From the NCBI GenBank assembly GCA_025266875.1, contig JALLLT010000051.1:1-64000 (forward strand): a stretch of DNA of 64,000 nt. Reading direction: 5' to 3'. The DNA comes from Fennellomyces sp. T-0311. Lineage: Eukaryota; Mucoromycota; Mucoromycetes; Mucorales; Lichtheimiaceae. Below are positions 1 through 64,000 of the stretch, one piece after another. The notes beneath the pieces were generated by a model. It was not told where the DNA came from, made no database searches, and was given only the letters and a program-made list of their open reading frames with translations. Position 1 is the first letter of the stretch. Each line of letters opens with the position of its first letter. The position numbers and the translations under genes were made by a program.

Positions 1-1288
1 TACCACCTAAACAAAGAGCCACAGTTTGACAACGCAGAGGACGTTCAAGTAAAGGATCGTCATTTTGATGTGGTCAGAATTGACCCTGATACTACGAGAT
101 TTTTTAACTCTTCTGCACATATCACAGAAAAACAAAACTTAACTAACCATTTTTAGGAATACAAGAACTGTTCACTGCTATGGACCATCATGAACTTGAA
201 GACCTTGCAAATGTACAATGGCGTCGACGTAACATCAAGACTATATGCAACAGAGAGTATCAGTAGGTTTATATGTATCCATAAAATATTTGTATAACAC
301 ATACTAATATGTGGCGTGGTAGGCTTCGTTCAGGTTTCACCAGATCTCTTCAGCACGATCTGATCATACGAGAACATGCCAGAATCCAATAAAACTATGA
401 TCATCTGACTGAACACCCACCAACTGGTGGAAGCAGTGCAGGATTTGCCAAATATATTTGAAATCTTTTCTTTACAACCACTTTTGGACTAACTTGTCGA
501 TTTAGTATATACCATTCCAACGCACATTACAGGCGTCGCAAGGCTTGGGAAAGGAACGAAGCAAGTAGGCGTATGGTTATGGATACGATGGCAGATTATA
601 TTGTATCTAGACATGCCAAGGTAATAATATATTTGCTTTTTTTAAACATACTTCTTACTGTTCTTTTTACAGATTCCTATCCAATCAGCATACAAGCATT
701 CGCGTTCAAAACGCAAGAACGTATGGCAATGGACAAGATACCAAGACATTTTGGTGAAGAGACCTTTCGTTGAGTGTGCAGTTGTGATTGCATATGGCGA
801 TGGAGACTTGTGGGGAATGATGAAAAAGCCTGGCGCCTGTACCTGTGAAGGTAATTTGTTAAACCATATACGTTATTCTCTGATACTCATAGCATTTCTT
901 CAGGCTTTTTGTCGATATCTCGGGAAAAGAGCGTTAGTTGTTTGTACAGATGAATATCAGACATCCAAGGTGTGTATGGTGTCCAAGGACTAAGTCTGAT
1001 AAAGAAGTTTAAGAGACATCTGTCAAGCATTGCGCGCAGCACATTTGCAGTTCTTTTATAACCAAAACTTCATGAACAAAGTGTTAAATAACATGAATAA
1101 TCACCTCAAATTTGGCAAAAAGCCATCCAACACAACGAACACACCAGGAAATTCACCTGTACCCCCTCGTGCATCGGCTCAAGTACAACCAACGCCAAGG
1201 CTCTCACCTGTTAGTATCTATATACCAAGAAGACACCCCATCAGAGGCATCCCTCAACATGCATCAATGGTGGGCCCCCCTGAAAGTA
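1..1288 (+). pseudogene. Fanzor-like (TnpB-related) RNA-guided nuclease remnant
   Basis: Decayed C-terminal half of a Fanzor-type protein, cut at the left window edge. Readable exon pieces run in order: a RuvC-I-like stretch RIDPD (about 78-92) continuing as GIQELFTAMD after a TTTTTAG acceptor at about 166; a basic segment HYRRRKAWERNEASRR (about 524-572); AVVIAYGDGDLWG (about 778-816); and VVCTDEYQTSKVC (about 935-975). Clear introns are 621-672 and 851-903. After TSKVC a 1-nt shift is needed to reach WCP, the second zinc-ribbon cysteine, and the first intron donor is mutated, so the gene is dead. Fanzors are eukaryotic TnpB relatives with RuvC nuclease and zinc-ribbon domains; the assignment rests on motif order recalled from the family. 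The 3' end lies just left of the Tc1-type insertion at 1289. Confidence 0.62.
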
Positions 1289-1720
1289 CTGTATTTCTCG
1301 TTTGACTTTGGACAGATTTAGGGGGATTATGGAAGATTAAAATAGATATATGGAATAATTGTGGGGGATTAGAAACCTCTGCTGTCGTACAATGGAAAGG
1401 CTACGGATCGATATGGACATACTCTGGGTGTTTGTGAATAAGTGTGCTCTGTTTTAGGGAAATGTACGACGCCGCTTTTTAGAATAAAATAATCCAGTAC
1501 TATGGAAATCGTCATCTGCTTCTTGGAAGTCGTCAATCAACTTCTTGGAAATCATCATCTGTTTGTTGGAGATCATCAATTGGCTTTTTGGAATTCTGAT
1601 CCAGCAGATTGGGCATCAGCTTTATAACATTACACATCAGTAACAGTCATAATGTAATTTATTCACACGAAGCGAGACATCGCCAACAACCATTACTGGA
1701 ATTGTTTGGTCCTAAGGTTA
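1289..1720. repeat. Left terminal inverted repeat with iterons
   Basis: Pairs with 9085-9515 in inverted orientation. At about 1505-1600 it holds four imperfect 20-27 bp repeats of the form (G/A)TCATCTG...TTCTTGGAA, which the right terminus repeats. Such iterons are plausible transposase-binding sites; this is inference from arrangement only. Confidence 0.88.
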
Positions 1721-1828
1721 CAACTTTTGTCAAAATAGTTCCCAAGGAAATCGAAGCATAATTGATAAAACAAAAGCATGAGCAAATTGTATAATATATA
1801 TTGAAGCACACTTTATTCCTACTTATAT

Positions 1829-3229
1829 TTACAATATATACTCTCTACGCAAACATTTACCAAAAAATGATTCAGAATGTTTAACCCAACCATTACAGTC
1901 GTTACTGGTAACTGTTAATGCTGCTTCTTCAATTCTTGTGACAATATCTCCTCGACCTTCAAGAGAAATATTCTTGGTATAGGACTTCATCTTGGACCAG
2001 CATTCCTCGATTGGGTTTAAAAATGGAGAGTACGGAGGAAGAAAAAGTTCACGATGACCGGCACTTCTGATAATGTCGATGACCTCGTTACCCTTATGAA
2101 TATTGCAATTGTCCATTACAATATACATATTACACATATTGAGGTGCCCGAGAGTTTCGACAACAAGCCTTATAAAATCCAAGAAGTGAATTCTCTTTGT
2201 TCCGTGAGCTACTCCAGTTGCAGTTCTTCTTCGCTTCCGACTTGGTTCTGGAATAGTTTGTTCGACTTCATCTGGTGGAGCTTGACGAGCAAGGGCAATA
2301 AGCCCACGAGAAGACATGCATCCAAGAACACTGATATTTGGACCACGATGTGTCGGAACTGTCGTCGTTGCTGGTTCGCCTCTTTTAGCCCAACCCGTAG
2401 AACGAACTTGGTGAACCGCAAATCCACTTTCGTCGATGAAAACGCAACGTCTACGATAGTCGTAGTCATTGGATATCACACTTCTGACGAACACTGATCT
2501 TTTGCGCAATGTCAATGGTGAATTACGACCGATTACGAGACGTTTCAAACGCTTGAGAGTAAGTTCCAAGTCATTGGCCATGTGACGGTGTATGGATGAT
2601 GGATGTATCTTCAGATCTATGAAAACATAAATAAGCATAACGAGTCGAAATAAACTAAAAGCAGGAATAATACCTGGAAACTGCTGTAAAAGCTTTCTGT
2701 GGATCTCCTTCACAGTTATCATTGCGTTATTATGAACTAGAGTGGCTATAAATTGCGAATGTTCTTGTTGGATCTGTTGATTGTTGCCCACACGAGTTTG
2801 CTTCAGCTTGTATCCCGGTAGCTTAGAAGGATCCATATTCGACTTCCTCACCATCTCGTAAGCTGATGATCTTAAGATGCCGTTCTTGATTGCCGCTGCT
2901 AAAAGTGGAACGTCCTTGTTCTTGTGACAATCCAGAAAGCGGAAAACTTGAGATGGAAAGTATCTTGTGCTAGTCCAAGTAAAGTCATCTATGGTCGTCG
3001 TTTGGTATGGTTCTTCTTCAATGATGCTTCCTTGGCTTGTAAACAAGTCTTCGAAAGATTCTTCATGTACATCTGGGATCGATGTTGCACGGTACAAAAC
3101 ACGAATAGCCGTATCTGCTTTTGTAACAGGACCATCTCGTTCAAAATGTCCATGTTCGTTTTCGTTATCCCAGTGGTAAAAGGTAATAGGAGTGGTATCA
3201 TTCATAGGAGTAAAAGTAGTGTCGTTCAT
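1829..3229 (-). CDS. Tc1/mariner-superfamily DD34E transposase
   Basis: Cut-and-paste transposase of the 8.2-kb element. One 57-nt intron (2617-2673, GT...AG, in frame) splits a codon G|AT; the spliced product is about 447 residues. The N-terminal half holds HTH-like DNA-binding segments. The catalytic core shows FIDESGF (first Asp), VMDNCNIHKG (second Asp) and NPIEECW (Glu), with 34 residues between second Asp and Glu, the IS630/Tc1/mariner DD34E spacing. No premature stop is seen. The 3' end lies about 110 bp inside the left terminus, and a TATA-like TTTAAA lies near 3285-3293 upstream of the start. It is divergent from the two plus-strand genes beyond the palindrome. Probably functional. 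Confidence 0.9.
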   Translation of the reverse strand: MNDTTFTPMNDTTPITFYHWDNENEHGHFERDGPVTKADTAIRVLYRATSIPDVHEESFEDLFTSQGSIIEEEPYQTTTIDDFTWTSTRYFPSQVFRFLDCHKNKDVPLLAAAIKNGILRSSAYEMVRKSNMDPSKLPGYKLKQTRVGNNQQIQQEHSQFIATLVHNNAMITVKEIHRKLLQQFPGIIPAFSLFRLVMLIYVFIDLKIHPSSIHRHMANDLELTLKRLKRLVIGRNSPLTLRKRSVFVRSVISNDYDYRRRCVFIDESGFAVHQVRSTGWAKRGEPATTTVPTHRGPNISVLGCMSSRGLIALARQAPPDEVEQTIPEPSRKRRRTATGVAHGTKRIHFLDFIRLVVETLGHLNMCNMYIVMDNCNIHKGNEVIDIIRSAGHRELFLPPYSPFLNPIEECWSKMKSYTKNISLEGRGDIVTRIEEAALTVTSNDCNGWVKHSESFFGKCLRREYIL

Positions 3230-3528
3230 AGCAAAAGCAGTAGAAGATGTGATGTTAAGCGATGAAATTATAGATGCGGGTGCACCATTTTAAATGCCTG
3301 AATCAATTAAGCACAAAAATATGCATGATACTATCCTTACTGTAATCGTGTCTTGGCGTAAAAACCATAGTGAGCAATAAAGCGCTACATAGCATTAACC
3401 ACAGTAAAATCATTTTTGAATCACAGTAAGCGTGATATGTGTGATGGCTAATAAAAACAACTAAATTCATGCGGACATGAGCATCCAATAAAGCAATACT
3501 GCCAATTGAATCAATGTAAACACAAGAA

Positions 3529-6500
3529 CGATGACTAATATGAGACGTAATTGGATCAGATTGAGTATGAGTAACAGTAACTATGATGGAAGCGTATGAG
3601 TTAGATACAACACGAGTATCGAATGATACGAATAAGTCAATTGAATCAGTGTAAATACAAAAACGGTAACAACTACGAAAAGTAATTGGATCAGACTGAG
3701 TATGAGTAACGGTAACCATGAAGGATTTGTGTGAATTAGCTCAAGCACGAGTATCGGCGGACACGATAAAGTCAATTGAATCAGTGTAAGCACAAGAATG
3801 ATGACGAATATACGAAGTAATTGGATCAGAATGAGCATGAGTAACGGTAAACACAAAGGGCGCGTATTAATTAGATCAAACACGAGTATTGGAGGACCCG
3901 ATTAAGTCAATTGAATCACTGTAAACACAATAACAATAACGAATACGAGAAGTAATTAGATCCGAATGAGCATGAGCAACGGTAACCATGAAGGATTCAT
4001 GTGAGTTAGATCAAACACGAGTATCTTAAGATACGATAAAGTCAATTGAATCAGTGTGAGCACAAGAACGATGACGAATGCGAAGCGTAATTGGATCAGA
4101 TTGAGTATGAGTAACGGTAACCATGATAGAAGTGTATGAGTTAGATACAACACGAGTATCGAACGATACGAATAATTCAGTTGAATCAATGTAAACACAA
4201 GAACAATGACGAATCCAAAACGTAATTGGATCAGGTTGAGTATGAGTAACGGTAACCATGAAGGATTCATGTGAATTAGCTCAAGCACGAGTATCGGAGG
4301 ACACGATAAAGTCAATTGAATCAGAATAAACATAAGAACGATGACGAATACGAAAAGTAATTGGATCAAAGTGAGCATGAGTAGCGGTAATCACAAAGGG
4401 TGCGAATGAGTTAGATTGAATATGGAGAACAAATGTCGCAATAAAGCCGAGTAAGTCAGCGTGAACATGAGTAACGGTAGCCACAATAGGACTTTATGAA
4501 CCTGAACGAACAATAGTAGCACAGGACACGCTAAAGAACTTTAGGCTGGAATGAACGCAAGTTGCACAGACCATCATGGGGGAAAAGGGAAGCACATTAA
4601 TCAGAAGTGGCACAGACCATCTTGAAAGCAAAGGAGTCAAAGTGGATCATAGTAGGATAATGGATATTGGAAACAAAAGAACCATAAAAAACACGTTGTC
4701 GTACAGAGCATAAGCAACAAGAGTGAACAAAAGATTTTTAAGTTACACATACGGTCTTTGAAAAGCAGGTATCGAAGTAAATGGAAATGCCACAGACCAT
4801 GTTTAAAACTAAAAAATATGAGAATGCAGAAGTTACACACCATAAATAAGGTCGAGTGAAGCAGAGTAAACATATAAGACTACAAAAACTCGTGAAACAG
4901 AAGAAGCATATGTAGTACAGGTGCTGCGGTGTTTTCATTTTCTTGACGCGTTAAAGCATCAATATTAAGTTTGTACTAATTATTTTGAACGTGCTCTGTG
5001 CCCTTTCTGGCGAAAGCGTCCTCTGCGTATATTGTACTATTTGTGTGACTACGAACAATTTTGAACCCTTTGTGTGCAACATGATCTGTGCAAGTTTCTG
5101 TTGATCTGACCTTTGTCATTCAAATATACTTTGTACTACTTCATATCACAATAATCCAAGCGTTTCAAGCACTTTTTGCGTTCCATGTGTTTCTTATGTT
5201 TCTTTTGCTCCTAATATGCACTGTGCTACACATATGCTTTATGAACCCTTTTCTCCCATGATGGTCTGTGCAACTTGCGTTCATTCCAGCCTAAAGTTCT
5301 TTAGCGTGTCCTGTGCTACTATTGTTCGTTCAGGTTCATAAAGTCCTATTGTGGCTACCGTTACTCATGTTCACGCTGACTTACTCGGCTTTATTGCGAC
5401 ATTTGTTCTCCATATTCAATCTAACTCATTCGCACCCTTTGTGATTACCGTTACTCATGCTCACTTTGATCCAATTACTTTTCGTATTCGTCATCGTTCT
5501 TATGTTTATTCTGATTCAATTGACTTTATCGTGTCCTCCGATACTCGTGCTTGAGCTAATTCACATGAATCCTTCATGGTTACCGTTACTCATACTCAAC
5601 CTGATCCAATTACGTTTTGGATTCGTCATTGTTCTTGTGTTTACATTGATTCAACTGAATTATTCGTATCGTTCGATACTCGTGTTGTATCTAACTCATA
5701 CACGTCTATCATGGTTACCGTTACTCATACTCAATCTGATCCAATTACGCTTCGCATTCGTCATCGTTCTTGTGCTCACACTGATTCAATTGACTTTATC
5801 GTATCTTAAGATACTCGTGTTTGATCTAACTCACATGAATCCTTCATGGTTACCGTTGCTCATGCTCATTCGGATCTAATTACTTCTCGTATTCGTTATT
5901 GTTATTGTGTTTACAGTGATTCAATTAACTTAATCGGGTCCTCCAATACTCGTGTTTGATCTAACTAATACGCGCCCTTTGTGGTTACCGTTACTCATGC
6001 TCATTCTGATCCAATTACTTCGTATATTCGTCATCGTTCTTGTGCTCACACTGATTCAATTGACTTTATCGTATCTTAAGATACTCGTGTTTGATCTAAC
6101 TCACATGAATCCTTCATGGTTACCGTTGCTCATGCTCATTCGGATCTAATTACTTCTCGTATTCGTTATTGTTATTGTGTTTACAGTGATTCAATTAACT
6201 TAATCGGGTCCTCCAATACTCGTGTTTGATCTAACTAATACGCGCCCTTTGTGGTTACCGTTACTCATGCTCATTCTGATCCAATTACTTCGTATATTCG
6301 TCATCATTCTTGTGCTTACACTGATTCAATTGACTTTATCGTGTCCGCCGATACTCGTGCTTGATCTAACTCACACGAATCCTTCATGGTTACCGTTACT
6401 CATACTCAGCCTGATCCAATTACTTTTCGTAGTTGTTACCGTTTTTGTATTTACACTGATTCAATTGACTTATTCGTATCATTCGATACTCGTGTTGTAT

Positions 6501-6576
6501 CTAACTCATACGCTTCCATCATAGTTACTGTTACTCATACTCAATCTGATCCAATTACGTCTCATATTAGTCATCG
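3529..6576. repeat. Giant palindrome of 135-bp tandem repeats
   Basis: Left arm 3529-4589 (1,061 bp) and right arm 5246-6576 (1,331 bp) are reverse complements around a 656-bp spacer. Each arm is a tandem array of about 135-bp units recognisable by GTTACCGTTACTCAT: about eight units on the left and ten on the right, and the 270-bp length difference equals two units (5802-6071 is repeated at 6072-6340). Several units stay open in one frame, giving spurious repetitive hydrophobic reading frames. The array separates the transposase from the two plus-strand genes. Its role is unknown: binding-site array, heterochromatin or dsRNA source, or replication structure are all possible. Confidence 0.9.
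4590..5245. other. Palindrome spacer (loop)
   Basis: Single-copy AT-rich sequence between the arms. It holds scattered degenerate copies of CACAGACCAT (about 4610 and 4790) resembling the inner edges of the arms, so it may be older repeat DNA. No gene is supported. Confidence 0.5.
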
Positions 6577-6718
6577 ATTATGTGTTAATTCCAAGCCTAC
6601 TGTGCTATCCATGAGATGTACTACGTTCTGCTGCGAAAGTTTTTACAGCTATTGGTTCTTGACTACACTGGAGTGTTATCTAAGTGCATGAGCTTTTCGC
6701 GTAACATTGAGTACTTTA

Positions 6719-6734
6719 CAGATATATAAAAAGG
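6719..6734 (+). promoter_or_regulatory. TATA box for the HTH gene
   Basis: GATATATAAAAAGG lies about 50-60 bp before the ATG at 6783, just outside the right palindrome arm. Confidence 0.6.
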
Positions 6735-6782
6735 AAGTGATTGAAAGTGTGGTGGATTCAATCAACATAACGAGATAACAAA

Positions 6783-7486
6783 ATGAGCACTAACGGAAAC
6801 ACAAAGTACACCGTCAAGAAGAGCAAGAGTAGCAAGGGGAGCATAAAGAATAAGGCAACCATGCGGGTTGTTAAGAAAACGTCATCGAAAAAGACCAACC
6901 AAAGTATATATTTAATGAATTGCAGATAGTTTATACAATATTAACATCAATTATCTACGTAATAGTCATGGACGCAGTGATGGAATCCTACTTTAAGGAG
7001 AAAGACATCTTGGTGAATGAAATGTCCGAGTACGGCATTGCTGGATTCGAGACAGAGCATGAAACGGAGCAGTTCGACAACCTATTGGCCACCACCCAGC
7101 ATCGAAAGCGCGCAATCATTACGGAGACAATCCGGAGTAGAGTTTTGCGCATGTACAACCCTGCAAGGAATACATACCGACAAGTTGCCCAACGCGTCAA
7201 GATTTCGCCTGCCACTGCCAGGCGTATTGTTCTCGACGATATCCAGAAGTATATGAAGGACCAAAGGAGGGAAATGGACTTGGAAATAGCAGCAACAACA
7301 GCAGCAAGGATAGCAGCAGCTGAATCAGAGAGATTAATGTCGCGTGGCGAAGATATGGACTGCGTCGATACAGAAGACGAAAGCGACGACATGGGCTGCA
7401 ACGATATGGAAGACGCAGCAAAGGTATTCGAGGGTTCGACATCGGAGTCGGATGAGCTTCAGGATTTGGCAAAGATGCAATTGTAG
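6783..7486 (+). CDS. HTH protein with basic N-terminus and acidic tail
   Basis: Exons 6783-6903 and 6966-7486; the 62-nt intron has a TTAAC branch-like site, and the spliced length is an exact 213 codons plus stop. The first 40 residues are Lys/Ser-rich (nuclear-localisation-like). The centre contains a helix-turn-helix-like YRQVAQRVKISPATARRIVL. Then come an Ala/Glu helix and a strongly acidic C-terminus (DMDCVDTEDESDD). There is no catalytic core. Position inside the Tc1-type element and the HTH suggest a DNA-binding accessory protein or regulator; the acidic tail could act as an activation domain. Function is inferred, and the family was not recognised. Confidence 0.75.
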
Positions 7487-7685
7487 TTTACCGAAATTGT
7501 TTTGTTTACGAGTTAAACATAATTCATAGCTAATACATATGATTTATCTCACCATATTCTTTACCGTAGCAAGTGTCGTAAATTGCGATTTCCTTCACGT
7601 GTCATACTGGTACAACAGTCTATTACCCGATTAAAAGAAAGTGTGTACAGTTTGTGGCACATGACCTATTGTCAAGCAATCTCTG

Positions 7686-7700
7686 GATAATATATAAGAG
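7686..7700 (+). promoter_or_regulatory. TATA box for the transposase paralogue
   Basis: ATAATATATAAGAG lies about 75 bp before the ATG at 7773. Confidence 0.55.
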
Positions 7701-7772
7701 TGCTTCTGTTTCTTATGTTTTTTAACTTTCTTGTGTCTTTTAATTCTATTTTCTTATTTAATTTTCAATACC

Positions 7773-9036
7773 ATGGAGCACGCTGTATACTATTATGCAC
7801 TGGGTGATGGCTATTACCGTGAAACACCGATTCTAGCAATGGAAGATGTTTCTGATATTGTTTCTCAATCTGAGCCCGGTAACCAGGATTCAGTTTCAAG
7901 TGACTCATACGAAACGACCAAGCAGCAAGAATTGATTTGGGGTCCCACTCTTTACCAATGTGATGACGTTTCCAAATTTGTGAACTTGCGCACGATCAAA
8001 GGCATGAACATACATAAGGCAGCAAAGGATGCAAAAATTGGTAAATCAAGAGCCTATCAGTTTGATCTCGAACGACGACAGAATCCAGAAGTTCTCCCGG
8101 GTGTCCGTGTGAAAGGGTATCGGTCGAAATTGGCGAAACTGACTGATGAGCAAGTCAATTATCTTGTCACTTTGGTCAGCAAGCAAAATCCCTATTTTAC
8201 GATGACTGCAGTAATGGAAGATTTTAATGCGAAGTTCAAAGGTTTGTAAGGCAGTCGCTATAGCTTTCGCTGTTCTATTACTAACATCACTTGTAGATAG
8301 CTCTGTAAGCAAGACCACGGTCCAAACTTTCATCAAAACGAATCTTGCTTTCAGGCTTACGATACCACCACCGGATCAAGAAGAGCTACTCGACAACAAT
8401 GCATTCAGAAAGCTAGTGGATTATCTCGCACAAAAAGGTTTCGATTACAACAAAAATTGTGCATTCATTGACGAGTGCAGGATTTACAAGACCGGCCTTC
8501 ACCCTGTGTCTCAATTACCCAAAAGAGTTCCTGCTGGTAACACTTTTCCGTTCGATGTCTTTTGCTGCATTACGGTTCAAGGACTCCATGCAATTTCGCA
8601 GCAAGGAATGCTCCCTGATCGCAAGAAAAAGGCCCGGAATGTTCAGAAGTTGCTCACGGCACACAAGAAAACCATCTGGACCTCAGCTCATCATTTTCTT
8701 CTGTTTGTGATGAATCTGGTCAAGTTTTTCAAGGATTCCGAAGCTACCGGGATAGCAATCATCATGGAAGATACAGATATGCACCGCAGCGAATTGGTGG
8801 TCAAGGTGATCAAGGATGCTGGCTTCTACCCAGTATATATCCCCAGTAGCTTGGTATCGTTGAATCCAGCCAAATCCATGTGGAGCAGTCTCATTCATCG
8901 CGTAAGAGTAAATGCTATATCGGAAGACGACGATTTGGCGAATCGGATTACTGAGGCATCCAGGACTATCACTAAAAGAGAATGCGAAGAATGGATATCA
9001 CAATCAAGCTCTTTGCTCAAGATCTACGACGCATAG
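7773..9036 (+). CDS. Transposase paralogue with altered catalytic triad
   Basis: Exons 7773-8241 and 8297-9036 (55-nt intron), 402 residues, ATG in good context (ACCATGG). The intron splits a G|AT codon at the position equivalent to the intron of the 1829-3229 transposase, showing common descent. Domain order is the same: N-terminal HTH region, then a DDE-like core. The first Asp is kept (FIDECR), but the second Asp position reads Glu (IIMEDTDMHR against VMDNCNIHK) and the catalytic Glu is Lys (NPAKSMW against NPIEECW). The frame is otherwise fully open, so this looks like a maintained, catalytically dead copy, perhaps a DNA-binding partner or repressor of transposition. That role is inference. 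Confidence 0.85.
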
Positions 9037-9084
9037 ATCTAAAATTTCAGTTTCTACAATAGTGTAGTATTTTAATAAAAGTGG

Positions 9085-9515
9085 TAACTACGCACCAAGC
9101 AGTTCCAGTAATGGTTGTTGGCAATGTCTCGCTTTATGTGAATAAATTACATTATGACTGTTGCTGATGTGTAATGTTATAAAGCTGATGCCCAATCTGC
9201 TGGATCAGAATTCCAAAAAGCCAATTGATGATCTCCAACAAACAGATGATGATTTCCAAGAAGTTGATTGACGACTTCCAAGAAGCAGATGACGATTTCC
9301 ATAGTACTGGATTATTTTATTCTAAAAAGCGGCGTCGTACATTTCCCTAAAACAGAGCACAATTATTCACAAACACCCAGAGTATGTCCATATAGAACCG
9401 TAGCCTTTCCATTGTACGACAGCAGAGGTTTCTAATCCCCCACAATTATTCCATATATCTATTTTTATCTTCCATAATCCCCCCAAATCTGTCCAAAGTC
9501 AAACGAGAAATACAG
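9085..9515. repeat. Right terminal inverted repeat with iterons
   Basis: Inverted partner of 1289-1720. It carries the same block of four TTCCAAGAAG-type repeats at about 9208-9303 and ends in ATACAG followed by TA. Confidence 0.88.
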
Positions 9516-9517
9516 TA

Positions 9518-9733
9518 ACACGCGTAGCAGCACTAAACGCAGATCCGCGTCACCGATGCAGCACTCATGCCTCAAAGAAATCAGTCAAGAAGCTAGACAA
9601 CCAGCTAACACAGCACGTGAAAACGACTGGACTAATGGCATGCCACTGAGTGGCTATGGTGTATTATCGGACCCACGCGATAGCACCTGAACTAGCAGTT
9701 CCACCGTTACCATATTTGGACCACATGTTAATA
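9518..9733. other. Spacer between Tc1-type and pogo elements
   Basis: About 215 bp with no gene or repeat that I can recognise. Confidence 0.4.
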
Positions 9734-10906
9734 CAGTGGACCCCCGCTTTTTGCACAGGCGGATTTTTAGAGAAAGCTGTGCAAAAAGCGGGGGTGTGCA
9801 AAAAGCGAGGTTGTTACACAACGGGAAATATAATAGCCATTAGCCTATATCAGCCAATAAGATTCAGTAGATAGCTAATAACATTATAAGCCTTAGTCCT
9901 TTTGCTTAATCTTCTATCAAAAATGCCACCCAAAACCAGAATCGATCCAAAGCATAAAGAGACGATGGTCAATCACTACTTTGAGATGAAGGAATCTGAC
10001 AGAGAAATCGCCATCCAGAAATTGATAAATGAGGCAAAACTGTGATAGAATACACAGACGTACCTGACAGAAGTACTGTTAGTCGTTGAGGGGTTTAACA
10101 GATCCATTGTGGAATCACGTAAATAGGAACAGCAATAGGAACATGCATGTGAGAAAATCAAGTTCTGCCTAAAGAGGGTTCTTCCAATAAATGATGGAAC
10201 TAGGTTTCGTGCCGATACTCTTACTGACTTGAAGTGGGCACAGATTGCTTAAGGCAAAAATGACGCCGGCCACAGTTGCCAATTGCTTTAGAAAAGCAAA
10301 GGTGTTAGGCGAAGAGGGTGAGATCGTTGACACCGGGTTAGATGAAGCAGAAGAGGTGGCATTAAATCAGATCCTTGATCATTTATATCATACATACGGA
10401 GAAAATTCTGAATAAGCCAAAAACTTCGATGCGAACCCAGCTGAGGAAGCAGGCGTATGTTATAAAGTGCTTTTCAATGATGAAATTGTCAGCACACTAC
10501 TTAAAGAGGAGCTTGTAACTGTATCTACAGAAGCAAGTGATGAATCTCAGCAACAGGACGATGTTGTTTCTTCTATTCCGGAGTAACATATCGACAAAAC
10601 GCTGAAAAGGCTAAAGCCCTACTCAGCTTCTTGAATGGATTGGAGCACGAAGCAAAAGAGTCGCACTAACCAATCAGCACTGACCTCCTTAGATGAAATT
10701 ACAGACGCCGGTTCGAATCTCACTATATCTGTCGTCGGATCTATATAATTAAGGTAAGCTGAAAAATGCACAACCCAAATTTTGGAGTGCATTGTGCAAA
10801 AAGCGGGGTGTGCATTTCTCTTAAGTGTTGAGCTGGATTTGCCAGAATTTGGTGCAAAAAGCGGGGGTGTGCAAAAAGCGGGGGTGCAAAAAGCGGGGTT
10901 CCACTG
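9734..10906. mobile_element. Internally deleted pogo/Tigger-type element
   Basis: Starts CAGTGGACCCCCGC and ends GCGGGGTTCCACTG, with TA on both sides (9732-9733, 10907-10908). Each end carries two to four copies of a 15-bp unit containing GCAAAAAGCGGGG, a modular terminus like that of Tigger elements. Only remnants of the transposase lie inside, so it cannot move by itself. Confidence 0.85.
9923..10585 (+). pseudogene. Pogo/Tigger transposase remnant (N- and C-terminal pieces)
   Basis: A start MPPKTRIDPKHKETMVNHYF at 9923 runs 40 codons to a TGA at 10043-10045. After many stops, the piece from about 10260 reads TPATVANCFRKAKVLGEEGE, matching the NCFRKAGF-type segment near the C-terminus of Tigger transposases, followed by an acidic tail. 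The DDE core is missing. This is an internal-deletion derivative. Confidence 0.7.
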
Positions 10907-10908
10907 TA

Positions 10909-11168
10909 CGCATCTTGGCATCTCAGAACATAAAACAGATTTCCAAAAGGAGAAAAACGCATGACGTTCGGCGTGTTTAAAAACAACTAGTTCAATAATT
11001 TTTAAAGGAACAGTTATAGTTAAAACCAGATACTAATAGTAGTCGATATATTGATAGTTATAAAATACAAGCAGAAAATATAAATTACTAAGCTCTAGTA
11101 ATATTTCCTATCTTTCAGGTAACGATGGAAGGTATTCACTATGTTGAACGTTTTAGAACTTGAAGTAT
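10909..11168. other. AT-rich spacer left of the gypsy LTR
   Basis: No gene is seen. Its last bases GTAT (11165-11168) form the target duplication of the LTR element. It may be the outer flank of the old CACTA element that resumes at 19652. Confidence 0.4.
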
Positions 11169-11207
11169 TGATAGACCTGTTGGTAGCCCCACCAACTTTT
11201 CCTTTTT

Positions 11208-11242
<35 letters not shown>

Positions 11243-11897
11243 ATTACCATATCATATATATTATTATCATTATCAGTATTAAAAAAGATGTACAAAAACC
11301 AAAAACAATAAATAATATAAAAAACCCGAAACCCAGAAGTACCTCAAACACCCACAATTACCCAATAGAGTAGCCCAGTAGCCAGAATCTTCTTTGCTGC
11401 GGCACTCTACATCCCAATTACTGCGGCAGCTGCGCCACCACTAGCCAGCAATCAGCCTGCATGAACAACACCAATCACCTTCACCTCCACTGCTGCGGCA
11501 ACTACACCATCATCAATTGGTTACCGTACGCACCTATCACAGCTAGAATAGCTAGCGCTGCGCCATTGTATCGAAAGATATAAATAAGAAGCGCTTTTCA
11601 TTAAATAAACATTGGTCAATTGATTACATTTATCAACACCCCAACCTAAATACTTTATAGTTATCAGTGTTGTTTAGTGTCCTGCAATTAGGATTACTGT
11701 TTATCGATCAAGCAATAAAGACAATTTGCTTTACTACCCATTTTCTATTTCCAATCCTCAATCCTCTTTAGGATCCCTTCATACAAACGTCCGTAACAAA
11801 CGATATTGTTGCTGGTGCTCACTATATTTTGGTGTACTCAACTACCAATTTACACAACAACCGACTACTGTACACCTGACTCAAAACGGCGCCAACA
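11169..11897 (+). repeat. 5' LTR of the gypsy element
   Basis: 729 bp, TG...CA ends. It contains a CT dinucleotide run (about 11211-11239), a TATA box ATATAAATAAG (11578-11588) and AATAAA (11715-11720). Confidence 0.92.
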
Positions 11898-11901
11898 AAT
11901 T

Positions 11902-11915
11902 TGGTGCTCACTACA
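11902..11915 (+). promoter_or_regulatory. Candidate tRNA primer-binding site
   Basis: TGGTGCTCACTACA begins four bases after the LTR end. TGG matches the CCA of a tRNA 3' end, the usual position and start for minus-strand priming. The tRNA was not identified. Confidence 0.45.
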
Positions 11916-11978
11916 GGGGAATTCAAGGCTTTTCCAGCAGACGAGACCTTGGACACACAACTCACGGAACGAAATTAC

Positions 11979-13292
11979 ATGTACCGATACCTTTTCCGGA
12001 ACAACAGAAACGACAAACCTTTGACGAACGAACTTACTGTGTTGGACAACATCACCACCATGCTCCCACCACCGACTCTTATCTTTTCCGGCCACGAATA
12101 TGAAGATTTTCGTGAATTCAGGCGAGAATTCAAATCTTACATTCTGTTAGCTGGCGCACAGACCACCGATAGAAAAGTTGAACTTTTCCACGCCGTACTC
12201 CGAGGACCTGCATTGACCTTTTTCGAAATGAACGTTTACCCTGACTTTATCGCCCGAAGCCAATTGGCAAACGAAGACACGCAGAGGACCCAACCCATAA
12301 TCGACTATATCCTGGACCAATTTCAAGCCGAATACGTGACGTACAACGACATTTTACGCTACATCGAAGAATTTGATGCCATGAGCCAGAGACACAACGA
12401 AAGCCCCCGAACATTCATGAGCCGAATCCGAGAAGCTGCCCAGAAAGCCGAGATCATCGACGAAGACCGAATCCAATCGAAGTTCAAGCAAGGATTACTG
12501 CCGGAAATCAAGCACTACTGGATGATGGTCTGAGGTATCGCCACCGTAGACCATTTTGATGTCGCCCAAAGCTTCTGGGAAGGACGCAAGGCCGAAGCCA
12601 CACTCAGACACGGACGACGATCGCGTATTCCTTTGATTGCCACAATGGAAGCTGAAGACATGCAGTATTACGACGAACCAAGACATGAATACGACCAGTA
12701 TCGTCAATACGAACAGCAGAGACCACATCGACCCTTCAACAACAACGGCTTCACCAGATGAAACAACGACGAATACCAAAATCGATGGAATGAACGACAG
12801 CCTCGATACAACAACCAACGCGCATTCTATCAAAACCAGCCGAACCAAGCACACGGAAATCAGCAATCGCTCTCGTATCAAGACAGGCAACCGCATCAAT
12901 CTTACCAAAGCAGACCTCAACCGCCTTACTACCAGAACCGACAACAAGGACCTAACAACGGTTTCCAGCGAAACGCCCCACCTCGCCAACAACAATGGAC
13001 ACCACGTCAAGCCAACCAAGAAGCGCATCAAAACCGGAACCAAGCTCAACCATCGACTGATTACCCAAGGAACCAAGATCATACGAATGTGCAACGACCT
13101 GTGAAAGAACCACTTCAACAGCAAGGAGACAGACGAAACCAATTTGAAACCTTTGCACACATCGAACATCGAGACGACGGATACCTTGAAGGCGACGAAC
13201 AAGATCAATACGGTTACACCTGGAATGACGACTTCGAAGGACCTGCCCAATATTCTGAATACCAGTCAAAAAACGAGGAGGGCCAGTTGTGA
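11979..13292 (+). pseudogene. gag: gag of the gypsy element
   Basis: Structural polyprotein gene, about 437 codons from ATG 11979. The frame is broken by two TGA codons, 12531-12533 and 12759-12761; both positions would read Arg if CGA, so CpG transitions explain them. The first part has the helical capsid-like region of Ty3/gypsy Gag (FREFRREF, ALTFFEM, LPEIKHYW). The second half is Gln/Asn/Arg-rich, fitting RNA binding, without a CCHC knuckle that I can see. The frame ends in TGA 13290-13292 just after a slippery heptamer, so Pol is made as a fusion. Confidence 0.85.
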
Positions 13293-13315
13293 GAAATAAC
13301 GGTCAACTGAACGCC
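13268..13315 (+). promoter_or_regulatory. Programmed -1 ribosomal frameshift site (gag-pol)
   Basis: The heptamer A-AAA-AAC (13268-13274) is in exact gag phase (TCA AAA AAC). A 6-nt spacer is followed by a hairpin: CAGTTG (13284-13289) pairs with CAACTG (13304-13309), and outer GGC (13281-13283) can pair with GCC (13313-13315). After slipping, reading continues CGA GGA GGG into the pol frame, which is open from there. All three classical elements are present at normal spacing. Confidence 0.85.
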
Positions 13316-16300
13316 CGCCGATACACCAAACCCGTTAGAACCAACTTTCAGAACAATCAAAGGAACCAGAACAACAGAACCCAGGAACTTTTCGCAGCTT
13401 CGAAACCCACCGATGAACGAAGGCAAATCAGGCTACGATCAGGAGCTACTGTAGACCGAACAGGACGCATCGACAAGAACAAGAGGCAACCCAAGAACCA
13501 GCCGATACGTTTCGCAGATCCCGTAGTGATCCCAGACCCTGGACCGTCAACTTCAAGGCAACAACAAGTGCATCGACCGCAACTAGAGCAACGACTCCAA
13601 AACCGATCTTCACCTGACATAAATCACTCGAATGACCAAAATGAACAAGGAAGAGAAGCAACGGAAACCACTGCCAGAAGGATTAATCCAGAGCCCATGG
13701 AAATCGACCAACCAAAAAGGAAACAGCCGATAAAGAAGAATACACCGACCCTTTCGAATGAAAACAGCAAACCGAGGACTCCGAAACACAAGGCCAAGAT
13801 TGATTACGATATCACGGAAGACGTAATGAACAGAACGGCGAATATCACGATCAAGGACTTAGTTGCTGTGGCTCCCTCGCTACGAAGACAATTGCACGCT
13901 ACCGCCTCGATTCGCAGAAAAATCCGACGACCACCTAATGCCATGGAACTCCAGCCAAGAATCAATCCTACTGCTGCTTACGGAAGGTTTTGCATAAACG
14001 GAACGATATTGAAAGCACTCGTCGACACTGGTGCTGCCAAAACGTGCATGTCAAGAGCCACCGCCAAGTACTTAGGCCTCAGAATCAATGCTCCCTCAGA
14101 TGCCGTATTCACCCTCGGCAATGGTACGCAACAAGCATCCCTCGGCAGAATTCGAAATGTGGAAATACGACCCGGCAACTTTATCAGCATACCTCTCGAT
14201 ATCGAAGTCCTCCAACATTGCCCCGTTGGCCTGATCATTGGCAACAATTTTTTGACGAAAAGCTACGCTTGTATCTCCTTTGAAGACGCTACGCTTACCA
14301 TAAAATACGGACGACAAAATGCAGCAATTCCCTTATCATTTGCAGAAGAATCCGATACATGGCATGACACATTACCCATCAGCAAAGAAAGCGACGACAG
14401 CCCAGACGATACCACGGAGACTGAAGATGACAACGAAGAATCCACGGATAGCGAACTTGAAGCTTTAGACGACGAAGACGCATCAGACAGTGACTTTGAA
14501 GAAACTGGCAAAGCTACTGACTTTTACCTATTGGACGACCGACCAGACCCAAGGCTTCGGATCGAAAAGCACGTGGATGACGACGAAACCATATACCTCG
14601 TTTTCACCGATGTCGAATACTCCATACCAACCCACAGTCAACTGTGTTTGAAAGGATCGCTACCTCACAAGGCTACAAGGAAACTGGCATTTGCACAAGA
14701 TATCAGCAACCTGGATATTGTGGACATCGTACACATACCTACCATCAAGACAGGAAGGAGTGATTTCGAACTGGTTCTGCACAATCAGTCCACCACACCG
14801 CGAACCCTACCAGCAGGAACCTACCTTGGAGAGATTTACCCGAAAATGACTGGACCAACCGAGGATGTTTTTGGATACGAACCCGTACGACTAGAGCCTA
14901 GATCAGTAAACGAATTATTCACTCTGAAGGAAGCCACAAGACCCTTAACCGAACCGGACCCTCTGTTTGAAGAACAATACATACGGATAAAGCCAAAGGA
15001 AATCCCGGATGACAAGGACAACAAGATTGAACGACAATTTCGAGCATTGGCCGAACAGTATCAAGACATCTTTAACTGGGACGGAGAAACCATTGGATGC
15101 ACAAACCTGATCAAGCATGAAATCATCTTGGAAGAAAAGACCTTACCTATTCGATCCCGACCGTACAGCATGGCGCCTGTGGAACTTGAAGCCCTCAAGA
15201 AGGAACTTGACAAGCTTTGCCACCTAGGAATCATACAACCCTCTCAAAGCCCATGGTCTGCCCCAATCATCATGGTGAAGAAACGATCAGGAGACTTTCG
15301 CCTGACCATCGACTACAGACGGATCAACCAAAAGATACGAGGCAACAACTTCCCAGTCAACAAGATAGCAGACGCACTCGACAGTATTGGCAACGCACAA
15401 GTCTACTCAGCATGCGACATCTCCAACGCCTATTACCAGATAAAGCTGGATGAAAAGTCAATTCCTTTGACAGCATTCACCTCGCCTCTGGCCAGTACAG
15501 CTTTTTACGGAGCAGCCAAGGATTAAAGACTTCACCAGCTGTCTTTAGCAACCTGATGTCAATTGTATTCTCCAACATCGCGTTTTGCACCTACTTTTAC
15601 GACGACCTAAACGTTTTCAGCATGGATACGAAGGAACATCTTGAGCACCTACGCATTATCTTCGAGAAATTCCGATGGGCGAACTTGAAGCTAAACCCGG
15701 ACAAAGTGAATTTCTTCTGCACGACATTGGAATTCTTGGGCATGGTTATCACAAGAGAAGGAACCAAGGCCGATCCCAAGAAAATCAAGGCGATTCAAGA
15801 CATCAAGATACCAAGGACCGTTACGCAACTCAGGAGTTTTCTTGGATTGTGCAATTACTACCGACGTTTCGTACAAGGATTTGCCAAGATAGCTCGACCA
15901 CTACACGATTTGACGAAAAACAATGCCGGACCCTGGACTCAAGAAATACATTAGCTTTCACACAGCTAAAAGAAGCCCTCATGACGCCCCCAGTACTTGC
16001 CAGACCAGACTTTTCAAGAGCAGGATTCAAGCTCACTATCGATGGATGCAAGAACGGCTTAGGTGGAATCCTCAGCCAGATGGATCAAGAAGGAAACGAA
16101 CGCGTCATACAGTACATCTCCAGAAGGACATCGAAGACCGAGAAAAACTACAGTGCAAGTAAACTCGAAACTTGTGTACTTGTTTGGTCCTGCCGACTGT
16201 TACGGAAATACCTTATATCGTACCCATTCATCGTTGCCTCCGACCACCACCCGCTGAAAGGAATACTCCAGCAAAAAGACCCCATAGGAATCTGGGCCAG

Positions 16301-17964
16301 ATGGGTAACCTACCTCAGCGAATTCGAGTTTGACGTTATATACATTCCGGGCACCAAGAATCGCGCAGCCGACTACCTCAGCAGAATGTACGACAATGAA
16401 CCTGAAGCAATGACACAAGACGGACGAAATGACCTGGCTGAAGAACTTGACACCGACGAAGGAGAACAAGAAGAAGGCACGCCGCCTCAATTCCGGACCG
16501 ACCACAATTAGGCTGAGCCAAAGGGATAACCATTCCTTATTCGACCGATTGTTTACATTTCCCATGACCTACACCACCGGTACACCTCGATCCACCTTAT
16601 CTACACTTCAAATTACATCAATGGACGAACAACAATACAACGATTTGAAGCATTACCTCGAAACCTTCGAAATCCCAAGAAGCTACGACGCCAAGCGCCG
16701 AAAGAACATCAGACAACAAAGCAAACGTTACTTTGTCAACGGAGATAAACTATTCCGATCCGGAGACCCACCGAAACAAGTGTTAACACGTGACGACGCT
16801 GAAGAAGCACTTTTTGTGCTACACACCCACCCGTTTGGAGGTCACTTTGCCTACCAAAGCACCCTGAACAAGTTGAAAACCAAGTACTTTTTCCCTGGCA
16901 TGACAACATACGTGAAGAAGTTTATCGCCCAATGCAAAAGATGCCAAAAACAAGGACGCCCGCGCATACAAGAGCGATTACACCCGATACCAGTGACGGC
17001 AATACCATTTCAAGAAATTGGCATGGATATCAAGCACGTACCCATATCAAGAACTGGACACCGATATATTGTTGTGGCCATTGACAAGTTAACCGGATAC
17101 GTCGAAGCACGAGCACTGAAATTCGCAACAGCTGCTGAAGTATCCCTCTTTCTTTATGAAGACGTGATATGCAGGCATTCGTTCGTGAAGACCAGCTGCA
17201 TCACCGACCGAGGAGTACACTTTGACAACAAGCTTCTCAGTGCTGTTTGCGAGCAGTACTCCATCCAACACAAGAAGTCTTCTCCATATCACCCGCAAAC
17301 CAACGGATTAGTTGAACGATTCAACCGGACTCTTGGACAAATGCTACGATTACTACCTGAAACGCAAAAGAAGGATTGGCCAAGTTACCTACCTGCGATC
17401 CTATATGCATACCGGATCACCCCAAGAAAAGTAACCAAACATTCGCCATTCTACCTCGTTTACGGAAGGCTCCCAAACACCCCTCTGGATTATCGGATAA
17501 ATCCTACGACCACGGATCAAGATGCCTCAGAAGACGAAGGAGAAGAGATCATGTTTCAACATTTTCTCGATCAGCTCAATAGACTGGATCAAATCCGCCA
17601 AGCAGCCTCATCATCAATTGCGCAATCGCAAGAAATCCAGAAGAAGGCCATCGAACGGAAGATCTTATCTCGAAACAAGGAATTCAAGCCGCCCTTTTGC
17701 CTAGGAGATTACGTTGAAGTTTACCAAAACATGACGGTGGACAACTGGGCTGGAAAATTACTCGATACCTGGAAAGGACCATATCTCATCCACCGGATCA
17801 ACAAGAACGGATCATACCGACTCAAGACGACTGAAGGAAAAGTTTTGCCAAGCCCTATCCATGGTAACCGCATGAAGCTATATCGATTACCAGACACGGA
17901 GTATCGCCGTTTCACCTCTCAAGCATCAGATCATCTCATCTCTGCAACTGGACTAGTTGGTTAA
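13274..17964 (+). pseudogene. pol: pol of the gypsy element (PR-RT-RH-IN), frame-broken
   Basis: Entered by -1 frameshift. Protease: ALVDTGAAKTCMS (about 14014-14052). Reverse transcriptase: DFRLTIDYRRIN (15292-15327), then a break near 15484-15490 where one base is missing, then FYDD (about 15595-15606). A second 1-nt loss near 15945-15950 precedes RNase H (KLTIDGCKNGLGG). A third frame change near 16500-16515 enters integrase. Integrase has HTHPFGGH/CKRC zinc ligands, Asp in GMDIKHV, Asp in CITDRGVHF, Glu in GLVERFNR, and a GPY/F-like C-terminal module (DTWKGPYLI). All domains are otherwise well preserved. The first two breaks lie in short base runs, so mis-assembly is an alternative to real decay. 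Confidence 0.9.
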
Positions 17965-18069
17965 AAGAAATGCACATTTAAAAGACTGCTGTAAAAGAAG
18001 TACATAAAAAAAAAAAATTAGTTGAAACAAAGATAATTCAAAAAAAGAAAAAAAGAAGATTGATAGAAG

Positions 18070-18894
18070 ATGAAATCAGATCCTATACTTACCCCTTCAC
18101 AAGATCAAAAAAAAAAAAAAAGAGAAGTATATAAAGACAACAAGAAGACACACCAACACTTTACCCGCAAATTCCTCCAACCACCATCCATCAATCAAAT
18201 GAATCCCACTCTCCCCAGCAACATTCTCATCCAAGATGAAGAAATGGTGTCCGACACGTTCTCCATCTCGAGCTCATCCTGGAGCTCCACCTCTGCAACA
18301 ACTTCGGATTCAGAGGACGACCTAGCACAGTATGAGGAAACCCCTCTTTGGGACCACATCGTCAATATCAATAACGCACGACTGGATCTTGAAGAAGAAA
18401 CCGAGACATGGATAAAAAACCAACGCGCACAACAAGGTCTTACCCCATATGACGACACGCCGATACGCCAGTTAAAAAGTATCTTGGCGGTCCCCACCAA
18501 TGACGACATCAACATCAATGCCTTGTTTATCCACCTAGCAATGATAAAAGAAGACCAACACCTCCGAGCCAAACGCACGCATGAATTGGTAATGCGAATA
18601 ACCAAGAAAGTCTGTTCCTTACGTCCGCGCGCCAACTGCCCGCTAGAGGCTGAAACCAAATACCATGCAATGGTAATTTCGGCGTTAGTCCAAGACGCTT
18701 TATACGTGCCAACTCCAAGCCATTACTGTGGAAACTGCCACTATCAGGCCCAAATGACTCAATGGGTCATGCAGCAATCCTGCTCTCGTCGCAACCGCGA
18801 CAACGATCCGCCGGCCACTCCCGACCATATATACCGTGGCAACACTAATGACGACACCGAGAAGGCGTTCCAAGATGCACCCAGCAACGCGTAG
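18070..18894 (+). CDS. Extra ORF 3' of integrase (unknown)
   Basis: A 274-codon frame lies between integrase and the 3' LTR, the place env occupies in some retroelements. It shows no signal peptide or membrane segment, so nothing envelope-like. It has a basic start, a Ser/acidic stretch (SSSSWSSTSATTSDSEDD), a helical middle and one CGNC pair near the C-terminus. A later ATG near 18200 could also start it. It is open throughout, unlike gag and pol. I do not recognise a family; a nucleic-acid-binding or nucleocapsid-like role is only a guess. Confidence 0.6.
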   Translation: MKSDPILTPSQDQKKKKREVYKDNKKTHQHFTRKFLQPPSINQMNPTLPSNILIQDEEMVSDTFSISSSSWSSTSATTSDSEDDLAQYEETPLWDHIVNINNARLDLEEETETWIKNQRAQQGLTPYDDTPIRQLKSILAVPTNDDININALFIHLAMIKEDQHLRAKRTHELVMRITKKVCSLRPRANCPLEAETKYHAMVISALVQDALYVPTPSHYCGNCHYQAQMTQWVMQQSCSRRNRDNDPPATPDHIYRGNTNDDTEKAFQDAPSNA

Positions 18895-18924
18895 GGACAC
18901 GCGTTTCGCGCGGCCGGGGCAATC

Positions 18925-19651
18925 TGATAGACCTGTTGGTAGCCCCACCAACTTTTCCTTTTTCCTTCTCTCTCTCTCTCTCTCTCTCTCTCTTATATTA
19001 CCATATCATATATATTATTATCATTATCAGTATTAAAAAAGATGTACAAAAACCAAAAACAATAAATAATATAAAAAACCCGAAACCCAGAAGTACCTCA
19101 AACACCCACAATTACCCAATAGAGTAGCCCAGTAGCCAGAATCTTCTTTGCTGCGGCACTCTACATCCCAATTACTGCGGCAGCTGCGCCACCACTAGCC
19201 AGCAATCAGCCTGCATAAACAACACCAATCACCTTCACCTCCACTGCTGCGGCAACTACACCATCATCAATTGGTTACCGTACGCACCTATCACAGCTAG
19301 AATAGCTAGCGCTGCGCCATTGTATCGAAAGATATAAATAAGAAGCGCTTTTCATTAAATAAACATTGGTCAATTGATTACATTTATCAACACCCCAACC
19401 TAAATACTTTATAGTTATCAGTGTTGTTTAGTGTCCTGCAATTAGGATTACTGTTTATCGATCAAGCAATAAAGACAATTTGCTTTACTACCCATTTTCT
19501 ATTTCCAATCCTCAATCCTCTTTAGGATCCCTTCATACAAACGTCCGTAACAAACGATATTGTTGCTGGTGCTCACTATATTTTGGTGTACTCAACTACC
19601 AATTTACACAACAACCGACTACTGTACACCTGACTCAAAACGGCGCCAACA
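18925..19651 (+). repeat. 3' LTR of the gypsy element
   Basis: 727 bp, near-identical to the 5' LTR; AATAAA at 19468-19473. Followed by GTAT. Confidence 0.92.
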
Positions 19652-20024
19652 GTATATAATAGAGTTATAAGTACCTGTCATTACCAGAGTCAGACTTCAC
19701 AGTAAAAAATCCGAGCTGTTGAATGTAATTTTTCAGAGTTTATCCTAGTTTCCTTCAGTGGATATTAGATAGTTTAGAGCGTACTGAAAAATCCATTTTT
19801 CAGAATGTGTAAAAGGAAACTCGTGTTACATAATCCAAAAAGAGATTGTACTTTTCAGAACGCGTACTGAAAAATGTCTTTCAGAAATGGAATATGAAAT
19901 AGAAGGCAAACATTTCTACTGACCCAATAGAAAGGAGACGTCCTAATTAACTAGACTACCTACACTTGAGAGCTGTCAAATTTTTAGTTTGTTTACTTTT
20001 CTTCTTCTCGAATCTTTTGAAACA
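19652..20024. repeat. Subterminal repeats of an old CACTA-type element
   Basis: Rich in both orientations of CTGAAAAAT / TTTTTCAG, the layout of CACTA subterminal regions. A possible terminus is CACAGTAAAAAATCC at about 19699. The stretch 19762-19807 recurs inverted at 48130-48174 with about 41 of 47 bases equal. No gene is present here. Confidence 0.5.
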
Positions 20025-21239
20025 ATGTTCAACGTCAATTTTATCAATGAGACCCCTATGTCTTTAAGACTTGCTCCAACTGCTCGAAATGAGCTACACA
20101 GAGTATGTTTGTAAACTGAAAGTACATGTTCCAATTTTCTTATACATAATGTAAATAGCATGAAGTTACTGATCCCGAGGCCATTGAGGCATTTGTGCTC
20201 TGTGAGGATCTCAATGATATTGCACAAGCTGCAGTTATTGATGCTCAGCAAGTGGAGCAGCCTGATGGGACCACTAATGCAAAACGTAGAAATGTCTCGC
20301 CCTCAGATAAACTCGATATCACCCTGATCAAGGAAACCTTGAGCCTAGAGCCGTTCAATGCCAATCATGGCTCTGCCACCCGTATATGGGAGCAGGTCGC
20401 TGTTAATGTCAATGCGCGAATCATGCCATTGATTGAGGCTGGCGTGACAAAGCAGGTCACAGAAATGTACTGCGCTGCTCGTATCCTCACTCTTCAAAAG
20501 AAAGAGCAGAAGAGGCAGAAGCTCCTCATAGTTTCGAGTGGCATTGTTACTGGCTGTACTCCTTTGCAGAAAAAATGTATTGAATTGCTTTCTGTGGTAA
20601 GAGCTGCTAGGCATTAAAACATTACTTTTTATAAGTTTGTTTTATGCATATACTTATTTAATATACTTAATTGCTTGCCAAAGAGGTAGTGGACGAAGAG
20701 AAAAAGCTGCAGAAAGAAGGTGTGAAAAAGACAAAGGCGCAGCAAGAGAAAAAGCTACGAGGTGCTGCAATGGATCGTCATAGCCGTGCCAAGCACAGAA
20801 AGCAGGACAAGGCGCCCCTTGTTTTAGATGGTGATGTCATCGACCTCGACGATGAAAACGCTTCTGTCGATGTAGCCATTCCTACTGGCGACAGTTCAGA
20901 TCTTCTTACAAGAAAGGATGGTAAATTTCTCCTTGTATGATCAGAACTATGTCACCTTCGTTTAGAACGAGATGCATTTCTAGATGCAATCTTGAAGTCT
21001 GAAGAAGAAGTGAAGCAACTACGAGAGGAACTACGAGTTCATAAAGAGAAATCCAGTCAGAGAATCGCTTGCCTAGAACAACCACTGCAAAAAAGAGTAT
21101 CTTTCAGTATCTGTCAGTGGCTGAAAGATGTGCTGAAAGATTCATCTTTCAGACTAATTTCAGCCTTCTAAAATGTTTGTCTGTAAGGTTGCATTTCAGA
21201 AATCTTTAAGACATACTATCAGCATGCTGAAATGTGCAC

Positions 21240-22020
21240 TCTGCGGAAACAGTTGCTATGATATATAAATTTACATACGAGGATTACGGTTCTTTAATAG
21301 TTATGCTTCTGACTCCGTTACTAGCGCTACATGAGGTTACATTGTTACATCATGTTGCCATTATGTACCAAATTAAACACAACATTAACCGACTTACTCA
21401 TTGTTCTTTTTCCAAACACTTCACCCATCACCTCATTTTGTTTTATTAATCTAACTTCAGCTGCATATATATTGATACAGAATACAAATAACAAATATAT
21501 ACTTTCTACTTGTGCTTATTATTGGTACAGACTATCTGAATTGCGCGAGAATTTAAGTTCTTGGTATATATTTTCAGAAGTATATTATTAGCAAGCTGTA
21601 AAGTGGTCTTTACGTCTCCAAAAGTCCATAAAGTAGAAAGATGCGGTTGTGTGTCACAGAGAACCATATGGAACAAGGTATTTTTCAAGAAACGGATGGC
21701 TTGTTGCCGAGAGTGTTACACCACTGCACTGCACCTTTAACCACCTTCAGTTCCAAAGGTTCATCTTGAATCATAAACGAATACTCTCTGTTATCTTTTA
21801 TACTAACATTGCCTGAAGGTATAATTAATGAATTACTGCTGATGCAATCTTCGGATTATCTTCAATTTAGATTCTTGATTATGACGAAGTACTGATGCAC
21901 AAGTTATGTATGACTTCTCTCTTTGGTGCGATGAAAACAGACAAGTAAGGTTATGATGTTGTTACCGTATTTAAAGAGTTTAGGGTTGTGTTCAGTGGAA
22001 TAATCCTCATTCAATTTCAA
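21240..22020. other. Noncoding left part of the CACTA element
   Basis: AT-rich; no convincing coding sequence. Probably promoter and subterminal DNA. Confidence 0.4.
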
Positions 22021-22024
22021 AATT

Positions 22025-22683
22025 ATGAGCTACGACGCAAGCACGAACAATGACAAGTAATTTTATATGATCCAGATCAAACTAACAGCACCACTAACTC
22101 TGATGTAGTATCCTGGATGAGATTGCGGAGGTCCAAAAGACCTTCTCGAAGGAGGACAACGACTGGCTGGTCAACAGCAATGCCACGAAAAAGCTGAAGG
22201 AATTTGAGGAGATGATGGCTGACCTTCGCCGTTATCTGTAAGTACCCCTGTATATACGCGACTTCATCATAACCAAGTGTTAATCATAATAATTTAGTGT
22301 AATAGAGGTGCTGAAGGAAAACAGTGGCGATGAGTATGTTCTCACATCATACTATCGTGGTTATTATAGGGGAGACAGTGCGCTTCAGGAGGTGGTGAAA
22401 AGAAAATGGTATGATGGATACGTTTATTTTTATCAAAAATATGATGCTGACGATTTACGCTTGTAGGAACCAGAGTTGAAACCTTCTTTTGGCTTTGCAG
22501 CTGGATAATTACGTTTCCAGACGCAGCTGCTACATCCCGCAGAGGTACAAGTCCCATGAGGACATGTATTTTGGACAGAAGCGTGAGGCAGACAAACAGG
22601 AGGATGAAGATGACGATGACACGCTCCCTCCATCCGATCTCGAGGATGAACGACTGGCAAAACGCCAGCATAGCACAGATTAA
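22025..22683 (+). CDS. Small multi-exon CACTA accessory protein
   Basis: Reads MSYDASTNND, then after a short intron a helical segment (DEIAEVQKTFSKEDNDWLV, KKLKEFEEMMADLRRYL), and ends with LDNYVSRRSCYIPQRYK plus an acidic tail. Several short introns (for example 22057-22108, 22238-22297, 22409-22500) have good borders. One junction near 22334-22369 would be only 36 nt, and the total is not a clean multiple of three, so the model is uncertain there. Same strand as the Tnp2 gene starting 96 bp downstream. Probably an accessory factor of this element; family not recognised. Confidence 0.55.
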
Positions 22684-22778
22684 TTGTCTTGAAATAAATG
22701 GCATTCTGTGCACAGACCATTTTTTTTAACTTTGTCTTTTCTTTTGTAATCAATTGATATACTACTCTGTGATTTAAT

Positions 22779-25700
22779 ATGCCATCCTATCGTTCTTGCC
22801 ACTGTAGTGAATGCAAGGGTGCCAAAAATCAGTTACCACGCACCATTGTGAATCATGTACTTCGAGATGAAGAGAGAGAGAGCTTAATATGCTGGTTGGC
22901 AATGGTATATAGCTATATATACAGAAAGCAGAACGACATTTGGATACACTGCTAACTGAAGTTCTTCCTGTAGCTAACGACGCTTCTGCTGTGAATGACA
23001 ACAGCACGTCTCTTACTGATAATGATGACAACAATTATCAAATGGAAGTCGACGATGGTATGCCATAAATTAGTATCGATTGTCTGTGTGAAGTTGCTAA
23101 AGCAAATTAGATCAAGGCCAGGCCGGATGGCTTGCTGACGATTTTCACGAATTTCACAATGAACAACAGCAGCAGCAGCAATCGATGCTGGAAGTTCAGA
23201 GAACCTACGATGCTGGAGGCTTCGCTGCTTTTGAGCAGGAGCATGTCCTGCAAACAGCTGAGGAAGCCGAAATGAAGATGTTTGAAGACGAGGATGACTT
23301 CCTTCCTGATGTGACTACAGCTGAAGAAGCTGTTCCCGAAAGTATGCTCAGTCTTAATTTATTCTGCGATTCCTCTTTCTGACATTTTTCTACATTAGAT
23401 CCTACGCCAATCCAAAATTTGCTCTACTTTATCACCTACTTCGCTTCGCTTTTCCACTTGCTCTCACTCACTGATAAGGCTGCAACGACGCTGCTTTATT
23501 TCTTCAACATGATATTGCCACTGTTCAGCAGCGATGCTGGCATCGCGGGTGCACCATCCACTGTGAAGAAAGCAATCGGCTTCGACCAGTACGCAAGTCA
23601 AGTCAAGCGGATTGTTGTCTGCTCTGAATGTCATAAAACGTATGATATGAATCGCGAAGAAGTTCCCTTTACATGTGACTATGTCCGCTATCTGAATCAC
23701 CCTTAGGAAAACCATCGCCAGCCATGCGGACACTCTCTGTTCAAGGATGCACGGAAGCAGCGACCACGGAAGGAATATGCTTACAGCAGCCTCAAAGCGC
23801 ATATCAAGCAGCTGTTTGCCCGCGAAGGCTTTGAAGAAAGCATCAACCTGTGGCGTAATCGCCAAGTGCTGCCAGACACTTATTCTGATATATATGATGG
23901 AGATATGTGGCATGCAATTCGCGATCCTGACGATGGTTCATGCAGTTATGTCCAGGACCACCGCTGAGCACTCCTTCTTACATTGAATATATTGACTGGT
24001 TTAACCCGTTCAAAGGATCCATGTATTCGTGTGATGCCATATATCTGACTATCAATAATCTTCCTCGTATGCAACGCTTCAAAAAAGAAAACGTTATTCT
24101 TGTTGGGATCATGCCGGGGCCAAAGGAACCATCCACATATGAGATCAATAATTATCTCAAGCCCCTCATTAACGAATTGGAAGAATTGTACCGGAGAGGA
24201 GTCAATGCTCCTACTGACAACCCAGACCTCGAAGATGATCATGTACGAGCAGCGTTGCTCAATGTCGCCTGCGATATACCTGCTGCAAGAAAGGTATGCG
24301 GCTTTCTAGGCCATATGAGTAGTCGTGCTTGCAACAAGTGTGATCGAACATTTGAGACCGTCGATGGCAGTGTGCAGTACTCTGGTTTCGCCACTATTTA
24401 CAACCAGCCAACTGCAGATCAAAACCGTGCTGCCGCCGCCGAATGGCTTAAAGCAATCACAAAGTCTGGCCAGGAAGAGAAGGAGAAGCAGTTTGGTGTA
24501 CGATGGTCGCAGCTGCACCGACTTTTGTACTTTGACGTAGTTAACTGCACAATCGTTGATTCAATGCACAACCTATTGCTTGGAACAACTGAGCATATGA
24601 TGAAGACATGGATCGATAATGGGGACCTTACCGACGAGCATATGCAGAGCATCAAGGCCAAAGTTGAATGCATCATCGTCCCGCCAAACTTTGATGTCTT
24701 AAAGACACAGAACATCTCGTCGTCTGAATTCTCGTTTATGAAGGCAGCAGACTGGAAAAGTTGGTGCCTAGTTTATTCGCCGTACCTGCTGCATGCGTTA
24801 CTTGACGAGACAAAGTTTGGCAACTGGATGAGTTTTGTCAATGCCTGCCGTTTGCTATTCAAGCCTTCGTTAACAAAAGCAGAGGTCGACAACGCTCACA
24901 CATTTATGCTCGATTTCTGCACAGAGTCCGAGGCGCTTTATGGCGGCAATAAAGTTACTCCAAACATGCATATGCACATCCACCTCCAGAAGACCATTCA
25001 TTCATTCGGTCCGGTATATGCATATTGGCTTTTTGGATTCGAACGCTATAACGGGATGCTTGGGAGGATCCAAACCAACCGCAAAGACTCCTTTGAAGTG
25101 ACCTTTATGAAACGGTTTATAGAACTTACTTTGTCGACAAACTTCATCAACTCGCCAAAGGCAAAAACTCGCCTCAATGTCCAACAACGAGAGTTTTTGA
25201 CACTTATGGCGAACACCCCACCATCCTCCACCATTGCTGCTCGCTTAAACTCGGCCGATGCCTTCAATATCCACGAGTTTACCCTTAACTCAACCCAGTT
25301 ACGCAACTCAACTGGCGCAGAAGTACTTCCTTCAGGCACTATTACAAGCAACTTCCAGTTCTGCAGTCTTGGACGCTCATTACTTTACCATGCACTTGTC
25401 CAGTATTATAATGTGACATACCACGGCCGCGTTAGCCACGGTGTATGCAATCATCTAAATCCGAAACCTGGATGCGTGATCGTCAATCCTGATATTGACA
25501 AGTTCATGTCACTGTCCCTCCAAGGATACCAGTATCAGTGTATTGAAGGAAGAGCCATTCGTGGGTCTTACATCTAAGCAATCTTTCTTCAAAGCAACAG
25601 CAACCACACTACTGCATACCCTGGGCAGGTCCAATTCTACTTCAGGCACAAGCAGATAATTGGCGGCCGCGAACAAGAGCATTAGTTTGCCTACGTTTGC

Positions 25701-25904
25701 TGGTACCTTTCCCATCCTACTGGTCAAAATTTTGAGACCGAAGACCTGTATGTATGGGATGAAGAGTTCGAAAAGATAAGCTTTCACTTCATACTTCCAG
25801 TTGCACGGATTTATTCGCCGGTTGCTATTGCCAAGTACAAAGCTACTGCACGTTCAAAACCGTGTATTCTTGTAATTCCAGTGCTAAAAAAAGTGCATGC
25901 ATAA
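22779..25904 (+). pseudogene. Tnp2-type CACTA transposase
   Basis: Begins with a Cys-rich start (CHCSECKG), then acidic linkers, a CSECHKTYD zinc pair (about 23620-23650), and the Tnp2 core: YIEYIDWFNPFKGSMYS, YLTINNLPRMQR, GIMPGPKEPSTY (about 23980-24140), VDSMHNLLLG (24556-24585), and a C-terminal ILPVARIYSPVAIAKYKA. Known introns include 23342-23398. It is broken by TAG 23704, a 1-nt shift near 23935, TAA 25575 and TAG 25683. Each stop would be CAG or CAA before a C-to-T change. The perfect termini but broken transposase imply it was moved in trans, or decayed after insertion. Confidence 0.87.
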
Positions 25905-25972
25905 ATTATTGTGGCAAAAAAAGCCCATGCCCAGCCCTCCACCCTACCAAGCTGGTTTTTTTTATTTTTCTT

Positions 25973-27067
25973 TTATCTAAATCTTCTATCGATCATCCAT
26001 GGTTTGAGCCCGTCTGGCTTTCCAACATCCACAATGTCGATCTCTCTATCTGCAGCACGAGTGCCACCCTTTCTACGACACAGTGTTTCTGGGGTTTCCT
26101 TTGCCTTCCTGTCCAGTTCGTCCAGCAGGTCATTAAACTAGTTAATTATAAACATCTTAATTACGCGTACTAACTTAATCCTCATTGCATTACCTCTTTA
26201 CTACGCCATCTTGGGCACTGAACGCGGTAGCTCTCACCATCAGTCTCATCACCTGAGGCGTATGCCTTAGAAAGTGCCCGCGCAATTTCTGCAATGGGCT
26301 GATTCAACTTGGTCGACATTTCCTGCCGGCAACGCTTGAATGTCGCCATTCTCTTACGAACCTTCTACAGGCTTGCGATTTCAGTACGTGTTTATGTCAA
26401 AGTGTTTATGACAAACTTCTCCTAGTCGCCCATTGCGCCGGCTCTTCATGTTTCTCGCAGCTCGCTGCGCTGAAGTCAGATTGACTTCTTGCGCAGTGTT
26501 GTGGAAGTTTTTGCGCACCATATTCTTCACCTTGCTAGTATAGTTCGTGATCTGCAGGAACTTATCGCGCTTTTCGTACAGTATATCGCGCAGCTTCTGT
26601 GCGATCTTGCTGTTGTGCCTGGTTCCGAATTTTGCCTGGTAGTCATATGCATTTTCTTCTGGATTATCCTGGACAAGTCCTTCATAAGCTATTCTTAGCT
26701 GTGACTATAGAGGTTATGTGTTAATGAATGATATTGATTTTCTGGTAGCAACCTGGTAACGTACACTTAGCTCAGGTTGCCTTCCATTGCAGTTATCATC
26801 GCTTTCTACCATGGTCGTTGGCAGTGGATCCGGTGTTGCTTGGGCTATAATAGGCAGAACTGACAGAGCAGACCTAACACTCTCTGCAATCAACGCTTTA
26901 AGAGTATCAGCATCTGCCTGACCACCAGTGATCCCGTTCTGGTTAGCCTCCAGGGCGCGCACACGGCTGTTCAGCTGCCTTTGCAACCGAAGCACACCGT
27001 CCAAAGTGATTTGCGGAGAGGTCGCAGATAGTGGGGATGGATTGTGGTTTTCGTCAGGAGCACACAT
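25973..27067 (-). CDS. Minus-strand CACTA accessory protein (about 310 aa)
   Basis: Four exons: 27067-26753, 26698-26417, 26364-26194, 26137-25973; spliced length is exactly 311 codons. The N-terminus is a predicted coiled coil (LRLQRQLNSRVRALEANQNG). The middle is basic and helical (HNSKIAQKLRDILYEKRDKF, VRKNFHNTAQEV) and the end has KPWMIDRRFR. It converges on the Tnp2 gene, 69 bp apart. Many CACTA elements encode a second DNA-binding protein that binds subterminal repeats (TnpA in En/Spm); this is a candidate for that job, by position only. No stop or frameshift is seen. Confidence 0.7.
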
Positions 27068-27374
27068 GGGTAGACTAAGTTTTAGGTAGTCAATAATAGA
27101 TAATTCAATCTGGATGTACATACTTCAGTAACGATGAAAAGTAAAAGTTTGTGACCTAAAAAGAGAACGAAGTTGAAGGTGTTGTCAATCGCTACAATTT
27201 ATACATAGTCGGATCCAAGCAGCTTTCTGTATTTCTGGACATTCCCATTTTGAGTGAAATATTTTGGCAACCTCAAAACAAGGAACTAAGACCCGCGGCT
27301 CTTTCACTCATATTTTTTTCGTTACTCTTATTCTTTACGCGTAAATCACAAATGCTCATTGAGGTTAGCAATGG

Positions 27375-30300
27375 GGCCCGGATAATATGGGTGGAGTCGC
27401 AGGAGCCAATAAAAAATCGTTTTTAACTGACCAATGAGAATTGCGTTATCAACGACAGTTGGCTGAGACGGGAGGAAAACAAGCTCAGCTGCTGACGCCT
27501 GGTAACAAAATTGCTTCTGCATAAGACGCGTCTACATCTAGTGTGTTCAATCTCAACAATGGGAAAACCAGTTCAGAAAAAGAAATCTAGACTCGGCCGC
27601 CCAACTGGGCAAACGAATAAAAAAGGTCATGGCGCCGGCAGACCGAAAAAGCATGTTAGGGGCCAAACAACTTTGTCGTTTGGACCTGAACCTTCGATCG
27701 CAGATGTCACCAATGGCGACGATCAGTCAGTCGCCAGCAGCAGCGACTCAGAAAACATTGAGGTGACAACAAAAACAGGAAATAATATCGAAAACGAAGA
27801 TAATGAGGCCGACGACACTGTATCACTGGGCAACTTGCTTTATAAGGACAATCGTTGGGCAGTAGAACAAGACACAGATCAAGTTCTGGAGAATTTCGAA
27901 GAGATGGACGAGTGGGAAGACGAACCTGATGAGAATTTGGATAGCGTCGAAGATTCTACTGAATCACATCCTACAGCTAGTATAATCGACAAGTATATAG
28001 GTGAATTGCGCACACGCATAATAGCCGATAAATGCGTTGCCGAATACAAAGAAGGCACATTTTGGGCGCGTCGCAAGGACCCATATTTCGCTTTGATCCA
28101 CAATCTCGATCCGTCACACGCATATCTTCCGCGCGTGTTTCTGTGGTTTCCTCATCATTTGCTAAACGATCTTGGCAAAGAATTGAAGTGTCCCAATTGT
28201 AAAGCCATATTGAACTCAAAGGGTCCCACAGAAACGGCGCGTAGGGTTGTCGATCTCGACAGGTAATTAGCAGAAGAATTTTTACACATATAACTGGTAC
28301 TAATATGTGGTTAAAGCTGCTTTTATATTTTGGGATGCCGTTACGAATGTACCACTAAAGGTTGCACACCTTCAAGTTATGTTAGTAACGACAAGCAAAT
28401 CATCCGCTCATTACCAAGGTTCTTGCAGTCGCAGTACCCAGGATATATGACGCATCGTGCCGGCTTATCTAAAGCTGTTGGCGACCTCTTGCGACCCTGT
28501 ATACAAAATTCTGTCGGACCGAAGCGCTTTCAAAGAATCATCCAGCAACTGCATTTGCTACGCCATTCTCGACTCGAGCTGCAGTATCTTCAGACTGCTT
28601 TTTTCCGAAAATCAAATCCTTTGGTTGACCAGACGTCAGATTCTACACTACAATCGTTTTCACCTTTCGAGGATCAAATGGGCTATGCAGGATATGTGCC
28701 ATCGCCACAATATTTTCGCTCTTTCTACACCAGTTACATGAACGAAATACGCCACTTGATTGACAAACAGATGCAAATTCTGGGCGGCAAGTATCTTAAA
28801 GGCGACCACTCCTTCAAAATCATCAAACGTATCAGTAGAATCAATGGCACACTGTCATTTACAGCACTTTATACCGTCGTGAACGAGTATGAAGAAGTGC
28901 GTATCCAGTTCCTCGTGCCGACTAAGTCTTTGTCTCACCTGAAACATGCCTTCGAAGCTATGCGCAATGCGTTTACCTTATATGGTCATGAACAGCCATC
29001 CATTTTTTTCACTGACAATGTCAAAGGAGACAAAGCATTTCTGGAGAGCATTTTCTCTTCGCTCAAAATCGATGTCGTTCCAGTCCAACGTCCAGAACCA
29101 GCAGATGAAGTAGAGAATGAGCTACCTCGTCTTGAAATACCATCGAATGTGCAAATTCAGTGCCTCACTCAAAGTGAAGAAATCCAAGCTGCGGCATTGG
29201 ATATTATGCACCAGACAAAAGTTGACACCGACGGCCAACCCACCCAGCAGCATTTCGTATGTGTTGGATTTGATTGCAAATGGCCGCTCCCTGAGGCAGG
29301 ACGATCACGCCAAAAAATTGCTACGATACAAATCACATGTGATGACATTGTCTACGTATTCTGCGTTAGTCGTCTTAGAGAGCTACCTTCAGCCCTGAAA
29401 GATGTACTTTCATGCCGGTTTATAATCAAAATAGGCAAGAAAGTGGATACGGATCTTAAGTACATCAGCCAAGATTTCAACGTGGCGTGCAACGGTGGCT
29501 GTGACATTGCTACTTATTGCAAGAGACAACACATTATCAATGACGCTAGAATGGGATTAGCTGACATATGTACCGTGGTTCTTGGTCATTATCTTCCAAA
29601 GGGCGATGTGCGAACAAGTGACTGGAGTGTCGCAACCTTGTCACAAGAGCAGGTTAACTATGCCGCTCTCGATGCATGGGCAGGGCTTCAAATCTACGAA
29701 GCATCCAAGGAATATGAATTTGTTGGTTTACCTGTTTTGCAATCATCAAAAGAAGGTAGACATTGTCTGAGAAAGGCAACGTCGAAATCATTCTTTTAAC
29801 GACAAAAAATAGGCACACATGTGTCATACCATGTAGGATCAGTAACGCAAATTGCTGCTTACAGAGAGATTGCCATGCAACAGGATAAATGCAACGGATC
29901 AAAAGTGGGAAAGCACGAAACCATTGTCAAAGTCAAACAAGTTGTTATTCCGGGTACCGTAGATGCTAGAGGAAAACCACTTGGCTCCTTTGAGAGTGTG
30001 CCGTTTGAAACTATTTTAAGACTATGCGATCTGCGTACTAGTCGTGCTGTTGAAGATGCCATTCCAACTGAACTCGCTCAGAATGCCGATGTAGGAGCTA
30101 TTACAGGTATTAATACTGTTTATCATTATGGGACTTTTGATTGCTTACTTCATTTCAAGACCAAGGGACAGAGATTATGTCCATCGAATCACAGCAGCAG
30201 AATAATCAAGGCCCTGATACAGAGACAGAAGATGCTGCATTCTGTAATGATACGAGCGATGGTAAATAAGGAATTCTAGATTCTACTACACTGGTGATAA

Positions 30301-32482
30301 TTTAATAACCACTTAATAATCACGTAGATGAAGTTGAATACCACTCTGAGGAGCATCTGCAAGGCTTCCACGGTCAAAATTTTGCTAATTCAGAAGTGGA
30401 TCAGGAAAGTTATCAGCATGGAAAAAATATTTTCCGTGAGCTGCCGAGTCATCCAGAGGCTAGAAATGTCATAAGGTCCAGAATTTTGAAGGATGTTTTT
30501 CATCTTATGGATATGATTAAGGTACCTCGAAGACATGGACTTGCAAATGACTTTTCGAAGAAGCTACGCGATGCACTTTTCATTGTGGATGAAGCTGACA
30601 AAGCAAACGTCGAAGCAGTACTCCACAAGCAAGGAACATCATAGAAGAGCAAGCTTCTAAAGAAACCTGATTGGATCTTTCGCCGCGTTAAACGTGAGTA
30701 CAAGAAATAATGCCAACACAAGTCGATAAGATGGACTTATGAATGAATATCTTTCTACATAGGTGTTGTTCCTCCCCCTGAAACTCTCTACCTAGATGTC
30801 CGGAACGTCTTTCAGAAATATGGACCAATGAAATGTGCAAAGACTGGTCGACCGCTGTTCGATAAGGAAGCTTGGAGACAGTCCAAAAATGTACTGAAAG
30901 CAATTCACGAAGGACAGGTGTCAGATCCTCCAGGATTTTCGTTCTACTATAAGATGGGTAAAGATAGTAATGGACTGACCCTCTACCGCTGCTGCCGTGG
31001 AACAAATTCACTTGAAGGAGGCATTCACCAAAATGTTATTCGTAAATTTGGATCGTTTGGCGCAAGCCCAGAGCTCGCAGATGCCTTACTTGCAGACTAT
31101 AGACTCCATCACAACATTGACGTAAGTATATCAATTAATAAGCAAGAGCATAGTTTCTGAGCGCATGGTATTTGCATTAGGTTGGTTCTGTTAATAGATA
31201 TGGCAAGGTGCATAAGGGACATTACGAACCGTGGCTTACTCAATCAATTGTTGGCCTGAGGGCAATGCTCGAACTTCCATTCGCATATAACGCTCCTGGA
31301 ATCCATCAACATGCCACATATCTTCAAAGCTCGGGTGAAACGTTTGGTATTGCTACGATACCCATTGCGCTTATGCAGCAATACGGAATTCGATCGATTG
31401 ATGATGGCAATACTTCCAATAACTCAACTTCATCAGTAACAGAAGAAGACTTAGCGTCCCTGGTCATATTGACTGGATCTACATTACAAAAACATGGCGC
31501 TCAGTACGAGTTTATCAGAAGAAAACAGAAAGCACGACATGCTATACTTCCTGTTCATACTGACGCTGAAAATCAGTTATTCGATACAATCATGCGAAGC
31601 AAATTTGCCCAGCATATCAATCAAGGAAAGCTGCCCAACTTCGATGAATTTTTAACGTACTGGAATCGAGATGACACCGTTGATGGAAAGCAGGTGTTCT
31701 ACAAAACACCGGAGCATTTACGAAGCTACTACAACACTTGGAAAGACAATAATAACATTGCAGCTTCAAAGAATGCCAACCGCGACACCATTCACGACAT
31801 TGAAGCCGAGTTAGACTCGCCCAATAGAAAGCGCTCCATCGCCAATGCACAGCAACCTTCTCCGCTGAAGATTCCTCGCATCATCATTAATCATCGACCT
31901 TCCATCGTTACTAAGCCTGCGAGACAACAAATGCCAAGAGCGATTGTACCCACGCCACTTCCTCAGCAGACATTGCAGCTACACCAAGTGACCCAACCGC
32001 CACTAACCACCAATCTACCTTTGTTCTCTTTGTCTTCGTTAGCATTACAACAGCAGCATTCTTCTACTGCTCAACAACGCTTTATCCAACCTTCCAATAT
32101 TGCACCCAGACCAGAACTTTTTGCTCAACAATCACAAAGTAGAACCTTTTTCAAAGATTTGCCACCACGGCGGAAGCCAAGTAGATGTAAAAAGTGCTTA
32201 CAAACTACTTGCCGAGGTGGATCGAAGCGAACCGATGAATGTCGACGTCAATATGGACCATAAAAGGACCCATTTTTAGCATAAATATACAACTTTTAGA
32301 TTTCTTTTATATAAAAATACAATCCATATCAAGCACACTTCTTTGTTTTATGATATATAGCTTATATTTAATATTCATCTCTTATGAGAAGCCTTGATTC
32401 ATTGCAAAATTGGCCCTCGCTACGCTTCAGGCCAATTTTGGAAAAATTAAGTCGCGTCAACTCCACCTATATTACCCGGGCC
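27375..32482. mobile_element. Exonuclease-bearing DDE transposon, copy 1
   Basis: 5,108 bp. Left end GGCCCGGATAATATGGGTGG; right end reading inward GGCCCGGGTAATATAGGTGG; about 22 of the first 25 bases match. AGCAATGG lies directly on both sides (27367-27374, 32483-32490), an 8-bp target duplication. One long gene fills it. It sits inside the CACTA element between the minus accessory gene and the right subterminal repeats. The 8-bp duplication excludes CACTA, Harbinger, Tc1 and Helitron; hAT, P, Merlin and Zisupton-like groups also make 8-bp duplications, but the protein does not look like those I know. Confidence 0.9.
27559..32263 (+). pseudogene. DDE-like transposase with embedded DEDD 3'-5' exonuclease, copy 1
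   Basis: Seven exons: 27559-28262, 28317-29755, 29813-30106, 30160-30261, 30328-30693, 30763-31121, 31181-32263; total exactly 1,449 codons. In order: Lys-rich start with GRP hooks; a Cys-rich domain (VFLWFPHH, CPNC at 211, CRYEC) resembling what I remember as DUF6729; an RNase-H-like region with GDHSFKI (Asp398) and FFTDNVKGD (Asp468); a DEDD exonuclease with GFDCKWP (Asp554), KVDTDLKYI (Asp614) and YAALDAW (Tyr683, Asp687); a segment RGTNSLEGGIHQ (Glu1053); and a C-terminal zinc module RCKKC...CRGG. The only break is TAG at 30642-30644 (codon 952), aligned with Trp in copy 2. Exo motif I has Lys where Glu is usual. Confidence 0.85.
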
Positions 32483-33563
32483 AGCAATGGCCTTTGCATA
32501 CAAAAGCACTAAAACATTTTAAGTTTATACGACAGCTTTCATAATTACTCGAGAGGTTAGTCATCAGGCTGTGCAAACTGAACGTCGCTTACAAAGCTTT
32601 AGGTTATGAGATAAAGCACTTGGGTAGGTACAGTTATGTATATATATATATTCCACAACACCTGAACATACAATACTAATAATTGCTGCCTGTAGTTCCG
32701 CCAAGATAAAGCTTCATCAGCATTATGGAATTCGCTCTTGATTAATGGTAAGGTACTTTGTATAGGTAGTTAACTTACAGTTTCGTTACATATGACAACG
32801 ATGATCCATGGACGTTACGCTACCTAGGTAAGCTTTTGGGGATAAACAGCCCAAACCCCACTGCTGATCAAACTTTTATAATATGCAGAATACCAGCTGA
32901 GGTATAAGGAACGTGGTAAGTTTTTGACTTTCTCTTCTATATGCTCCATTGACTAAGCTTGATTTTGACTTTTCTATATTACGACTGTGCATCATGGAAG
33001 CTTTGTTGATTTTGTTCTGAATAGCATGGAATTGATGTATCTTGTAGGAACGCTAATTTGACTACTCCATTCCTTTATGTGTCATCAAGCAAATCACTGT
33101 TACTGTTGGTATTTATCGTGTTTTCCTCACCAAATATACGTCTTAATAATCACACGTCTTTAAGCTTGATATGAAATGCCAATGCATATTATTGGTGTGG
33201 CAATGGCCTTCTCCCACCAACAGATCAAATCTTAATGGACTGCATCTGCGGCTGTGTTATGCAATCCTTGCATCTCATTGGTCTAATTATATAGTTTTGA
33301 ACATAGTTTAGCGCAGAAAGTGATACAAAAAGTAAATAAAAGTAGTAAACATATTTGGAAGAAAACGATATTTATACATTGGCTTCTTTTGGAGATCTAT
33401 AAGGTTCTCAGTCTAATAATAGATTCTTATAAGGATTTTCTTTGAATCTTTTAGACACTGAAAGGTTGCTGAAAGATTGAAGTTTCAGCGGCTGAAAGGT
33501 GTCTAAAATTGGATGACAGAATGCCTTTCAGCCATCTGAAAGATATCCTTTCTTGTAGTGAAC

Positions 33564-34196
33564 AGGTTTCTGCGCTTATTTCACTCCTTCATTAGTACAC
33601 AGCTACTTAGAAGCTTAAATACATTTTTATAAAAAAATTGCTACTGGCTGTCTTCCGTAAGGTCATCGTACTCGTTGTAGTTTGTCAGGATATCTGACAC
33701 CAGACGAAGGTTTGCTGATGCAAGATACTTTTGCAGCGTTGACGGGTTGATGGCGAAGTAATGACATGCCTGGCTCTTTTCCATGCAAACCTTAATGTTC
33801 TTAAAAAGAATGGAAACAACGTAATACTTCCCAACAGGACTAAGTAGAAGCTTTTGTGTTTTATAGAGGTCATTCATCGGAAAAGTGATTTAACCTTTAG
33901 GAGCGTTTGTAATCGATGAGCAGATTTATAACCTTGAGATAATATTTCTGACCCCGGAAAAGCTAAGGAAGGTCGTGAAGGTCACTAAGACATTTGCTAA
34001 TGTCGCAGTAAACAGGAGTTAATAAAAATATTTAGCAAACCCGCAAGATATAGAAAGAAGAGCAAAGAATATTCTAGTGCCTTCCCAGATTCGCAATAAT
34101 CTTTTACTGCTTTATAAGAGCTCTAAAATATCGAAAATACGAAACAGAAAATCATATACAATTTTAGATGATTTAGAATAGACAAAATGACCTTTT
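33564..34196. other. End of split accessory gene and spacer
   Basis: Holds the last coding bases of the accessory gene (to 33595), the small minus-strand gene below, and AT-rich DNA. Two genes converge here in the old CACTA element. Confidence 0.5.
33641..33877 (-). CDS. Small hypothetical protein (78 aa)
   Basis: Open single exon starting MNDLYKTQKLLLSPVGKYY, with an alpha-helical middle (CHYFAINPSTLQKYLASANL) and an acidic end. It lies between the 3' ends of two genes of the old CACTA element. No family recognised; could be a terminal exon or chance. Confidence 0.3.
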   Translation of the reverse strand: MNDLYKTQKLLLSPVGKYYVVSILFKNIKVCMEKSQACHYFAINPSTLQKYLASANLRLVSDILTNYNEYDDLTEDSQ

Positions 34197-34657
34197 TTAT
34201 TTCTTTCTACACGGTTTGCCTTTCTTATGAATGAGTTTCGGGAGCCGACCTTTGCAATGAATCCATGCGTGCAAATCAGTGTCACAATTCACTAAGTATT
34301 GCCTGTACGAGCCGTTTGTAGTTTGTGTTGCGAAGTCAGGTACGATGTATATCGAACGCATGATACTTTTCACTGGTACAAGAAACATGCCATGGTAGGT
34401 GAGTTCTGACGCTGGAGCGACGGGCTCAAGACCAGTTAGATGAGGATTCTTGAGTGCAGTGAACCGCTGTGCCTAACACAAGTCAAAGATAGTCTGCTTA
34501 TATAGCATTCTCAAAAACATCTGAGCTTGTGCATAGATTAGTTCTGTTGATCCGTCTGATGCCTTGGTCTTCAGTAGCACAAAGTCTTTACAACGATTTC
34601 CATGGTAAAGATCGTGCGCAAGGACTTTGTCTTCTATCTGTTTACCACTCGTGTCGT

Positions 34658-37600
34658 TTGTCTACCAGTCTCAGAATTTTCACGGATGAGACCCCCCATT
34701 AATTTCATTTTCCGATATGATTTTTTTTTGGTTTTTTTTGTAAGCCACACATTCTCTTTCTCCTCACATTTACCATGGAAGATTTACGACGATGCTCAAA
34801 TTGTAGATGCTTTCGAATGAATTCCCTCTTCAGAGGGAGAACCGAAAGTTTTTCTACGTGTGCTGTTTGCAGGAGAAGACAGAGCAATAGGGGACGTACT
34901 GCATCCGAGTTTGCACTGTCGTTGGACGACCTGATTGACGAACTTCCATCAGGAACTGACGGTAATGGGCTCCATTAAAGGAGAAAAGGCGTATTTAAAG
35001 TTCATGTATATGTTTAGATGGTGTTTCTTATGTACAAGAGTCTGATGTTCTTATCAACGGTCCAATGCTGGAAATCACCAGTGATCGCGCGTTGCTTGAT
35101 TATGTTGTTCATCGTATTGGAGAACGCGATGGATACCAGTACTCTTTTCGGTCACTTGGTAACACACGATTACAAACAGCGATTGCATTTCGGTATGCCT
35201 GTCGGCAGGATGCTAGTGTGCAGCGCCAAGTACCAGATGCAGATCGCGTTCGCCTGCATCATCGGATGGCAACGTACAACTGCCGTGGGACGATATACGG
35301 TTTCATTGACAGGGAAAGAGGGTTTATTTACCTGATGATCAAGCATCAAATGGCTCATCCTGTCGATGAACCTCTTGATAATGTTCGCGTGGAAATGCCA
35401 CAAGATGTCCGGCAGTTTGTTGTGGATAATGCCGAGGACGACGCACCCCAACGACTGTACCGACGTATGGTACACCAGTTTCCGAATGCAAGTGGAACTG
35501 TAACCCAGTCGCAGGTAAGTAAAATAGGATGCGGTGATGTTGATACGTTGACATTATGATAGATCTATGTGCTGTGGGCCAGAACAACCATGCATCGGTA
35601 TCAATTGGATGCCAATCAACTCACATCTGCAATCATGCACATCGAGAGTGGAATAAACGGAATTCGTAAGGTATGTGAAAGATAACCATGTGTGCATAAC
35701 GGTAGCTGTATACGCGATGATCACTATGCTACACTAATGGTAGATACAGTATGTAGTATAGATATATTTATGGTGAATGAAATAAACAGATTTTCCACCT
35801 CTCTATGAATGGATTTACTGGTGTTGGATTTGTTACAGAGCTATTCAACGCTGCATGCTCGCCACAAGTGATTGAGTTCCATGTCGACTCAACATTCAAG
35901 ACGAATCGGATGGGGTACGAGCTTTTTGGTGTCGTAGCAAATTTCAATGGGAGTGGCTTCCCTATTGCATATATGCTTTGTGGGGCCAATAATGCGCGTG
36001 TAACAGATGCAGTAAGGAGACCTTCTAGAATGGTATTTGTCTATAGGTTTTTCCGGTGTCTGCATAACAATGGTTTACGACCAACGTTTATGTTTTCGGA
36101 TAAGGATCAGGGCCAGATAAACGCCATTGAAGGAGTCTTTGGTCGTGATTCGTTGCGTCTGTGCCTATGGCATATTGATCACGCCGTTAAGTTGCGACTG
36201 AATGAGAATAAGATCAGAGATCCTCATTATGATGTTTACGCTGCACGTCGCGAGTTCCCTTTTGTTTCGACCCAATTTCTACCAACAGAAGATCGTAGTG
36301 GGAAGCTCTGTTCTGATGCAGATAACAGAGAGCAAATCCTGTCCATGATCCGAAAGCATTACCATTTACATCCGCATATCCCTCTTCCAGGTGGTACGTC
36401 ATAAGTATGGCTTATGTACATATGAGTGTTGCTGACGTAGCGTTTAGTTGGCTATGTGTCTGCAGACACCATACGTATGAATGCCGGGCGTGAGATGTAC
36501 GACTATTGCGTCCAACACGACCTCCCGGACGTGTGGGTGTACATGTACAACCGCTGGTACAAGCAGTTATGGTGGCATCGATGGGCCCGCAGTGCACGTC
36601 CCGCACACATTCCGATGGCCAAGACAACAATGATGATTGAAGCACAATGGCGAGTATTGAAAAGAGATTTTCTCTTGAATCTCCCTCGGCCTAGGCTTGA
36701 TATGTTGATATATATCATCACAACTCAACAGCTTCCACTGATCAGGGCAAAGTTTGAGTTAAAGATTATTAATCGACGCCAAACTTTACAATGGGAGAGG
36801 AAGTTCGCAAAGGCATGGCAAGTCCACACCGAAACACTTCGAGACTCCGGTGAAAACCCTGATGCAGATGCACTGTATATGCCATCTTTGGAGTATTGGA
36901 CCTGTGGTTGTCCATCCTTTGTTGATAGCAAATTTATGCTGTGTAAACACTTGGTCAGCCGCCACAACATTGCTAGACAGACAACAGCACTTTACGCTGC
37001 CCGCAGTGTTTACATTCATCGTAAACATACTACGCCTTATGTGGAAATTAAGAGAGTATGTTTGCATGATAGAAATTAACACGATATGTGTTGTTTCTAA
37101 CTTAATTCATTATATACATATAGCATAGAGAGTATCCACTTCGCCTGATCCAACTTCCTCCCCGTTGGCAGCCCGGTAACCAGCAGCCTAATTCACGCCC
37201 TGGAAATATCTTGCCTACAGATATTGTGGATATCTTTATCCAGGAAGGTAGGTTAATTACTTGCAATAATATAGAATTAAGGTGCGTATCGCAGTGCTAA
37301 GAATAACACTACACGTGAACTTGTAGAAGCAGCAACCGAACTACCTGCTTTAGGTGAAGATGCCCTTAGTGGGAATGAAGACGATAATGATCGCGTATCG
37401 CTGGTCGATTACGGCGACGAGGAGAATTCGGACGATGATGATGAAGAAGAAGGGGTAGTTGACGATGATGATATTGATAATATCATTGTGATTGGCGACG
37501 ATGACGGCGATGAAAACGAACAACCAGCTATACCAGCTGAAAGTGCTGACGAATCAAGCACTTTTGATGATGGTGGTGATTTGTGGGCTCGCATGGGCAA

Positions 37601-38271
37601 CCTTGAAGAATCTCTGCTCCTGTCATACCAACAACATCAGCAGGTGCTTCAGCAATACCGCGAATCATTACGTCAACTACAACAGCACCGTGATGCATAT
37701 CGGAACATATTACCGCCCAACCAACGTCAAGTATTCGACAACGCATTTGAGCGCAACAATACCGATCGATACCTAGCAGTAGTTCGCCAACATTGTAATT
37801 CACGAACACGTACAAATACAACACGCAGTGGTTATCATCCATACACTCGATACTATCCATAGACAAACACATTCTCTGTTCTTTTCCATATTTTTTTTCT
37901 TTCATTTTCTCGTCCTCATTTCTTTCGTTTCACATTCTTTATTGCATATAGACTTTATTGATCATAGAATACTTTTATGTTTTACTACATTTTTAGACAT
38001 TCTGTCACATGTACGATGTAGTAAGTCTTATCAGAAGGAGGGCAATTTGTAGCTGGTTAGTGCGTAAAGATGTCATAGACTGGTTTTAAGGTAGGTTTAA
38101 CAAATGCATAATTTACAGAAGTCACCCCTACGTGAACTACTCATCCGCAAAGTCCGCCATCTGTGAAAATATCCCCTCCCCCCAAAATCCGTGAAGCCAA
38201 CCAATCAGTGCCTATTTTTTCCTTATCGGAGTGTATCCATCCGTGAAAATTCTGACACTCGTAGGCTATGT
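34658..38271. mobile_element. Mutator-like element (MULE), 3.6 kb
   Basis: Bounded by the 12-bp duplication. Both ends carry an inverted copy of CTAC(C/G)AGT(C/G)TCAG, extended as AATTTTCACGGATG (34662-34688; about 38239-38265), followed by non-matching sequence, so the terminal repeat is short. It holds one intact gene and appears autonomous. Confidence 0.85.
34775..37862 (+). CDS. MULE transposase with SWIM zinc finger, intact
   Basis: Seven exons: 34775-34961, 35018-35514, 35563-35670, 35790-36393, 36448-37055, 37124-37247, 37327-37862, giving exactly 887 residues. N-terminal zinc module (CSNCRCF...CAVCR). FAR1/WRKY-like MULE N-terminal region (YNCRGTIYGF...IKHQMAHP). DDE core: EFHVDSTFKTNRMGYELFG (first Asp), MFSDKDQGQINAIE (second Asp) with LCLWHIDHAVK, and MIEAQWRVLKRDF (Glu). 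SWIM finger CGCPSF...CKHLVSRH. Then an acidic stretch and a Gln-rich coiled coil. Exact splicing and lack of stops suggest an active transposase. An alternative donor at 36391 in exon 4 cannot be excluded. Confidence 0.92.
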
Positions 38272-40212
38272 CACTCGTGTCGTAGTCAGTGATTGATAAT
38301 GTTTGGGAAACTTCCAGTTGGTCACAATCCAAGTGCGGCATCTTTTTGTACTTCTTGGTGCTACGATTTCCTTCCACCTCAGTATCGATGGACACAGATA
38401 CAAGTGCTTTGAAATTCACACCAATTGTGCTGCTTAGTGATGCATGAATATTCTCAATCGTATAAAATGCTGGAACCTGTGATGATAGTTCATAGGTTGC
38501 TACAAAACTTTTTGGATCAATGAATGCAGCTTCCAGTTGAATTGGATTCACAAATTCGTTGCTATCGAAAATAGCATCGCTCATTTCTATGCGTCGGGCC
38601 ATCTATACAGAAATAATTCGTTGCTTAGAAGTAGCCATATTACTTTACCAAATGATACCTGGACAATTAAATCCCAACGGTTATTTGTGCGTTTGGTAGG
38701 AGTTTTGGCGCTCGCAATATGTTGATGTTCGCTTTGATTTCTCGAGTATCCCTTGACTGCTCCATATTCTCGTATATCACTGACGTATTTTGTAAGCATA
38801 TGTTGCTTTGGAAACTTCATATTACCCTTAGCAAAGCATCGTTAGTTGTAAGCAGTGTTATCTTCAATTGATCTTAGTACCTCAGAATACTTTTCAAATA
38901 CTGGACAATAATCGTAGTACTCTTTTAAAGTCTGCTCCAGAGCCTCTAAATCCGACTCTCGGTATTCTGATCCAGTGCATTGGATAAAGAAATCAAGAAA
39001 CTTCCTAATGCAACCAGCAGCTCGCGGATCGATATAATCGTAAATACATGGTAAAATCACCTATGAAAGTCAGTTACAAAAATACTCCGGTATTATCTTG
39101 GGCTACTTACTGCCATGTTACTTTTTAATTCTGTAAACGACGGATTCTTCAGGTATAAAGCCAAATACCTTTGTTAAAACGTCGTAGATTTCTGTATACC
39201 GGGAGTGTGCGAGCTCTATAAACAGTGTCAGCACTTATCTGTGGAATAAGAGTCAGTACCTCTGTTTTCTTACCATTTGTTTATTTCAGCTATAGCTTTC
39301 TTGGCATCTGACCGCTCTTCAATCATATCTTCCACAAATTCCAGAATATGAGAGTAAACACCCCCAAGCTGATGGAGGTCGTCAACTACCAATGAAGAAT
39401 AGATGCCAAACCGATCATTTGGAAGTGACCAAAATGCATTCTATAAGCAGTAATACATTTTCGTAGGTTCTTTTTAATTTTCCGGTATAATTATTAGGGG
39501 GTCTCAAACCTCTGGAACTTCAAAATCCGAGAACTTCATGGAACTTTAAGTTCCGCGAAGAAGACTTCTGATTGGCTGAGACACAAAGTTCCATGGAACT
39601 TGAAAATCCAGTACCTGGAGATGGTTTGCGGTGGAACATTTGTCGGAACTTCCTGTGAACAAAGTCGATAGTTGAGATAGCCAAAGCAAATGGAAGGCAT
39701 CAAACATCTATGTCTTTTAAATCTATACAGCTATGAATACTTCACAGTTAAAATTAGCAGCTATTCTGGTTGCATAATAAAGTGTATGCAACAAAAGCTT
39801 ATATTACGTACCAAAAAGTGGCACAGGCTCACAAGTCAGACAGCTATTTAACAAAACCAACACCAACCACATTCCTGTACGGGTTCTAATATAAACTATT
39901 GGTTTTGACTATGATGTATCTGAGTCCTACTAGTCAGTTTCAATTTTTTTTATCCAACCAGGCATCATCAAGACTTGATCACGAAATCAAACGTTATTCT
40001 AGACGAAGACACATCTTTACGATTGGAAGATAAGTGTGCATACGTATCTCAGCTTGCAGATTTAACGTCTGTATACATAGAATTTCACGTCCGCTATATC
40101 TATAGTATATCTGTATAAGAGATTCTAGACTTTTTTTTTGAAAAGATATATAAACTGTTGGTTTGGTTGTTTGAAGTAAAGCATCTCTACATCACATTCA
40201 AGCTTTTTTACG

Positions 40213-41264
40213 ATGCCCAGACCTAAGAAGAACGCCTCAATTAACGAGCACAACGTTAGCTCTACACAATTGCCAACTGCCTCTGTAGCGAATCGAGAAG
40301 AACCCAGCCCATCAACATACTTTTCATGGACTGTGTCCAGCCTTCAGATTCTGCTGGAGGTATTGGGAGATAATGCCGGACGACTATACTGGGCATATCA
40401 AGGTGGACAGAAGAATGGAGGAAAATCGAAAAAGATGGTTTGCAATGATATCGCTGCAGTAATGCGAGCAAAGGGCGTTGATATCAACGGTAGCCAAGTC
40501 AGTTCAAAAGTCAAGGCATTGGAACAAGCTTATATGAAGGTCAAGGACTTCATCCGTGCTACTGGTGAAGGTATCGACAGTGATGATGATGATAATGGTA
40601 ATAAAGCTGTTCCTGCTACTACAAACGGTAAGTGAAGGCGCAAGTATTCAAACCATTAGTTTCATCTACTAATATGGACTTCTTTAACATACTAGACAAG
40701 ATCAAGGAGATTATGTCTTGTTATGAGGAATACAACAAATTTGCATACAAAGGTGCAAAGTCAAACCCCCCCTACCGCACTTCGACAGACAATGATGATC
40801 TCGATGAGGAGGCAGCACAGATTCTGCTTGGTGCACCAGTCAGTGAGCCAACTACCGATGCTGAGCAGGATATTGAGCAACGCGTGGCGAGCACTGTCGC
40901 TCGCATCCACGGCCACACTATTGATGGCCATGACGACCAATCGGCTGTGGAAGTCGTGGCTGATAATCCCGACCAGACGACAGTAGACGGTTCAACAGCA
41001 CGACGTTCGTCGAAGAAACGCAAAGCTACACCAACCACTGTTGCCGAGTCCCTCCTTCGTCTTGGCGAAATGCGGATGGAGATCCAGAAGGAGAAGATGG
41101 AAATGGAACGGGAGAAGATGAGGCAGCGGGCAGAGACCGAGTCGGCAAAAATGCAATTGCTTCGAGACCAGATCCATGCAAGAATGCAAGAGTCTCAAGA
41201 ACGGTCTCTTATGCTTCAGATTGAGCTCGAGAAACTGAAGCAAAAGGAGAGACGTGACGAATAA
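40213..41264 (+). CDS. Harbinger accessory SANT/Myb-like DNA-binding protein
   Basis: Exons 40213-40627 and 40696-41264, 327 residues exactly. The N-terminal region has a trihelix/SANT-like tract (YFSWTVSSLQILLEVL, KKMVCNDIAAVMRAKGV, SQVSSKVKALEQAYMKVKDF). The C-terminus is a long Met/Lys/Glu coiled coil (RMEIQKEKMEMEREKMRQR). In known Harbinger elements the Myb-like partner binds DNA and assists transposase nuclear import; this fits that role. It ends 69 bp from the 3' end of the convergent transposase gene. Confidence 0.85.
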
Positions 41265-41333
41265 ATAAATAAATTTTGCTTTACAAAGCTGTCATTAGAG
41301 TCATCTAAAACCTGCAAATCAGAATCTAAGTGT

Positions 41334-42695
41334 TTATTCATTCATATACTCTAATACTCTGCTTTTGATGTACTCGCGTTTGACTTCTGGAGTATCGAAG
41401 CATTGTCCAAAGTCGCGTGCTTCATATGGTCGGTTTGCTTCTTCGTCCAACCTCTGCTCGTTCACAACATCTTCATTCTGGAATTGCAGAGGATCTTCAT
41501 CATCGACAAGCAGGTTGTGAAGCACGACACATGCGTTAAACCATAGAACAGCTCTTGCATGGTCGGCCTTGCTGCTTTTTCCTTTGCCAATCAAGATTCG
41601 TAGTCCACGTAAGCTTTGGAAGCGCCCTTTGAGAACACCAATGGTATTCTCGACGCGGACCCGTGTTGTGGACAGATAGTAGTTGAACTTTGGGTTTGTG
41701 CCTTGGCTTGCTCTTGGTTCCTTATATGGTGTAATAATTTCCTTGCATAAAGGGTATCCCTTATCGCCAAGAAGATACTCATCGCCTTGGAAATATTTCT
41801 CTGGATGAAGGGCAAGGTCACTGTTGCGCCAAACACGAGTATCATGGACGGATCCAACGAAACCACAATCCGCAAAACGAATCCTCAAGTTGGCGTCGAC
41901 AACGAGCATTGCAGCCAGTGCGTACTGAGACTTCCGGGTAAAGTACTGTTCACCGTTTTCAGCAGGTGAAAAGGCAAGAACAATACCAGTACCGTCTACA
42001 TGACCGATGCAATTGGGAAATCCTGCGATGCTTTGGTTGTCTTCCTTGAGTTGGACTTTCTCTGCTTCCGTTGGCCAATAAACCACATGTTTACGAATGC
42101 GAAGTAGCGCCACAATCACACGGTTTGTATAAAGATCAACAGTGCCAGCACCGACACCGAAACGTGTAGCTACTTGTCCAGTTGATGCAGCATTGCCATA
42201 CATTCCAAACCGATATAATGCAATAATAAATTGGTACATTACTGGTGCTTGAGAATTGTTGGAATTATTGTGAAAGACCTTGTCATTTTGAATAAGATCT
42301 AGAATCGCATAAAACGCCTGCTTCGACATACGTGCGTGCTGTTTAAACTGCTTTTCTGGAAGAGCGAACATAACTTCTGTCATAAAGTTCGAGATCGGTA
42401 TCGATCGTTTACACTTGGGTATCATATATCGCGAGCTTTCGATTATGGCGTATACAGTGTGTGTCGACGTAATGTCGCCAATCACATCATCTTCATCGTC
42501 CATGTCGCTGTCGCTTTTCTGACTGCCTATGTCCTTGTCGATATCTGCCTCGTTGTCAGAATGCCCATACTCGCTGTCAGTGCTCTCAGAACTGTTGTCA
42601 TCACTGCTGTCAAAGATGGATTCGATCAAAGCTTCGGCAAGCAATTGATTTTCGAGAAATTCGAGAGCTTCTTGACGGTCTGAGCGGTTAGGCAT
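41334..42695 (-). CDS. PIF/Harbinger DDE transposase, intact
   Basis: 453 residues from the ATG at 42695 (MPNRSDRQEALEF); an upstream in-frame ATG at 42806 is possible but less likely. Acidic linker (SSDDNSSESTDSEYG), HTH-like segment (ATRFGVGAGTVDLYTNRV), then the DDE_Tnp_4-type core: IGHVDGTG (first Asp), FVGSVHDTRVW, LLGDKGYP (second Asp), TTRVRVENTIGVLKGRF (Glu), and ACVVLHNLL near the end. All catalytic residues are present and there are no stops. Encoded by the element at 39495-42894. Confidence 0.93.
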   Translation of the reverse strand: MPNRSDRQEALEFLENQLLAEALIESIFDSSDDNSSESTDSEYGHSDNEADIDKDIGSQKSDSDMDDEDDVIGDITSTHTVYAIIESSRYMIPKCKRSIPISNFMTEVMFALPEKQFKQHARMSKQAFYAILDLIQNDKVFHNNSNNSQAPVMYQFIIALYRFGMYGNAASTGQVATRFGVGAGTVDLYTNRVIVALLRIRKHVVYWPTEAEKVQLKEDNQSIAGFPNCIGHVDGTGIVLAFSPAENGEQYFTRKSQYALAAMLVVDANLRIRFADCGFVGSVHDTRVWRNSDLALHPEKYFQGDEYLLGDKGYPLCKEIITPYKEPRASQGTNPKFNYYLSTTRVRVENTIGVLKGRFQSLRGLRILIGKGKSSKADHARAVLWFNACVVLHNLLVDDEDPLQFQNEDVVNEQRLDEEANRPYEARDFGQCFDTPEVKREYIKSRVLEYMNE

Positions 42696-44900
42696 ATTCA
42701 ACAAGTTTAAAGTAGAGGGGGAAAATGTATGGGCCTGTCCTAATTTGAGATCAAAACATTTGAAAACATCCGCTGCCAAAAAAAAGGATCTCAAAGTTGC
42801 GAACAATTATCTATAATATGATTGGCTACATTCAACATCCGCTCAAAGTTGGGAACAAAAAGTTTTTTTTAAAAATTGAGGTTTGAGACCCCCTATTATA
42901 AATCTCTTGAATAACCCTTACTTTCACGAGGTTGATGGAATACTTTTTTAGTAGATCTTTAGCAATCTTCGATTGCTTATTCTGGACAAGTGCTTTGGCG
43001 TGATTGTACTGCATGATCATTTCTTCATTTGTCCATAGTTTAAGGTTGTCACAAAACTTGTGAAATTCGCAAGTCTTGGTATAGTACCGAGGGCAAGCAC
43101 GTTCAGTCATTCCACTCTTTGTTAGTGTTAGGAGATGTCTAAACAGTACAAGGACTTAAGTACATTTTCAGCAAGTAATAAAATTATAACTTACTGTTCA
43201 ACCAAATCAGCCATATAAGTACACAATGCAGGTATATAGACATAACGATTTCCATGAGGACCAACCATTTCAATACGATCTGTAAAAATATCTACGCTTA
43301 ACATTCCTGGCAATACTTCATCTTATCCTAACATACTTGTATTTGGAAAAAGGCTCCAGTATCCTTTGCAAGCAATGATGATAAATAGCTTGCTTGGCTT
43401 GTCGAAACCAAAATGCTTTTGAAAACTGCTTGTTTTCTATAACCAGTAAATGCGCCAAGAGTCGGTGTCCTTTATTCGAATCTTTGTCACGATACTCGAG
43501 AGGTATGTTGTCTGATTGTTGTCTGATTAGAATTTATTATACTATTGAAAATACCACGTACATCACTCACCAAGTTTAAGATACAGCGGCCATGCATTGT
43601 TGCATTGGTTGCTAGTTATTACGGTCTGGTCCGAAGCCAACATTAGAGCCAACATTAGGGCCAAAATCGTCTCCCCATTAGATGCTACTGATTTCTAGTA
43701 ATGAGCATGTAAAAATTCAATTATGTGTTTATAAACTTTAAATATACTACAGCATACTTGCAAATGGTGCCACCAGTTGGCGCTGTGGATGTCATTGTAT
43801 ACCTGGTCTTTGCCACAAGTCGCTATGATAGGTCGTGTGGTCATCACATCAGCAAACAGAGGATGGCTGAAAAGACGTTGTGCCAGCTCAAATATATCAT
43901 GATACACCAGTATGATGTCACCCATTGCTTCCGAAAACTGATGTATGTGTTTTTGTGGGAAGTCGATGACCTCGTCGAGGTTAATATGTTCTACCTTGAA
44001 TGGCTTAAAAGATAGTTATTAAAGATGATGATATCATTCAGTAAAATTGGTTATAAGACAACTTACAATTAAGACACAGGCGCCGTCAGCACTTTTGTTC
44101 AAATGATTTTGCAACCCATCCCAAGCAGAAAACCGGTTCTCCACCATTGAGCCTGTCTCATACACTTCATCAGCGATTGATTGAACGACATCATATACTC
44201 TGAATCGCGGTGTTAGTAAAGAAGCTTTAGAGATCGGGATGTCATTATTAAGTACTTACTCTTTATACTGGCTTTTTCATAAATTCGCGTTAACTGCAAC
44301 CTGTGCAATCCTACGCTCACCTTTAGATAAAGTGTTGTTAAAGTTTTGCTGTTTGCCTTCTTTGTATACAGTCGGCATGCCAACTTCAACTATACATTTC
44401 AAGTTATATCACATAAGTATATACTGCATATGCTGCTAGTAAAACGTAAATACTCACCCATTTTATATACCAAGTTCTCAGGCACAGTTTCAGTATCACT
44501 GAGTTCACGAGATATTTCAACAGAATCGATCACCATGTCAATATGATTGCCGCCATAATCGAAATCAAAGTTCTCGGGATCATGATCGAGGGCCTTACTA
44601 GTGTTATGAAGATCTTGTACTTCATGTTGTTGCTTATTACGTTGTGTAGATACGACTGGTTCATTACAAATAAATGCGCGTGCAGATCTGAAAGCCGGAA
44701 TGGGCAACCCTTCATGCTTTTTTCGTATGTGTTCGTGAAGATCTGATTGCTTTGCAAATGGAGTCTTTCCATAACACTCTCGGAATGGACAACAGTGAAG
44801 TGACAGCGACATTTTCGGAAAGAGTGAGCTAAGTCCTACTCTCAGGAAGAAAAGCGCAAAAGAGTGTGACCAGTGTTTTTTTTCTCACTTCATCACACAA

Positions 44901-46413
44901 ATGGGTAAACGCGCACCATCGAAATCTGCCAGTATGACACTTAGAAAGGGCAGCAATTCAAGCACAACCAAGGAGAAAGACATTACTAAGAAGTTTCCTT
45001 TATTACGTGATATGAGCAACAACACGAGAATGAAGAGAAAAGTTAAAACAAAAAGGTTACCTTCTTGATCATGTTACTACTGCCTAGATTATGACGAATG
45101 TATACTTTTTAGACATGTGAAGCAAGCCGCCAATAACTCTCAAAGGTAGGTGCCATACTAGGCTGAGAAAATATATGCATTGAAGTGCTTTCTGTTTAGT
45201 GATCAACAGCGCCAACTAATGCCAGTTGTGCAAGAGTAAAGTCACCACCAAGTCGTTGGGTACAATTTTGAACTGATCTAACTTTTTTTCTCAAGACATC
45301 TTCCAATTCTCAGAATCCAGAAAAGAACTGATGAATATGAGCGCTTTCAGGTGGCCATCGCTCAGCACCGCTATATTGAGAATGCATTTCCGTCACCTGA
45401 GAAATATCGTCTTGCCCGTGTGAAGATAGTCAACGAGATCAAGGGTACAAGTGAAACTCACCCGATCGACAATAAACTACTGGATTCAGTACGGGTAATT
45501 TACAAGTATTTGGTGTGGTAGGTCTAACCCTTTTTTAGTTCACAAGAATCCATGGAGCGCGTCGCACTTCCTTGCACTCTGGTGTACATGACTGGCTTCG
45601 GCAGTACTTTGATGAGGTTAGGCGACTTCTCTCTGGACTCCATTTGGAAAAGGATCAAGACATTTGTGCCCATCTGCTTTAGAATAACAGGTAAAAGAAT
45701 TGTATACTTTATCTATACACAGCTCATGATTCTTCCCAGATTTGCACGCCGGGACATGGAGCTCAGAACGCCCTTTTTGTACTCACAAGCCATTATCGAT
45801 TGCATCTGCGCCACGCTTCTGAACACTGCTGGAGGTCCAACCCGTTTGAAGCCGTTCCCTGAGACTAACAACAGATATACGATATCTTTGATAACATTAA
45901 TGGTAATATAATTAAGTTATTATGCCCAAGGCATTCATCAAAATATTGTAGATGAAATACCGGATCGCCAAGATTGCACGAAGTGAACTCGTTGAAGCGG
46001 GATCGGGAGGCTCAACCTTCTCAGGCGGGTCAGATTGGGATTATTTGTATGAGGACATGCTTTCATCTGAGGGCGAGATGGGCAAAATGATTGACTGGAC
46101 GGCGATCGAGAGATTCATTACAGCAGGTGTGATTAAACGAAAGGGCTGTCGCCTGGCATAACGCTCTGCACTTGATTTGTTTGGGCCTATTGATTTGATC
46201 GAAGACTCTTTGTTACAATCAGACGAATACCCACATGCAAAACAGGTGACAAAGGAACAGCTCGACAATGAGCAATATGGTGAAGAACAATTGGACGAAG
46301 AACAGCTCGATGACGAGCAGTTTGACAAAGAAGAGTTAGATGAAGAAGAATCCGAGGAAGAAGAGTCAGAGGACGGGCGACCCATATATAGCCGTGATAC
46401 TGACGATAAATAG
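44901..46413 (+). pseudogene. Accessory gene divergent from the Plavaka-like transposase
   Basis: Begins MGKRAPSKSASMTLRKGSNS (44901) about 90 bp from the transposase start on the other strand. Later exon pieces read TDEYERFQVAIAQHRYIENAF (about 45325-45390), SGVHDWLRQYFDEVRRLLSG (about 45578-45640), and WDYLYEDMLSSEGEMGKMIDW (about 46035-46100). It ends in a strongly acidic repeat (EEQLDEEQLDDEQFDKEELD). A TAA at 46159-46161 interrupts the last exon and other junctions are unclear. Divergent placement suggests a partner protein of the old CACTA element; the family is not recognised. Confidence 0.5.
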
Positions 46414-46559
46414 TGATTATGTTTGAGGTCGTAAGTGGCATGTAAGCAGCATAGTAGTATATAGGACAGCAACAAATATAAAAGGTCATTAGCGAATAAC
46501 AGATACTGGTAATCATATCAAACTCAAAGGCTCCTAAACACTCCAGGAGAGGAAAAAGA

Positions 46560-47870
46560 ACCACAGTAAACCTACAAGGTTTGGAGTGTCAAATATGATT
46601 CCCTTCATTGCTGCCATCTGAGTATCTTTCCAAAGGCGCAAAATACTGAACAAAAGCTAAAATTATCCTGCCACCTCCGTGAGAGGGGGGTTCCCCTTTC
46701 TAAGCTTCTGGTGCCTTGGGGTATGCTGCGGTAAGCTCCTGGGCTCTGAGTAATTTTCTGATGTTGAAGGCAAACAAATTAACTGTTCGTCCAAACTCCC
46801 ACTCCACTGCAATTCAAATCTTCTTCACGCTGTTGTTTTCTCACACTTCCAGACTTCTTTCGTCGTCTTTTTAATATATTAATATATTCAAGTTAATTGC
46901 TCATAGAATAAAAAAATAAGTACAGAATGGATAACATACTTGCTACAAGCTGATGAGGCGCCAGTAGGTTTGCATGCCAATGATATGCCAAATCACTATA
47001 AATAACAAACTTGCTTTCGTCAGGAAAGTTGAGGCGTTCATCAAAGATGTCGAGAATGCCTGACTCCGTCAGGAGATAGCTGTCGTGTCTGGCACCAGTG
47101 ACAGGCCCATAGAAGGCCAAAGTTATGCCATCTGGTGTAACTAATGCCTAATATTTCAAAGCATGCTTGTGCTAAACCAAAGAACGTAAATGCTCTTCAA
47201 CCTTGTGGCCATTGTATACAAGCTCCTGAAGCTCGACAGGTCGGCAGATATCTTGTACTTCGAAAAACTATTCACCAAAATTCACCCAAAAATTTTTTGC
47301 AGTGTTGCACAGTGCCATCGATGAACCCAATGCAGTTACTGTAAGGAGCGCCTATACAATTGTTAATGATAATTTGCACTATATGTCTTAAATGTTTATC
47401 TACTATATAATGAATTGTTTTTCATACCTTTTGCACGAATGGCATCAGCAAAGTACTGCATATGCTCCTTGGTAAACTGAGAGTCTGTAAACTCAAACAG
47501 ACCAGCGTATTTATTATAGATATAGTCTATAACTCCATTAAAAATAACAGATAAAGTGGACAGCGGGCGATGGAACATTTGCATCAGGTCGCTGTATCGC
47601 GATGGATACACTAATCGATGCAAACAAAGGCACAACGCTTCTTCGCAAGAAACACGAATGATGTGTCTGGTATCATTTTCATCTTCCCAGAAAGAAAACT
47701 CATAAGGGAGCTCCATCACTTCCATAATTTCTCGGAGCTAAAAATATAACTGAATGAATATAACCCATATAGTCCTGTAACATAATAATTAAACAGCGTA
47801 CTTGGTGATGCGTAAACCAAAAGTTGAAGCGACACTCTTCAGTTGAGTATTTGGTAAGGTCAAATGTCTC
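46560..47870 (-). pseudogene. ISL2EU/Harbinger-like transposase remnant
   Basis: Pieces in minus-strand order: ECRFNFWFTHHQ (about 47830), CEEALCLCLHRLVYPSRYSD (about 47590-47650), SNCIGFIDGT (first Asp, about 47310-47345), FYGPVTGARHDSYLL (about 47060-47115), FVIYSDLAYHWH (second Asp, about 46975-47010), and a degraded VEWEFGRTVN (Glu, about 46770-46800). This order is that of DDE_Tnp_4/ISL2EU transposases. The middle (47144-47344) is full of shifts and stops, so it is inactive. No termini found. Confidence 0.7.
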
Positions 47871-48189
47871 TCGGTGTTAATCCATTCCGATTTCTACTAG
47901 GCGGCAGGCATGTGTGGCCAAGTATCGCTGGGCAGCTTGGTAGAGAAGTGACATCGATAATAATGGTAAGAGAAAGAAAGAACAAGCAGAAAAAAGTGTG
48001 CAAAAAAAAGCAGTTTACAAGCCATTGTTACTTTAGTATTTCAACTGACTTGTATTACAGCAATTACAATGTCAGTAACGTTCATTACTTTTTTTTTCGA
48101 AGGCAGACGATGTTCCCAATTTGGAAGAGCATTCTCAAAAATGGATTTTTCAGAACGCCCTAAACTCTCTAATCAAAAGGCAAATAAAG

Positions 48190-49452
48190 TTAATGATTGA
48201 TTAGTATCTGTAAAAACATTACCGCTCTTTTGGTAGCAGGCTCATTATCACTACATGTATTATAGTCATCGATACAGTGTTATGGATAAATGGTTGAAAG
48301 CCGTCCATGTATACAGCTAAAGTTATATTCTGGCTGTCCCAAGTATGCATATCCCGTAAAACGTCGGCATCAAGTATATCACTTTTAATGGGTGATGGAG
48401 ATGACAATGAGCAGTGATTTATCATTTGTGTATATCTGCGTGCGCAACAAGGGATGTCAATTGTTCTGCTAGTGGTAGATACGTCATTGTTGCATATGCC
48501 TTCTTTTCCGATGCTGCTTCACCATCGCGATACTGGGGCAATGAACACTTGTTATTGGGACATGCTGTAAGGTCTGTCGTATACAGATGCCATCCTCCAC
48601 AGCAGATATTGTACTCTCGTTTTTCGACAGGATACAGTGATCATAGCAAATCTTCAGTCAAAAATGGAGAAAAGATTTGGTAAAATTGAACACCTTGAGA
48701 TATTGTGAAGGTATATTACGTTAATATAACGCTTGCTTTACTACAAAATATATGTCACCATTCTGATTGCCTGAGCTCGTCGTAATCACATTGTTGGCAA
48801 ACGCCACTAATTCGGTATATGCTGCAACTGATAAATTATACTTGTCTATTATATGTAAAAGCTGGAGACTGAGCATTTCACTCAGATTAATGACAGGATT
48901 CATAGATAACTCCTTATCAAAAAATGGTCTCTCCACAGCTACGTTGTCACCATCACTCTGGGTGATACTTGAATTGGGGGTTTGTGTAGAGCTTTAACCC
49001 ATTGAACCACCTTCTTCTGTATTTAATCCAGAGTCGTCCAAAGTCGACATATGTCATAAGTTGGATTGCCATAATCGGGATCAAAGTCGTCATCATTATC
49101 GTAATCAGCAACATAGTTTCGAGCATCATTACCAAAGTTTTCATTGGTATTGCAGCTTCCGCAGCCAGTATCCTCTATATTAGATCTGAAGCTAGCGTCT
49201 CTCTGCTGGCTAGTCGACGATTGTTGCTCTGGAGGTGTGTGCTGAAGAACATTATGAAATGCAAAGTTCAATTGATCTTGAAGTTTCATCCGCTTGGTGG
49301 CAGGCTGCATGCACTTTTGGTCAAAACACTTTCGCTTATGGTTCTTTATCTTAGATCGTGAAAACATCCCAATACACGTACTGCATGGAATCATGGTTAT
49401 GATAAAAAGCGCGTCGGGTGCCTCTGGTAGCGTATGACAGTGTTTAAAAAAT
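48190..49452 (-). pseudogene. Second Plavaka-like transposase, N-terminal part
   Basis: Starts MIPCSTCIGMFSRSKIKNHK (about 49395), a CxxC...H...C finger typical of Plavaka N-termini. Then an acidic linker, ELSMNPVINLSEMLSLQLLH and NLSVAAYTELVAFANNVI (about 48770-48910), a Cys-rich block (ICCGGW, CPNNKC), and DMHTWDSQNITLAVYMDGF (about 48310-48370). TAA in the linker (about 48998-49000) and the missing C-terminal half make it a relic. It is cut off near 48180, where the ISL2EU-like DNA and repeat DNA begin. Confidence 0.68.
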
Positions 49453-49889
49453 TGTTCCTGGCCTTCTGACTTTGAGCATCTTAACTGTATAATTACACAA
49501 TGCCACCTAAGAAAAGCCAACAGGATATTAGAGCATCCTCAACGGTTGTGCCAAATCCTAAATTTAGCGCTCCGAAATAGAATATCGTTTTCCAACGGTG
49601 TGCTCTATCCTATATCCTAATCTTAAATTTGGGGTTTTTGAGGCTGCTCACAGCAAATATAGCATCAAGCCAGAGAGCATTTCAAATTTTAGGATCACAC
49701 TCAGACCAACCTTGATATCTACAAAACGCTCTCATCAGCAGTAGTATACTCCCCTTTTCTTTATTAGCATCTGTGACATTTTTTTTATTGGTATCAGTGA
49801 CAGTATCGGTATCAGTGGTAATGGCAAGGAGTATATAATTTATTGTTTCTTGGCTGTAATAAGTGCTTTCTTTATCTTTATTCATCAAA

Positions 49890-50749
49890 ATGTCCACTGC
49901 TCCTAACACCACTGCTACCAATGCTACCAACACTACCACTACCACACCTATGCCTACCAGAAGATCCACTCATGGATTCAACTGGACTCTAAGCGAAAAC
50001 GAGCTCCTTTGCAAGTCCTGGGTCGCAGCATCCAACGATGCCATCGATGGCACTAACCAAGACTCCTCCGCCTTCTGGGGCAAAGTTTATCCAGAATTCC
50101 TTGAGAGAGGTGGCGACGCTTCCCGCCGCGATGGCAACCATTCCTTGTCGAGCAGATGAGGAACCATCCATCGAGAGGTGTCCTGTTTCTGCGGCTGCCT
50201 TGTGCAGATCCAAAGACGAAACGAGAGTGGTAAGTCTAAGGACGACCAGGTAAAAAAGGGTTAGAATCTGATACCAAAGATGTCTGTACTTACTAGCATT
50301 ATGAAATAATTGCTTAGTTCAAGGAGGCCAAGGAGAAGTATCAGAAGGACACGGGCATTGTGTTTAAATACGAGCACTGCTACGCCCTTCTGTTTGACCA
50401 ACAGAAGTTCCTTGTGCAGTACATCAACAAGATGGATGACACTGCTACTGACACTCCTCGCCCGGAAGGCTGCAAGAAAGCCAAGGCTGAGGCCACCGAA
50501 GAGCAAGCGCGGAAGCGCAAGCTCGACAAGCTCCTGGAGCTGGAGCAAAAGCAGGTCCGGCTCATGCGCGAAAGATACCACTTAGAGCACGAGCATGTCG
50601 ACTGTGGCTATATACAGCTACATTTGGCCGACCTCGATGAGGATACCCACGAGTACGTCATGACGAAGAGGGCACAGATCCTTGCTTCTGAGCGCGCTTC
50701 GCTCGCAGATGCCGCCACAAGAAGAGCTAGAGAAACTTCTGAAGAATAA
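49890..50749 (+). pseudogene. Harbinger SANT/NAM-like accessory protein
   Basis: Exons 49890-50249 and 50318-50749, 264 codons. Thr/Asn-rich start, then a Myb/SANT-like FNWTLSENELLCKSWVAAS and SLSSR-x-GTIHREVSCFCG, then FKEAKEKYQKDTGIVFKYEH and a basic coiled coil (KRKLDKLLELEQKQVRLMRE). This is the layout of the NAM-associated partner of plant-type Harbinger transposases. One TGA at 50157-50159 falls where related proteins have Trp (TGG); otherwise intact. Confidence 0.75.
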
Positions 50750-50769
50750 ACTTTTTTTTATAAAAATAC

Positions 50770-52135
50770 TCACAAAGTACTTTGCTTGGCATGACGATAA
50801 ACGTGTTCGATAAGATCATTCTTGAGCCTATGATGGAGTGAAGCATCCTTGATTTCGTCATAGCGCTTCAAGAACTCGCCGATCGTGTTGACTTCCTTGC
50901 GTACTATCAATGGAGGTTCTGGTCCTTTGCATTTTAAACCATCGATATTCTCCCTCTCATCTTCTTGAAGTGTGCGCTCATGCACAATGATCATATTATG
51001 CAAGATGATGCACGTAGTCATGACCTTCTTCAGTGTCGACAGCTTCCATAGCTTTGCTGGATGTCGGACAACTGCGAATCTTGCTTGTAGTACACCAAAA
51101 GCACGTTCAACATCCTTGTGTGCTGCTTCTTGCATTTTCGTAAAGATCTACATATTGTATTAGAATGTTTGTGTTATTTGGGATGACTATTATTACCTTC
51201 TTCTTTTCCCCAAATGGATGTGAAATCGTATCAATGAACGCACCCTATGGCGGGTAGATACCATCAACCAAGTAGTATCCCTGGTTATATTCCTTGCCAT
51301 TTACAGTGTAATTCACCGGTGGCAAGAGGTCGAAAGGCATATCACTAAACAACGGCGAACGTTGCAGGACGTTGATGTCGTTCAGGGAGCCAGGAAGACC
51401 AAAGTACGCGTGCCAGATGTAAGTATCGTAATCGGCGACGGCCTTGAAGATTACGGTCGCCTCTTTTTCCTTGCCTTGATACTGGCCTTTCCAAACCGAA
51501 GGGCAGTTCTTCCAACTTCAGTGCATACAATCCAAGGAGCCAAGCATCTCCGGAAAGCCTCATGCCTTGTTCTGCTCCAGAATTCTCTCCAGATCCGCTT
51601 CGTTCGGATGACAGAGGTATTCGTTGCCATAGATACAAATAATGGCATCACAGAACTCCTTTAAGCATTCCATGGCGGTGGACTCGCCAAGACGGAGATA
51701 CTCGTCGATGGCGTCTGCTATAACACCATATGCAAGCTGTCAGATCGCTGCTGTGACTTTCTGATATGGTGAAAGATCTGGCTTGTGGGTTACATCGTAC
51801 TTCTGTTTGAAGTAGTTGTTTCCACCGGGTCGTTCTTCTTTCTCTAAGTCTGTAACGATTGATACAAAAAGAGCCCTGTTCATATGGAAACGGTGACGAA
51901 AAGTCTCAGAAGGATACACTGGGGGATCGAAAAAGTAGTCCTTCATTAGTTGATGATGACCAAGGACACGTTCACGATCTGAGGCCCGATGACGAGGAAC
52001 AGAGCCGCCTCAGCGTCTTGGAATGTCATCATTGTCATGTATCTCCTGAATGATGCGTTGAACATTGTGCAGGTGAATGTGCTGTAGCTCAGCATCTTCT
52101 CTAAACATCTTCATGAGTTTTTCTTTGTCAAACAT
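50770..52135 (-). pseudogene. Harbinger transposase, plant transposon protein family
   Basis: From ATG 52135: FRHRFHMNRALFVSIVTDL, LGESTAMECLKEFCDAI, MLGSLDCMHWSWKNCP (first Asp), FGLPGSLNDINVL (second Asp), and after a short intron (about 51143-51194) AHKDVERAFGVLQARF (Glu). Four in-frame stops: 52010-52012, 51740-51742, 51560-51562 (TGA for expected CGA Arg) and 51245-51247 (TAG for expected TGG Trp). All are single C:G to T:A steps. Inactive but well preserved otherwise. Confidence 0.85.
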
Positions 52136-54490
52136 GTTGAGGGAACAGATAAGTGGGAAAGATAAAATAGAAAGTCTATCTATCAACGTAGCACTGTGAT
52201 TTTTAGTGTTCTATACGGAGTTTGAAAGGAACGCTATAGTGTTCATTGATGAGGCTCTTTGTCTGTCCATTCGCACAATTCGGTGTTTAAATAATAAAGA
52301 GTGAAGTTGCCTGAAACGTGTTTCTCTGTTAATCACTTTGGCAAGGCCACGATGAACTGAAGAGAAGTGTCTTCTACGTGCTGCTCAACGTCATGAGCAA
52401 GGTGCTGAACATATGAGGCGTCGACACCAGGATTCAGAGTATCAGGCCTGAGAACATGCTCGAGATGCTGAACGGAGTAGGCAACGACGTGAGAATCCGG
52501 AGTACTGTGAGGCCGAATGTGAACGCAACACTCAGGCACATCGGGAGAGGCGTGCAGCATCTGCAAATAACGAGCATCATTCCGTAATGAAAAGCATCAA
52601 TTAATTTCGTACCTGTAGTTTTAATCGGTTTCATTTAGGAACAAAATGGCGAAACTGATCACAGTGGCGAACAATCTCTCGATAATACTGAAGAGCAAAC
52701 CGAAGAGCAAATCGAAGAGCAAACTGAAGAGGTAAGAGTTGTGTTTTCCATTCACGGACTATTTTCTGAATTAATTTATAGCAGGTGGAAGATATGACTG
52801 AAGCCAGGCCACCAAGGAATTCATATGCGTGGCTGGCTGCTAGATTCCATACAACTATAAAAGAAGGGCCCACGCATGTGTGCTGCTGTTGTGGTGGCCT
52901 GTTCTTTGCATCTTCGGTCAGGACAGTTAATCGTCAGACGCTATTGGCAAATAATACGCTTAAGGTTTTAGTGAACCATATTTTCCAGGTGAACCCATCC
53001 GCTGTAAGCAACGAACTGTGCCATACTTGCAATTCATATTTGAGCAGACACAAGACCCCAAAATTGTGTTTGGATAACGGACTGTAGTTTCCTGCGGTTC
53101 CTGAGGTTCTTTCTTTGCTTACCAGATTAGAGGAACGTCTAGTAGCTGCACGACATATATTTCAACCCATCTGGGCAGTGATGGGCCCTACAGGGCAATA
53201 TCGACAGCGAGGCGCGGTGGTCAACGTACCTGTCACAGTAAACACGACAGTCTCGCAGCTTCCTCGTTCAATGCATGATATGCAAGTGGTTCACGTTCAA
53301 CTCGCACGACGACTCATTTATCGAACCAATTATATCGACGGCAATGTTTCGCCAACAAAAGTCAATAACGCCGCGATATATCTTACAACAAATGGACCAC
53401 TTTATCGTGAAAGACGCATCGAGATGTCGGCAGACTGGTTAGCACAGAGCACACCTGCCAACCAAGAACAACAGCAAGATCAACTAGATCAGATGGCTGA
53501 CGAGGAGGCTGGTGATGAAGGTGGCAAAGATGGTGCAACCATTGCATCGGCTTCTGATAGCAAAACTGTTGGGTCTACTGAAGAAGATCCTGAACCTATT
53601 AATCTGGGTGGACAGGAAACACTTCTTAGTGGTGACGAAGGATTGCGAATGGCTCCTGCGGAAGGGCAAACACCTCTTTCGCTGATGATGGATGACGACT
53701 TCGAGTACCTCGCTTTTCCAACAATATTTGCGGAGGATAGGATGTCACCAGTGTATAATGGCAGAAAAATTCCCTACAAAGAGGTTGTGAAATTGATGGT
53801 GCATCGCTACGATTGACGTGTGGTGGAACGTAATGATCTTCTGTTGCTGATGTATCAAAAATGGCAATTGCTTCAGCTATCAGCAAATTGCCAAGTTATT
53901 CTTTGGAAGCATACTCGTGGACATGGCGATGCATTGGCAGCACGAGATGTATCTACCTTGGGAGTAGTTGATAACATGGTGTCCAGAAACAAGGCGTATA
54001 AGGTTTTCTCTGGTGTAAGATCGTCTGCGGAATATTGGAAACAGGAGAAGATAAAAGTACTCGCGCTTATACGACAATACGGTATCCTAACACTCTTTGT
54101 TACCTTATCAGCTGCAGAAACAAAGTGGCCCGAGTTGATAAGAATCTTGAAAGATGTGGTGGATAAGCAGCAAGTCACTGAAGAAGAAGCCGAAGAGCTG
54201 AACTACAACGAAAAAGCAAGACTTATTCAGGCGGATCCTGTAACGTGCGCGAGATATTTTGGCCCGGGTACCATGTTTGGGGATAAAATAATATTTTTTG
54301 GCGAGCGCCGTTAGGGGCTCACAAAAAAAAGTTAACAGCAACAGCCATATTTGTAGTACTTTAGTACCGATAAAAGATAACTTAATTTCAATATATATTA
54401 AAGTATAATATCAAAGATATAATATAATGTATATAGTGTACAAAAGATACGTAATTCATAGTATATCTATGCTAGGTTCTATGGCAATAT

Positions 54491-57400
54491 TTATTCGCAC
54501 TGTCCTGGCCATAATCTGCCACGGCATTTCCTTTTGTTACAGCTTGGGCATCTTTTTGGACACTGGTGGCATCGATCCGGCTTATATAAACCTTTGCAGG
54601 TTCTTTCGTGGCAGTGAACGCATTCTGTGGGCTTGTGTTGCTCGTCTTCGCACCATTCCGGCCTAGACCTACCTTTACAGGTATCGCTAGTACAAATTGA
54701 GCACTTTCTCTTGCCATCGTTTGCTTGTGATATATATGAGTGCCCTGTCTCTTGTATGAACGAGCCATGTACTTGCGGTGCAATAATGTGCTGTACTGAA
54801 TATGGTGATTGCTCTGTTGGCGACTGCTGGCTGGGCAACGATGAAGGAACTATCACTGGCAATACAGTAGCACTTTCAAAGCGAAGCGGGTGTATGAAGT
54901 GTGGTTGTGTTGGTGGCTGTGCCTGCGACTCCATCTGATGAGACGTCACTACCAATGATGACCCTGATGTTAACGAGGACACTTCAGCTGTTGCGGCTTG
55001 CTGTAAGCGAGGAACCTTTGATGGCGTTGGATCGATGGAAGGCTCAACGTATCGCTTCCTTGATTGCGATTGAAGGTCTTCCTGTATACCCCGGCACACC
55101 TCAAAGTTGATGCTGATAGTGTTGGTATATTTGCTTCTGTCCATTCGCACGTTGTCATAGCCTTGAAGATGTTCCAGAGTCTTGTAAAAGATATTGATTC
55201 CATTTGCTTTCTTCGACCACTCCTGGGCAAGCAAATCCCAATTAGGCTTGGTATCTCGGAATCGTTTGTCATTTTCTAAGAAGCCCTTGAACAACGATAC
55301 TTCTTCCTTTGTATGGATTGGTACGATAGCATATTTTGTTCCTTGTTTCTGTGCCAAATATTCGTACTGATTATCCGTCTGCTTTGTCAAACTGATTGCC
55401 AGATGTGCACTGATCTGTGCGGCGTGCTCAATTGTCTCACTTGCACTGCGCTTGACTTCGACTTCCTTGTTGTTTTTCTCCATTCCAAAGTATTCTATCC
55501 ACGAATCGGGCAGTCGACAGATACCAAAGCTCTCCTCTGTAGATCCTTCAAAGCAAAGGGTATTCCCATGAGGATCTTCTTGTGTAATGAACGGTGGATG
55601 GCCAACTTCAACTCTAAGTCTGTTGATACTCTGAGTAATCCATGGTGAATAATGTCCGGAATATGGTTTTCCATAGCGATTCATGGTACCAACCTATGTA
55701 CCGTAAAGATAACTTTAGCTTTCAGCTCTTTTTTAATAATGACCTAGCATATAAATCTTAACTTACATTTAGATTATGATGCAATACATAATCGACAATA
55801 ATTGCGTCTGTTAGCTGTACACTTGCATTGAACGAGGTGAAACTTCGTATGATATTCTGATGTACTCCACCTTCCACAGAGTTTGTACCGCGGAAACACT
55901 TGTATATCGGCAAATTGTTTTTATCTGTTCTGATGTGGAAGTACAATGAGAGACCGGGTGGATCAGACACATGACCAGCTTGAATAGATTCAAGAACACT
56001 AGCAGCTTGCTTCCAGTTGAGACGATTGAATAGGGCCTGTCCTGTCTTTGCACATTTCAACGGACCAAGTGTCTGGAAAAGTCTGTGCACCTTTGGCAGG
56101 AGCTCACTCGGTGGAGGTACAACCCGCTTAACCCTGCTGAACACCCAATCAGGGTTTCGGTCGACTTCTTCATTCCATGAGCGGCCACCTTTGTCCTGCA
56201 AGAAGGCTTCAACCCGTGTACGGTCATCGGAATCAACAACGAACATGGCATCTCGGAACCGTCTTTTGAACTCTTTTGCGAGACCGTGTTTCAAGGATAC
56301 GTCAACGTAGTCAATCACATGGAATATATCTCTGAGTACTCGAGAATGTACTTGGTTTTCCGTGTTTTCATTGACTGGATTCGATCGTCGCTTCTTTAGG
56401 ACCGATTCAAACAGATTCTGGCCATAGTCAAGGGTCTCTTGGTCAACACCGAGAACTAATTCAGTGGCAATTTCGGGAGAATCATTATCTTGCTCTGTTG
56501 TATCGGCTGGAGATAAAGAATATATGTTACCAAGTGATAATTGCAAATACAAATTGCCTTCACTACATACCATTCTGAAATTCAACAGTTTCATTAACTT
56601 CCGACTGATTATTGTCGCCAACAGTACCGGGTTGTTGCGATTGCGTATTTAAAGAAGACTTTTTTGCTGTTCTCAACTGCGACATACGAACAACTTCTCG
56701 ACAAGGTGTATCACCCAGTGATTGTAATGTCCGCGGTGGTGCTGGTATACGCGATTGGCCTTGCGGTAAAACATGAGCTTCCAATATTGCTGCTGGCATA
56801 TTGACCTTTGAAAACTCCACCAGAATGTTCCCCTCTCCTGATACCGGTATGCCTTCGTAGTATTCTGGTTGATCTTCGACGATTATTCCATACGCTGCAA
56901 TCGTTTTGAACGTTGATCCCGGGCAAAAGCCAACACAAGTACCAGGAGGCGTAATTGATGTAACAGGTTGATTCATAAGAGGCAAACCGGCGACTGCTTG
57001 ATATATTTTGAGAGATGCCCAAACATCCAAGGCGGCATATTTAACCTGAGCTTCTGAAAGCTTCTTCGCTTCCCAATTGCTAAGACGAACAGGACCCTTT
57101 GGCAATCGACGTGAAAGAGCAGCTTCGCATATTCGATCCAGTCCAAGCTTGCCATTATGAATCACGTCACGCTCCCGGCAAAACCGTCCAAGCTCGTAAT
57201 TGAAACCCGGTTTTGTTTTTCCTGACTTGTCTTTTGGTGGAGCACAATCGACGCCATAGTCTTTAGCAATCCTTGCCAAATCGCTGTTGACTTGCTTTCC
57301 CGCTTTTTTGATGGATGTACTTTTTAATACAGCTGCCAAGGATGTAGGTAGTGATCGGCAACGGAAGACTTGGAAAATGTAAATATTGGCGGCCCATGCA

Positions 57401-59201
57401 ATTTGAATAACTGCGACCTTCCCGGATTGCTTTGTAGTTTCGTCGAATCTCCACTCACAATCAAGACCAATGGTAATACCGTTCTTCTTTACCGACTCTT
57501 CAAGAAGTGTGTTGCAAAGACGATTGATAACTTCGGGAGCATCCGCAACTGCTAGCCGGTCCCAGATATCATCCGGAATCTCCAGTACATCGAGGTTGCC
57601 TACGTTGGTAGGAGGTGTTGCTTGTACATCTTGTACGCCGTCCAGAAGTGATGGTATATGATATGTGATACCAAAAAATTTTTATCCCCCTTGACGTTGT
57701 CTGTAAAGAATGCCTTTACCGGTGGGTGGCCAAACTCTTGGTAAGACGCCATCATCGCATCGAACTGAGGACCCAAGTGAGATAGTGCCTTGGTGGGTGT
57801 CAGCTGAAGCAAGCGAATTTCACCATATTCATTGACAACGGTATATATCGCAGAAAAAGTCGGTTGGTCGTTCATAGCTCCCATATTCTTGAGAATTTTG
57901 AAAGAATGGTCGCCTTTCAAAACCTCTCCTCCAGTAAGCTTCACCAATCGTTGAATGTACGGCCGCACAGTAGCAATGATAGCAGTGTATATACCGCGCA
58001 AGTATTTCTTTGATGGAATATAACCAGAATACTTGTTCTTGTCGTTAAATTCGGAAAATTCAGAATGCTTGGTTTCCTGGGAGCTGCTTCTGAACGCTGT
58101 CGCAATCGTGGGCTGCGTGCTTTGTCTATGCTTGACAGCATCCAAATACTGCAGCTCGAGTGTAGCATGTCGCAGCCTATGAATCTCGCGTACAATTGCC
58201 TGAAAGCGGGTAGGCCCAGCTGCATGTAGTGTTGACGCTCGTAGTAAGTTCGCAAGATCCTTGGAGACACCTGACCGGTGTGTCAAGTATGCAGGAAAGT
58301 CTGCTTGTATTCTCAGCGGTAATTGATGAAAAAGACCAGTGTCTGTGCCATTAAACGATGCCTGGTTTCTACATGGCGTTTTACTATCCTGCTTGCATAC
58401 ATAACGTGTTATCACTAGCCAAAAGCAACTAATGAAGTGAAGTTGATTAGTACATTAAGAAGTAGAGAATTATAATTTTACATACTTTGAGACATCAATT
58501 ACGCGTCGAGGTCTGTTGATTTCCTTTATTTCAATTGATAACTTGCATTCCGGGCAGCAGAGGCTCTTGATGGAAACACGATGATGTGGAAACCAAAGAA
58601 AGATAGGCGGATAGTAAAGAGGAGTAGCATCAGCTTCCTGATCAAGCGCAAATGATGGCATCTTTGGATAGTGCCAATAGGTTCCCATAGCATACTCCTG
58701 CGGCGGTTGGCCTTTTTTCATAGTGCGCTTGATATGATTCTTGACGTAGGCTTCAATAACACTGTCTTTGGGGCATTCGGGATCATTCTCAATCTCTGCG
58801 GCATTGATATCATCAATGGCGGTCGCAAGATCTTCGCCGCCGAATTCGTCTTCGAGCATATCTTCTTCATTCACTGCAAGGTAGTCAGGTAGCACATAGT
58901 CGATAGAACTATATCCCTGAATATAGTCTTCATCGTCGCCAATGTCAGCATTTGTCTGATTGCCGGCGGGAGCAGGGTTCACTGTAGTCTTTAATATCAT
59001 TTCATATATAAGCCAATATCCTATATTTTGTACAATATTTTTATATACCTCCTCATCGGATTCAGTAATTTCCTGTGCATGATCGATTGATGAGCTCGCC
59101 AATGTGTCTGGAGTATTGCTTGTAATATACGACGATGGCAATTTTGTTTGGCCAGCGAGCAAGGTGCTCTGTTTCCGGGGTCTTCCTGGTCCTCTTCTCA
59201 A
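54491..59201 (-). pseudogene. DDE-like transposase with embedded DEDD exonuclease, copy 2
   Basis: Five exons: 59201-59049, 58988-58486, 58428-56571, 56506-55767, 55693-54491. Intron positions differ in number from copy 1 but the shared ones coincide. N-terminal AT-hook (RRGPGRPRKQ); Cys-rich domain (IFLWFPHH, CCPEC, RYVC); GDHSFKI and FFTDNVKGD; exonuclease with IGLDCEWRF (both acidic residues present), NSDLARI and YAALDVW; RGTNSVEGGVHQ; and three C-terminal zinc modules (CSICTSDTCKG, CVHCHERTCKG, CPSCNKRKCRG). Total 4,457 nt is one short of a codon multiple; the frame changes at a run of five A and six T near 57671-57685. Otherwise no stop. Divergent from copy 1, so a separate subfamily. 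Confidence 0.85.
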
Positions 59202-59204
59202 TCC

Positions 59205-59640
59205 AGATTGGCCAGCGTGCTACTTAATAGGGGTATTTCCAGTCATAATAACGGATCAATATACGTAACAGTTAAAAAGGTAGGTAGAACGACTTTAATA
59301 CTCCCAATTCAACTCGCTATTTATATTTACAATGCTCGTCCTCAGCCTCTGCTGAGCTTACCCTGAGCATCAGCCGAAAACATACTAATCATATACAGAA
59401 CAGAGAACGAGAACATCCTGCTTTGCTAAGCGGGCTGAAGAGGTATGCTAAGCACAAGTGCATTATAAGTACGAAGAGCCGAGGTGATACAGACTATATC
59501 AAATTCCAAATTCGGACGGATTACATCGCATTTGGACGGATTACATCGCATTCGGAAAGTGAGCTACATCGCATTAGGAAGTTTGTGCACTCAATCTCAA
59601 GATTTGATTCGCTAAATCTACCCCCAAAGACCGTTACTGA
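59205..59640. other. 5' flank of the copy-2 transposase gene
   Basis: Between the gene start and the right terminus. Contains a short tandem GGACGGATTACATCGCATT (about 59515-59552). No gene supported. Confidence 0.4.
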
Positions 59641-60288
59641 GCCGATATTTTGACAAGCGTTTTCGAGAATTGATGAAGACTTGGGCTGCAGAAGACGGGC
59701 CATTTGCTGGTCACAGAATAGCACATCAGTGCCACAGGATTGAGTTCCAGCATAGAGGATCACCTCATGTGCATATGCTCATCTGGTTGGAAAATGCTCC
59801 TCTATATGATTCAACTAATCCTGAGAGTGAAACAACCGTTTGTCAATTTATTGACTCAATAATACGATGCGATTCCTCTCCGACCACAGAAGATGACAAC
59901 CTGCTGACATTGCTCGAACGTCAAGAACACCACCACAGCCGAACCTGCTACAAAAGAGGCCCAAATAGTAGTTATTACTTTGGAACCCCCTTCTTTCTGA
60001 TGGATTGGACCCACATATTGTTCCCGTTGCCTGAGGACACTGATGTTTTTAGTGCCGAGCGTCGAACGGAGCTAAAAGCAACCCATAACAAAGTGCGTGA
60101 ATATCTGGCTTCTGAGCAAGGCACTTATCAGGAAACGTTCGATCAGTTTCTGAGGGCTATATCCTTGTCACTGGATGAGTACATCCTATGTATTCGCCGA
60201 AATTTGAAGAAGGAGAAAGTTTTCTTGCAAAGAGCACCGGCAGACATTTATCGCAATCCATATTCCGAAAAAATATTATGTCTTCAGC

Positions 60289-60563
60289 TGTGATAAGAGA
60301 GAATAGATCGAGAAAAAACAGTAATTCTGTGAGAATCGAATATGTCTTTATTATGTTAACGGTTCTCTCTATTTATATTGCTCGAGATAAAACTCATAAT
60401 CAAATAGCCGTGGTCGGGAGGATGCCATATCGTATAGCTGACACGGCAATGTTTCTAGACTTCTTGGAAGATCTAGTCAAGCCGGAAGGCTGTCAATATA
60501 TTATTCAGGCACCGTCATACGTTTACCTGGTAGTGCCGACTAGCTAGTACCTTGGATACCACA
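60289..60563. mobile_element. Solo LTR (275 bp) in the Helitron
   Basis: Begins TGTGATAAG, ends ATACCACA, and is flanked by TCAGC (60284-60288, 60564-60568), the 5-bp duplication of LTR elements. A TATA-like TCTATTTATATTG lies near 60370. Removing it with one TCAGC rejoins the Helitron frame exactly (CLQ then QANMD). It is unlike the 729-bp gypsy LTR, so it comes from another family. Confidence 0.8.
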
Positions 60564-61743
60564 TCAGCAAGCAAACATGGATATACAATTCGTGCTCGAC
60601 CCTTACGCTTGTTGCACCTACATTGTCGACTATATAAATAAGGCAGACCGTGGCCTCAGTGAAATGCTACACAGAGTAGTTGAAGAATACTGTGCAAATA
60701 ACCAGTCGATCAGACAAATGGTCCGTGCTATGCAGAGCACCTTCTATAACAATAGTGAGGTTTCAGCTCAAGAAGCAGCGTACAACATTCTACGTATCCC
60801 AATGGCTGTTGCAAGCTCAAAAGTCGTGTTTATTCCAACAGCACGACCAGAGGATCGGCGACATACACTGAAAACGCAAGACGAACTTTGACAACTAGAT
60901 GCCGACTCCACCAATTGCTTTGTCCCAGGTCTCATTGAACACTATATCAATCGTCCAAATGAGCTTGAGAACATAAATCTTGCTCAGTTTGCCTCACGAT
61001 ATGAGTACTCAAAGCGCCATCCTAGGCATAGAACGAGAGCACAGGCAGAAATTGAAGACCGACATGAGGATGATGAAGATGAACCAGACAACGACGGAGA
61101 TGCTCAAGAAACTACTCTGTCTCCTATTTTGGAACTTCGCAACGACTCTGGCTATATTCAACTTCACAGAAACGGTAAGGTCATCCGGTATTACAAGTAT
61201 CACTTGGTTACTGACCCCAACAACTATTATCCGACGTTGCTGATGCTCTACAAACCATGGCGAGATGAACAAAAGGAGTTGATCGACATTGATCATCAAG
61301 CCGTTTTCATGGAAAATCATGATATGGTGCTCGCAAATCACCGCGAGTTCAATTTCTTTGACGATGCAACCCTTGAGACACTCATGGCAGATGCTGAGCA
61401 TACGGCAGCAGACAGAATGGCAGACCAAGAAGAAGATCTAAATACGCCTCAAGCAATCAACGAGTTTCATAACTACGTTATCAATGATCCGGACAATATC
61501 ATTGATGTTAGGGCAGAAATGGGTGAATATCAACCACAGTCTTATGTCGAGCGCGTTACTACTCCTGGCCGTCTAAGTAATGACGAGTACCACTCACTAG
61601 TGGCAACTCTCAACGAAAGACAAAGGGATTATCTATTTCAGCTCCTTGCTCATATTCGCTCCTCAGATCAACCAGAACTGGTGTACCATTTCGTCACTAG
61701 AGGGGCTGGAACTGGTAAAAGCTTGCTGATATTAGCGTCCTAG

Positions 61744-62030
61744 TAACACCTACACTGCAGTATACAGCATCTGACAAATTTTTTTATGGCACCAGGATTT
61801 TTGCCCTGCTGTAAAATTTAAACATCAGAAACTGTCGTTAAAGCACACCATCATACTTAGCATCATAGGAGCCACTGAAATTTCCCCAGAGGCACGGGAA
61901 GGATAATAATTTACCCAGGTGATTTTAGTGGCTTTGTTTCATTTTTTCATATGGGGAAAGAGTAAGGCAGGGGAAAAAGTTTTGTTCTCTTGTTCCTGTT
62001 ACTATTTTTATAGTCATAAGTGATAACACC
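61744..62030. other. Noncoding junction after the truncated Helitron
   Basis: AT-rich, no gene and no clear terminus. Here the Helitron helicase stops and the MULE fragment begins. Confidence 0.35.
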
Positions 62031-62039
62031 ACTCTGCCA

Positions 62040-62926
62040 ACTGACTATCTACAAATCACTGATCTTGAACCAGACGAATTCGATGTGGAAAACAGTTACT
62101 TCTGTACTGATCGCCAACATGTTATGCCTGGAACATCTTTTGTTGGTCGTAAAAAGCCATACAAGACCTGTTTGGATTGCCGTCTCCATTACACGCCTCG
62201 CTCTACTATTTCACTTGATAGCATGACGTTTTTAGATACGCTTAACGAGGTGTATCCTATCCAGTTCAATGGCGGATTCGTATGTATTAATAAAATTTGT
62301 ATCCATGTGTTTATTTATATAGATGAAATTGATAGGGCTACTCATTCGATGGCTACATCTGCATTCAACCACATATGGAGTCAGTGGAAGACCATGACTT
62401 TATTGATATGATCATCGACGAGGTTCAATCCTGTGATCTCTATATCTATGTTCGTAAGAATGTAGCGGATCTAGGATTGGAATTTGATATCTCGTTCACT
62501 GCATACTGTCATAGATCAAAGCAGATACAAAATCAGCTAGACCATACACAAGTCCAATGTAGAAATGTTTGGCTTATCTAGTTTGACTGCAAAGATTGTG
62601 TGCATGAGACAATCAAACGGACCCTTGGATGTGTTAAGCTCAAAATCATGCATTGCGAGCATGACCGCATCAACTCGGAAAGCGATACCATCTGTGTGCC
62701 GGTCTCCATGGAAATACGAGATCACATTGCCTCAAGAACAGATGGTCATACCACCGCCCCGCAACTGTTTACTGAGATCACAAGGCAATTCGTGGAGGCC
62801 GATGTTACGCCAATGCAAGTGTACTACTGGTGGAATGAGTCTTTCAAGACGAACTACCGCTTAGATGAAGATCAAATGATCCACACGTTTGCTCATAGAA
62901 AGATATCGTCACAACAGTTACAATGA
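62040..62926 (+). pseudogene. MULE transposase N-terminal fragment
   Basis: Reads YFCTDRQHVMPGTSFVG then YKTCLDCR, matching the zinc module at the start of the 34775 MULE protein. After an intron (about 62280-62321) and one frame change it reads YCHRSKQIQNQLDH, FDCKDCVHETIKRTLG and VPVSMEIRDHIASRTD...TPMQVYYWWNESF, the FAR1/WRKY-like N-terminal half of fungal MULE proteins. TAG at about 62579-62581 and a missing DDE core mark it as a relic. Confidence 0.6.
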
Positions 62927-63038
62927 GATATGTGTAAAGTCATCTGCTAATAACAAGCCTAGTTTTTGCTTTTTAAGCTAGAAATAGGTGTAGATAGTAT
63001 AAAGTTTCTTATCCAAGTATGAATAAATATTAGGTGTA

Positions 63039-63100
63039 CAGTGAACCCCTGCTTTTTCCTCCCCCGATTTTTCCTCTCCCTCAGTTTTTTCCCTAGGTTA
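63039..63100. repeat. Pogo-like terminus
   Basis: TA is followed by CAGTGAACCCCTGC and then two or three repeats of the form CTTTTTCCTCCCCC, the same modular plan as the pogo element at 9734 but a different unit. A weak inverted match (GAGGAAAAAAAACGGGGG) lies at 63174-63191. No matching far end and no coding sequence is seen before the window ends. Confidence 0.45.
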
Positions 63101-63199
63101 ACTATGCCATCTGCTCAAACATAGTGTTAATTTTCCCATCCTCGAAATTTTCCTGTTTGTCCCCAGCTTACTCTGAGGAAAAAAAACGGGGGATGAATA

Positions 63200-64000
63200 A
63201 AACTATATCTAAATGATCATAAGTATGCTTTGAAAGCGTGTATATCCCTTTATTTTCTAATAAAAATGATGTATTGTACGACTGTGTCGTATGAGCGCGC
63301 CTAAATAGATCATCATGAATGCTACGCAAGGCACCTGCTGTTGGGGCTTGTCCTGGATGATCAGTAATTTCAATCACCGTTTCGATTAGGCTTAGTTATT
63401 TCATGTAAACTCTGTGGGGAGATTGATTCTTCAATCCTAACGGTGTACCTCAAAATATGGTATCGGCCGTCATTATGACAGCATCAGTAATCTTTCATAG
63501 TACTTATTGGCACATATATCGCGCCTCGATCCAAATGATCATTCGGGAGCAACTATGTTGTGAATTAGTTTAGCAGAGACAATGTCAACCGTATTCTGTA
63601 ACTTATTATTACTGTCTTTCACCCGTATTAAACGATACCTAAAGCGAACAGTGGCAACTCTACGTGACATATTAAGCAGGGACCAAAAAAGACACAGTGT
63701 GATGTAGAAGGATCAATTGTTAACAATAAAGAGTCGCTGAGACCGTAAAATAAATCTCTGTTCTGGTTGTGTTTTCATATGCTAAACTAGTGCCTTATTT
63801 ATACTGTTGACTACGGCACATTTTTGACTGTCCTTCTAGCATCTTCTAGTTATTGAAGGTACATTTGTCATCTAGTGATGTTTCACTGAGTGTCGCTCTT
63901 CACTCTGATTGTTTCACTTTCATATTTTATCCGATTCTTCTTTTATCCGAACTTATGTTTATCCGAATTCATCTTTATGCGAATTATCATGTCAGCCACG
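63200..64000. other. AT-rich end of the window
   Basis: No gene, RNA or repeat that I can support. The last 100 bases contain short TTATCCGAA(T/C) repeats. Confidence 0.4.

Follow-up and report, generated by a model that had tools for sequence, protein, structure and literature searches.

The window analysed here, a stretch of 64,000 nucleotides, comes from a Mucorales host, Fennellomyces sp. T-0311 (Lichtheimiaceae), and carries at positions 27375 to 32482 a transposon designated copy 1. A second element of the same kind, copy 2, belongs to a diverged family and lies within a Helitron_like_N reading frame. The features are listed below, with the evidence for each in brackets.

27375-32482, plus strand: copy 1, complete exonuclease-bearing DDE transposon of 5108 bp (ends, duplication, C174 copy, empty-site paralogues)
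27367-27374, no strand: left 8-bp target site duplication of copy 1, AGCAATGG (exact match to the right one)
32483-32490, no strand: right 8-bp target site duplication of copy 1, AGCAATGG (exact match to the left one)
27375-27397, plus strand: left terminal inverted repeat of copy 1 (21 of 23 positions match the right end)
32460-32482, minus strand: right terminal inverted repeat of copy 1 (21 of 23 positions match the left end)
27559-32263, plus strand: transposase gene (manual model, GT..AG introns, 1449 codons in frame; TAG at 30642-30644)
27559-28262, 28317-29755, 29813-30106, 30160-30261, 30328-30693, 30763-31121 and 31181-32263, plus strand: transposase exons (seven-exon manual model)
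28114-28608, plus strand: N-terminal, cysteine-bearing DUF6729 (PF20499), split by intron 1 (E 4.9e-14, residues 186-332 of the C174 copy)
28804-28806, plus strand: first catalytic Asp of the DDE set (GDHSFK), codon 398 (D in 48 of 49 aligned proteins)
29014-29016, plus strand: second catalytic Asp of the DDE set (FTDN), codon 468 (D in 53 of 53)
29254-29700, plus strand: WRN-like DEDDy 3'-5' exonuclease (PF01612), lying inside the DDE domain (in copy 1, Lys replaces Glu of motif I)
30492-30503, plus strand: DxxH motif, DVFH (D in 53 of 54, H in 54 of 54)
31014-31016, plus strand: catalytic Glu of the DDE set (GTNSLEGG), codon 1053 (E in 52 of 54)
54261-59643, minus strand: copy 2, second family, 5383 bp, within the Helitron_like_N reading frame (ends, duplication, C154 copy, empty sites)
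54253-54260, no strand: 8-bp duplication of copy 2, GATATTTT on the plus strand (exact match to the other flank)
59644-59651, no strand: 8-bp duplication of copy 2, GATATTTT on the plus strand (exact match to the other flank)

An earlier note on this DNA had reported GGCCCGG termini and an exact 8-bp duplication at 27375-32482; the coordinates are exact, and AGCAATGG is found on both sides. The two ends of copy 1, GGCCCGGATAATATGGGTGGAGT and GGCCCGGGTAATATAGGTGGAGT, begin with GGCCCGG, are identical at 21 of 23 bases and diverge beyond, that is, they form imperfect terminal inverted repeats (TIRs) of about 23 bp. For copy 2, the duplication reads AAAATATC on the element's own minus strand (GATATTTT on the plus strand).

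The same note had described a single gene of 1,449 codons. The seven-exon model gives exactly this number, stop codon included, but the gene is not intact: codon 952 is an in-frame TAG (30642-30644), and exonuclease motif I has a Lys at 29278-29280 where relatives have the catalytic Glu. Copy 1 is therefore inactivated, and an intact gene was rejected. Comparison with the C174 copy revealed 51 differing sites, 47 of which are transitions. As many as 28 of these 47 transitions fall in CpG, yet CpG makes up only 444 of 2,197 C-dinucleotides. These differences suggest that the element moved fairly recently and that the copies have since decayed as methylated CpG was deaminated.

A search of the genome for further copies, which the earlier note had proposed, yielded ten elements with ends of the shared type and exact 8-bp duplications. 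At the DNA level, family 1 comprises, besides copy 1, a 99% identical full-length copy with other flanks (C174) and a complete but interrupted one (C128), the rest being partial or distant; family 2 includes a 98% copy of copy 2 with different flanks (C154). By our own count, with 39 of 210 candidates scored, at least 36 separate places in the genome encode parts of the transposase. Both ends could be placed for the two window copies, C174, C128, C154, C165, C149, C173, C44 and C158, and all ten showed an exact 8-bp duplication. On the fetched strand, these duplications are AGCAATGG, GATATTTT, ATGGAAGA, GTCGTATC, GCTTGAAT, TATATTTT, AAAAATTT, AAATTAAC and CTTTATTT for nine elements, and ACAATTTC for C158.

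The ends were not all placed in the same way. For six of the ten elements, they were fixed without using the duplication: homology between differently flanked copies settled them independently in family 1 (copy 1, C174, C128) and in family 2 (copy 2, C154), and the end pattern fixed both ends of C173. For the other four (C165, C149, C44 and C158), we looked for the second end where the flanking 8-mer recurred without mismatch beside GCC, so that the duplication helped to find it and these cases are not equal in weight to the six; C165, C149 and C44 have the same end sequence within different flanks. In one test, eleven termini were examined for a partner end. Four led to a partner that adjoined GCC and shared an exact duplication, and seven led to no such partner, the terminus at L035 giving an exact 8-mer at a non-terminus and the remaining six giving nothing. 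Across the 18 ends of nine elements, positions 1 to 3 (GGC), 7 (G), 10 (A) and 19 (G) are invariant, and the ends of the families otherwise differ. The terminal repeats of these nine elements are imperfect, and the ends of C158 are similar.

Empty sites were then considered. The joined flanks of copy 1 matched two such sites, at 93 and 91% identity, one 1-bp indel falling within the target and a second one close by; these matches thus support the insertion, and not the exact length of the duplication. For copy 2, the flanks joined with one copy of the target (252 bases) matched C90 and C173 over their full length, ungapped and with 98% identity, and three further places at 82% over 242 bases. 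Copy 2 splits the Helitron_like_N domain, of which profile positions 78-150 lie to the left and 150-191 to the right, the right piece scoring just below the curated cut-off. Judging from these alignments, empty-site paralogues support both insertions in the window.

Could the element be due to chance or to an artefact of assembly? An end pattern fitted to the known ends has three exact matches in the window (both ends of copy 1 and the 3' end of copy 2), and at up to three mismatches it was found 10 times against 9.46 expected, that is, no more rarely or commonly than by chance. The evidence therefore lies in the pairing of the ends and not in the motif. Genome-wide, at up to three mismatches, the 23-mer of family 1 gave eight matches, six of which pair up as the ends of copy 1, C174 and C128, and the reversed 23-mer gave none; none of the eight pointed to a small non-autonomous member of family 1. 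An artefact would have to account for ten elements flanked by exact duplications, the ends of six having been fixed independently, and for homologous proteins in two fungal phyla. The copies and the empty sites already refute it, and we consider it hardly conceivable.

The ten 8-bp targets share no common sequence and lean towards A/T (61 of 80 bases). None of the nine joined flanks contained a tRNA (those of C154 being only about 50 and 43 bp long), and at gathering thresholds Rfam gave no match in the unjoined sequence of the window and eight loci. Six more loci gave one Rfam match, a tRNA-Ala at L035:5847-5919 also predicted by ARAGORN. This gene was rejected as a target: it is whole, and the truncated copy 2.7 kb away ends at about 3093. 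As judged from tRNA searches of joined flanks and Rfam searches of unjoined sequence, insertion is untargeted.

We turn now to the protein. When the C174 copy was compared with Pfam-A (E up to 1), as the earlier note had advised, only DUF6729 (residues 186-332) and DNA_pol_A_exo1 (548-696) were found. No transposase model matched, and hAT, MULE, P, KDZ and the other superfamilies that have Pfam models were therefore rejected. Homologues occur in Mucoromycota (Mucor, Parasitella, Phascolomyces, Zychaea, Circinella, Apophysomyces) and in many Basidiomycota, and a profile search added Rhodotorula and a transcript protein labelled Partr_v1, which we take to be from the aphelid Paraphelidium. Among viral contigs, 21 pattern matches were obtained, none of which proved to be a relative.

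Conservation was assessed on an alignment of 54 proteins (53 homologues and the C174 copy), counts referring to the rows with letters at the position. The DDE residues and the DxxH motif are kept in the proportions listed above, and the exonuclease residues D, E, D, Y and D in 50 of 51, 50 of 51, 48 of 50, 49 of 50 and 50 of 50 proteins. The exonuclease stands between the second D and DxxH, so that one nuclease is nested within the other. When six rows from the Mucoromycota side were compared with eight from the Basidiomycota side, a few of them placed by similarity, identity averaged 0.41 for D1-D2, 0.33 for the exonuclease, 0.42 for DxxH-E and 0.33 for the DUF6729 region, compared to 0.17 directly after the exonuclease. 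This difference in sequence identity argues that the exonuclease is under selection rather than merely carried along. The cysteines of the N-terminal CCCC zinc motif are found in 36 of 39, 37 of 39, 40 of 40 and 33 of 42 aligned proteins. Copy 1 has a four-Cys motif at its C-terminus, and the pattern CxxCx4CxG..C occurs in 14 of 40 proteins longer than 1200 aa; in 29 of the 40 long proteins, GRP, which we read as an AT-hook-like motif, occurs within the first 250 residues.

In a first structure model (P0007, mean pLDDT 64.2), the exonuclease prevailed and left the DDE fold untestable; a relative that has no exonuclease, either by nature or as a result of gene prediction, was therefore folded instead. 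The best fold match of this predicted model was the IS256-family transposase ISCth4. The exonuclease, as modelled, was closest to WRN, a DNA exonuclease, and also resembled the MUT-7/Nibbler and RNase D types. The protein is most probably a DDE transposase of an IS256/MULE/hAT-like type, in which a helical insertion domain carries the DxxH.

The P element makes 8-bp duplications, and it and the hAT element Hermes share with the present elements both this length and a helical insertion domain between the second D and the E; they differ in having no exonuclease, in giving no match in the Pfam scan and in their ends. It is established that eukaryotic transposases with such an insertion domain (hAT, P) move by cut-and-paste, and this counts against a copy-out/paste-in route through a circle, suggested by analogy with ISCth4. 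That element shares the RNase H-like DDE fold, the helical insertion domain, C/DxxH and A/T-rich 8-bp duplications, according to the accessible text of PMC7780238, and the targets found here lean the same way. It is, however, prokaryotic, has about 400 aa and no exonuclease, and copies out. On balance, we regard a copy-out route for the present elements as unlikely, and keep to cut-and-paste. The 8-bp duplications of hAT are described in the available portion of PMC12730594; for KDZ, considered because of its 8-bp duplications, there is no Pfam match, and the same portion makes no mention of an exonuclease. KolobokD, like the present elements, is a DDE element bearing an exonuclease, a DnaQ-like one proposed to degrade 3' ends (PMC9587614, in part); its enzyme is of DEDDh/TREX type, whereas ours is DEDDy, and Kolobok duplicates TTAA instead of 8 bp.

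The earlier note's reading of a DDE transposon with its single protein as transposase is supported, DDE and DEDD exonuclease together defining a family whose further copies have the ends and the 8-bp duplications in common, as seen in ten elements. Its view that the protein resembles no superfamily that can be named does not stand, as an exonuclease placed within a DDE domain had been described for Dada transposases (Kojima and Jurka 2013, PMC3706591). The statements on Dada that follow are limited to the parts of the cited articles available to us. Dada proteins have DDE with DxxH, an N-terminal CCCC and a C-terminal CCHC zinc motif, and those of Laccaria bicolor and Ectocarpus have a DEDDy exonuclease between the second D and DxxH, for which the authors suggest processing of cleaved 3' ends (PMC3706591). 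The present proteins share DDE and DxxH, the position of the DEDDy domain and its four acidic residues (one of which copy 1 itself has lost), the N-terminal CCCC, introns and a similar size. Residue numbers give 68 between the first two Asp of Dada and 176 from the second Asp to the Glu (PMC3706591); the values here are 70 (median) and, without the exonuclease, 163, 189 and 202. Layout and spacings thus match the description of the exonuclease-bearing Dada type. The zinc order Cx2C..Cx4C is not the one implied by the residue numbers of Dada-U6_DR.

The elements themselves behave otherwise. All Dada with clearly definable ends lie in small RNA genes, with 6-7-bp duplications and no TIRs found, inverted repeats being subterminal only (PMC3706591); a 2022 paper repeats 6 or 7 bp (PMC8869645), the authors left 8 bp open for Dada-U1 (PMC3706591), and single copies outside RNA genes exist (PMC3706591, PMC8869645). 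Here, in contrast, duplications are 8 bp in all ten placed elements, TIRs are about 23 bp long, and no RNA-gene targets were seen, whereas Dada sits mainly in tRNA and snRNA genes. For the exonuclease-bearing Dada families, PMC3706591 gives protein but, in its accessible part, no ends. A literature search, with Repbase Reports outside its scope and sources available in part, returned no recognisable report of TIRs or 8-bp duplications for them. Of the two features, termini and protein, by which the earlier note would have assigned the element to a named superfamily, the protein agrees with one (Dada type), and the termini and duplication length do not; for this reason we call the element Dada-type and do not file it as plain Dada. 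Set beside Dada by published description, it is a Dada-type transposon that bears an exonuclease, ends in TIRs, makes 8-bp duplications and inserts untargeted: the enzyme type has been known since 2013, and the other three traits are what differs.

These three traits are also what would speak for a separate superfamily, whose likeness to Dada would stop at the general DDE/DxxH plan. The exonuclease nevertheless fits the description of Dada in both type and position, as do the zinc domain, the residue spacings and DxxH, and Dada has been annotated in Ganoderma leucocontextum (PMC8955403, available in part), which also yields one of our homologues (P0030). We find a separate superfamily rather improbable, and retain the Dada-type assignment.

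The most plausible explanation, which we hold to be likely, is an autonomous-type DNA transposon whose DDE transposase carries a nested WRN-like DEDDy exonuclease, both proposed to work in transposition, trimming included. Its ends, duplications, empty sites, domain order and conservation of both catalytic sets are observed; the folds are predicted; what we infer is that the protein binds DNA, that it cuts and pastes rather than copies out, and what the exonuclease acts on. The N-terminal zinc (DUF6729) and AT-hook-like parts would bind the inverted ends of about 23 bp. The DDE site would free the 3' ends of the transposon and join them to the two strands of an AT-leaning, unspecific target at points 8 bp apart, which would leave the 8-bp duplications, and the exonuclease would trim the 3' ends exposed at the donor break. 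Its substrate might instead be RNA or DNA in trans, for example small RNAs or silencing intermediates destroyed in the manner of MUT-7 types. The likeness to MUT-7/Nibbler and RNase D types would agree with this, as would the CpG transitions between copy 1 and C174, which suggest that the host methylates the copies. However, the domain is nested in the DDE domain and not encoded by a separate gene, and its closest fold is that of a DNA exonuclease. Its nested position, with the helical insertion domain as neighbour, speaks for transposition DNA as the substrate, and we think a role in trans improbable.

With ends, duplications and empty sites now given for a transposase type that has a DNA-trimming nuclease within its catalytic domain, the role of the exonuclease becomes testable. 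Free target choice and 8-bp duplications run counter to the rule that ties Dada-type elements to particular targets and to duplications of 6-7 bp. Tentatively, and with some doubt, one may picture the exonuclease-bearing transposases of Mucoromycota, Basidiomycota and probably an aphelid as a superfamily of their own, where the nested exonuclease would serve a single transposition machine as its obligatory second active site and would go with TIRs, 8-bp staggered joining and free target choice, the exonuclease-less, target-bound Dada being a derived or sister branch. Large fungal 'hypothetical proteins' with DUF6729 and a 3'-5' exonuclease are explained as transposases.

The element on contig C173 (L036) contains a stretch of about 315 bp, which is missing at that place in four relatives (loci L033, L034, L035 and L037) and is found again, separately, at L035:5279-5595. 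On these sequence comparisons, the stretch looks like a small nested insertion. A family-1 copy on another contig (L028, C128:10343-18651) is broken by other sequence at two places.

The window itself holds the following further mobile-element features, including the host of the copy 2 insertion:

1829-3229, (-), DDE_3 transposase reading frame, first of two
8227-9036, (+), DDE_3 transposase reading frame, second of two
13289-17964, (+), LTR-retrotransposon-like frames: protease, reverse transcriptase (weak) and integrase
23940-25577, (+), Transposase_21 (tnp2) reading frame
41334-42806, (-), DDE_Tnp_4 transposase reading frame
53088-54260 and 59644-61743, Helitron-like element into which copy 2 is inserted, with DUF6570 and a split Helitron_like_N

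The top match to DUF6729, the N-terminal domain of the transposase, in the genome of the window lies at C161:1211581-1212096, within a frame of 398 codons. It is absent from the listed transposase matches of this genome, for which 39 of 210 candidates were scored. The frame is possibly a transposon-derived host gene.

Among the homologous proteins, three from Apophysomyces (P0008, P0011 and P0012) have no exonuclease; these may be either natural losses or cases in which gene prediction took the exonuclease for an intron. The transcript protein P0066 (Partr_v1) has the exonuclease-in-transposase plan and carries in addition a C-terminal Ulp1-type Peptidase_C48 (E = 3.6e-5), which is one more accessory enzyme.
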